From Liolophura sinensis (Eukaryota; Mollusca; Polyplacophora; Chitonida; Chitonidae), in assembly GCF_032854445.1 (NCBI RefSeq), contig NC_088301.1, positions 51,943,187 to 52,007,186 of the forward strand: 64,000 nucleotides of DNA. Reading direction: 5' to 3'. Made by a program: the position numbers and the translations under genes. Below are positions 1 to 64,000 of the stretch, in pieces. A model generated the notes under the pieces. That model made no database searches, was not told the origin of the DNA, and saw nothing but the letters and a program-made list of their open reading frames with translations. Positions within the stretch are counted from its first letter, which is position 1; each line of letters starts with the position of its first letter.

Positions 1-70
1 GCTATTATAATCTGTTAACAAAACAGTGTGAAATGAGTTAAATAACATGTCTTTAATTTGTTTACTTCAG

Positions 71-3000
71 TCCTGCCACAGAATTCAAGCATGCCACCAT
101 GACATCACGTACTGGCCTGAAGCTCCAGTTGATGAAACAGCAGGTGCAAGATGAAGAGAAAAAAGAGGCACTCACATCACAGTCGCTCCGCCTATCAGGC
201 CTAGGGGGAGCGAACTCTTTCCACACAACCCCAGTGAGCATGCCCGTGTCCTCATCTGTGAACTCTGATGTTCCTCCACAGATTTTACAGGTATGTCCAG
301 TTTAAATTGTCAGGCTTTCCTTGAATTCTGAACATTTTAAAGAGTTTCTGACTGATTTTTCATTCGATTGGTGTTTTATAATATTTCACTTATACAATGG
401 CAGTGCTTTTAGATTGAAGCAGTACTTTTATGTACATACTTTATTGGGATGTGAGTGGGGGTGTCATGTTCATATTAGTTTTGAGCAAAAAGATTAGTTC
501 CTATTATAGATATACACCTTCTTCCAATTAGGAGAGGTGACTGAGGTTTATAAACAAACAAGGCAGAGTAAGTAGGAAATGTAGACTGTATAGCTGACAT
601 AAAGTTAAAGAGCCATTTGTATGCTCAGTACCTGAAAAATCTTTGTTGCTGAAAGGGAGCACTAGTACTGCAGAATGAATATTTCTGGTAAGTGCTTAAT
701 ACTGTGAAATGTATTGTAGTAAACAATTGTCAGACTTATTTGTCACTTGTATAGTGTATAAACCTTGGCAGACTGGTCTGGAAATGATCTCCCTTTTTCT
801 GATCACCAATAAAATTGAAGGTCTCCTATAAAACTGGTGTAGGTGTACAAGACCTGTCAGAAAAAAGTGCCCCTGGGGGATTATAATGGGGGGTGTTCAT
901 TCCTAGTCAACAGATGCCCAGTGCAAACATAGCACAACATGGATGTCCAGGGAGACCATGTCACCTATTGTGTCCATCTATGGACACAATAACCCACTTT
1001 GCTAAGGGGAGGTGGAGGGGATAAGCTGAGATTTAAGTCATATCACATAGATCTAAATGAAAAGTAAACATGACAACTGGATTAAGCCTGAAAGCTACCT
1101 ACAAGTGCTAGAGCCAGTACTGCCACTTGGCTGAAGATTATCTCACCTGCTGAGCTAAGACTTGCTTCTGTTTACCTTTGAGGGATTACTCTAGAGCACC
1201 AAGACATTGACACAAGCCCATAATGAACCAGCATAACACTTAAGCAGATTACCTTATATTTGAATACCCGTGGGCCAACATTGGCTTGTGCCACTGATAG
1301 TGGACATTAATTCCCTTGCCATGTCTGTTTTGCTATGCATTTATTTTTTTATGGAGGCATTTTGAAACATTTTCAGAGAGTTTCAGATAAATTCAGTAAT
1401 ATTTTGATGACAGTAAATCTGATATGCAAGAAATTGGCCTGGTTATTTATGGGAAAACTTTGGATTTTTTTCCTTTTAATTTTATGTTCTAACAAAAGAT
1501 ATTTTAATGTTTAGGTTTGTATTTATTATGGGGATTACTTGAAGTCATCCTGACGAACAACAATCATGGTCTTTTCCTGTATTTTATATGATGTTAAATG
1601 TAGGTTTTAACATGCACAGGTTCCTTATGGTGAGCTTATTGTCATCTCCATTGTTTTGATTTTTTTTTTGCAAAGTGCTTTGTATTAAAACTAAAAAACT
1701 GATTACTTTTCTAGTGAAAAGATTCTGTATTATAGTTTCAAGTCCCTTTTCTGGGTTACTGGGAAACAAATTGAAACTTGTTTTGACATTTAATGAATTA
1801 TAAACATTTTTGTTATTGACACAGAATTGGTGACAATTGACACGAGATAGCATCTTAAGTACAGTGAGAGTCTCAGCCCACTTTGATGGTGATACACCAG
1901 ATAGCATCTTTGTTTCTTTCTTAGAAGAGTTACCATTTTTGTTAAGTTACTGTGAGGTTGTTTGTTAACGAGAATGGATGACAAATCAGGGAGTGCTATC
2001 TGATCAGAACCTCTGTCAGAGATTATATGTCATTATGGTGTTGCCCTGCCTCCTAATCTACCTTAATCTGTCCCATTCTGTCGCTAGTGTTCCTCCAATC
2101 ACTTCCACTGTGACATCCCTTTTAGGGCTGATCTGAGCCCTTTGTCCGATGTGTTACCCCCATTGTTATAAGTCAAGGAGCATGGCGTGAGAATGAAGTG
2201 GAACTGGGCATTAAACCCACAGGTCTACAGCATCCCTACCCTGAGGGAGGATAACTTTATTATCTACTTACCCCCTCTGTCTGGGAATTCTTTGGGTCCT
2301 GGGCTGGGATATAAAAAAGTTATGATCATCCTCTGTGTGGGGTCAGTAGTTGTTACACAGTGGTTGTGATCAGACAGACAACAAACGGTCAAGCCGTGTT
2401 ACCCGGGAATAGATCACCATGATGTTGTATGAGTGTCAATATGAGGAGTACTGTTATCACCAGCCCTGCTGGTATGACACCTGGGGAAATCACACGGAAC
2501 ATAGCTACAACATGCCTAACTACCAAAACGCTCAGTGGGATAACAACAACTACTGTAATCCTGATCATGTTAGTCTCACGTTTTAAGTCACCTCCGGGAT
2601 GGAAAGCTTGTATCAGACGATTCATTCATACGGATTGAGATTTCAGAGTTTGTGCTATGAAAAGAATTCCGAAAATGTTTCATAGATCTTGTGTACTGCT
2701 GTGTTGTTTTGTGATAAATGAATTCTTGAAAAGTTTGAAATTGGTGACTTAAATTTTGGTACATTATGACATTACCTGAGTAATATATGGTTTCATTCTG
2801 ATTTTGTCAACAGGTGAAGACTAGGTTACAGAATCCAACGAAATACCATGTGGAACAGAGCCAGAAACGCCAGATTCAGATGTTTATCAGCCAATCACAA
2901 CCAGAAGGGCCCCTTACTCATTCCCTTTCAACCATCAATTTGGGCCACATTTCGAACAGCTATAACCACCAGCACCCAAACAGCGCTCCAGTGGATCCAG

Positions 3001-6000
3001 ACAGCCCACTGTCTGTGGGAATGAGCAGCGCTGCTACAAGCATGTCAGAGGTAACATTGATAATATACTTACTATTAATTAAGCAGTTAATTTTAATTAT
3101 TATAAAACATTTTGTGGTACATGCAAAATAACTCCGTCGTGATATGATGAAATGCTTTTGAAAGATCAAAATTTAGGGGAACAAATTAAGCAAATTCTTG
3201 TAATTCGGATGTCAGTATTAAATAGGGTACAAATTGTTTGCTGTGGTTTGCATTTTGGTATCAAAGAAATTTAGGAGTTACTTGTATGTTCATGGCCAGG
3301 CATTCCTACTTTTATTCTGAAGAAAGGAATTTATAGTTGAAGCATTTTGTTTTTAGTTCAGTGAGTATATTATAGTGTGTAAATAAACAGCAAGTAAAAT
3401 GCTTCGGAGTCGTAAACACCATGTTGAACCATGTTATTATTTAGGAGAATATAAAATGAATATTTTTTTAATAGGAATTTCTGTTTAATCTTGGCTGATT
3501 TTAGATGTGGTAACAGGAATGGCATTAGCATTGTATATCAGTTCACTTGGTAAAGCTAAGCTGTTTACCTGAACATGGCATGTCCTTTTGTGTAACCTGG
3601 AGAGCAGATGTGACCACTGAAGTGTACTTGTATGTGACAATAGACAGGTCACTTCATGAACTTTTCACATCTCACTGATCAATCATTAGCATTGTTTACA
3701 CCAGTGTCAAGATAGGATCACCCAATGAAGCATGTGGAAGATTTTTAGTATATGGTTAAATCAAATGATGTTAAAGATACATGCATTCACCTTTGGACAT
3801 TTTGTATTTTCTTCATAATGTTTGGTCATATCTGTACAATCTATGCCTGCTTATGAAGTGGTCATCTTCTTGGTGTGCTATAGCAGTTCCAAATTCCTTG
3901 AATATTTTGAATTTTGCTGAGAGTGTAGCGTGAAGATGTGATTATCCTTGTTGGTTAATCCTAGTTCACTTCATAAATGTGAGCCAAACATGAGCAGAAT
4001 GGCTGTGTTTTACTTCAGTCTACACAGTATTCGTGCACACGTGGCTTTTGTGGGATTTTGAGAAAGCATACTGTAGAAAAAGAAATTCAAACGCAAGCTC
4101 CTTGTTTTGAAAATTGTTATACACATGATAACTGTGTTACTGCTTTTCTTGTGTGTAATTGATGGGTTATCATTCTTGGTGATAACATTGTTGTTGGAAG
4201 GTCATTTGTTGATGTTCTATAGCCATCTGTTTCAGTAAGTTTCTAGTTAGTGCAGGGTTTTGAGATGGCATGTTTGAAAACTTTTTTAGTAACATTTTGT
4301 ATCATTTTCCAGTGGGCTGTTCATATTAGCAAAGGGCTTAAGTAATATTTTGTTATAGCCAGACACTGAGAGGATTTTGTTTATGTTTTTTTGCTTTGTT
4401 TGCAGGCCTTTTTTATGCATTTTAATTATTGTTGATCTGATTTTTGCCTATCAACAGGTGGATGACATCCTGGGAGAAATCATCAGCCTGGAGAATGTGG
4501 ATGCAACAACAGACAATGACCTGAATTTCATAGAGCCAACCCTGTCACACATTTCCTCATCAACAGTATGTATCCATGTACAAGTGTTCATCAGACACTG
4601 GAGTAAATTTCATAAATTTAGATTTATCTGAGCATTTAATGTTAGTGTTGGAGAATATAGGACTAAACATTGATTAAATAAAGTTGATGCTTTCCTACTT
4701 TCATTGAAACATTTGGATTGTTGACATCTTGGTTCTTTCCTTCAGGAGGCTCCGACATTTCTGTCAGATGATGAAGCCAGACTTTGGGCAAAAGAAAGAC
4801 AAAAGAAAGACAATCACAACCTCAGTAAGTTCTCATCCATCATGTTGGCTGATAATCTTAAATTATCTAATGGAATTGTGTTACATATACAGTACTGATA
4901 GCTAATATTCCAAAGTTAGTAAGATAAAGATTAAAGGGTCATTTTAGAGCGTGCAGAATTTACTTATGTAAATAAGTTACTAGCTCTGAAGTTCACATTT
5001 CAAGTTTTGTTGAATATTTCTTTATTGTGATTTTTTTAATGTTGCATATTTAAATGTTGTTTGAATTTTCAGTTGAAAGAAGAAGAAGATTTAATATTAA
5101 TGACAGAATTAAAGAATTGGGAACTCTTCTGCCCAAGTGCAGTGACCCGTAAGTTTAATGATTAATTATACTTGCTGATTATCGTAAACTACATGAATGA
5201 AACTGTAATACTTCACTATACGGTAGTGGTGAAATGATTTGATTGTCATCCTTGAAAACCAAGAAACCCGGGCTCAATCCACAGTCATATATACGTCATG
5301 TAGCTTTGTCACTATGTGTCTTTCAACAAAAGATTCAACTGTGGCCAAAGTACTGGCGGACCACAGGTCTGGGGCCCTTTCTATGTGGTGTAACTTGCGC
5401 TTGGTGCAACATCTTTGACCTCACAGTCACATTATTCAACAAGATAAATAAGTTTAACTCTAGTTTGTGACATGGATCATTGATGTTTTTGGCTAATAAC
5501 AAAGAACAAATAACCTTTACATTTACAGATTGGTTTGGAAATGAGGGAGGGGGGTGGGGAGCGCTTTTTTCTTAGTTAAATATCTCTTGGGTTAAAGTAA
5601 CAGTGTTAACCTTTGTAATTTATCTATTTCACCCCAAGTTTAACATTTCTGATGTGACACATTTTGCTTGTTTCTGATTGGTTCATCAACCTTATGGGAC
5701 CACTCAAGAGCTCAGCTGACATCAAAAGTATCATTTTAAAGCCTTTATGTGCTGCTGAAAGTGCCTTTTTACTTTACTAAACAGTAAAATGCGGTATATA
5801 CATGTATATGTAATGTTCTACAAGAGCGTGAAATATATGTAGGTTCAGTTTTATTCACATAGAAGGGTGGTAGATACATTTAAGTTTACCTGTGTGTTGT
5901 AGGGACATGAGACAGAACAAAGGGACAATACTCAAAGCCTCCGTAGATTACATCAGAAGACTGAAACGTGACCATGATAAAATGAAACAGTTGGAGGAAA

Positions 6001-6815
6001 AGCAGCGTATGATGGAGGCAACGAATCGAAGAATGATGCTGAGAATACAGGTAGGCATGCCAAGAAAAAGTGCTGTGTTGAGTATTCCAAAAATTGTTTT
6101 TTTAAAAAGTTAATTAGGTTGTGATGACATCACAAATTGACACTGTATTACTAATAGTTTGTTTAAAGTACTGAGTATGCATTACTGAGAGTGCTCATAG
6201 CTCCTGTTTCTCTGAGGCATGGTTTTGTGGCATGGCTTTAAACATGAGGTAAATCAGTGTACACAAAGTTGAGTTCTTGCAGAAAATGTTACATAGGAGC
6301 TATTCTGTTAATATCAGTAATGAATTGTTCTATGAATAACTTTTTGTTTTCAGCAGATTTTATTTTAAAATTTTTTTAATATGAATGTGTAAGCAACTGT
6401 AACTGTTCTTATCACACAAGCTGAGGTAGAACTATGATGAAGCAGTAATGAAGTTTATGATGTTTTTCTCTTCACATGGTATTTGTGTGGTCAGTTACAT
6501 TGGGTTTTGTAATTTCAGCAATTGGAACTGTTGATGAAGGCTCATGGAATAACAACCGGGACCTCCAATGATTCTGAACAGCTTCTGACCACATTAATAG
6601 AGCCAAACACACTTCAGACACCATTAAGGACCATGAATACAGACATTGTTGATCACACACAGGCAGCCATTGCCTCACTCACACAGCTTCCTCACTCACA
6701 GAGTCCATTTGATGACATGGACGACACATCACCTGTTGGGGGAGATCCCATGATGCTCTCTGCCCCTGTCAGTCCTGCAATGGAAGAGGAAAACAGTGAC
6801 CTTCTCAACTTGTAA
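71..6815 (+). CDS. MITF: MITF/TFEB/TFE3-family bHLH-leucine zipper transcription factor
   Basis: Exons (plus): 71-290 (ATG at 99), 2814-3050, 4458-4565, 4746-4824, 5073-5148, 5903-6050, 6519-6815; all junctions are GT-AG and in phase, giving 378 residues from ATG 99. Seen: an MiT/TFE N-terminus ([12 protein letters not shown]), the motif NPTKYH at the start of exon 2, an acidic [12 protein letters not shown] segment matching the family activation region, the basic region [18 protein letters not shown], the helix motif [17 protein letters not shown], then a zipper. In the family this factor binds E-box/CLEAR elements as a dimer and controls lysosome, autophagy and pigment-cell genes. Residues S3, R4, Q10 and L11, used by TFEB to contact Rag GTPases, are present. 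The reading frame is open upstream of ATG 99 to the acceptor at 70, so a longer form starting left of the window is possible. Family-invariant DMRWNKG reads DMRQNKG here. No RRSSFS-like serine cluster is seen at the C-terminus. Confidence 0.93.
966..991. repeat. Perfect 12-bp inverted repeat with 2-bp spacer
   Basis: TATTGTGTCCAT and its exact reverse complement ATGGACACAATA are separated by CT, inside a MITF intron. It could form a small hairpin or cruciform. No function is evident. Confidence 0.6.
2310..2347 (+). promoter_or_regulatory. TATA box and initiator-like site for the internal MITF promoter
   Basis: TATAAAAAAG at 2310-2319 is followed 35 bp later by TCAGT (A at 2345), an arthropod-type initiator sequence. 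This would place a transcript start about 75 bp before the ATG at 2419. The local sequence (2040-2420) is more GC-rich than the surrounding intron. Promoter activity is inferred. Confidence 0.4.
2419..2568 (+). CDS. MITF: Candidate alternative first exon of MITF (short, MITF-M-like isoform)
   Basis: An ATG-ATG start in good context (atcaccATG) opens a 50-codon Tyr/Asn/Cys/His/Trp-rich reading frame (begins [12 protein letters not shown], ends NYCNPDH). It ends at a usable GTTAGT donor in phase 0, exactly the phase of the exon at 2814 that begins [12 protein letters not shown]. Splicing would give a 364-residue protein lacking the [12 protein letters not shown] Rag-binding segment. In vertebrates the melanocyte isoform MITF-M is made the same way: a short private first exon (MLEMLEYNHYQ) joins the VQTHLENPTKYH exon. 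A TATA-like box lies about 110 bp upstream. If unspliced, the frame stops five codons after the donor (2584-2586). The coding and isoform roles are inference; the frame, phase and donor are seen. Confidence 0.55.
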
Positions 6816-8140
6816 TAAAAGACTATTTTCCAATGACTGGTGCAATGTTGTTTAAATTAACTGTGACATACCTGTACCTTTTATCTGCAGTGCTTTCAGG
6901 AGGTCACCTATGTTTCTGCCAACTGGTGGATGCTTGTGCTCATAAATGCAAGGGAGGTAATTTGTGGTGTAACTGATGGGTGCTGGCTGCTATTGACAAA
7001 AGCATCATTTTGATATGGGTTAGCTGTAATATCAGACAAATATCTTTTTGTTTGCGCCTTTTGATTTGTTGTTCTGTTTTAATTAATGGCCTTAAGATAC
7101 TGTTTTCTCCTCCTGGTTGCTGCAGTTTTACAGTTTTTTAATGTGATATTTTCCAGAACTGGGAGTAGAACTTTAAGACAGATTAAAGATTTAGATGTAC
7201 ATATCTATATATATACACAATGTTTATACATTATGTATCAATACATATACTTAATGTATGTAGGAGTATGAAAGGGACTGGATACAAATTACCTTTGATC
7301 GTTTAAGGAGATGATGTAATTTTACTCGGTAAAGATAGACTTCTCATTCAGTATTTTTTCTTAAAAGTAAACAGCACAGAGAATGTATGGGACTGTCTGG
7401 TATTTGTTTTTGGAAGATTTTATTGTGCTTTTTATTAGCCCAGGCATGTGTTAAAAATATGTTTTATCTATCAATTTTAGATAAGTTAGGCAAAATAGCA
7501 GAGGTCTTGTAAAAGACTGCTCTTTTTAATACTTATATTCTGATACAATTCTAATTTTGTGCTTTAATAGTTGGTCATTGCACTAGTGATTTTTTTATTT
7601 AACAAGAGAATTTTATTCCCTTCTACACATAATAAAGTAGCTAATGTTTAATATACATCTGGTAAACCAGACAAAAGAATGACCCAGTCTGAGTTAAAAT
7701 TGATTGGTATTTGTCCTCTTTTAGTTATTGTTTGCCTCATTAAGCTGCATCCACTTTTAACTGGCCAATCGAAGGAAATCTTTCTCAAACCAGGATCAGC
7801 AGTAGCATTTATAATGCATAGGTAACTGCAACATGTAGTATTGGTAGCAGCATTGCTGCTATTCCTAAAGGAGTTGTTAGTTTATTACATTTATGTTGTA
7901 CATAAACATTTACAAAGCATTATCAAAAATATATACTTTTGGCAAAATAAATGTATGTAAATAGTTATCCCCACTTTTGCATCTACAAGTTTTATCCCAT
8001 TCATCCCCCATTATTGTTGTGAACAACTGTTCACTCACCTTGTTACCATATGTACATTCATGTAAACTTTTAGTAAAAATTATGAAAGTTCATATATTCA
8101 TCGGAATACTGTAAATAAATATTTTTACCCAATTTCATTG
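6816..8140 (+). other. Putative MITF 3' untranslated region
   Basis: AT-rich sequence after the stop codon with no coding signal. AATAAA motifs occur at 6814-6819 (overlapping the stop), 7946-7951 and 8114-8119; the last, followed by SINE-rich spacer, is the likeliest end. Four Pumilio-type TGTANATA sites occur at 7196-7203, 7897-7904, 7956-7963 and 8110-8117. The UTR extent is inferred. Confidence 0.5.
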
Positions 8141-8243
8141 AACTTTGTTGCTTTGATGACTTTGTGTGAAGCAGAATGCTGTGTAAGGGTACATAGGCCA
8201 TAAAGTTTAACTACCTCTGTTGTCATTATTTTTTTATTTGTGT

Positions 8244-8340
8244 AATTATTTATTTGATTGTCTTACGTTGTACTCAAGAATATTTCGCATACACAAAGGT
8301 GGCCAGCATTCTGTTGAGAGGAAACCGAGCATAGGCCAGA
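8244..8340 (-). mobile_element. Nin-DC-type SINE, 3' fragment
   Basis: Carries the family's 3' end in reverse (ATTTATTTGATTG, then TACTCAAGAATATTTCGCATA, then GGCCAGCATT and GAGGAAACCG). The tRNA-like head is missing. Confidence 0.7.
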
Positions 8341-9130
8341 CTCCTCTGTTGTGAAGTAGTAAATGACCTAATTTGCAAACTGATTCTGAAAGCTCTATGA
8401 AACTTACAAAGGTGTTTTGAAGTTCGTTTGGAAGGTAGGATGGTATCCTATGGGAGAGAAGTAAGTTTTGGTAACAAAAAGTATATTTTATGACATTTAT
8501 TTGCAATCAAGTATACAATTTTTCGGGCAAAATTTTTGGTGATTTAGGCGACAGCAGTATTATTTTGTGTTTTATGAGTGTGCCAACACTAAAAATTAAA
8601 AAAATGGAATAAAAATAAAACTTTTTTAAAAAGTCCACCTTTTTATTTTTTAATTTTTATTTAATCATCTTTTGGATGATTACCATTTTCCTGATTTTTC
8701 CAGTCCTGTAAATGTCTTCAGCAGGAAAAATTACCAAGATGATCTGCATTGTACAAAAGTTTCATTTTTAGTTTCATATCATTCTGCGACATTGAGAAAA
8801 CGTTTAAAACGACAAATAAAATTGGTGTGGCCTCGCTGTAATTTAAGATATTAATTGTCAGATACAGATGGTAAACAAAACGCTGGTGTCTGGTGTTTGT
8901 GACAGTTTTATGGCCACTAGATAAATATACCCTGTATGCTGATAAATTGTTTACATGAAAACCTTCCGGGCATACCGGTTAGATATTTGGCTTTGGTCAT
9001 CAAGGAACAATACTGACGATTAAAGCCAAACATAATCCAACAATGTCATGAAAGTTACGATATATTCAAGGACTTTGGTAGGTCCCACATTCTACTGTAC
9101 ATTATTTTAATCACATTATAAAGAGAAGTG
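8341..9130. other. Spacer without recognised features
   Basis: AT-rich intergenic DNA. Short open frames (for example 8672-8854) show no splice logic or recognisable protein. Confidence 0.5.
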
Positions 9131-9270
9131 ATTTATTCATTTATTTTCATTGTTTCATGCGGTAAACAAGAATATTTCACATATATGACGACTGCCAGCA
9201 TTATGGTGGTGGGTTGCTGGCAGTGAGCCATTGTGCTGTGCTTGCATGCGGTAGCACGCTATGGAGGCCC
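9131..9270 (-). mobile_element. Nin-DC-type SINE with internal deletion
   Basis: Both ends are recognisable: AAGAATATTTCACATATATGAC, GCCAGCATTATGGTGG at the 3' end and a tRNA-head remnant (GTAGCACGCTATGGAGGCCC) at the other. The middle is lost, so the copy is only about half length. Confidence 0.7.
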
Positions 9271-9426
9271 CCAGAAGTGTTTTTTTGGTAACTTTAAGCT
9301 TTTTGTTTAGCTCACATGTACACCTGCAAGAACCATATTTGCAAAAACAAAACACTTCAGAAATAGTCACCGTTTTGGAAATAGATTCCACTTCTGAAGC
9401 CTGCAAGGGTTAGATCAATGGTAATA

Positions 9427-10210
9427 GTTCTCTGACAGTATCTACAGACAAATTTTCTTTTTCTTTATATCATAATCTTACAGACAAAAGTTCTCCCACA
9501 GTATCTACAGACAAAGGTTCTCTAACAGTACCTACGGACAAAAGTTCTCTGACAGTAACCAGATAAAAGTTCTCTGACAATATCCACATACAATTTTTCT
9601 CTGAGGGTATCTACAGACAAAAGTTCTGCGACAGTGTTTACAGACAATTGTTCTCTGACAGTATCTACAAATAAACGTTCTCAGATTGTATCCACAGACA
9701 AACGTTCTCTGACAGTATCTACAAACAAAAGTTCTCTGGCAGTATCTACAGACAAAAGTTCTCTGACAGTATCTACGGATAAATGTTCTCGTGCAGTTTT
9801 CACAGAAAAAAATTTCTCTGACAGTGTCTGCAGACAATGAATGAACAATGGACGTCCACAGACAACATTCTTATGATGGTGTGCACAGTCAAAAGTCGTG
9901 CGACACTGTCCATTGACAAAAGTAATCTGAAAGCGCCCACGTGCATTATCTGACATTGTTCGCAGACTAAAATCCCCTGCATGCAGAGTGTCCAAGGGGA
10001 AAATTCCTCAGACAGTATCCACAAACGAAATTCCAGTCCATAGACATACGCTATAATTCTGACAGTGTCATCAGATACCAATTTTATAAGCAGCATTATC
10101 TGTCGACTGAATAAAACTACTGGAACAGTGTCTACATATAAAAGAAATCTGGTTTTGCTAAGATTCAGATAAAAGTATTCAAACAGTATCGGGGCATAAC
10201 AGATCTGTAA
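9427..10210. repeat. 27-bp minisatellite, decaying to the right
   Basis: Tandem units resembling ACAGACAAAAGTTCTCTG plus ACAGTATCT recur every 27 bp from about 9427 to 9840. More diverged copies can still be followed to about 10210. Because 27 is a multiple of three, long frames stay open on both strands (for example minus-strand 9-residue repeats with CRYCQRTF). These look like by-products of the period, not genes. Confidence 0.75.
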
Positions 10211-11437
10211 TACTAGCTAAGCCTGTAAGTCTTAAATTCTTTTCCAGTTGGAATCAAGGCAAAACAGAATTTTTTTCGTGTGCGAATGCAAACCGTAACG
10301 GTTAGGTCAGCCTCAGTATAAACGCTAATGTTTCTAAGATAAACTAAACTTCGACGCTTAGTAAGACTGTGGTATCTTATTTGAATCCATGGGTATGTGT
10401 ATTATCCCATGCGTATATAGCAAGCCTTCACTGCAGTAACGAGCAGAGTGTCTTTACAGTAAAATTTGCTGTTGCGATAAATTGCAGTGAATTTTTTGTA
10501 GATAAACGGCTCTCCTCTGTAAATTTACAGACAGTTACTTAGATATACAGTAAGCGAGATGCCGTAAAAATAAACATGGACTTTACCATTTTTTTACAGC
10601 CAGGTGCTCCAAAGGTAAGTTTCTAATAACCCATCTAAGAAACGCGGGAGTACATGTTCTTGTAGTATAACGAATGTGTTTCGATGAATCGAATTAATTT
10701 ATCAATTATTTGGGTTTAATCTTGCACCGGCAATATTTCAGTCATATCGTGACGAAAACATGTTAAATCCAAGAAAGAATTGTTTTTCCATACGAGAATT
10801 ATAACATCTAAAATTAATAATAAACACAGACTTTTAAAACCCGCTGAAAAAAGTGAAAAATCACTGAAAAAAAACAACAACAAATCTTTAAGAACATATG
10901 AAATATAGTTCTTGCCCATCAATGTTATTATATTTATATTAAGTGCACCACCGCCAGCAAACCTGTCAAGGCATCAGATCAAAAGACACACGGAGCACAC
11001 CTGAATCTACGCGTCCAAACAGACGTCAACCAGGCCAAGCTTGTCTATTCTTTCACCACAGAGACCCAAGGGCGACATGCAAGGAATCGATTTCAGTTGG
11101 CTAAACAGTCAAGGTTTACGAAAAGCGGTTTTCACGCAGCTAAAAATGAACGTTTTCATCGACTTGTGTTGTTAATGATCAAGATTTACGAGTTAGCTGT
11201 AAGCTGTATACCTTCCAATGCATGAAAGGTGTATTTTGCGTTTAGAAGTAGGCCCTGTATTTACAACATCGCTTATTCGGTCGACACTACGACAGAGAAA
11301 GACGCAATATATTGTGCTGGATTAACTGGTTTAGTTTTGTCACATATTTTTGTGCCTATAGTCTTACTATAGGTAGCACCCTCTATCTATAGGGAATAAT
11401 GAATAAATGAATACACAAAGTCTGCTGAAATTTAATT
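10211..11437. other. Spacer between two tandem arrays
   Basis: No gene was recognised. A 15-nt segment at 10600-10614 is flanked by a good acceptor (TTTTTTACAG) and donor (GTAAGT) but cannot be tied to any transcript. Confidence 0.4.
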
Positions 11438-12060
11438 GTGCTCATACAGTGTGGATGTGATCAATGATGGAAGCACGCAGTGGCAATGCTATCTGAAGGA
11501 AGTGCTCAAGTAGTGTGGATGTGGTCACTGAGGGATACAAGCAATGGAGATGTTTTAAGGGAGGTGCTCATACAGTGTGGATGTGATCAATGATGGAAGC
11601 ACGCAGTGGCAATGCTATCTGAAGGAAGTGCTCAAGTAGTGTGGATGTGGTCACTGAGGGATACAAGCAATGGAGATGTTTTAAGGGAGGTGCTCATACA
11701 GTGTGGATGTGATCAATGATGGAAGCACGCAGTGGCAATGCTATCTGAAGGAAGTGCTCAAGTAGTGTGGATTTGGTCACTGAGGGATACAAGCAATGGA
11801 GATGTTTTAAGGGAGGTGCTCATGCAGTGTGGATGTGATCAATGATGGAAGCGCGCAGTGGCAATGCTATCTGAAGGAAGTGCTCAAGTAGTGTGGATGT
11901 GGTCACTGAGGGGTACAAGCAATGGAGATGTTTTAAGGGAGGTGCTCATACAGTGTGGATGTGATCAATGATGGAAGCACGCAGTGACAATGCTATCTGA
12001 AGGAAATGCTCAAGTAGTGTGGATGTGGTCACTGAGGGATACAAGCAGTGGCAATTTTCT
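11438..12060. repeat. Satellite block: five near-identical 126-bp dimers
   Basis: The start of the unit (GTGCTCATACAGTGTGGATG) recurs at 11438, 11564, 11690, 11816 and 11942, exactly 126 bp apart. Each unit is two related monomers of 64 and 62 bp: one with GATCAATGATGGAAGCACGC and one with GGTCACTGAGGGATACAAGC. Copies differ by only a few bases, pointing to recent amplification. Confidence 0.9.
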
Positions 12061-13722
12061 GTTGTGGAAGTGCTCATGAAATGTATATGTGGTCACTGAA
12101 GGAAACACGCAGTGGCGATGTTGTCTGAATAAAGCGCCCATGAAGTGTTGAGGTGGTCACTGAGGAAAACACACACTGAGGAGTCCACGCAGTGGAGATG
12201 TTCTAAGAGAAGTGCTCATACAGTGTGGACGTGACTGATGCGGGAAGCACGCGATGACAACGTTATCTGAGTGAACTGCTCATCCAGTGTTGATCGATGC
12301 CTGAGGGAGTGTTCATACGATGTGTTTGTAGTCAATGAGGGAAGCACGCAGTGGTAATGTTATCTGAGGGAAGTGCCTCAAGCAGTGTGGATGTGGTCAA
12401 TGAGGGAAGCACTCAGTTGAGATGTTCTGAGGGAATGTGGTCACTGAGGGAAGAGCGCAGTGGGGATGTTCTGAGGGAAGTCCTCATACAGTGTGAATAT
12501 GGTCATGCATTGTCTCTAGCAAGTGCTCATGTTAATAAAGGCACGCAGTGGAGATGCTCTGAGAGAAGTGACCATATAGTGTGGATGTGATCAGGGGGGA
12601 ATTAAGCACGAAGTGATAATGTTTGGGGGAAGTGCTTATATGAGGAGCGTTAAGTCAGTTACTGCAGCACCCAGTGGCAATGTTGTCTGAAGGAAGTGTT
12701 TATACGGTGTGGATGTGGTCAATGAGAGAAAAGAGCAGCGGTAATGCTATCTGAGGGAGGTGGCCATGCGGTGTGGATGTGCTCACTGAAGGAAACACGC
12801 AGCTGAGGTGTTCTGAGGGAAATACTAATACAGTGTACTGTTGATATAGTCACTGAGAGAAATACGCAGTGGTAATGTTATGAAGTGAAGTGAAATAAAG
12901 TGAACATGCAGAATGGATATGGTCACTGAGGGAAACACGTAGGGGAGATGTTCTGAGGGAAAAGTCAATACCGTGTGGATGTGGTCACTGAGGGAAACAC
13001 GCAGTGGCAATGTTGTCTGAAGGAAGTACCAATGCATGGAATGTTTTAAGGAAAGTGCTCACACAGCGTGGATGTGATCAGTTAAGGAAATACGCAATAG
13101 CAATGTTATCTGAGGGATGTTCTCATGCAGCGTGGTCACTGAGGAACACATGCAGTGGCAATGTTGTGTGGGTTAAATGCTCCGGCATTGTGTGTTTACT
13201 CAATCAGGGAAGCACACAGGGTTAAGGTCATCTGAGGGAGTGCCCATGCAGTGTGGATGCGGCCACTGATGGAAGCACGCAGTTTTATTCTTGTGCTTAT
13301 ACAGTGTGGGTATGGTCACTGAGGGAAGCACACAGTGGAGATGCTCATAGAGAGTGGGTATGGTCACTGAATGAAGCACGCAGTGGTGATGTTGTCTAAA
13401 GGAAGTGCTTATACATACTTATGTGGTCACTGAGAGATACAAGCAGTAGAGCTGTTCTGAGGGAAGTGCTCATACAGTGTGGATGTGGCCACTGAGGGAA
13501 GCGTACAGCGGCAGTATTGCCTGGGGAAAGTGCTCACACAATGTGTGTGTGTATGCAATCAGGGAAGCTCGCAGTGGCGTAATGTTGTTTGAAGGAAGTC
13601 TTGATACGGTGTGGATGTAGGAATGCTCATGAAACAGCGAAACAGATAGTGGCTATATATTCCGAGGGGAGTCTTCATACAGTGTGGATGTGGTCACTGG
13701 GGGAACACACAGTGGGGATGTT
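12061..13722. repeat. Diverged monomers of the same ~63-bp satellite
   Basis: Irregular, heavily diverged copies of the monomer (core AGTGTGGATGTGGTCACTGAGG, then AAGCACGCAGTGGCAATGTT) continue to about 13722 with indels. Short open frames here (12351-12590, 13004-13225) follow the repeat and are not genes. Confidence 0.85.
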
Positions 13723-14966
13723 CATTTTCTTTAATTAAACATTTGTGAAAAGATTTGTACATATGTAAAATAACTTTTTATATGTATAAAAGAATTTTAC
13801 AAATGTACAATAAACGTTTAATTTACATATACAAAGAATAGGACATATGTACAATTTCTTTTAGGCGGAAGGCATATACAATCAGATAATAAATCCACCT
13901 GAAGAAGGAGAAAGTTTATAGTAAACTTTTTTTTATCTGAAAGCTAGTATGGAACTATACGATGGAACTATATGTAATATATTATGCAATATTATAACAC
14001 CCATGATTTTTAAATTTTGAAAAGTAGTATTTGTACCTTTACTTACCAGGTAATTAATACAATTTAGTTGGTACAGCCAAGTGCTCTTCATGTGGTCGCT
14101 GCTGCTGTACTTATATAGGTGTGATCATATGTATATAGGGAAGTATATACTTACTACGTATCGACTAGTATAACTTAACGGAGTAAGGTCCATGTGATGT
14201 ACTTATGAAAAAAAAAACATGAATCGTGTAAGAATGTATATAATCTGAACAAATTGATAAAAATAAGTGGTCGTAAAAAATAGATGTGCATGTTACACGT
14301 TTACAGTGAGAAAAAGTAAACATTCATTCTCAATATAGACCATATGTATGTGCTTACGCATTGTTGTGAAAATGATCTCAAAATCGCAGAAAGCAGACGA
14401 CGGTTAACCCCTGTTCAAATATTCGTATCGGTCGCAGTAGATTCCTCATTTATAGGACACACGTAGGGGTCACACTGCCACAACTTTTTCGTCTCATGCT
14501 AAGGCGAAAGCCTTGAACTAGCCTGGGGCAAATTCATGACCCCGTCTCAACACAGTGCATTCAAACTTGGCTGCTGTGGCTCTGACTGACGACACGACGA
14601 CGGTTCGCCCCCTCACAGGAAATTTCTCTTGTGTGTGAACATATAGTTTCGTTCATAATTAGCATCTGCTGAGGTCACTGAACTATGTAAGTAACCCCTT
14701 TTTATTCATTACTACAAAATAGCCGTTTAACAATGTAGTTCGGGTCGTATAGAACAACAGCTATGTACATGTATGAATCTGCTAATTCAGTCTATGCTGA
14801 ACTATAACCCTTATACAGCTGAGCTAACTTCTTGGATATAACGCATAGAGATAGGAGCGTGCGTAGACCCTCTATAGGCCTACCTGTCTGGCTGCCCAAA
14901 ATTGTTTTTCATCTTCAAACAGACATACAGCCTTCCATTAGTGTTGACTTCCCTACAAACTTGAGG
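13723..14966. other. AT-rich spacer upstream of the universal stress protein gene
   Basis: Begins with several partly palindromic GTACATATGTA-like motifs (about 13757-13850), then unique sequence. The 5'UTR and promoter of the next gene must lie in its right part. The frame of that gene is open back to 14832, but no ATG occurs in it before 14967. Confidence 0.4.
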
Positions 14967-17900
14967 ATGGAAGAGTCTCCGAATGTACAGACAGAAAAGA
15001 CCGTGACCGTGACTAAATCCGTCACCGTGAAGAAGACGGACGATCCGAATGAGACGGCCACGCCCACTGGGATCGACAACCCAAAGGAGGTGACGGCAAG
15101 CCCCGTCTACACCGACAACCCTATGAAGACGGTGACGGTCAGATCCGCGGACACCGACAACCCGGAGGATGCGACCACCCCAACGGAGAAGGCCCCATCG
15201 GAGGAGACAGAGTCCACGGAAACGACGGAAGGAACTACCCCTACCCCCAGCCCAACCCCCGGGCTAAGAGTGCTAATTGCTGTGGACGATAAACCTCAAT
15301 CTAACGATGCCCTGGAATGTAAGTTAAAAGTTGCAGATTGCATGAGACAGGTTTGAGGACCCATGTACTCGATTCTTCTATAGAGGCTGACTGCCTGTAT
15401 AACCACTGGCTACAAAGAGTCTGTAACATGCATACACTCGGCCTTTTTTTTACATGTATCTTATGATATACAAGCATGTTTGTATATGTATAATACGTGT
15501 ATGTATGTATGTATGTATGTATGTATCAGCTCGACTGGAAGAGGGGATGACCCAGACATCTGAGCTGGCCTAATCTTGATAGTGGTCATATCAGATTCAA
15601 TATATATCAGCTATACATGTATATAAAGAACACCTGCAGATGTGTGTTCTGTATGAAACTTGTATTTATGCTGTGGTTCTGTATCATGACATATGTAAGA
15701 AATTTCTGCGTGCATGATCTTAACATGTGCGCGGTTTGTATTCTCCAGTTGAGATTACGAACGAGTAAATCAGTGAAATAGTTGCTGTAAATGGACAGAA
15801 TAATGCATATATACTGTATAAGTGGACAAATATTTGACCTACATTTGCCATGCCGGTAATTGTTCGCATGAAATTATAACCACGTGGTAGTTATATACTT
15901 TATAATATTGGACTACCCAGAGCATGAGGCATTTGACATTTACAGAGGATCAGAGTCAATGATACATAACAGAAATTCACGAGCCAAGAATAGGCATACA
16001 GCCATGTCATTGTTCCATTTCATCTAATGATACGATCTCACCAGAGCCATTCAGTCAGAATGAATGTTGTTTTACCAAGAACAGACAGTTAACAGTTAAA
16101 AACAGCAGAATGATTTTATTAAGTTACAAGAAGGTGGATAAACCAGGACCGTGTACAATTCATTTTTATTACATAGTTTGTTAAGCGATATACATGTTTA
16201 TCAACACCTGCATATGTATAGCCTCCCATCTATGTATTATCCCACTAGCGTAAGGTAATGATGAGACTATCTTTAAAAAGTTTTTTTCTTCTTTCTGTTG
16301 GTGTTTCTTTTAACTAGCAATCGAGCACTATACGGCACAATTATACGTGTTTATACATTTATATCTATTTCTTATACTTCAGGGTATGCCAAGAATATCC
16401 ACAGGCCCAACAACGAGGTACTACTCGGCCATTGTTCAAATATCAAGATGCCAGACTACAATGCGAGTAAGAGTGACCTAATGATGCGTGTCAGTCATAG
16501 CATGCATGCACTTTATATGACCAGTGCAAACTATGTCCACGTATGTAGTAACGGCTGAATTTCTCTGTACTTTGATCTTCCATTCAATTAATCAGCAAGG
16601 TAACGGTAAACGTTATACAAATCCCCTCGCTAGTAATGACATGTCACTAAATGCTTGCATGTGACATCTCGTGTTATATAATAATAGACCTTAAATTTTG
16701 AAGGGGTGATAAGTTTTACTCCCTATGTACACCTCGCCTTACATTAAAGCTTAATGAGATAGAAGACAATATGCATAGCTTTACCTACATTCCTCTTTAT
16801 GCATATAATTAATCTGAATTTATGATATTCCCCTTAGTACATGTTGTGTAAGCTGCATATGCACTAGACTTGAGAACAACTCGGCCATTAGGTCAGAGTA
16901 AAAGAATCGTTCAGGTAATTAATATGCACAAAATCTAAACTTAATTTTCAGTGTCTCCGTCACTATATAATAATCTTTGATGATGTTTGCATATATAGGA
17001 ATTATATCAGAAAGATCAGAAGAAAATGCCCTTAGCATTATTCTGAATGAATTTCCCACTCAAGTTACAATATTTCTCCCCTTATACATATTGTGTGTTA
17101 TGGAATAAAAGTTTGACAGTCATTGGACCATGATAGATTGGTGTAAACCGAACTTTTTCAAAGAAGTTAGCCCACAAGTTCCCCGTTAAGGTGTAATAAC
17201 CATGCGTCAGATCTGATGAATGTATTAGAACAATCGATTACTTGGGTATTTTGTATTGTCGACACCAAGTTTAACAATGATTGGCCAGTGAACTGGGATA
17301 AAAATGGACCCTATCAAAATGGTTAACTGGACATGCAGTCGGAACCTGGGAATTAATACATTTCCACCAATTAAATACGAACGCGAGGGGGCTTAATAAT
17401 GGCATTACTCAAGCTATATATATTTCCTTAATTGTGGAAAAGGGAGCCGAGGTTGTTAGCGTGCCGGTGCCACGCAATGATCAAGGAGCCCCTCCCCAAT
17501 GTGGTCGCTGGTTTCCTCTCCGGCTGTATGCGCGGGAAGGTCTTGCAGAAACCTGCGGATGGTCGTGGGTTCCCCCGGGCTCTGTTCAATTTCCTCCCTC
17601 CATAATGCTGACCGCCAACGTATAAGTGAAATATTCTTTAGTATACGGCGTCAAACACCAATCAAATGAATAAATAAATAATTGTGGAAAATGTTATCAT
17701 ATACAGACACACATACATACACTTTCACCCTGAGCAAGTTTACGTGATTTTATAGGCTCCTAAAACATTCTGGCTATATATTGTCAAGTTATAGGGTAAC
17801 ATGATCTGTATTGGTCAGCATTAGCTATGACTACACAGTGTGAGCAATTCTGGGCCAGGGACGCCTAACAAACGACAATTAACATCATGTTTTACCTAAT

Positions 17901-19867
17901 TCTGCTTAAGCCCTGGTGCCAGTGGTGTGTGTAAGTTACTACTTTTATACGGTTTACATAAATAGTTAGAATTAAACCCTAAATGAGATAAAGCTTGTTC
18001 GATCATGGGTTTGTCTGACCGAATGTCATGCAACTACCACACTGTTGTCGCCGCTTTAGTTTTATTATCCATACTGTAGTCTTTTGTTTTGTATAGATGC
18101 ATGTGTTAGCTCAATACTTATATTTAAATACTATATTCGACTAATAGCTTGCTGTTTCCTGCATCAAGATACTAACCCCTAAGGCTATGTGTGGAACCAT
18201 TATGCTGAAGAGGTTTGTGCATTAAGTACAAACACGTAATTCTCTCTGTTTATTCGTGTACTGGCCGCAGTGTTATACAAATCACTTCGGAAACAGAAGA
18301 ACATTTCAATAGTTTTAATAATGACTTTTATAATATATTCTCTCTTATAAATTAAAACGCCGGTTATACTTGTGAAGTTGAATAAACTATTATTTTACTA
18401 ATTTTACGTGCATCCGTCTGTATGTATGCACCACCATATAACAAAGCAGTTTGTCGACTGGAAGATGGTTTTGACAAATTGCATTGATTCTCGGAAGGCC
18501 TCTAAAATTGTAAATACAAAGTCATGTAAGAAATGTAACACAGCTTACCCTCCTATTTTGTACTTTCTTGTCATCTGCGGGTAACACAAGCTCTGACTGA
18601 TGTTTCTCATATGCAAGAAATGCGCACTGCTACGCTATCCTTTTGCAAGCACTATTATCTCCTTGTAGTAAAGATTTCCTCGAGAAAAATACTGAATACT
18701 TCGAATTTCATGGCAAAGTTTTCAAAACGTGTAAGATAAGCATTTCATTGGGTAGTGTTCAGCTAATTGTAGTTTCGAGCTCCCTTACAGTAATACTGTA
18801 CACAAATATACCTTACACTCACCAACACCCCACAAATAATGAATATGTACAAATTCCCTTTCCAATTCAGGATTTTAACCTGAATCTGGTGTGTCCCAAC
18901 CTCTGAAATGCACCTTTAGCAAATAGAAGACGGTCCTTTCTGCACCTAAATATAAGCACCGTTTAGATATATACACGTAACCAAGTCTATAGCCTGCAGA
19001 GGCCGTTATATACGTTGCAAGGTTTAACCAGTCAAGCCTTTTGGCTGTGGAAAGAGCACAACACCCCAGTTAAATCAAAACCAACAATATCTTACAAACA
19101 ATCTGGGACAAAAGTTTATCGTTGTTTATTGTTACTGAGGTAGTCTTAGACAAATGTCCAAATAGGATATATCGTCGTACCATGCATTCGTAAGGTTTTC
19201 CTTTTCATCCAGTATAGCAGAAAGCTAGGACAAGCCAATGCATCCAGGAGAAATACCCAATAAACTATCAGGAAGACTTGTAATTACATCCTTTTCGTTT
19301 TTCAGGCCCAGGTTTGGTGAAAGAGGTGATGTTTAAAGCAGAGACTCAAGATTCTGAAATCGGCAGAAAAGCGAACGAGGTTCTTGCAAAGCATGGGGTA
19401 AGCCATCTTTCATCTATAAATATACTTTGAAAAAATTCTGATAAAAATAAAACTTGTCAAGTCGATCAGTCAATAGATTTATTGGAAAGCTATCGATAAA
19501 ATAATCAGTGTTAATTAATTTAATCCTACAATAAACATTACAAAATATAAAGTATAAATCTTTTGATTTTATCATGCAGCATTGCCCAATACAATATGTA
19601 CTCATCAGCGAATTCAGATTACTTCATTCCCTTTATATTTTTTTTTAGTTTTCAGGAAAGTTTATCACTTTGTTGGGGAAGCCGGCCGAATCAATTGTTG
19701 ATGCGGTGCAAGAGAGACACGTTAATTTGGTGGTCATCGGAAAACGGCACATGGGCAAACTGAAGAAGAAGATCAGCGGAAGCGTCAGCAGTCACGTGAT
19801 TAGTCATGCACACGTCCCTGTCCTTGTGTGTCCAGAGCCAAAAAAAGATCACAAACATGACAAATGA
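14967..19867 (+). CDS. Universal stress protein (UspA-domain) with disordered N-terminal extension
   Basis: Exons: 14967-15318, 16383-16466, 19306-19397, 19649-19867; all junctions in phase, 248 residues. Residues 1-99 are low complexity, rich in Thr, Pro, Glu and Asp with repeated DNP motifs. The USP fold starts at about 101 (RVLIAVDD) and runs to VPVLVCPEP near the C-terminus, followed by a basic KKDHKHDK tail. USPs are alpha/beta nucleotide-binding proteins linked to stress tolerance and are expanded in molluscs. The ATP motif G-x2-G-x9-G-S reads G207-KR-H210-x9-G220-S221, so the second glycine is His. The start was chosen because 14967 is the first in-frame ATG and has a strong context (A at -3, G at +4). 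An upstream noncoding exon cannot be excluded. The specific role is unknown. Confidence 0.88.
15499..15526. repeat. (GTAT)n microsatellite
   Basis: Seven uninterrupted 4-bp units in intron 1 of the universal stress protein gene. Confidence 0.85.
17443..17681 (+). mobile_element. Nin-DC-type SINE flanked by a 12-bp target-site duplication
   Basis: Near full-length copy in intron 2 of the stress-protein gene: degenerate tRNA-like head, GATGGTCGTGGGTTCCCCCG body, ATAATGCTGACCGCC and TATAAGTGAAATATTC 3' domain, AATAAATAAAT tail. AATTGTGGAAAA flanks it exactly at 17430-17441 and 17680-17691, showing retroposition by a LINE-type machinery. Confidence 0.88.
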
Positions 19868-22000
19868 TTTGGTTCCGCAGCACTTATACTCAGCGCCTGT
19901 ATTTATTTTCTTGCCACCCTCAAAGGATGACTGTCATATTCATCATTTCAGGATCACTTTCCGTCGAAAACTGATAATCATTGTGGTACGGAATCTGTAA
20001 ATTGATCAGTATATATATAATTGCATTTGGCGGAATACTTTGTGCGCAGTTTTACATTTTTTATAAGTTTCTTATATTTTTGAAGATATTCATTTATGCT
20101 TATAACAGATTCTTATGTCTGCAACCGCCTGCGTAACCTGGTATAACGCAATATGATGGTTAGGTGTGCATGTTAAAGATTTGTAATCTCACTAAAAATG
20201 CTGACATGGCAGACTAGATGAATTTGGAGTTGGTGGTAGTAGTAGTTATCGTGTGAAAGGCGAAAACTACCAGTGTGTCATTTTCCTGAAAACTTTTCAT
20301 GCCAGGGTATCTCTTATTAAAAACTTATATATGTTTCACGACATCGTCAGCATGAACAGAGGAGATGTCTCACTGTCTACGTAGTCTGTATGCTGAACAG
20401 TATACATAAATATAGTACCGTATATAAATGACCGTAAATGGACTGGCTTTGTACATTGCAGGCTATACAGCCATTTGGAAGCAAAACATTGCATTTGCTA
20501 AACATGACAAATCCAGTTTTCATATGTAGCATTCATATCTGTAATCGAGCCCGTATAATTTCAGCATTGTATCTTGCCAGTATTATATTAAGTCAACCAT
20601 TTGCTTCACTCGAAAAACTAATACATAAGATGGTAATATACCAAATCTAAAACTCTAGGCAAGTGTTGCACGTCGTACGCGTACACTGTTCACTACTGCT
20701 GGCAACATCCATAAAATATCCATTGCTTGTGTAAAGTGGTTTCAGGTACACGACACACTAAAAAGTATAGCTAGGTGGCATGCAAGTGATGTATGTGTTG
20801 TGTGTGTAGCTGCATCGTATGATGACATGTTTTCTCTGAAGTGCGAAATGATTACCAGGAGCAGCCCGGTATAGGTCAAGGACAAACCATTTGTTTCGCT
20901 GCGTACTTGTGTGCATGCTGGATGAAGGTAGTTGGCTATATATGCTTAGGTGGTTTCGTGTTCTGTATAGGCTTATGTACAGTGTGTGTTGTGAAACAGG
21001 AGTCTGCTAACTTGAGGGTATTATAATTTATGTATATATATACACTTATAAATGATACATTCCTGAATTTCGAAAGCCATTGACAATGTAACTGCGGTGC
21101 ATATGGATTCCGTACGCTATGATGTTATTACATGTAATGTGTATTTGACAAACAGCATATAAAGTGTTTGCTTACTTTTCATACATTCTGGTTTGTCATT
21201 GTGTATATAGGTACGTATAAAAAACATGCTCTTTTGAAATAGCAAATATAGCTGATATTCCACAACCTGGACTTTTGTCCTCAGAACCTACGATGATCTC
21301 GTGGGTCGAGGTGGATTTGCATTCCGTATGGATATGAAGAAGGGGAAATTTGTCTGTTTTTACGCCGCACTGCAAGACAGCTTGAAAAGGATGTCTGTTA
21401 AACCTATAGGGTGGTTGCCGAAACAGGACCATGCATGGACGGTAGAAACATTTCACAACGACTTGTGCCGATGTGAAATCGCGGTTCGTGGATAGATGCT
21501 TGTCTTTATTAGTGACTATATGACACACAATATGTGGGCTCAAGCCTTGGGCAGGGAATTTGTCCTTTCTCTAGCTCCCAGTGCTAATGTGACCATTTGC
21601 AAAGTCTAAACTTTATTAAAGACCACGTTCATGTCTTCCACCAACACGTAGTAAAGATAGTCGGTGTTTGCCAAAGGTTGGTGGTTTACCTCCCCCCTCC
21701 CCCATGCAGCAACCCCGTGTTCCCTCCACCCATAAAACTTATTTCCGTCATATATAATACAATCTTATCAATAAATAAATAGATAAATAAAACCGCAGCC
21801 AGTCCATTGGGGTCGGCCAACAATTGGTTTTGTAGAAGAATACATTAAAAACGGCTTAAGCGAGCGCACCAGACAAAATAAAACATACCCTACTTGAATA
21901 CATATATCTGCAAGGAGATCAAGAGCTTCCTTCAGCGTCAACCACCTTTACTACTAGAAGGATACGCTTCATGCGCAGAAAGATATCCACTGTTATATTT
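19868..22000. other. Intergenic spacer after the universal stress protein gene
   Basis: Probable 3'UTR at the left (an ATTAAA variant poly(A) signal at 20316-20321). An open frame at 21301-21495 has no recognised homology and no convincing splice context. Nothing else is supported. Confidence 0.4.
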
Positions 22001-22260
22001 GCTTATTTGATTGGTGTTTTATGCCGTACTCAAGAATAATTCACTTTTACGACTGCGGCCAGGATAATGGTGAGAGGAAACCGGGCAGAACCCGGGGGAA
22101 ACCCACGGCCATCTCCAAGTTGCTGGCAGACCTTCCCACGTACGGCCGGAGAGGAAGTCATCATGACCTGGACTTGAACTCACAGTGACCGCAGTGGTGA
22201 GAGGCTCCAGGGTTATTACGCTGTGTTAGCGCGCTATAACCAACTGAGCCACGGAGGCCC
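22001..22260 (-). mobile_element. Full-length Nin-DC-type SINE
   Basis: Reads on the minus strand from a tRNA-like head (GGCCTCCGTGGCTCAGTTGG, A-box; GTGAGTTCAAGTCC, degenerate B-box) to the AATCAAATAAGC end. An imperfect target duplication, ATC(C/G)ACTGTT, flanks it. Confidence 0.88.
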
Positions 22261-23151
22261 ATCGACTGTTGTAATAGGCCTATACAGATTATCCAGTGGT
22301 TCTGCATATGGCGCATTAGTGGCATTTTCACACCAGTATTTGCTATATAGAACGAGATATGCAGCTAGACACATTTCAAAAGCGATACTGATAATGTAAA
22401 TCTGGACAAGTCTTCTTCACACTATGCATGGTATATTGTCTAAATTGGTTTGTTGGTTTTAAGCCATTCGTATACATTTAAAACATTAAAGAAATATGCA
22501 TATGCAGTTTGAAGTCCAGATAAAACAGTATTTATAACTTTAGTCTGTGCATAGCTGGTGATTTTATGGCATTTATGAATTTATGAATTTATAGTGACAA
22601 TATTTGCGCATGCACACCGAGGAGATACCTGAGTAATCCATATGCATGGCACTCTTAACAAGTATGTCCAAGGTATTCAAACAGATACTTTTATGTGTTT
22701 AAAATTGTACAGCCAGTATTCTAATTGATAAATATAAAAACTATACAGTTTCCCAGTCAGACCTCTTAGAAAAGTCTAATCTCGAGGAACTCACCATGAT
22801 CCAAACGTTCAGCCCAAACGTTCATGAGAAACGCATTGCGTTAAATTTACCTTTACCATTCTTAATGCCAACGGATGACAGGGAATGAAAAGTCAATGTA
22901 GAGCATGCGTTTGTACGGTTTTCATGACTCGTTGCTTAATTCAAGTGAAATAATATTGCCACGATATTAAATGATTGATTGCAGTTAAGACGTGGGAGTA
23001 AGATATACCTAACCCGTAAATTTTAAAGGACAATACCAACGAAATTTCACCGGGGTTGAGTTATACAGATCTTTTTTCACCAAGTCATACAACCCGCCAC
23101 TCCACATGAGTCAGTTTCAATACAAGCGATTAAATGACTAATGTCTCAGAC
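22261..23151. other. Spacer without recognised features
   Basis: AT-rich intergenic sequence. No coding or RNA gene signal was seen on either strand. Confidence 0.45.
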
Positions 23152-23480
23152 GGAGTGAGTGAGTGCTTGGGGTTTAACGTCGTGCTTAACAATTTTTCCG
23201 TCATATGACGACGAAGAAATGCTTAGAGTGCATGTAATGTGCCTCCTTGTTGCAGGACGGATTTCCACCGCTCTTTTATCTAGTGACTGAGACGCCTTAC
23301 TGAAGGCAAGTAAGCAGCCCCGCCCGAGCCATTATACTGATACGGGTCAACCAGTCGTTACACTATCACCTTCATGCTTTAAGGTCTTAGGTTTGACTCG
23401 ACCCAAGATTGACCCTGATTCTACCGCTCCAGAAGCGGACGCTCTACCAACCGTACTATCGGGGCCGGTGTCTCAGAAAG
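23152..23480 (-). mobile_element. Second SINE family with tRNA-like head
   Basis: On the minus strand a tRNA-like head begins near 23480 (CCGGCCCCGATAGTACGGTT, then GGTAGAGCG; B-box region GGGTCAATCTTGGGTCGAGT). The body contains GGCGGGGCTGCTTACTTGCC and ATTACATGCACTCTAAGC, and it ends in CCCCAAGCACTCACTCACTC. It is unrelated in body to the Nin-DC copies. Similar elements are common in molluscs (from general knowledge). Confidence 0.7.
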
Positions 23481-24070
23481 AAGTGATGCATGTGTTGATT
23501 GAATGGGCGGTGCAGCAACAACGTAATACTGATGTCAGCATACACAGAATGGTTGTGTGGCAGTCGGTGTTCTGTAGCTATTTGCCAACAAGAGATGTTT
23601 ATGCATCCCTGACACCGACGATTTTTCATACATCGTAATTCTACACTTACTTGTCATGAGACTGTTTCTCTGGTGTATAACGTCAGCCATTATTGTTTCT
23701 TTTCCTTATTATTATGTAGCTACTCATAAATTTGTGATTTGTGGAGTATAAATAATTGTTTTGCTGTGGAAATTGGTATTGCCGTCATACTTTTTGTCAT
23801 CAGGGACAGCTGTGTAGATGATGCGAATGGCCCTAACTATAGGTACACGGCGCTTACAGTTAAAGTATAAAATTGTTACCCCGGTAATGTGTAGCCTTAT
23901 AAAGTCATAAAAAGCGAAATGAAAGTACATATCTGCTAGCTGTAATCACTTTGAAATCATTATGGCATCAAAATCATCTAGAAAGCTATATATAGTAGGG
24001 GTTATCGGACGCATTCTCCACGCTGGATTTTCTTGGAAGAAAGCAACGCGTAAATTGTGTCGCTTGATCA

Positions 24071-24324
24071 TTTTATTTATTTATTTATTCGATTGGTGTT
24101 TTACGCCGTACTCAAGAATATTTCACTTATACGACGGCGGCCAGCATTATGGTGGGTGGAAACCGGGCAGAACCCGGGGGAAACCCAAGACCATCCGCAG
24201 GTTGCTGAGAGACCTTCCCACGCACGGCCGGAGAGGAAGCCAGCATTGGCTGGACTTGAACTCACAGCGACCGCACTGGTGAGAGGCCCCTGGGTCATTA
24301 CGCTGCGTAGCGCGCTAAGCGACG
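24071..24324 (-). mobile_element. Full-length Nin-DC-type SINE
   Basis: Well-preserved copy: ATTTATTTATTTATTCGATTGG start on the plus strand, CGCCGTACTCAAGAATATTT, CCGGGCAGAACCCGGGGGAA and a tRNA-head remnant at the right. GATC(A/G)TTTTA flanks it as a probable target duplication. Confidence 0.88.
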
Positions 24325-24995
24325 GATCGTTTTACGATTGCATTTAAATTGCTCTCGGATCAACTCTTCCCCATGTCTGTTCATATTGTATATATACTAA
24401 AAAATGGTATAATATACATGAATGGACGTCGTCAGAAGATACTGATAACGCAGATGAATTTATTCACTTCTCAAAGAATTCAGGAATGTCCCATTTATAA
24501 CGGTATTAGTTAACACTGACTGTTATCCGTACAGGTGATGCCAAGTCGACCGTTTGTTTGTACAAATTATATACGGGCTGTAGTAAGCCTTGGCCTTGGC
24601 ACGGCGGGTTGGTATGGGCCTTTCCTTCATGGGTGTACACTATCGTGGAGCTGCATGTCTCGGACAGAGTAAGCAAACAGCAGAAGCACACCGAGCCCCG
24701 ACAACCACGTGCCTGCTACAGTGGAGGAACTATAGGGAGTGAGCGACCTCAGATCTACTTTTCCACGCCTCCGGCAGTATCTTTTTCTACTGCCAGTCAT
24801 CAGCCACAAATTTTGGCGCCGAACGCCGTTTGCTGCAATCCTGGATGGAGAGCTGGCCTACCCATGCCAAGTAAACATCAGAGGGACTGGCCCATACATT
24901 CTCACACGGATGTACGAACTTTAATAGATGCTCCACGTGGGTGTGGGATGAGGGGTGATGAGAAATGAGGCCATCGGACGAGAGATCCACTGGAC
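24325..24995. other. Upstream region of the EFCC1-like gene
   Basis: Relatively GC-rich sequence immediately before the EFCC1-like start codon, likely promoter and 5'UTR. It carries overlapping open frames on both strands (24558-24968 plus; 24506-24990 minus) without recognisable products. No TATA box is obvious. Confidence 0.4.
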
Positions 24996-27900
24996 ATGGC
25001 GCAGACTGGCGGACTGTCCAGCCGACTCATGCACAGAGGAAGGTTTCGGACTCCATACTCCCGTAAAACAAATCGGTGGCTACCCGCCGCTTTAGCTTAC
25101 TACTATGGACGCGAGCCAGGTGCAAGGAACGAAGTTGTCGTACTGGCCTTAGGGATTGACCAATATCTGCAAGCAATTTTTCATAGCTTGGATTTTAAAA
25201 AGCAAGGATGCATTAATGCCTCCCACTTCGAAGCCTTTTGTGAAGTCCTGGAATTGCATGAAGAATCGCTGGTGAGTGATATTCCAGAGAAAATGTCATT
25301 TCGCGAATTCCATGCTCGCCTTGGGGAACACTTCGCTGGTAAATATGGACAGGAATACAAACCACCTAATGTCAAGGTGGAACAAGAGGAATACGTCTCT
25401 ACTTCTGTTCGAACTAAGGAAACCATCCAGTTAATCTCACAATCTTCTGATGCGGAAAAACCCACCAAACCTAAGTTTGGGACATTTCCCAAAGAGATAA
25501 AAGTGTATAAAAAGTGCAGTGTCAATTCCTTAAATATTCTTGACTACCCCACAGGAAGTTTGAATCGAAATCCGAAATGGTCAAAGAGAGATACCCAGCC
25601 TAAAGTGCTTTCAGATGCGGGTAGTCAGGAGAACAAAGTTCTTCAAAGTGAGCCCACAATACCTGCAGATGGAGTCTGTTTTCTGAAAAGGTCAAGCAAT
25701 GAAAACTCCTTCAAAAATTCCTACCGCGAGGAAAGCGAATGTCTACGTGAAATTATTGAAGACTTGAGAGGTGCTTTACAAAGCAAAGATGCTGAATGTC
25801 TAGCGTGGCAGGTAGCTCTGAAACATGCTCAAACTGTGTCCCGCTCAGCTCGGACTTTTGCAGGAGACACTGCCAAATGTAGCGCACCCATGGAACACGG
25901 CGTATTAAATCCCCCAAAGTCCAGCAAGTGGACAGACTCAAGTAGAACAGTCGTGCCGGGATATTTGAAGTCTGCCTCAAAAGAGCCAAATGGTATCGAC
26001 ATGGACGTTAAAGAAATGGCTTCAAATAACAAGGGTCAGGAAATCGCCAAGCTTGTATCATTGGTTAATCATTTACAGGCGGAATTAAATGAAACTTACA
26101 AAGAATTGACAAATTTGGAAAATCACAATAAGTTATTGATGGATAATTTGGATACCTTGGCTAAGAACTATGAGATGACACGCCGGCTCTTCGAGGTGGC
26201 TATAGTGAAAGTAAAAGACCTGGAAAGAGAAGTGTCAACAATTCCCTGTCTTAAAGATACAATCGCATATCTACAAGAAGAAAGAGACGGTCAGATAAAA
26301 GATCGATCCAGAAAAAGGTAATTCATTACATAACACATACATGCTCACGTACGCGCGATAAGAATTGTAGGCCTACCTGTATGCGGCTTTTCAAACAAAA
26401 CTATAGATTTTAATGCTTTCTTTCTTACGGCTACCTATATTGAGTATATGGTGAATAAATAATATGTTCAAATTTCTGGCCTGTAACCCAGAAAGACATT
26501 ATAATACATATGCTCTTTCCTTCGTATTCCAACACATGCATACAAGATAAGTTTAAGGTGTCTTGTAGAAACTTTCCATCACAATTTCCCACATTTAGAA
26601 TATGGTTAACTGCATTCTAAATGCAGCTTGCGTTACTACTGACACGGTGTCCTTGCGGGTGGTAAGGTATGGAGAAGTACTTACGAGAGCTATCTATATA
26701 CACGTAAAGGTCGACAGAGAGATAATCAAGAAAGAGTTAAGCTTGTAATGCTTGCGTATGGGGCTGCTGAGCTGCACATACCCCACGGTTAAGTTATTAT
26801 CTGGAGGCGGTCAAATTTCTTCTGCTCCCGAGTTCAACAGCCCATCAAATCCACGTTAACGAACCAAGCTGCAACGGTATTTGTGTTCCTGCTCTGTCGG
26901 AAGCCTCTCTACTTGAAGCACATTTCCCCACATCTGTGCTAAGTCTATCAGCATCCTCTCACATGCGATAGTCGCTTCAAAGCCTTTCTACAATGGGGGG
27001 CATTATGAGGTGACTAGTGCTGGAAATAAACCACGAGAAAGAGGGCCCAGGGGAGACAGAAAACTCAATTATAATGTGAAAGATATTCCAGTAATACATG
27101 TCTTCTCTTCCAGCACTGTACACTCGTTTTAAGACGGCACAGTAGCTGGTAACAAATGCCACCCAGGTTTTTAAGTTTGGTGCTAATGCAGTCACCACCC
27201 CCTATAGAGAAATTAAGAAAAAAAATGGGTTGAATTATCAATTGACTGCATATTGAACTTCAGACTTCAAATTATATTTCCATTTATGCAAATTTGTAAT
27301 GAATTTTACATGAATGTATAACAGGTTAGTAAATAATTCAACCCAGCCACTTATAAAACTGCTTATAAGAACAAAATAGCTAAATAATGTAGGTTAATAT
27401 AAGTAATGTTCAAAACTGCAAATTACAAAATAATGGATTCTGCATGGAAACAGGGTCAGCTAAAAACCCAGATGCAATTAACCTGTCATTACCGTGACAA
27501 CAGGTGCCAGATAAGGATAGTCAGTTGGTTTACAACTTCATTACTACAGAAACAACCAGCGGTTTGCACACTCTAGACAGTCAGGGCCGCAAATAGACCA
27601 CCAGACTATCTCCATTACCGCAAGACACATGCAGCTTAACTGCATGCAGGCACAGGTGTGTCTTGTTAACGTCTTCGAATGATCCTTTAAGGGTTGCTCC
27701 TCCCTCTTCCCAAATCCATTTCAGTAAGGTTAGAAGGATAGCGCTGGCATGTCGCCAGTAGTGGTGATTTAAACCAAGTGTTCTCGATGCATGCTGTTTA
27801 TCTTATCTTCTGCAATGGCGCGACCTGTTCGGCCATGGCATACGTCTGCCGATATAGATACTAACACCACAGAAACGCAACACACTTGGGCACAATCGGC

Positions 27901-30900
27901 CGTTAACTGCGTGTACGTGGAATGTCTCTATCTGTTGTTCTAAAAGCATGTTATAACATCCTGACGACAGAAGAAACAAAAAGGCAGTGAGCATATAATT
28001 GGAAAAGAAATGTAGTCAACTCCAATTACATTTACTTCCCTCACATGAATGAGTTTTTCAACGAAATGGAAGAGGAAAATAAATTAATTCTGTCTGAATC
28101 TTGGGATACTTGATTAGAACACAAAATGGTTCACTAATACAGTGTATGTGAACAGTGTAACATTGCTGCAAATGGCGATCAACATAATACCATTGTTTTT
28201 AGTACTCTGCGGTGCAACAAAACAGTGAATTGCCATGTATGTCTGGTATTGTATGGTTTAACTGCAATACACATTTATAAATCAATGGCGTGATTATTTA
28301 ATGAGATACAGCAGACAGGAAACGGTCCCTTGTATACTAGTATCAGTGGCTATTAACGTGGCTCCGTTAGGTCATGTCTTACTGGCCACGTGCCACATTA
28401 CGTTTATGACCACCTTAGAAAGAAGAGCACTAGTTTGTTAAACGTAATTCACCATCTAAGGAGAAAGTCTATAGTGCTTGATCAAGATTCAGACAAGGCA
28501 AATGTAAATTGGTTAAAGGGTTTGTACTATAGCATATTTTATGATTGTTGACATTTGGTATACGATTGTTTGTTTCAACACACGGGTTAATCCACGCATG
28601 TTTATGTGACCAGGTGCAAACGTACCAACGTTTTATCATATGTGATGCAAAAGTTCATGAATAATTGTCTAAATAAGCCCAGCCAGCTAACATGTCGTTT
28701 TCTACCATTTCCCCTGTTTGTAGATTTAGATCTCGATCAAGAGGTAACAAATTTGATGACGTGATGGCTTTTATCCGAAGAGGCCGAGTTCATTCGAGAA
28801 GCACCGATCGAAAATCTCCAATGGGTTCTAGTCGAAACTCTGTTGCCAGTGAAGGTAAGCTAGGTACAGGAACAATTTTTTTCACTTGTCTTCACCTATC
28901 AGCACTTTTGCAAAGTATTTATATGTATCAGTGTTTGAAATTTTGAGGAAACGTTAACAACTCGGTAACATATGGAAACTAAGCTTTTTCATGCAAGTGA
29001 TCTTCCTACAGTGCTACATATATATGAGAAATACATAGCTCATACCACCGACTGCTTGCAAAGACTCATCTTATACGTCAGAAGATGATCTTCTTAACGA
29101 AAGGTAATTTTCTTTCAGCAACTCCAATGATATGCTCTAAAACCATTGTCGACTCCGGTGTAGGCTATACATCTGTGTCGTCGCTTCGAGTCATGCAATT
29201 TCTATCCCTCTTCATGACATAGCCATAATTTGGACCGAACGTGATTCAGAAAAACACAGAAATCAGAGAGGATTGTAGAACTTTTGCGAAATTTATGAAT
29301 GTATTTTATACATGATTTTAACGAGAAACACAGCATGATATTGAGTAAACCTATTTTTATACTTTACACAGAGACTATTTTCTGTAGAGACGTTGAAGGA
29401 AAATCAGGTAAGAAATACTTTCGCGAATATCGTTTATTTGTTGATATATTTTCATTTTATAGAACTTGATTAAAGATATGAATAATACTACTTAGATACT
29501 ATGTTTGCATGCATATCCAGGCGTTAGTATTGGTCAGTCTAGGTGAATCCACTATACTTCTTTCAAGAAATATAGGTAGAATTCTGCTTCTTATAGCTCA
29601 GCCGTAACATTACGCGTGACCTATACAGTTGCCATAGAAACCTATATATCTCGAATGTTAATCAGGCCATGGCGTAAATTTATACAGGCGAATACTGTTT
29701 CGAGTAACTGGCCCCTGACTGAAGACATTATCCGGTCGTTTTCTCATGATATTTAAATAACCATGGAGATGAAGTTCATGATTTGATTGCAAACTAGGAC
29801 TACCCACATTTACTTTAATTTTGAAGAGGTAGATTGTAGATACCAGAGACATCAGGTGTATTATTCCATCTCGATAATTACCATCCGACTCCCACGAATT
29901 ATATTAGTTTGGTTATCTGGCACAAAGGCCATGTCTACAAAATGAGTAGAGGCCGATAAACTTATTCGACTTTGTGTGCAGCAGTTGGTGAGATGCGTAC
30001 ATACGGCTATGCTTACAGTCAGCTTTGTCAACTTTTACACACTGCACACATTATAGGAGGCCTACGTTTATGTGAATCATTTCTTGAATTAAAGCCTAAA
30101 ACATTACGGTTTAAGTCACATTCCTGCGCAGTGCATTGTACAATGACATTAGACACTTAAGCTTATATAACGGATTTATTTATTTATTTATTTATTTGAT
30201 TGGTGTTTAACGCCGTAATCAAGAATATTTAACTTATTATATGACTGATCAAACATTTCCAGCATACACCTGCCCTTAAAGATAGGGATGACATGCAGGT
30301 TCTTGGAAGCAAATAGCTCTTCAGACGAAGGTTTCGTTCACGCAAATTATGGTTGCTTAGGCATTTGAAGGCGATACATACATCACACTAGTATATCAGG
30401 TTATAAGGGTGATTAGATATGTTGTCGGACAAGGCTGACAACCGCGTACGAGCTCGTTTGCGAAGTTGACATTACCGTACGTATATCATGTAGACAAACT
30501 TAAATGGATGCAGATGCCTGCTGGGTTGTTATATCGTTACGGCATCAAGCCCACAGGCCTATTACCTTATGTGCATGTACTTCTTCAGCTAATTGGGATG
30601 CTGATGGTGAGTTGGGTAACAGTCTTTCCTCTTTGAAGTGGCTAACTGTCTTCCTGAAAAAGAAAACACAGATAGCCTACATGTCTCATAAATTCATATA
30701 AACGCGCGATAATTAAGCAACTGCTAGCATTCCTTCCGTCACGCCTGGCATAATCAGTCGCAAAACTTCAAAGTACTCCACATCTGTAATGGACTAACGT
30801 TTCTCCCAAAAAAATAGGTTGCAGTCGAAACGGAACTTATTATTGCTAGCGATGTTGAATTTAACGCAAATCTATATAAGGTACTTGGGGGAGCGAAACA

Positions 30901-33090
30901 TTAAAAAAACACAGGGGAGAAACATTAAGTGGAAAATTGTCAGCTAGACCTCTGAAAATTAAGAATGTGTCCATACAGATGGCAGGCCTAATTCTTTAAA
31001 AAATTCATAAACTTTGCTATAACGATGACAATGGCCATCAAATATATGTTTATATGCGTCAAATACATGCAGACCTTAACAGAAAAAACACAAAACAAAA
31101 ATTGGAAACACTATTTCGCTTCACTCGTACCCCACGTACGTATATAAAAATCAAAACAGGGTTCGGTGCCGTCACCGAAAATAACTGTGTTTTCGGGTTA
31201 TAGAAATTGCTCGTGCTTAACTGACTAATATAATTGACATATTGGCACCTTCGGTTTTTCTCACTGTGCGCGAGTTTACTTAATTTGAACAGCGATATAC
31301 GGGTTATGCAAAAAGTATTATGCTTTTTAAACTGTATGTGACATACTTATACTGCATATCGATGCATATATACATTTAGTCTAGTCTTTGTATATCCCCT
31401 TAAAGCGAGTAAGTCAGTGAAATGTATCCATTAATCATGCACTGAAATGCATGGTTGACACAGTCAGTGTCTAGCACGCATGTACAAATGCTTCACCATT
31501 TTCACAGTTTCATGGAAAATATTTAAAACTAGAAATTAAATTTACCCTCCATTGTCTCAGCATTTGTCGGGTTACAAAGCATATACATGCATGACACTTT
31601 GAAACGTCCAACATAAATGTAGTTATGGTTCATAAAAATAAAACTGCTACTAAACCGATATTCCAACTGATTTCACAGGGTCTGACGAAGAGTATGTACA
31701 TTCTGTGGGGGTCTCAAGGTGGGGCTCCCGCATGTCGGCATCTCAAGAGGAATCGATTACGATGTCAAAACTTCAGGAATGTTTGACGTCGTTGAATGGT
31801 CGACTTTATCAGATGTCTGAAGAGAAAAGGCGACTTTTGGACGAGCTTCAGTGCTGTAAACTGCGGAATAATGAAAGCCGGAAAGAGCTAGAAGGAGTGG
31901 AAGCGGAGAGGGCACGACTGTCCGTTATAGAAGAGAGGCTTCAAGAGTCAATAACGCTGCTTCGATTCCTTCGAGGAAAGGTAATAAACACAGCAAGTGA
32001 AATTATTGCTGTATGTCACTTAATGAACTTTGAACAATGAATTTTATAGAAGACAGTTCATAACGTCAAATTTGACCACTAAATTGTGTACATACAATAC
32101 TACAAACCTGTTTTATTTCGTAAACATGTTAATGCTTTTGTTTCTTAAGACAGAGAAAATTCCTTAAATCTGAAACGAATTTCGTGGAATTTTTTTTTTT
32201 CTCTGTGAAAACCAATCTCCGATTTCTGTATATACACATACCATATGGAAGAGAGGAATCGATGGGCACAGACATGCATGGTGGGGAACAGTACTTACCT
32301 CTTTTTAAGATAACCAGTAATAAATGTCAATTTGCTAAATTATATTCAAAGTTCTTGAGCCGTCGGACGTTGGGGAAGTTTCTGCTTGACGTGGTGGACG
32401 AAAGTTACGACGACCCAAGAGAAGGTAACTCTTGTTAAGAATTGCGGATGTAGTGACACCCAAATTTACATGCCTAATAAAATTCACCGGGTCCGTACAA
32501 TACCGTTACTAAATATTCACTGATAAGATCCAATCTGACCATACTACCTCTTTGTAGGCAGACAGAAAATGTATATCTCATTTCCTCAGCATAGCGTGAC
32601 AGTTTGTCATGACCAGTTTGAGTTGTACACCCTTAACATGCAGTTGGGTTCGTCTTAGTGTTACTGTTAATCATGAAAGAAACAATATTGTTCTGTATTT
32701 ATTTATTTACTACATATTTATTTCACTGTTGTTACTCTGTACTCAAGAATATTTTGCTTATACGACGGCTTATACGAAAATCCACGACCATCCGCAGGTT
32801 GCTAAAAGACCTTCCTACGTATGGTATTGTTCTGTATATTCCCTACATCCTACATGGATGTATCCATACCTGATAAAATCTCAGACGTCCATTTGTCTAT
32901 TTCAGAATTCGTTGCTGATAAGTTTGTGGAGAAGCTCTTGAAGAAACTGACATCCAGTGAGCTTTTGAAAGAGGAGACATACCAGAAACTGCCTTATTCC
33001 CACTGCCCGAAATTTTCTTTACCCACCTACTATGGTGACTCTTCCGGAAAAACCTTGTTTAAAGAAACAGAGACATTATGTGTTCTGTAA
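24996..33090 (+). CDS. EFCC1: EF-hand and coiled-coil protein, EFCC1-like
   Basis: Exons: 24996-26317, 28724-28854, 29372-29407, 31679-31980, 32310-32424, 32906-33090; phases agree, giving 696 residues (human EFCC1 is about 600). The N-terminal block (about 24-85: RWLPAALAYYYG, NEVVVLALGIDQYLQAIF) matches the EFCC1/CCDC48 family as I know it. One EF-hand-like loop at 66-77 (DFKKQGCINASH) has D1 and G6, but Lys, Gln and His at positions 3, 5 and 12, so calcium binding is doubtful. Coiled coils lie at about 240-282, 345-441 and through exon 4. Exon 3 is only 36 nt. The acceptor of exon 5 is my choice (CTTACCTCTTTTTAAG at 32309); a weaker in-frame AG at 32351 is an alternative. The molecular function of the family is not established. 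Confidence 0.78.
30174..30270 (-). mobile_element. Nin-DC-type SINE, 3' fragment
   Basis: An ATTT-repeat tail, TGATTGGTGTTTAACGCCGT and AATCAAGAATATTTAAC are recognisable in an intron of the EFCC1-like gene. The rest is lost. Confidence 0.7.
32692..32825 (-). mobile_element. Nin-DC-type SINE, truncated
   Basis: TACTCAAGAATATTTTGCTT, then an internal deletion, then CCACGACCATCCGCAGGTTG and GACCTTCCTACGTATGG. It lies in the last intron of the EFCC1-like gene. Confidence 0.75.
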
Positions 33091-33159
33091 CAAACACCAC
33101 AGCATGTATGCAGGAATTAGATTACACATACAAATCTTTCCTTTTATTAATTCTTGCAG

Positions 33160-33278
33160 CGCCAGATTCTTCTCCAATTTTGATCGAATTATATTCGAGA
33201 GGAGAAGGATCTCATGAAGCTCATCAAAGGTATGAGCTGAAACTTTCGAAAATCCATAGGCGTACTTGGAGAATCTAA
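33160..33278 (+). CDS. Candidate alternative 3' exon of the EFCC1-like gene
   Basis: A strong acceptor (CCTTTTATTAATTCTTGCAG) at 33159 is followed by an open frame (PDSSPILIELYSRG...) that stops at 33276-33278. A donor-like AAAG/GTATGAG also occurs at 33229. A GTGACT at 33033 in the previous exon would join it in phase. It could be an alternative C-terminus or chance. Confidence 0.25.
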
Positions 33279-33480
33279 TACGTAGTCCTACGATTTGCCC
33301 CACTTCCTTTGACAAAAAATGTATTGACCTATCCAATATAGTTTTGTTAGAAAGAGACATGTACTGTTCATGTATATGTGGGTGCAATGTGGAAATCATG
33401 TATATACATATATATATATAACACCATAGCGCACATCACTATAAAATCACAAATGTTTCTGTGTTGTTTTGTTTTTATCT

Positions 33481-33486
33481 AATAAA
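33481..33486 (+). terminator. Poly(A) signal, EFCC1-like gene
   Basis: AATAAA 390 bp after the stop codon, the first plus-strand canonical signal in the tail. Assignment is inferred. Confidence 0.45.
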
Positions 33487-34033
33487 CCTTATTACGATAT
33501 AGTTTTACTTGACGACACCTTCACTCTTTGAAGTCAATATTTTGAAGTCACGACAAAGGCGTCAAGTAGGACTAATGAAGACATTTGTTTATTTAAATGG
33601 TATTATAAGTTACCCGCATGTTGAAAAGGGTATATAGGGATTTAAATCCTGGGTGTGAAATTTTAACCCTGAGTCGCTGGCAATGAAAGCAGCAAAACGT
33701 TCATCGTAGAATTACTCCACACTTCGCCGAGTTTTAGAAAACTTCCTTTCTACCTCCAATCTGATACCGTGATGTAATACTTCAAATTTCTTTAAAATTC
33801 ACATATTATTCCTCTGTAAGCCATATTCAAAAAGAAAGTTTCATTTCAACACAAGCCATAACAGTTCCACTACATGAAACAGCAATTTTTTTCATATTGA
33901 ACATGTTGCAAAGTATGCATCAGATATACAGGTGGCCAAACAAAAAAGTTACAGGTCATCTTTACTGTATTTGACAGAAAGGCCATTAGCTGCTGTGAGA
34001 GACCAATACCAGATAAGCTGCACTGAACCTTTG

Positions 34034-34137
34034 GTTATTTATTTGATTGATGTTTTACACCATACTGAAGAGTATTTCACTTATACGACAGCGGTCAGTA
34101 TGAGTGAGAGGAAACCAGGCATAGCCCAGGGTAAACA
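34034..34137 (-). mobile_element. Nin-DC-type SINE, truncated
   Basis: ATTTATTTGATTGATGTTTT, GAGTATTTCACTTATACGAC and GAGAGGAAACCAGGCATAGC mark a diverged 3' half in the spacer between two convergent genes. Confidence 0.75.
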
Positions 34138-35417
34138 ATGAATGTTTATTAGAGTACATAAAATCTGCACTTCCATGTTAACTCTACATTGTAAATCAAT
34201 TGTTGACTGCGCTTCCCTTCAATCTGGGGCTATAATCTAAAGCCTCTATGTGACTGCGGCTTTTTTGGCGGAGAGAGTAAATCAACCCAAATTACAAAAT
34301 GTAGACCACTGGACCTTTATTACAAACGATTTTGAGCATCAACTAAACCACTACAGCAATAATGCATTATGATGGCTCATGCTAATAAACAAGATATTCA
34401 TTAACATCAAGTGTGCCCTACAGTAAACAATTACAGGATATATCATGAACAAACCATTACTTCAGTGAATGAATCATTTCCACATCCTTACCAACCAATA
34501 CACTTGCATTAATAAGGAGTAGAGAAATGAATGCATTGACATAATATTAACATTTTTTACTACTGGACAATTAGAAAGATGTCAAAAACAACCCATGCTT
34601 CACTACATGCCTTCTGTGTACAGATATTCTTGTCAATATTACTGTATTACAGTATTACACAGGTAATCATATCAAATAATTCTTCAATCAACTGGAATGA
34701 TTACTGGAGCAATCATTCTGTGTAAAGTCACAGTTCTTAACAGATGCTCAGAAAAAGAAAGACTTTCCAAAAAACCCTTGAACTGGAAGGATGTTCAGAA
34801 CAAAATTCACAATATCATCTATAATAAAGATGTTTACGATCATTGTACTGCAAAGACATCAATTCCTCATAACATAATGAAACATAAACATATTCTGAAA
34901 TAACACTGTTGTACAGCAAAGGTTTCCAGGACACTCATTCAAAACATCGCTGTAGTGGAAAAATACTTAGCACATGCAGTAAGTTACAGTAATCATATCT
35001 CTTAGAACCATGCACCAAGAATTCCAAATAGTGCTATAGGTTATCATTTTTAAAAAATCAAAAAACACACACCCAAAAAGTTTTAAAGGGCAAAATTGAG
35101 ATCAAAATTTGTTAACCTGATCTGTTTGAATACACAGATTGTGACTTGGTTAGCAAATCTATGAAGCAAGTGATATGGTTAATACACAAAAAACAACAAA
35201 AAAAAAACGCACAGCCCTCAAAATAAATTAAGAAAAAGACATGATGTTTATCAAATGGCTCCCAGTACATACATCTATCTGTTTTAGGGAAAAAAATGAT
35301 TAGGGAATCATTTTCATGCATGGAAGCACCTAAGGTCTTTCTCTTTTCCCCAAATGTTTCAAATGGCAAGAAAGGTTAGTCCATCATTTAACTGTGCTTA
35401 CCTACATGGTGAAACAT

Positions 35418-35551
35418 GTGACACCATATAATGTAAACAGTGTTTGCCAAACAAGTGACACCATATGTAAACAGTGTTTGCCAAACAAGTGACACCATAT
35501 ATAAACAGTGTTTGCCAAACAAGTGACACCAAATATTAACAGTGTTTGCCA
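35418..35551. repeat. Four tandem 34-37-bp units
   Basis: GTGACACCATAT...AACAGTGTTTGCCAAACA starts at 35418, 35455, 35489 and 35523. Each unit carries the mini-palindrome TGTTTGCCAAACA (the last one truncated). Confidence 0.85.
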
Positions 35552-36582
35552 ACCACCAGGACTGAATTTTACAGTTTGCAAACAATAAAGTTTACATACA
35601 TGTATCATAGAACTATATTTATACAATGGAACAAACTGTTAAGTTTAATTTATCAACAAAAGCTTATATATTATCATCACACTAATGCCACACTATGTAC
35701 TACACATGTACTGCAAAAAATACACTGTATAATATGGGAGATAGTTCACAAAATTTGGGTTGTTCCAGCACAATCACATGAAGCAAGCTGTTGTTTTGAA
35801 ACGTAGATTTACTTCCAAGCATGCATCAAGCAATTATTGAACGAGTTACACTTTACTGAGCACCATGTTTAACATTCATCAACTTTTCTTAAACACTTGA
35901 TGTTTCTAATATGTCTTATTAAAATACTTGACTTTTATTCACTAATTTCAATTTTTGCTCCCTTTTTTCTTTTCGTTGCAACAATTTGTACGTACTTGTA
36001 CTTTTATGGACTTTAAACATTCATATATAGTGTATGGTACTAAAAATATTTAACTGTCTCTGTTTTTATGAACTTTGTTTTAATATCATTTAATAATAAT
36101 CTCTTAAAATATCAGTTATTTCTATCATCTTTGCTTTACAACAAAGCCATCAAAACCAGCTTTAATCCAGGAAATTATTCCGTTTGATCAAGTACTGATT
36201 CACATTTCATTCTTAATTAGGTCAAAGAAGTTTCTATTTTGCCTTCACTGGTACATTGAATATGGCACTGCAGTGAGTAATGTATAGCAGTCAGGAAGAC
36301 AACTAGATACTGTGAAATTTTAACGACTAAATATCCCAATTAAGTTAAACTAAATTTTGATTTAGAACTTGAAGTGGTTAAACTCCCTTAGACAATGGCA
36401 CCTAGAATAGCGAAATATATGTAAAACTTTAATGGATATTCTGAAAATTCATACTTTTATATAGTATTGAAAAACCACCTCCCAATCTAGAGAACCAAAG
36501 GTGGTGATCCTGAAAGCCCTTGTAATGTTGCTACATATACTGTGCATGAATTATTAATGTCTAACACTTACATACACACAAA

Positions 36583-36648
36583 TAATATATATATATATAT
36601 ATCCACATGTATCCATTACATACACCTATCAAAAAAAAAAAAAAAAAG
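36583..36648. repeat. (AT)n and poly(A) tracts
   Basis: An (AT) dinucleotide run around 36583-36602, and an A-run around 36631-36647 shortly after. Confidence 0.8.
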
Positions 36649-37529
36649 ATAATTTAATACTTCACAATTTATCCTCAAGTACTTGGAATGAGTTGAACCT
36701 TTCACAAATACAAATCAGTTCTCCAAACTTGGATACATGAAACAAACAATAATGGTAAAAATATTCACAAGCATGAGGACAGATACATCCTCAAAACTGG
36801 AAAGACAGATGCTTACAGTGATCATAGAAAACAACAGAATATAATGTCTTCCAAAATATGCTTCAAGGACATTAAAGTGAAAGTTCTAAAAAGTAAGTCA
36901 TAAAATATTTCGTTCATAATATACAACTTAACTTCAAACAAGTAAATAGCTATTCAATTTAAACCATGAAAAATACTAAAAGAGTCGATTTTAACATAAT
37001 AACAACATATGAGAAACAGATATTTAATCTTTGCAAGGAGCAAACACATGTACACCATGCATTGATCATCAAGAAAGCTTCATGAAGAAGTTTTTTTTCT
37101 TTAAGTTGACAGAACTCAGAACTTTGATCGGTACACTTAATAATATTTTACTTCAAACATGTACATCTTCTTGAAGTAAAAAGTATAACAAAGAGCCAAG
37201 GACGACTTCTGCCGATATTTCAGAGGGAACACATAAATTCTTATATGTTATAGCATACACTAGTTGTTTAAGTCTTTAACGACAACTATATGCTGACACA
37301 GTACTACTACCGAAATGAAGAATACATGTATGTTAAATCAAATTTTTACTTCTGGAAGACAAATATCCTAAGGCCGTCCACTGATATTTTTTTTTTCTTA
37401 TTTTTGAATCTGCTACAATTTAATCTTACAATTTTGAATGCTACATTTACGTCATCCTGAAATAAAAGCATGTTGCTACCTATGACAGGAAATATTACTC
37501 TAGTTCTACTTTTTTCACAAGTCATGTAT

Positions 37530-38040
37530 ATTCATGTCTGTAAAATCAGTCATACTTGCTAGCTAAATTGCCTTTAGTCACTGACAACTAACAACACAAG
37601 CTCTACACGTGGGCATGTTGAAAGTTCAAATTCTTACAAGGAAAATGAAGTTAGGTCACCTTTTCTAATTCATAATGTTTAAGTCCATGAGCTCAGTTTC
37701 AACGGCAAGAACCCATTGCCTCGGTAACGTCAAAATTATTAAAAAACCATTGGCATGCTGGATATTGAGTTCAACACGTTTTGATGGAGGGCAACACCAG
37801 CTATCTCTTTGTCAAGCATGCAAATTGCTTTTGAATAATTATGATGTCACATGATGGAATGAGTTCTTGGTGTCGAAACTAAGCTTAACATTATGAATTA
37901 GAAAAAGTATTCTAGCTGCACTTTCTTTGTAATAATATGGATGTTCAACATATCAATGTGTAGAGCTTGTGTTTTTACGTGCAGTCACTGACTAAAGGTA
38001 ATCTTGGTAGCAAGTATGACTAATTTTACAAACAGCTGAA
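37530..38040. repeat. Large imperfect inverted repeat (foldback), arms about 235 bp
   Basis: Left arm about 37530-37765 and right arm about 37810-38040 are reverse complements with roughly 75-80% identity by eye. Matched blocks include AGTCATACTTGCT, CCTTTAGTCA, ACACAAGCTCTACAC, TTTTCTAATTCATAATGTT and GCATGCT. The loop is about 45 bp. It is either a foldback transposon or, if transcribed in the CERK 3'UTR, a long double-stranded RNA hairpin. Confidence 0.85.
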
Positions 38041-39147
38041 TTTGCTAAGAAAAATAGACTATAATAAGTATGTCTTATTTCAACATATCACAATGGCTAT
38101 TTTGTTTCCCGTGTTGAAATATCTAAATGACTGACCTGACTGAGGACCCGTATTCTTGTTGCTATTCATCAGTACTCAGTGCTACATACACAACACTGTA
38201 ATTGCTCGATTTAAGAACAGATTTCAGTACATCCCTTACCATGTGGTCTGTGTCATGACATTACTTGGCTGATAAACACAGCTGACCATTAACACCAGAT
38301 GTAATAATCTGAAATGCAAATCTTCAACCTTATCAAAACCTAAAGCACTTTTTTCTGTAGAATTTATGTCATTATTATGAAAATCAGGCCGAAAATGATT
38401 TGTTTGTTTCACCCAAGATGTAATCTTCCTAGAAGTGTGCAAATTATTTCTCTACGCCTCATAGTTCTCTCAGAATGTCACAGTGATGGTTGGAAAGGTT
38501 AAGACTTAGGTCATATCACTAAGACTACAGAGGAAATGAACCCTCTGGCGGTCATTGTCAAAACAGGTATTTTGACAACTAGTATGAAGACCGCTGTAAA
38601 CCAAAATAAAAAACCATAGTAGCAATAAAACTACACTGTTTTACTTATACTACATTCATATTGGATCTTATGCTGATTGTCAATATGCTATGACTAGTAC
38701 TGAGAAACCTTGAGTGATAATATGATTTTGCCATGCACTTATTAAACCTTACTTCTTTCAAAGAGTACATTTTCATTCACTGTGTGTAACAATGATAAAT
38801 AATTTGTCATAACAGTGCAATACATTCTTGGGATAGGTGCCCAAAGCATACATGAACTTAATTTGTGCCAAGATATTGATAAACAATACACATACATTAC
38901 AACAGCAAATGTGTATGCATTATGCTATGTCCAATTCCACAAAGCCAGCTTGGAATTTAACAACAAAATTTGAAGTGTAAATATCATGAGTAATTTACAG
39001 CTACAGAAGTTCTTATTGAACGATTTAACTTAACAAAGTATTAAATAGGTTTTTTCCAATAAATTAAATCAAAACTGGCCTTCATGGAATCTTCTTTCGC
39101 TAATCCCCAAGTAAGAACTTTTTATGTCACGGTCAATGCTTGTGGTT

Positions 39148-42100
39148 TCAAGCAGAGGATCCTGACTGAATCGCTTCTTTCCCCATTGGCTCTTCTATTC
39201 CTCGAGCGAATATGTTCACCAACTGACAATAAATTCTGCAAAACATCAGAATAAGCTTTGCTTTATCAATATCAACATTATCAAAGCTTGTGAGTGTTAC
39301 ATGAAGCTGCATTAACCAAAAGCTTTTCATAGTCACCCACATTAAGATTTGAAACAAATATTTCATAGAGCCAAAGAGAAACTTAAGATCTGAAAATGGG
39401 TCAAAGGACATGTACATGTTTAAAACCTGACCAAATATGGAGGAATCCATCAGTGAATGTATTTACATGTATTTTCAACAGTTTCAATGCATCTGGCCAA
39501 GTAGTTTTGAAGACATAATGGTAAAAAGCTAAATACTAACTTTGTAGGTCATAGGTCAAAAGGTCAGTTGTGCTGACTGCAAATGTACAAATATAATACA
39601 GACTACAGAAGCTACAACTGCATGTATGAAGTTTAATTGAAACTTGATTCAGTACATTTGCAAATATGCACTCCAATGCCTTGTAGTGGGCCACCAGTGA
39701 ATCCAGGCATGAAGCATCACTGAGTTTTGTTCCATACTTTATCATACATTGTCATATACGAATTAAGCCACCTATAAATTTGTTATGGGAGGCTCACTTG
39801 CGAATCCATGTAACCAGTTTCAGTGAATCTGGTTCAGTAGATTTAGATATCTGATGCTATCAAAGAAAATAATTCTGACCAAACGGAAGTAGGTTAAAGG
39901 TCAGTGAAATATTGTCTGACAATGTTTGCTTTTAATAAGATTCACAATGTAAAGTGACCAGATAATACCTCAATTGGTTTTCAACATATTTCAGTGTACA
40001 TAACTACAACAACACCCATCAATTAATTTAGTCTGAGGTGTTAAATCAAGAAATGCTTATGATTCCTACCTTGCTGACTTTAACTGCTACTACAGGTTGG
40101 AATTCCTAAAACATTTGGGGCCACTTTCACAGAGCTTTCGTACATACAAGTCCTATTTCTCGTAACTTCTTTCATAAAAGAGGTGGTCTGGGTTGTAGTG
40201 CCATAAGATGACATGATTTTGGATGATTTTATTAGCTTTTGGGAAAGTGGCCACAGCCCTGTTGCTAGAAATTTACCTTTGTTTTGAAATACCACAAAAA
40301 GTTTAAATGAAAACAAAAGTTTTTCAAGACCAATTATGTGATGATTTCACATGTGAATAAACTACCATAATGCTGCCATTTAGGAAAGCTTATGGAAAAG
40401 TAACAAAACCCAGTAGGCTTGCATCTTTTCCAAGTGAGTGTGACAGCTCAAAAGTACAATATGTTTCACTTCTCTCAGCAACAGTGGTACAAAAGGACTT
40501 ACTTGACTGTTATGTCTGGATATTGCACTAATTCCCCATCACAATTCCACACGCTGTGATGTTGTTGTCTTAGTGGAGTGAAGTCCGTCGTTTGCTGAGC
40601 ATTTTCTGGAGGATTCTCGGTTTCACTGTTTTCGTCAGCACCCTCGGGCAAAGGGCGGAATGTAAACTCCCGCACACGATACACTTGAATAAATGATAAA
40701 TCGAACTGGAAAAAAGGATAACTCTTTATAACTAAAATGGTACAATAATGAATAGGTCAAAAATGTTGACAGTTACAGCATTAAATTCATTGTAACTCAT
40801 CATGGTGAGTAGGCATGATGAATCATTATGAAAAAAAAGTCTGGAAAATTGTGATGGACTGACACACTGATGGACAGACGAACTGACTGAGAGGTAACCC
40901 TACAGTCCCCTGTGGTACCATTAAGACACAAAGTTGATGAGACTTTAAAGTAATGTAAAGTGATTTTCTCAGTAAAATAAGGTGAAGAGGTTTTCACAGT
41001 TTAATAAAATTAGACTTTTGAAAGCCACTGAAAGAGTTAAGAATTTTTCACATTAAAATATGGTCAAGAGGCTTTCTCATTAAAATAAGACGAAAAGGCT
41101 TTCTCAGTTAAAAGCTGTTAATAGTTTTTTCCAATAAATTAAAGTTAATGTTATAACTGCTGACCTGGTCGGCTTTTTTCACCATGCACCGATACAAATG
41201 TCGGCCGTAGTTAGCCCTTGAACAGTGATTGATAATAGTGAGGTCAGCACATCCATCACCAAGGTGGCAGCATGGAGAGACACCTTCGGGGCTCTTCCCA
41301 CATTTACAGCTCATCACAAATGAGTTAATGCCAACAAAACGACCTTTCACTGTTTGCCAGCCAGCGGTATCTGAAAAATATAAGTAGATCAAAATAGTTC
41401 TACTTACATGTAATTTGACATTAAATCAAATAGACAAGGCATATCACATTATACGCCTTGTATAAACAAAAATACTAATCCATAACTTTTAAGCGATTAA
41501 CAGTACACTGCTTAACATGTTAGGACATTGTATTAGTGTTCAGGTCTTGTTTAAACTGTCTGGAAAAACTAGTATAGGCTCCTCTAGTCCTGGTGGGATG
41601 CAATTTCACCTGCTTTATGTCTGTGATATTCCCTCCAATACGCAAATGTGTCTCAATTAGTGAGTGTTGAGAAAGTATGGTACATAAAAAATTGTAAGAA
41701 ATGCTGTTGTGCTCAACACTAAAGAGCAATACCCTCTTGTTTACCCTTAGCTCCATCTTCAGTACTGGCTGGTGAGGTATCACTGAGATTCTCTTTGGAC
41801 TCTTTACAAATTTTGCACCTGTAAGAGAATAAACATGGTGCCAAGTTATATTCAGATCAGACACAGTATTAAGAAGCTGGTATTTCAAGAGTGAATGATA
41901 AGAGTAGAATACAACAGTGGCACCAGTTACAAGACACTACACAAAAGAATTTAAAGCAGGTTTGGTTGTTACCAGGGATATGCCTGACAAAAATGTGGTG
42001 CCATAAGAGCTCACGAACAATTAAGATTAAAGAGGAGGAACATTTTACAAATTGTAATGTGGATATGGCCAATCATAATTGACAGTGTAGCTAATATGTT

Positions 42101-45100
42101 AAGTAGATGGCCCATCATCATGTTACAACTGCTTTTGGTATGGAATGAAATATAGGAGTCCATTTTCACAGACTCTGTCGTGCGGCAATCTACATTCATC
42201 CACTATTTCCCAATGTTGATTATTTTTGTGAAAATATTAACTTTCTTAATTTCAGTCAATTATGATTTTAAAAAATTAAATTCAATACCGGTAACACAAT
42301 ATCAAACGAAAATGAAGGTGTAATTTTTCTGAAAGCACTGAAGTCAGGTATAAGAAGAGAAATACCTAAAATTCAATTTGAACTGCTTAAACCAAAGATT
42401 TATGATTATTCTCTATTATGGATTCTTTAATTTACAGTGGCTCAGACAAAATGCACTATAAAATGCTCAATGGATACCAGTTTTAATGACTGAAGGCAAT
42501 ATTCATTAGTAAGGTATTCCAGAGAACAAATAAATTTCACCAATCTTGAACATGCAGAACTTTTATTATTTTTTTATGATTACTTCTATAATTTCAATCA
42601 ATTACATGTCTTCAAACAGTAGTGTGGGATTGCATGGTAGTCGCAGTAATCTTTGAGCCTTCTAATCATCTGGCAAATACATGTGACAAATATCTTGGGT
42701 TTTCAACATAAGGATGAGAAGTGTTGGATTACACATCAGGTTCCATTTTTTGGCACTCACCCTGCCCAGCATCTTGTTCCATCTCTTGGATTACTGTCAG
42801 AGTTGGGGCTCACACGAAATGTCACCTCTCCCTCATACCACTTATTTGACATAAATTTCTTAAACCCTGACAACAGAATGAAAGATGAAGATACACAACT
42901 CATTGTTGCAGGATATACAACACATCCCCATCCAATTATAAGAGAATATAACTTTGGGAACTTCATTAACCACTCTGAACAGTAACACATGCACAGACTA
43001 GGCAGTGAAAGATAATTGACCGATATAATGTTTTTTTTTCTTTTGTGTAAAAAAAAAAAAAAAACCAGACTAGGCAGTGAAAGATAATCAACAGATATAA
43101 TGTTTTTTTTTCTTTTGTGTAAAAAAAAAAAAAAAAACAGACTAGGCAGTGAAAGATAATCAACAGATATAATGTTTTTTTTTTCTTTTGTGTAAAAAAA
43201 AAAAAAAACCCAGACTAGGCAGTGAAAGATAATCAACAGATATAATGTTTTTTTTTTCTTTTGTGTAAAAAAAAAAAAAAACCCAGACTAGGCAGTGAAA
43301 GATAATCAACAGATATAATGTTTTTTTTTCTTTTGTGTAAAAAAAAAAAAAAACCCAGACTAGGCAGTGAAAGATAATCAACAGATATAATGTTTTTTTT
43401 TTTTCTTTTGTGTAAAAAAAAAAAAAAAAACAGACTAGGCAGTGAAAGATAATCAACAGATATAATGTTTTTTTTTTCTTTTGTGTAAAAAAAAAAAAAA
43501 AAACCCAGACTAGGCAGTGAAAGATAATCAACAGATATAATGTTTTTTTTTTCTTTTGTGTAAAAAAAAAAAACCCAGACTAGGCAGTGAAAGATAATCA
43601 ACAGATATAATGTTTTTTTTTTCTTTTGTGTAAAAAAAAAAAAAACCAGACTAGGCAGTGAAAGATAATCAACAGATATAATGTTTTTTTTTTCTTTTGT
43701 GTAAAAAAAAAAAAATGAAATAAAACCTTTTGATGTAGTATCACTCACTTGTTTTCTTAAAAGTGTGCTATAAGTATTTATAATTATATGCATTTTGTTT
43801 CAACACAAATAAAATTAACTGAAAACAATCTGTGGAAGATCTTGTCTTGGTCTTTCAAATGATGACAGTCATATGAAGTGATCACTAACACATTGTTAAC
43901 AAGAAGGTAAGATGATCCTGTAGATCACTCACCACACCAATCATATCTCTTGGGTCCCATCCACCGGTGTTGTTCACTGTCCACCAAAACATCACCGTAA
44001 TAACCATAGGCCAACATAGACACATTGTATGTGATAAATTGGTTCCTGTGAAACACACCTGTCACATCAATACCTATACTGTCACCTGAGAAAAAACAGA
44101 AGCACACGTGAAACAATAACAGAAATTATCAGCAGTGAGTAAAAATATTCCGCCACCCCCTCCCCACCTCCTTGTCCCCAAATCCCTCTTCCATAGGTTT
44201 GATTCACAGGATGAAAGGCACAATCAAAATATTTTTTATTCCAGTCCCTAAATTGTAGTTTCTCTACTATCTGATTGGCCAATTGCCTTCTAATCAGGAC
44301 TTGTGCCGGGTGTCCTACTCAACCGATGCCATAAAACCTCATTTCAGCACACACCAAATGCAAATATTGCTTTTTGCTTTTTTTTTGACACAGCAAAGGG
44401 ATGGTGCAGTCAATTTCATTATGTCACTGTACATGACATCACAGTATAAACACACTTGCAGGTCTGAAACAAACTCAAGAGTACATCAAGAATGCATCAA
44501 AAAATTTTGGTTTGACTTTTAAATTTCAGTATAATAAAATCTTTATCAGGATTGGTTGAGAGGAGATATGATGTGTACACATAATGAGTGTGAAAATGGT
44601 TAAATTTCCAGTCAATATCCTTGACCCAACCCTGATAACTTATAATGTAATTACACTGTGCACTGTGACTTGGATGTATTGCTTGAGATTTACTACTGAA
44701 ATGAAAACTGAAATATCTTCAACTTTGTAAGGTTTGTAGTACGGAGTAATATTACAAAAGTCTTGCTACAAGGGACTGGCTAAAATGCTGGAAGTTGGCA
44801 TAACACAATGTATCACAGCTATTATAAACCAAAAACTACACTCAAGGACAATGGAACATGCAGTTATCACTAATAAATTATTTAGATTATCTCTAGAGAA
44901 TGAACTCGTATGAATCATGCCACAAAAAATTGGTTCATTTCTGCATTTACTGTAAAAATCATTATAACATGTTTTATTATCCAAAAATAAAAACAAACTC
45001 AGGCTAACCTGTAATAATATGAAGGGCTGAAGTCACAGGATCATTGGTCCCTGTGGTACTGTACACAACAGTGTCTGTGGAACCTAAGTTCACATAAAAA

Positions 45101-48100
45101 AAGGAGGAGAAGATTCAATGTGTTTAATTAATGTAATTAATTAATGTAATTAATGCTCATGTAAAACAAAATTTATACACAGGAAAGTCATGTCTTTTAC
45201 AGAGACTGACACTGTTTTGGACAGACAGCGTAACCAGAGATTCCAGACTGACTTGCACAGCAGAGTTTTCAATTTACACATATTGTACTTGGACCTATAT
45301 TTACAAGGTCAGGGGGCCTCCGTGGCTCAGTTGTTTAGTGTGCTAGCACAGCGTAATGACCCAGGAGTCTCTCATCAATATGGTCGCTATGAGTTTAAGT
45401 TGAGCTCATGCTGGCTTCCTCTCCGGACGTGGGAAGGTCTGCCACCAACCTGCGGATGGTCATGGATTTCCGCCGGGCTCTGCCCAGTTTCCTCCCAACA
45501 TAATGCTGGCAACCGTCATATAAGTGAAATATTCTTGAGTACGGCTTAAAACACAAATCAAATAAATAAATAAATAAATCACGACAAGGTTAAACACGAA
45601 ACATTTTGGAGTCCAAAAACATGGGTGAATAAATGACAACGATAAAAAAGAACTGAGCATATTTAGGTGAGGGCAAACGGAATCCATCAAACCAGGAATG
45701 TTTCTATAACATTCAAAGCACGACTTAACTCATCTTTGTTTCCTTTTGTCATTACTTTTTTTCTGTATTGCTCTAGCTTTATATTTCATCCTTATATAAA
45801 ACCGTAACAAGGTCTAGAGTATAAAAACATGATGTCCTCACCAGCAGGAATGATGCCGATCCTGACAGAGGGTGTGACTGGCCTGTGGTCAGGGGTTTGA
45901 GCAATGCCCAAGTCCTGCTCTGTATGGGTCAGGAGGCCATTTAACAGCTCAGAAAACATCCCATCACCGCCCACACATATGAGACTGGGAGACAGACAAA
46001 AACATGGTGCAGATTAGCAACAGGCAGGTGGTTCAGCTTATAGGTCACTGAAACACCTTAATTATGCTGTCACATGGTCAGGAGGGAAAAATATAAGATG
46101 GGATAACACTTACATCTCCATTACATAACACCTACAACCATCCTGTTCTGGCAGGTCATTTAGTTACACCTGGGACAAATATAACTGTTATATTAGTCCC
46201 CGGTCACACACAGCATTGCTTGTTGAGAGTACAACCTATTTAGTGCCATTACAGGAACTAATCTTGTTCCTCATTCATGTGTTAGTGGAAATACATGTAC
46301 ATGTACTGAAGGCATGCTTCAATGGAAATTTTATCCTTTCTAAACTATTTTCTTTAAGCATTAATTGCATATACATGTTTCTATGCTGAGTCCTGAAAAT
46401 ACAAGTCACCTCCCATAAAATCTCATATGGCCCCTCCAATAAAACCTTGTTTATGCCCAGATTCTTGGCAAATTTGTGTTTAACACAATACTCATGAACT
46501 TTTCACTTATACTGCAGAGGTATGTGGGAAGGTATGCCAGCAACCTGTGGATGGACGTGGGTTTCTCCCAGGCTCTGCCCGGTTTCCTCCCACCATAATG
46601 CTGGCTGCCATCGTATAAGTGGAATATTCTTAAGTACGCCGTAAAACACCGATCAAAAATAATATATTGCAGAGAGCATACAGTATTTATGGGCACTGCA
46701 AATTGGAGCTATCTACAAGTATTCAAACGGACCCTTTTCTCCTAGCTAGCAGAAAGATCTCACCATCAGGATCACTGCAAATAGTAGGGTATACTTATCA
46801 TCTGCAATATGACAAATGACTCTTGGATCTTTGCTTCCCATACTAGACTGTGGCTATGTTGTTAGCCTTGCAAAGAGGATGACTGGCAACAGGGTTTTAT
46901 TTTCTTGAGCAAATCGGATGATTGACATACATGTAGTTATTTATCTGATTGTTGTTAAGCACCAACACGAATAAGAGTCAGTGATCCATCCACAATAACT
47001 GATCACACACGGGTGGCTGAGCACTGGGATGTCTTCATGCTGGCTGAGGGAAGTTGACAACGGAAAGTATAGTTCTTTGTTAGAATGATTTAAAAGATTT
47101 TTGATAGATTAACACAATACATCAAACTGAAGTGAAATATCTGATGTGTGTGTTTTTTGATGGCAAAGTGGCAGTCTTCTTTTAAGTAGTGATTTACAAG
47201 TGAGTCCACAAGAGATTTGTAATGGATCACCACGACTGTTCATTCTTCGTCTCCCATAACAAGCTAAAAGATGGACAAATACCTTTCGTTTCTTCCATAG
47301 AAGGTTTTCTTTGTTGTGGGAGTCATTTGCCAGTGAAAACTGCCACTCAGTGATTTAGAAAAACAAACTGATACTTTGACACTAAAATGCCATGCAAGAA
47401 CAACAACAATGTGGTATTACCATATGAATTTCATGTATAGAAGTGCTAAAAAATAAAAACATGATACAGGACAAGTTAAATTTTGTATATGTGACAGATG
47501 TCTGTCTTAATCCCAGGCTTAATTAAAATATTTGGAAGTGTCATGCAGAGACTTTTGCCCAGTTTCATAAAGCCCTCTTAACACTGAGAGCATGCAACTA
47601 CCGTGGCAACCAGCATCGTAAGCATTATGTTGCCATAGTAGTTACATGCTCTTAACTTTGCAACTTAAGCTTCATGCAAGTGGGCACTGGAAGAAGAACT
47701 CACACAGGTTCAGTGACACTTTGCCAAAATTGAAGAAAAATAGGCATGTTGTACTGGAGTAAGTAAATATTACTCACAATGTCGAACTTTGTAAAATGAC
47801 ACACACTGTATCGTTTTGAAAATTGTAAGAAGTAGGAATAAATAAATCTCAAAACTGGCTGCTGGGGACAGATTCACTGTTTCTGTGTAATTTCCTCTTC
47901 TGTATAACTTTCTAGGTGGCAATTTGGTCAGCAATTGAGCACGTCAATGATCAATGTAGGCCAATCTTAAAAACTTTGTGACCACACCAGCCATATTAAA
48001 AAAAAATACATCAGCCATTTCGGGTTCAGACAGCTTTATTTAAAAGAAAATCGAGTTAATTTGTGAAATTAATACACAATTAATTAATTAAGATTTAGCC

Positions 48101-51100
48101 AGTTTACTATAAAATATCTGTTGCATGGTTCTATATGGCATAATATAAATGTATATCAAAATTAGTGTGCCGACCGTCGACACCAACTGATGACTTTGAT
48201 CGCATATTAACAAGTAGATTTTGTTGTGCTGAGCTAGGTTACACATCACAAGATAAAATTTCCGCTTTTCACGGCCAGTATACCTTCAAACAGCTGAAAC
48301 ATGGGTATTGCATATTCATTTGCAAACAAGGATATGTCTGCAGACGGAACTATACTCACATCTCCTGACAATAATCCTGCGCGTCACAGCAGGTCTCCGA
48401 CATGGCCCAGAAGATGGTTTGTCACGCGCCAGTGGAGCTTTATTCAGCATCTCTGACTGCGATATGTTTTGGTAAACAATTGACTTTTAGTGTGAGCTGT
48501 ACTGAATGTACCAGGCATGGACATACGGTGGCAAAATGCAACTCCACAGGAGCTTGAGAAATAATTATTTATCTTTTTTACCCAGACTTTCTGAAATGCA
48601 ATGAACAAAAAATAAGCATTCATGTGACTGTACACGAGATCCTCCCAGGAGTGACAGTTGACTTACAATTAGCAATGAGTGTCATCCTAGGGGCAATGTC
48701 ACTAAAGGTAGTCCTCCAACAGCTGTTGATTCAATCTGTGACATAATAAAATAAAAGTACCTACCCATCAACTTTGGTGAGATCGGTGTCACGTATATGG
48801 TCTTTAGCATGGTTTGCATGTTCTGTGACTGAAAAAAAAAATAACAAAAGAAATTCTGTCAAATGAAAAGAATACATACCTTGTTTGTGAAGTACAACAG
48901 CTGAACCAACATTTACATTAAATTTTGTTGATAACTATAAATAAATTGATGTTCTTTCAAATAAAAAATTTCATACGCCTACTTACTTATCACATCTGTA
49001 GTTATTCCAGCCAACTCAAACAATGGTGCCACTTTTTCTCTATATATTTTGGGACCTTTTCTTTTTCCACCGTATGGGTTCACAAAAACAAGAAGGTGCT
49101 TGGGTCTGTTCAATTCTGTTAACCAATAAAAAGAGCAATTTTATACATATGGTAGACCATATGAGTGTTTTGTTTTTTTTTGTTTTGTTACTGATAACCA
49201 AAGACCTTTTAACAACATGTTATGATAAAAATTATCTGCATTTGTTAGATTCTTAAAATTCTATTACTTCTATATATTCAATCATTATTCCTCATCGCAG
49301 CATACATAATTACAACATGAGATTTTATGCAGCTCTGTCGCTTTTAAACTTATAGGCTTGGTTATACATATTTAATAATTAATATACATGATCTTCCTTT
49401 ACCAGTAGGCTTAGGATTAACGTTCAATCCTTTTCCTGTGTTATACATGCACATGTGCGTTACAACCTATGAGCAGCAAACAGCCCTCACACACCACACA
49501 CACAGTGCAGAGAAAGGTGTATTTATTTGTGTGATTGGTATTTTAATGCTGTATTCAAGAATATTTCAATTTTAACATAGCTGTCTTGTCTTGAGGTTTG
49601 TTGAAAGGTTGGTCATTTCATCTAATTAAACACACTCAATATACTGCCATGTCCTTAGCAAGGCACATGTTAAAAAAACTTAACATACAAACAAAGTTAT
49701 TTTCCTGCATAAAATCTTCCTTTAAAATAGCATAGAACAACATCCATACACCATCTAATAATATTACCTGATGAGTTGAGTAAGTTATTAATTGTGTCTA
49801 TCCACTTCTGGCACATAACTGTGTCTGGGCAGTGGAAGACAACCTTTCGGTCCCTCCACTTATGTTTGGGCTGACGAGTCACATGGTGAATGCAGAAAGC
49901 ATCTGGATGCATGGACGTCATTTCCATGCAACACATTTCTGAACTTCGGCCTCTGTGGACACATCGTGTTTCACTGGTCTGGGCCTTCTCCACATGTACA
50001 GCAATAATTTCTCGGAGTTCGACAGAACGACTGTTAGTTCCTAAAAAGAAACTTTGACAAATTAGTTTAAAGGGGCATACCACCGCAAGAAATTCACCAT
50101 TTTTTAGTTCGTTAAGCTAAATACAAAAATCAGTTACATCTGACTCAGAACTAAATCCTTCCTATTGACATTGTATCATAAAATATTTGTAATTCCCAAC
50201 CATGTGTATAGCAGACCCGAAGTTACATAGTAGGCTGCATAATTACACAACAATAGTGTGTTTGACATTTCAAAGTTCCCTGAACATTTCCCGCTGTGAA
50301 GACAAGGGGAGGTTGCCTAGTTGAAAGAGTGTCTTCTAAATATAGCGACTTGTGTGAGGTAAAACTCTGAACATCTGATTGTACAGTCAAAGTCAGATGC
50401 ATGTCAGTAGACTGGAAGTCTCAACTTAAGTAGATGAAATACAAAATAAGAGTACAATTTTTTCAGCTGTCGGCAATGTATGTCTCTTTCACACAGAAAC
50501 AGTTTCTATTCGTACTGTTTTTTTCCTGACATGACTCAGTCACACAATGTGGTGAAGATCTGACCATTCAAGCATAAAATTCAATTGTGTATGAAGTAGT
50601 CCTGTTCTGGCTCTAAATGTATAGACTTTCTATGTTCTTAATAGTTTATTGGTGAAACAATTATTTAGCATACAAACATGGCGCCACTGAGAAAATGGAC
50701 ATATTTTAAAACCTGTAGGCTATGATGATTACAACTACTATCATTTACCATGGCAACACATTTTTAATATGCGTCATAGTGGTACTTACAACTGACCTAG
50801 CCTACACGCTTACTTTGTAGAAGAGTGCCCAATTCAACAAAGTTCTTACTGACTTAATTCAAACTCTGAAACCTTATTATAATGAGGCTTAACTTTTGCG
50901 CCCAGTGTTGAAATTTTGACACTTTTGTCTTGATCACATTTATGATGTGGTCAGTCTTTCAATTTACAGTGTACCAACATAAGGACAAAAGCTATACTTT
51001 CAAATTTTTACATAAGTCAGGAATGACTTTGTGGAATTCGCCCCTCGGTCCTTGTTTACTAATCTTCATTTAATCAAGTCTAATCAGGTTCTACTTTACA

Positions 51101-52335
51101 AACGTTGACAGACACCTAAGTTGTTCACACTGACGACAGTTCAAAACTACATGGCATTGAAAAGTGGCTGTCGTGACTGTGGTGTATATGGAATAAATTT
51201 ATTTCACCATAAAAGAAATGCTGTAGCACCACAATTAGTGCCCTACACACAGACTTGTAAAGGTTGTCAGGGGATGCTGATTTTTAAGGCAAAATGGGCA
51301 TCATTGAAATTAATGGCAGAAGAACAACAACTTTGTCTGCATTGGCTGTTTGACTTCTTTCACTATCACCGGTATTTTCTGATGGAACAATGACTTTCCA
51401 CTGACTGTTTATTTCAATGAAAGCACTTCACTGTTCATATCACTGATTACTGCTGGTGCACAATGTTGTCAAGGAATGAAGCATTTGTGTATCATACTTG
51501 TGTAGAAATACACACTTGTAAGGGTCGATCAATAATCGGCTGAAAATCCCCTGGCCGCAATGTTATTAGCTGTTGAAAGAGTTGAAAGACGTTTACATGT
51601 ACAGTAAAACAAGGGTGATTATGAAGCCTATAGTAGAGCGCAGTATCCACTTTGCTGGCAGGAAGATGATATTTATACATCTAAAGGCTCAAGTAAAAAA
51701 TTACAGCTAAAAACACAGCTAATTAATTTGTGGTGCACACATCGAAGAGTGATAAAAGAACTTGGATCATGTGCCCGGATTAGAATCAGACACATTCAAG
51801 GGACAATATTAGAATATTGACGGCAATACAGAAGTACAGTGGTGTTCAATGTACGCTCATGGAAGAAGACAGGGCTGTACTAGAATACATAATCACAATC
51901 CTGCAGAGCTAGTAACGTGTATGATCTTCAAAGACTACCTCCCTGTATATTCTTCCGCAATAAGACTGCTACATGAACAAATATATTACAGCAATCAATT
52001 CGCCATAGCTGCAACTGCAATGGACTCATTGATATCGAATAAAAGTTAAGCATAAAAGTACTAACTTTCATGCTTAACCATAACAGCACTGAGAAACGAG
52101 AGGGTTCATAGTTTTGTCTTAACTTTTTGGGAGGTTGTTGTTGATGCATAACTTGATTATAAAGGAAAACTGAACACTTACTAAACAAAGGCTCAGTGGT
52201 CAGGAGATCGGACGTTTTACCCGTAGATGAAGGTTCCCAACTGAGGTGAGTTTTCGTTAATGTAACAACACTGGCCTTTCCTTCTATCTCCAAAGACGTT
52301 TGTAAGATGGTTTCGTTACAGGCGTCCGTCGCCAT
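39148..52335 (-). CDS. CERK: Ceramide kinase
   Basis: Twelve coding exons on the minus strand: 52335-52182, 50040-49768, 49115-48987, 48828-48765, 45984-45842, 45083-45009, 44085-43933, 42866-42761, 41818-41745, 41370-41165, 40705-40503, 39235-39148. All junctions are GT-AG and in phase, giving 555 residues (human 537). It phosphorylates ceramide to ceramide-1-phosphate with ATP. Seen: an N-terminal region in the position of the PH domain (to about 140), the diacylglycerol-kinase-type catalytic domain with NPYGGK (155-160) and GGDG (212-215), IGIIPAGSTD, DSIGIDV, the CERK-specific CxxxCxxC (C363, C367, C370) and LGDGCADL, then EVYRVREF-like and QLVNIFARGIEE segments at the C-terminus. The start MATDACNET aligns with the human start; an upstream in-frame ATG at 52482 is less likely. 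Introns hold SINEs, foldback elements and a tandem array. Confidence 0.95.
40117..40259. mobile_element. MITE-like element with terminal inverted repeats
   Basis: GGGGCCACTTTCACAGAGCT at the left and AGCTTTTGGGAAAGTGGCCA at the right are imperfect reverse complements, about 143 bp apart end to end, in a CERK intron. It has no coding capacity. Confidence 0.55.
42997..43716. repeat. Tandem array, about ten 72-74-bp units with T- and A-tracts
   Basis: ACTAGGCAGTGAAAGATAAT recurs at 42997, 43069, 43141, 43214 and onward to about 43716. Each unit then has CAACAGATATAATG, a T8-12 run, CTTTTGTGT and an A12-17 run. Units differ almost only in homopolymer length. The open frames on the minus strand here are repeat by-products. 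It lies in the CERK intron between the exons at 43933 and 42866. Confidence 0.92.
45313..45579 (+). mobile_element. Full-length Nin-DC-type SINE
   Basis: GGGGCCTCCGTGGCTCAGTT head with A-box, GAGTTTAAGTTGAGC B-box region, TCCTCTCCGGACGTGGGAAG, ATAAGTGAAATATTCTTGAG and a (AAAT)n tail. It lies in a CERK intron, antisense to CERK. Confidence 0.9.
46521..46663 (+). mobile_element. Nin-DC-type SINE, 5'-truncated
   Basis: Starts inside the body (TATGTGGGAAGGTATGCCAG) and keeps the complete 3' domain (TCCTCCCACCATAATGCTGG, TATAAGTGGAATATTC) to ACACCGATCAAA. It lies in a CERK intron. Confidence 0.85.
47556..47686. mobile_element. MITE-like foldback element
   Basis: Nearly the whole 130 bp is an inverted repeat. 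GAGCATGCAACTACCGTGGC pairs with the reverse complement of GTTGCCATAGTAGTTACATG (20 of 23 matches in the core), and the termini GCCCAGTTTCATAAAGC and GCTTCATGCAAGTGGGC match. It lies in a CERK intron. Confidence 0.65.
49518..49590 (-). mobile_element. Nin-DC-type SINE, 3' fragment
   Basis: GTATTTATTTGTGTGATTGG, TGCTGTATTCAAGAATATTT; diverged remnant in a CERK intron. Confidence 0.6.
50823..51044. mobile_element. MITE-like foldback element, near-palindromic
   Basis: GCCCAATTCAACAAAGTTCT...CTGACTTA at the left pairs with TAAGTCAGGAATGACTTTGT...GAATTCGCCC at the right. The pairing continues inward to a TGATCACAT/ATGTGGTCA centre near 50930-50955. About 220 bp, in CERK intron 1. Confidence 0.6.
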
Positions 52336-53392
52336 GATTTTTCCGCCACCCCACTGTTGTGTTAACGCGAGTACTATTTTGATGTGGCTCCAAAGGGAGG
52401 GGACGCTCTTTAAAGAACTTAATATACAAACGTCCTTCCATGGGTTTCTGATTAAAAAATTAATTTGTTCTAGCAATGCCATAAAAGTTAGAATTGTATC
52501 TTGGCATGCGTCATGGTTTTACAAGTCATTTTGCTGTCATAGTTGGGAATTTCTTCTGTAGACGCGAGTATTCCACAAATGAGGCCAGAGTGGAGGATAC
52601 TCATCTGTAGACATTGGCAGCTGCATGAAACAATTCAGTCAAAATAATGTCAGTTCATTCAATTTATTTCTTTTTTTTTTACCTCATTTACATTTCATAG
52701 GTAGGAGAACTCCCTACATTGTATGTTCTCAAGTGATTGTAGGGTATTCAATAGGAACTCAATCATTTCAACTCTTCAGACTAAAGTAGAGAGTACAGGG
52801 GAAGTTACATGTAGCTATGTGTAAGCATACAGTAAAAAGTTGTTGCTTTACTGTGAGTGTAAGATGGAACCGCAGGGATTACATTCAGGATTAACTACAC
52901 TGCCAAGCATAAACAATTGTAAAACAGAATGGACCCAAATGAATCATCTACTTGAGATAAGCTTCACAAAACAAGTGGTCGCATTACTGCATGAAGAGTA
53001 TATATGTTCAAATATCCATCTAGTCAAATAACTAGAAGAAGAAAATTCAGAAACTTGTGCTGTTTATTTAAATATGAAGCATGATAACAGTTTTACAAGG
53101 ACGGCCGTTTATAACAGATCATATTAACTTTAACAGAATTGCTAACATGCATATACATGTGTAGACATCTATAATGTTTACAACAACATGCCTTGTTTGA
53201 GTACAGTAAGTACATCATGAGAAAATTGAGAAATAGCAATCTGACAAATGCAAAAACTTGGAAATATCCATAATGTATGTAAAAAAAGTTTTCTTCAAAA
53301 TACATTGCCACTGAAGTAAACACTGAAATGCCTTTACTACCATAGCACCACTTGTAATAATTTTTGGGCCAAAAAACACTACATATGCAACA

Positions 53393-53452
<60 letters not shown>

Positions 53453-54337
53453 GAAGTAGTCAACAAAACAAAAACATAACAATACAAGCAATACATTTTC
53501 TGATATTATGTGTTATCAATTAAATTGCCAGATATAATAGTTGCATATCAAAATATCTTTATAAATTTAACAATATCACACACATTGGCCTTTGGTCCAG
53601 AGTATTAGGAAAATTTAGATCTTCATTTTATTGGAACCTCATTCAAAACAGTAATTCATTAATAGGTAACGTACAATCAACAATCAGTAAAAATATATAT
53701 GTATCTTTCAAACACAGATAATAACACAAAATAGGTAACTGAAGCATGACAAAACTAGAATCCTTTGGTACTGGGGAATGGGTTACATGAACATTCTGTG
53801 AACTTGTACGAGTTTGTGTTATACTTATTTGTTTACTTATGTCGTAATTTTATACTGGAAAAATGAATCTGCAAACTAAATAATTTCACATTTCTTAACA
53901 TCCCATACTGTTCTAATTGGCATAGCCAGCTGAGGTGGTAGAACCTGTATATTAGTAGATCTCAGTAATAAGGCACATCAACCACTAGTTTACAGATGTA
54001 CATACTGACACGGTACATAAGTTCTTGTCAACAGATCTGTTAACAGCAAAATACTCCATTAGAATTAAAATGCCTTAAAAGTACAAGAAATAAAGCAACA
54101 TTCTGATCCTGCCACTAGGTAAATGCTTAACAGATCAATGATATACTGCAAAATTTCTGATAATTTAAATATAGGGTATTTAGATTAGCTCTCAAGTTTT
54201 ATAAAAAATACTTGAATCTTTTTCAAATAATTTGCATCTTTTATAATGGCACATTTTTTCTCTCCATTGAAGCACATCTGACTCTTTTTTCACTTTAGTA
54301 TGTAATTTTACTTAATGCTTAATTTTCCACATGAGTT
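52336..54337. other. Spacer between AMT and CERK, including the AMT 3'UTR
   Basis: AT-rich. Minus-strand AATAAA signals (TTTATT on plus) occur near 53627-53632 and 52663-52668, so the AMT transcript probably ends within it. The CERK promoter must lie in the left few hundred bases. No other gene was seen. Confidence 0.4.
53396..53449. repeat. (TG)n(TA)n microsatellite
   Basis: A short GTGTGTGT run leads into about 23 TA units. Confidence 0.9.
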
Positions 54338-57300
54338 TTATTTCAGTATAAAATATTTTGACGGTACAAATGGCATTTTGCTGACAACTGCGTCTACCAT
54401 TTTCTTTCTAACTTCCAACTTGACTTTTGTGCCAACTTTGGCTTTTTCTAGAGAGATGTATCCCATGGCAATATTCTTCTTTAGAGTTGGGGATGGGCAA
54501 CCACTGGTGATTATTCCAATCTGATCTTCAGACTCACTATAAACCAAAGAACCACCTGAAATTGAAAGCCGATATAAATACAATGTATATGTGTGCTCAT
54601 AAATACAAATGTACCAACATAACTATGCAAATTAAGAAACATGATCAATACTAGAAATAGCACTTAATAGTACCTTAATAGCCACAGTAGCACAATGGCC
54701 TTATTACCACTAAGGCTCCAAGAACTGTAGAAGCATAGGAATATGATGGTGTCAACTGATTTAAAGTAATAAAATTCAGGACTTTCATCGATGAAGAAAT
54801 TCCTAATGCTTGTATCCTGGTATTTGATCTTAATTCAGTTAAAAAAAAAACTTCTTTTCACTGCTATCAGTTGTATACCTCTTGCTGGAGAGCCACTGGA
54901 AAGAAAGCCAACTCTGCGTCTTCTTGGTTTATTTTTCAACTGATCCAGGATTATCTCAGCACCAGGAAAGTTTGCTGCATATTCACGGCGCCGTTTTCCT
55001 GCAAAAAATTCACAAATATCTTACAACAAGTACATCTATAGTTGTTCATTGACGCCAGAAACTGCAAATGGAAAATGTCATTGAAAAACTATTGCCACAG
55101 CTTAAATAGGGTCAACAATTATTTATTTGATTAGAGTTTTACACTGCACACAAGAATATTTCACTTAAATGACAACAGCTAGCATTATGGTGGAAGGAAG
55201 CAGGCCGGAGTGGCATGAAAACCTATGACCATCTGTGGGCTGCTGGCAGACCTTCCCACGTTTGACCAGAGAGGAAGCCAGCATGAGCTGCACAGCGATC
55301 AAATTGGTGAGAGGCTCCTTGGTCATTGTGCTACATTAGTACGCTAAACACTAGGCCCTGGAAGCCCAAAAACATGTAGGGTCAACATGCTAACAAAATC
55401 TTGTTCACTTGCAATCATGTTAGGTTTGACTGAACATTTGTTTGAGCGTACAGTGTATGCTACATACTCATACTCCACCCCTCACATAGCTCCTAGTCCA
55501 CAGTTAAATGTGCATGGATGCTGCTTGCAAACATATCTACCTATTGTCCAAGTAAGAGCTGCTTCAACAGGAGTTGTCGTTTCATCAATGTCATTGCCAT
55601 AAAGACATAAACCTGCTTCCAATCGTAAACTGTCCCTAGGCCCTAAACCTGTCAGGCGTACGTCTGCATCTTGAGACTCTAGCAACTTTTCTGCCAGTTC
55701 TGTTGCACGGTTTGCCTCAACAGAAATCTGTAACAAAGGTAATAGTTAGAAACAATCTTGGTGTTGGGTGTTACTCTCGCAACACAGAAGATGTACATAT
55801 TGTGAACATGTAATAGCGTAATACTGGGAATGATAACAACTGCAGAACACATATTTATTCTTATTTATTTATTTGATTGGTGTTATATGCCCTACTTAAG
55901 AATATTTCACTTGTATATGATGGCGACGAGCATCATGGTGGGAGGGAACTAGGTAAATCCCGGGGGGAAACCCACGACTATCCACAGGTTGATGGCATGG
56001 TTGACAGGTCCAGCGTACAGCCAAAGAGGAAGCCAGCATGAGCTGGACTGGAACTCACAGGGACTGCATTGGTGGGAGGCTCCTGGGTCATTGCACAGCA
56101 CTGGTGTGCTGCCTCCCTCAGCCATGGATGCCCCCTGCAGTTTTTGTTCAACTGTGAAATGTACTAGGTATAACTTCTATGATTTATGTCACTGCGAGTG
56201 TGGGCTTATTCCTTTGCATGACAAAGTCACAACCTGACTGTTATCACACACTACAATCCAACTCTGTGACATCATTTTGTGAGGATGAAAAGTCACACAC
56301 ATGCAGTCATCATAAATATCCCTATTATGTTGGGAAGTTGGATTGGTCTTCTATGAATTTCAATAAATATGTATAAAGCAATATGCACATTATCTCTATA
56401 TACAAAGACACATCGGATATAACTTATATCACTAAATGTTCAAAAGACACACTTCAATATTGCACACAGTCCCAGGATGAATTTGTCCAGTATAAATTTG
56501 AATACACTATTGAACAGTTATGGCAGCACACACTTCTACACCATCCTCTCCTGTGTAGCCACATCTAGTAACTCTGCACTCAGGTATGCCAAACAAAGAT
56601 GTTACAATGCTAGTCATAAATGGGAGGCGGTTAAGGTCCACTGACAGACCTGGCTGGAGAACTTTTGTCATGTCTGGTCCTGGAAATAAACACATATGCA
56701 TGTCATATTTTGAACACATGTCAAATTGAACAATGAGTAGGAGAGACAAATTATTAAAAATAAATTATTTTTTGCCAACATATTCTGTTGATAATAAAGG
56801 ACGCCTTTCATACAATCTTTCACTTTTTTGAAGTTCAGTTTAAGGGATTTAATTATTAACAAATATACAGTACTCCAAGATTGGTATGTAAACATGCAAT
56901 TTCAGAAGTACATAAAGACCTTCAAATGATAGTTTTCTATGTCCACACATAATATTTTCTCAAAAAAGTACTAATCAAACTTCACAAAAAAACTCTGAAG
57001 TGACCTTATAATGTGGATGGATCCATTAGAATCAAGCAAGATGTCTCTCTTGATAATGTTAAAATTTAGGTGACTATTTAATTGATTTGTGTTGTATGTT
57101 TGTGCCACACATGTGGGATTTATATAATCTTCCAAATACCTTGTAAAGCAAGTAAACCATTATCAACAGGTTCCACAACCACATCCAAGCCAATGTCTTT
57201 AAACTCCTTGGCCCTTGACTATAAGATAAATATATATATATATATATATAAATGTGTGTATATAGAAAAATAAAACGTGCAATTTCCACACACAATAAAA

Positions 57301-59212
57301 TTCAGAATGCACTACCTGAGAGTGTCCAATTTTCACATTTTTCAAAAATTATCATCAACTGAACTGTATATGCTTCACTGTCAAATACAATCATGTATTA
57401 CTATACCCTATGCCTGGTTTCTTGCACATGTACATCAATGGATATGTAGGAAATTTTCCACGTAACTGAGAAAAAGCAGCCTATCAGAGTGCACAACGAC
57501 AATGTGTCAGCTATCTTTTAGACGTACAGACATGTTTTGTGAAATTTAAGGAAGTAATCTATGGTAATCTATGTTTAGTATGAAAAAAAATACACCTTTC
57601 AAACCAAGGTACTAGGATAATATCAGAATTCTGGATAAATATTTGACTGTTTCTTAAAACAACACACACATTTAAAGACATGGACTTAAAATGATTCTCA
57701 GGCTTCTAAACCCTAAATAAAGAAAATACAAACTTTCTCAATACACATTTTAAAAGATAAAAATGCTATATTTATACACATAAATGTCCAGCGTACTCAC
57801 CATCATGTGAGGAAGAACTTTGTGGGCACAACCAGCATTGGACACCACATAGAGATATTTATCTCCAGTTTTGGTAACAATTAGGTCATCTATAATCCCT
57901 CCCTTCTCATTGGTGAAGACTGACAAAGTTCCCTGTCCATCTGAAAGTCCATCAACATCAGCCACCACAAGACTCTCCATGAATTTGACTCTGTCTTTGC
58001 CATGAATTCTACACTGCTGCATGTGGGAAACATCAAACAGCCCCACTTTTTGTCGGACATGATTATGTGATACTGGTATACTGTCATCATATTGCAATGG
58101 CATTGACCATCCTGCAAATGGTACCATTTTACCACCATGGCTAATGTGCAAGTCATACAGGTTTGTCACCTTTAAGGGCTCCTTCTGAAAACAAAAATGG
58201 AATTATTCTGATACCTGCATTCAGACAAAGTAGACAAAATTTGGGCCTTGCAAAGATGATAGAAAAGTATAAGAAACATTCATGTATTACTGAGATAAAT
58301 GTATTATAAGCAAAGTATCTATGCAGATATTCATTTTGACAATCTCCATATTTCGACTTTAATTATGTCATCCTCAAGAGAACTGTGCCAAGTAAGGCAC
58401 ATTTTGGCTACATATACACGTACACAGTAGGCTCCCAGAAAGGCACAAATAACAAGCATGTCTAATAAGATAAGCCTGGTAATATACATTCACGGTGTTG
58501 GTTAAGAACATGTCAGTGGGACAGATTTGGCAGTATATGCAATGATGAATGGACTGCTGTGTAGTGTATGATATGACACAATAAGTGACATCTGCAAACA
58601 AATTGAAACACGGAGGTCATCACAATGAATTTGTTCAGAGTTAGTTTGCATATCTACTATTTGCCAAGCTGTTCTCATTAGATCAACTAGATGAGATAAA
58701 TCTCCTGTGCATATGTACTTTTCCATAATAGATGGTTTGCAACAGCAGCCATCTTTGAGGTAAGTTTGTGTATTGCCCAGTAGGTGTCTGTTGTTAAAGG
58801 TGTCAAAAGCCTTCCAGAGGCCCTTGGCTGGTGAGGGCATAAAATGGGCAATATACGCAATACCTCAAAGATGGCTGCCATAGCAAACCATCTATAAGGT
58901 TTGAGGCCTCTTATTATTTTTTGAGACAATAACTCAACCATGGGGTTGGACTAGAGAGAAATGCAAGGTATACCGCGCAGATCTCTATGTACACGTAGTT
59001 GGAAAAGCAACGCTAACTTATCCATGTGTCAGTGACATAAACATGTACATGTACGTAGATCATTCATGCAATAATTTGTCAACACAAAAATGACCTTTAT
59101 ATGCATTTTAAATACCCCAAAGTCTCACCTGTTTACCCATGTTTCTAACTACATTGTATTGATTTTCGGTAATTTTGTGCAACAACTGTGCAAACTGTTT
59201 AGCCCTCCACAT
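54338..59212 (-). CDS. AMT: Aminomethyltransferase, glycine cleavage system T-protein (mitochondrial)
   Basis: Exons on the minus strand: 59212-59129, 58184-57801, 57218-57140, 56679-56534, 55727-55541, 54998-54879, 54555-54338; all in phase, 405 residues (human 403). The enzyme releases ammonia and passes the methylene group from the H-protein lipoyl arm to tetrahydrofolate in the mitochondrial matrix. Exon 1 ([13 protein letters not shown]...NMGKQ) is short, basic and amphipathic, as expected for a targeting presequence, and joins phase 0 to [13 protein letters not shown]. Seen: [34 protein letters not shown] with the catalytic Asp (127/128), [37 protein letters not shown], and the C-terminal [17 protein letters not shown] and [11 protein letters not shown]. 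Two SINEs and a hairpin repeat sit in its introns. Confidence 0.95.
55117..55370 (-). mobile_element. Nin-DC-type SINE, diverged full length
   Basis: ATTATTTATTTGATTAGAGT, CACAAGAATATTTCACTTAA, TAGCATTATGGTGG, CTGCTGGCAGACCTTCCCAC, and a decayed tRNA head at the right. AGGGTCAACA occurs on both sides (55107-55116 and 55378-55387), a possible target duplication. It lies in an AMT intron. Confidence 0.85.
55858..56134 (-). mobile_element. Nin-DC-type SINE, diverged full length
   Basis: TTATTTATTTGATTGGTGTT, TTAAGAATATTTCACTTGTA, CCCGGGGGGAAACCCACGAC, AGGAAGCCAGCATGAGCTGG, and the decayed tRNA head ending GCCATGGATGCCCC. It lies in an AMT intron. Confidence 0.88.
57229..57250. repeat. (TA)n microsatellite next to a splice acceptor
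   Basis: A TA run beginning only about 10 bp upstream of the AMT exon that starts at 57218, within the intron end. Confidence 0.8.
58730..58893. repeat. Inverted repeat with 50-bp arms
   Basis: Left arm 58730-58779 (AGATGGTTTGC, GCAGCCATCTTTGAGGTA, TATTGCCCA) and right arm 58845-58893 are reverse complements with about 85-90% identity. The loop is about 65 bp. It lies in AMT intron 1. It may be a small foldback transposon; a structured RNA is also possible. Confidence 0.85.
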
Positions 59213-59794
59213 GACTTCGGACGAAAACGGCAACACGTGGAAAAAGGACACGCCCACTTCGACAGTAGCGCCCTCTGTTGTTGATCAGATTCCAACGTAT
59301 GGAGTGATGGTTTCGAAAGATTTGAAGGTCTAGACATTCGGAATGAGCAAATTCTCTTAGGCAAAGGCAGATTCAAGAGGAAAGGACAAACCTAAAGTTC
59401 TAGAGTATCTTATGTGGGCGCGCAGTGTAATGAAAACAACTGAAAATGGCGCCCAGAAATCGCGTGGCAGGCTTTCCAGGACACTGTCTATGTCGCAATT
59501 TGATTGGCCAATCGTAAATCAGTTGTTCAGCGTTTATTTTCAGAATTTTACATTAAATAACGGACTGATCGACAAAATACAATCCAAAGACATTCTATGG
59601 ACACAGGTCTTTATGTAACAGGGCTTACTAGCTTGATTTAAGAGATTGTTCTCAAAATAAAATGAATGTATCAAATACCAACGGCAATCGAACTGACCAA
59701 TAAGATCAAGCGTTGTAAGGCTCAATTCGACTGGACAAACAGGAAGACATTTGCAGGCTTACATTATTCTGAGATTCCATAAAATCGTCCGAAA
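59213..59794. promoter_or_regulatory. Divergent AMT/ING3 promoter region
   Basis: The two start codons face away from each other across about 580 bp. GATTGGCCAATC at 59502-59513 is a perfect palindrome giving a CCAAT box in both directions (NF-Y type). AAAATGGCGCC at 59443-59453 matches the YY1 core. No TATA box is placed convincingly for either gene. Regulatory roles are inferred. Confidence 0.6.
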
Positions 59795-62700
59795 ATGCTC
59801 TACTTAGAAGATTATCTGGAAAGTAAGTGCAGATCAAGGCTGTTTAATGCAAACGTATGTAGTTAATTGTTCGCTTAAGTGTTCTTAATAGGGCATATAC
59901 TTGTGTCTTTGCTCAAAATTCTTGACTTTGTGTTCGTTTCAGTGATAGAAAATCTACCGATGGAAATGAGAGATCGCTTGACAGAAATGAGAGAAATGGA
60001 TTTACAAGTACAAAGTAAGATTGTTTACTCTACTTGTCATCTAAAATGTCTAGGATAATGTTATGCACTTGTTTCAACGTGTCAGGTAGTTTTTAAACTA
60101 TTGTTCTATACTCGAATAAGGCAACTGCCGTATTCTTAGATGTTTCATGTAGTTCTTCTCTGCTCCGATAGGTGGCGCCACGAAACGTCTATTACATCTG
60201 CACATGACACCACTTTTAAAAGTGTTAATATCACATGTACATTTTAAAGAACAATGCAGTTATGTTGTTTTCTCTTTTTTAATATTATATGTATTTGAAT
60301 TTTATATGTCCTTCAGTTGCAAAAATATTTTGTTTTATTTGACACTGTGTTACTGACCAAAGCTGATCTTCATAAATTTATTTACCCATTTAAAGTTGAA
60401 GTTTTCTGCCTGATTATTTTTGCTGCCATAAGATTAAGGCAGAAACGCATTATTTCACAGATTGTCTGTGACACAGTTTTTTGGCTTTTTATTTATTATG
60501 AGCAATAGTGCTCAAGTTAAAAAGATTTTCCTTACATGAAACTGTGTGGAAGGAATAGGAATGTATTTATGATCCAGTTAACATTATTAAGTAGGCCTGA
60601 AATGATTTCGTTTGTTTAGTACTGCTAAAAAATTAAAAAAAAAAAAAAAATAAAAACAAACAATCAAAAAAAATCCAAGGATTACTTAGTACATTTCTTT
60701 TTATGTTATAAATAAAGTATATAACCATTTTAAACTCGGTCTGTTGTGTAGGCCCCTACCCTAGTCTGTAGGACTGGAATTGTAGGCTACAGTTCCTCTG
60801 ATTGAGCATACCAAAGTTATAAGAAGTTCTGCTTAAAAGAACTAATACACACTTTCTTGTGGGTTTCTAGTCTTAATTTTAGTAATCAAAAAATGCATAG
60901 ATGTGCAGTTATTCAAAAGGCCAGAGCTGCAGGGGCCTATGCAGCCATATAGCTATTGCCTATTTGATTAGGATAGTATAATTCTGCTTATCCAAGGGTC
61001 GTCTAAAAAAACGGGCCTTCAGCTATCTGAAGTAACTTTTGGGGCCTAGCAGGCCTTGGGATCCCGATTTGGCTGTTATATGATGTACTGCTGAATGGCC
61101 TGTTTATCTAACCTTCCTACCAAAATTGCTTAAAATGCATCTGTGAGACCAGAGCTTGGGGAGCATTTTATATATATTATGACATTTTGCACACCTTCAG
61201 GATCCCTACATAAATATATCATGTTTTCCAGGCCTAGCCTGTTTGAATGGAGTGGTTTAAAATTGCATGTATGTGGCGTGTACATGTACATTTATCAAGT
61301 AAAAGTGTTTTCCTGAAGAAATTCATTTTTTTCAAAAGCAGATTATGCAGCCTATTTGTACAAAGGCAAGAAAATATTTGTAAACTACAGGTAGGATTTG
61401 GGAAGAGATAACTGCTATGATTCTAACAGGTTTTCAGAAAAAATGTTTTATTACTAGGTGGTCATACATGTAGATTATATTTTATCATATCATCAAAATA
61501 TTGATAGCTTAGCTTCATTTATATACAAAATTAAGGAATGGTGTGCAGTAACCTTCATTTGCTTTCATTTTAAATTAATTATGCATGGAAACTAGGATGT
61601 GGTTGTGAGAACTATAAATTGTCATCTAAATTAATCCAAATTGATAACCATGGAGGTATGCACTTTAAATATTTACAAATGTCTAGCTTAGTTAGCTTAA
61701 TTGGGTCTTCCCCCCCCCCCCCCCAAAAAAACATTCAGCCTTATGGAGTAAATAAAGGTACTTAGTAGAATTATGTAGTATTGCACTGTGCTCAGTGCAA
61801 CTTAAAAAAAAACAACAAACTAGAATGCCTGCAGGTGCAAGGCTTTCAAGAAGTCTGTAGGCATGGCTTTCAGCATCTGCTTCTGCTTCAGTACAGAGCC
61901 ATTTGGGATGTCACAATGTTAATTTTAACATTCGTTCAGCAAGTCAGCAATTCTGGTATATTTAGATACACTGATTGCTTTGGAAAATCATGGACAGTTA
62001 ACTAGGCAGTTCAAGCTCATGTAATTGTCCAATTACCCTCAATGTCCAGTACGTAGATATGTATTTATGAAATAGGGTGATGTTAAACACTTTGGTTGAT
62101 TACAAATTTCTGGCTGTCATAATTTTTGATTGATAGGCCATTGAAATTCAGTAAATTTAAAACCCCTAAAATTGATTATTTCCTTGTATCTAAAAAAGCA
62201 AAGCAAAAGCAAATTCAGAATCGCCATAGAAAGAAAAAATTCAAAACTTCTGTTAAGTCAGGTATTTGACAAGTGGTGAGCTTTGAATAGTTGTCCAGCT
62301 TGGAAACCTAATTAGGTGTTGGTTCAGTTCCATGTTTTAATCTGGTATATTCCAGATTTCCACTAGTGCTCCAATCTTTTAAGACCTCAGTTGCAATAAG
62401 TGAGAAAGTAAGAAAGTTAGCCACTTACTTGCCAAAGATTGGTAGTTTAATTTTATTTTTGTCAGGCTATATGGTTTTCAACTCTATAATTTATAAAGTG
62501 ACTGTTGTGAGAGCTAGTTCTGTTGTGCAATAGAACCATTTTTTTAAATTACGACATTAAAATCCAATGAAATAGATAAATAATATCCGGGTATTGTACA
62601 TAAAGCATAGACTGATAAAGTACATGTAAGCTTTTGGTTTGTATTTCAGATGCTGTTGACAGTCTAGATGATAGAGTTAAAACATTTTTCAAAAAGTGTT

Positions 62701-63619
62701 TACAACCAAACATTAAAACAGAGATGAGGCAAGATGAATTTGAAGCCATTAAAAAGGTTTGTTTCAATTGAGCTATATGTCATTTTTTTATGCTTACCCA
62801 TATAATGTTCCACTGTTAATCATAGTGTTCCACTGTTAATCAGGGCCTGGTACATTAATTATTAAACCCATCATGTCATTGGTTGATGTATATATTTATG
62901 TTTTAATTATTACTTCACTACAGTGTATTTGGTTCACATGAAAAACAATTATGAATGCACCTATTGTGTAGCAATTGTGCTCTTAAATTTGATCATCTTG
63001 AACAATATGTGCTGCTAGTATTGTAATATGAACATTATATACTATTAATCAAAACCTTTTCCCAGATATTTATAGCTTATGTTCTTATGTTCAGACAAAG
63101 GTTCTGCTAACTGTTTTTTAAATCCCCGAAAAATAAATGAAATAATTTGTTTGTTTTTACACTGTTACAGGATTATTATAAAGCTTTAGAAGATGCAGAT
63201 GAAAAAGTTCAATTAGGAAATCAAATATATGAAATGGTGAGTACATATACTTATCAGTTATGCTTGCTATGTCTCAACCCATGAAAGCTGAATAAGTGAA
63301 TATCAGGAAAACAAAAATAAAAGATCAAATATTTTCAATATTTTATTATGCATAAAAATGTAGTTTGTAGAAGAGATATACATGTTCTTTTTGCTGGTGT
63401 ATTCTCATAATTTTTGCGAAGATTCAATGTAAAATGTCATAATTAAAACCATTTTAATTCAGTTTTTCTGAACTATGGCAAAAGTGTGTATTGAACATTA
63501 TGTTAAACCTGTTTCTTTGTAGGTTGAAAGGCATTTAAGAAAACTAGACCAAGAGCTGTCAAAATTTAAGATGGAATTAGAAGCAGACAATGCAGGAATT
63601 ACAGAAGTTTTAGAAAAGA
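59795..63619 (+). CDS. ING3: ING3 (inhibitor of growth 3), 5' part, runs off the window
   Basis: Exons: 59795-59822, 59943-60014, 62650-62756, 63171-63236, 63523-63619; in phase, encoding the first 123 residues, with one base carried into a later exon outside the window. The start MLYLEDYLEMIENLP and the stretches FTEMREMDLQVQ-like (here LTEMREMDLQVQ), KKDYYKALEDADEKVQL and HLRKLDQELSKFKMELEADN are nearly identical to vertebrate ING3. In the family this N-terminal helical domain anchors the protein in the NuA4/TIP60 acetyltransferase complex; the C-terminal PHD finger that reads H3K4me3 must lie beyond the right edge. Exon 1 is only 28 coding nt. Intron 2 is 2.6 kb. Confidence 0.95.
60015..62649. 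other. ING3 intron 2
   Basis: AT-rich intron holding homopolymer tracts (an A-run near 60634-60650, C15 at 61710-61724). No SINE or other gene was seen. Confidence 0.5.
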
Positions 63620-63825
63620 GTAAGTTTTATAAATATTCCCTTTTGGATTATTTTGAATGCCACTGTGTGTTTTTTATTTAACAACAGGAGTTGACTGATT
63701 TAATATGTTTGCCTTCCAATCGATAGGACCCATGAGGTAAGGGCTCAAACCCTTCCTTAATCAGGGAGGTTTCCCCCTCTATCTGTTTGTGGCATTTCAT
63801 AGACAATAAACGATAAAAGAGGCTT

Positions 63826-63845
63826 GGGGGAGGGGGGGGGGGGGG
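63826..63845. repeat. G-tract
   Basis: GGGGGAGGGGGGGGGGGGGG in the last, incomplete ING3 intron. Confidence 0.85.
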
Positions 63846-64000
63846 TGCGTTTGCGCAGTTGTTAGTTGTGAACATGTTTTTCACCACTGTGGTGTGCATA
63901 TCTATATGTCAGAAATGGAATAGTTGGCCAGTATCTTGCCAAAGATTGTTTTTTTACAATCTGTACTCTGGTTTCCTCCACCCTGAGAAGTGATCACCAT

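Follow-up and report, generated by a model that had tools for sequence, protein, structure and literature searches.

A candidate alternative first exon in the MITF gene of the chiton Liolophura sinensis, predicted to give a short form without the Rag-binding segment

The stretch of DNA analysed here (the window, 64,000 nucleotides; contig NC_088301.1, positions 51,943,187 to 52,007,186 of the forward strand) comes from the genome assembly of a chiton that was published as Liolophura japonica (PMC11068029) and renamed Liolophura sinensis in a correction (PMC12441733). Published RNA-seq of this animal comes from five tissues, namely digestive gland, foot, gill, gonad and heart (PMC11068029). It contains a clear orthologue of MITF/TFEB (Table 1). 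Seven coding exons on the plus strand, with GT-AG ends, splice into a long form of 378 residues read from the ATG at 99, and this protein matches the Pfam families MITF_TFEB_C_3_N (PF15951, E 2.1e-22) and HLH (E 1.3e-14). Its membership of the MITF/TFE factors is equally plain from structures: TFEB structure 7ux2 aligns to residues 1-295 (E 7.4e-49), the alignment beginning at the first methionine of both proteins (TFEB side, MASRIGLRMQLMREQ), and MITF structure 6g1l matches with E 1.8e-43, the MITF structures covering the bHLH-zipper. The exon that carries ATG 99 has an acceptor, and its frame is open 5' of the ATG, so that at least one more exon and a promoter should lie upstream; no such upstream first exon of the long form was recognised by eye in the 10 kb before the window. 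CpG dinucleotides are depleted across the gene, each 500-base bin of 1-7000 having an observed/expected ratio between 0 and about 0.5, as expected if gene bodies are methylated, and are near-normal at 10001-11500 (0.85 to 1.07).

The rest of the window holds, on the minus strand, an exon with an aminomethyltransferase folate-binding domain (57750-58199; GCV_T, E 5.5e-41) and an exon matching the ceramide-kinase PH domain (49697-50113; E 1e-13), and, on the plus strand, two open frames with matches to the CCD48 coiled-coil family (24969-26318, E 5.4e-29; 31654-32037, E 2.2e-5, under the curated cut-off of the family). Tandem arrays are present at 9479-9837 (27-base unit), 11438-12165 (126-base unit), 35412-35552 (34-base unit) and 42993-43715 (72-base unit).

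Table 1. Exons of the chiton MITF gene and features of the candidate alternative first exon (positions in the window)
Feature	Positions	Strand	Basis
MITF exon with 1B1b-like Rag-binding segment; ATG at 99; skipped by the predicted short isoform	71-290	+	splicing and alignment
TATA-box-like TATAAAAA	2310-2317	+	sole plus-strand TATAWAAR in 1801-2800
Initiator-like GTCAGT (BBCABW); candidate transcription start near 2345	2342-2347	+	motif match
Putative 5' untranslated leader of the short transcript; no ATG; ends ATCACC/ATG	2345-2418	+	extent inferred
In-frame TAG just 5' of the candidate ATG	2410-2412	+	open frame begins 2413
Candidate alternative first coding exon, 50 codons	2419-2568	+	frame, codon-position bias, donor, codon score
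Splice donor CAT/GTTAGT	2569-2574	+	consensus match, 7/9 vs MAG/GTRAGT
MITF exon 2; phase 0; acceptor common to both first exons	2814-3050	+	splicing and alignment
MITF exon 3	4458-4565	+	spliced reading frame
MITF exon 4	4746-4824	+	spliced reading frame
MITF exon 5; part of bHLH region	5073-5148	+	splicing and alignment
MITF exon 6; rest of bHLH and zipper region	5903-6050	+	splicing and alignment
MITF exon 7 with stop codon	6519-6815	+	spliced reading frame

The candidate exon sits between the exon with the 1B1b-like segment and exon 2. A preliminary description of this DNA had reported a 50-codon frame here, with an ATG-ATG start and a GTTAGT donor matching exon 2 in phase, and translation and splicing in silico bear it out: the 50 residues, rich in Tyr, Asn, His and Cys, are read without a single stop, and the frame, joined in phase 0 to the acceptor at 2814, continues to the MITF stop, giving 364 residues. 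The TAG just upstream implies that the frame either starts at 2419 or is entered by splicing after 2412. The start context (CACCATG; ATCACCATGAT) resembles that of the long-form ATG (GCCACCATGAC). The donor deviates from the consensus by a T at -1 and at +3, yet is of normal strength for this gene, whose 6 other observed donors score 6 to 8; 2419-2640 contains two phase-0 GTs, and the one besides the candidate donor scores 4.

Whether such a frame could be non-coding intron DNA whose composition happens to yield an open, periodic reading beside a GT is the first alternative to be weighed. Its open length is ordinary (57 codons from 2413), and the other two plus-strand frames of the same intron are open as well, one for 67 codons starting at 1311 and the other for 71 codons that start at 2423 and overlap the candidate, which is in keeping with chance; a 78-residue frame also covers the candidate on the minus strand (2389-2625). 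In contrast, a search of 38,010 other bases, counting both strands, for stretches of 30 or more codons from an ATG to a phase-0 donor scoring 7 or more yielded just two, and these are shorter (37 and 33 codons) and far less periodic (chi-square 12.8 and 10.6). The base-by-codon-position bias of 2419-2568, a measure that needs no training, reaches a chi-square of 37.2 (6 degrees of freedom). This exceeds every one of 2758 strict non-coding windows (150 bases, overlapping), which go no higher than 22.3. In a broader sample of 13,364 windows, with other genes and repeats admitted, 0.08% attain the value; none of 20,000 dinucleotide shuffles does, and 4.1% of the shuffles leave the frame open. The strict windows were taken from the MITF gene and the 10 kb upstream of it, the latter being assumed non-coding without proof and containing a tandem array upstream of the first exon listed (18.3 copies of a 46-base unit, at 7936-8779 of the upstream segment).

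The bias is also confined to the frame, which argues against chance. In 150-base windows moved by 30 bases it peaks at those starting from 2410 (36.9) and 2440 (33.0) and falls outside the bounds set by the ATG and the donor (3.8 at 2290, 5.7 at 2560). Among periods 2 to 7 a clear excess is seen at 3 and at 6 (43.7, 15 degrees of freedom), together with a weaker signal at 5 (21.9, 12 degrees of freedom), and the bias persists when the AACAACAACTAC run is left out (31.1). Adenine occupies the second codon position in 31 of the 50 codons, whereas the adjoining 20 codons on the 5' side have 7 and those on the 3' side 5 of 20. The frame contains 8 TAN and 7 TGN codons, none of them a stop, which at intron frequencies has a probability of about 5e-4.

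Codon scores are more mixed. The training set of the codon model comprised 15,587 codons from 25 kinase and 25 homeobox loci, in frames that run stop to stop and may contain some intron ends. Against a null of its own composition the candidate scores 2.90 bits, the best of six frames in a comparison that skipped stops in the other frames and so favours them; the exact antisense scores -9.35, and on codon score the antisense frame is rejected as the true coding strand. The score exceeds that of 886 of 902 overlapping open non-coding windows—the remaining 16 match it, a point for chance—and is equal to or above that of 78% of 291 left-out coding windows, rising to 3.48 bits with kinase-only and dropping to 0.51 with homeobox-only training. 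Against local introns the score is neutral (0.09 bits over 50 codons, of which +4.74 synonymous and -4.65 amino-acid), a point in favour of chance; it is nonetheless above the scores of all nine ATG frames of 50 codons or more in the non-coding controls (-1.12 to -18.64). Finally, a bias as large as the candidate's occurs in just 4 of 547 coding windows, and the seven other MITF exons have values of 5.7 to 18.7, so that the candidate is unusual even as coding DNA, which again leaves some room for a chance origin. By its periodicity, bounded by the ATG and the donor, 2419-2568 nevertheless looks coding, and chance appears an unlikely, if not negligible, explanation.

Promoter-like motifs coincide with the frame and its start context, which adds to the case against chance. 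TATAWAAR has a background frequency of 0.715 per kb (21 in 29,380 strict non-coding bases, both strands), and a TATA and initiator pair at such spacing occurs once in these control bases. The T of the TATA box stands at about -35 from the A at 2345, and such a distance is slightly long, at the long edge of the usual. An internal promoter for the candidate exon is putative, being read from these TATA and initiator-like motifs. The densest 600-base CpG stretch in the 16.8 kb examined starts at 2386 (14 CpG, partly in exon 2); this peak is not significant in a placement test (13 CpG, P 0.197), and a CpG island was accordingly dropped as promoter evidence.

The same TATA motif and start context would suit a small independent gene within the MITF intron, namely an unspliced transcript encoding a microprotein of 55 residues. 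Past the donor the frame does continue for only five codons (VSLTF) before a stop at 2584-2586. However, the donor agrees with exon 2 in phase and has a strength normal for this gene, the excess of second-position adenine disappears just past it (31/50 to 5/20), and the 50 residues match no Pfam family; such a gene seems improbable. Alternatively, the long isoform may carry the sequence as an internal cassette exon (e.g., 2413-2568 or 2464-2568) that keeps the frame from the 1B1b-like exon into exon 2, since AGs at 2411-2412 and 2462-2463 would serve as phase-0 acceptors. The first is preceded by 8 pyrimidines in 16 positions, equal to the lowest of seven real acceptors, and the second by 7 in 16; real acceptors have 8 to 12, which places one AG at the bottom of their range and the other beneath it. 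Moreover, the first third of the exon is already periodic (18.1 in 50 bases), and a good ATG context would be superfluous in a cassette exon, which we consider rather less probable still than a microprotein gene.

Searches of the genome (609,464,459 bases in 632 contigs) returned, for the 50-residue protein, for the 541 bases of the exon plus flanking DNA and for the upstream 571 bases, self-matches alone. The DNA search omits very common words, so a single copy is not strictly proven by it. No tandem repeat was found at 2200-2800, and an origin from a repeat or transposon is unsupported by these results. No second haplotype or paralogue on which selection might be assessed was found in the genome, and collections of viral and prokaryote contigs gave 7 and 34 pattern matches, respectively, none confirmed by tblastn. 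That no relative, and hence no sign of constraint, emerged from the collections searched would suit a decayed first exon, once used and now devoid of promoter or transcript; yet frame, donor and start are intact and 50 codons are free of stops, and we regard decay as very improbable.

The private exon of vertebrate MITF-M comprises 11 codons (MLEMLEYNHYQ). Local alignment of the 50 chiton residues with this peptide scores 20, against a shuffle mean of 20.04 (p 0.52), and alignments anchored at the ATG or at the junction fare no better (p 0.90 and 0.78, shuffles). Tyr/His richness is therefore not evidence of shared ancestry, and sequence kinship of the exon with this peptide is rejected. Of the parallel with MITF-M drawn in the preliminary description, what stands is position and phase, to which the predicted loss of 1B1b may be added; the resemblance of residues does not go beyond chance.

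In MITF-M, exon 1M is spliced straight to exon 2 and exon 1B1b is absent (PMC7470386), and the candidate would likewise be a short first exon joined directly to exon 2, giving isoforms that differ in first exon and promoter and a product without the 1B1b Rag-binding segment. In vertebrates the 1B1b-encoded retention segment, which is present in all MITF isoforms but MITF-M, binds active Rag GTPases, and MITF-M is constitutively nuclear (PMC7470386), while relatives containing 1B1b can be retained at the lysosome and in the cytoplasm (PMC7470386, PMC7815692). The other vertebrate first exons (A, B, C, D, E, H, J and Mc) similarly provide different N-termini from alternative promoters (PMC9363479) but keep the 1B1b segment, which the chiton exon would bypass: the chiton long form retains a 1B1b-like segment in its alignment with TFEB, in which the corresponding part binds Rag GTPases as well, and the predicted short form loses it. 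The differences from MITF-M lie in the length of the exon (50 codons versus 11), in the residues, and in the animal, a mollusc and not a vertebrate. The parallel with MITF-M is architectural and most likely convergent, with independent origin as the default reading.

Among molluscs, orthologues have been described in bivalves, in which the number of MITF genes differs (PMC8298618): scallop Py-Mitf has eight exons (PMC9363479), the two MITF genes of Corbicula have 8 exons and encode 533 residues each (PMC8298618), and PpMitf of Pteria penguin has 449 residues (PMC8173187). A total of eight would correspond to the seven coding exons of the chiton and one or more exons further upstream. Two of these bivalve reports (PMC8173187, PMC8298618) never use the word 'isoform' in their main text, and no alternative first exon of a mollusc MITF appears in titles or abstract openings among the matches listed. 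In another chiton, Leptochiton asellus, MITF (Las-MITF, KU193726) is expressed in the shielding-pigment cells of the larval eye, which also express pax6 (PMC4689004); this expression is given for the gene, with no isoform stated in the part of the report concerned, and so makes a use in pigment cells plausible while being silent on isoforms.

On balance, we give a probability of about 0.6 to 2419-2568 being an alternative first exon that has its own promoter inside the gene, is spliced at 2568 to the acceptor at 2814 and yields a short MITF free of the Rag-binding segment, a judgement that rests on anatomy and composition. The TATA box at 2310, with a start near 2345, would drive a short transcript in which the candidate exon is joined to exon 2, and the 364-residue product would have its 1B1b-like N-terminus replaced by the 50-residue segment and would retain the later regions, including bHLH and zipper. 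This segment is probably disordered and could act as a disordered activation or interaction segment. Lacking the 1B1b-like segment, the short form should be free of mTORC1 control, escaping both recruitment to the lysosome and mTORC1-dependent retention in the cytoplasm, and may thus work like MITF-M without being its sequence homologue.

More tentatively, and with more doubt than confidence, a pigment-cell promoter inside the MITF gene of a protostome might supply a Rag-independent, mostly nuclear MITF as a working equivalent of MITF-M. If so, promoter choice would separate the lysosomal, nutrient-regulated tasks of MITF from its nutrient-blind tasks in pigment cells, the nutrient-blind form being used in, e.g., larval eyespots, shell eyes or mantle, and the arrangement would have arisen independently or from an exon of the bilaterian ancestor whose sequence has diverged beyond recognition. 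The proposal makes one precise prediction, a junction from 2568 to 2814 that reads can confirm or make unlikely, and it is testable in an animal class in which MITF is already known from larval eye pigment cells. Should a chiton indeed use an unrelated exon in this way, the split between nutrient sensing and pigmentation by promoter would not be a vertebrate speciality.
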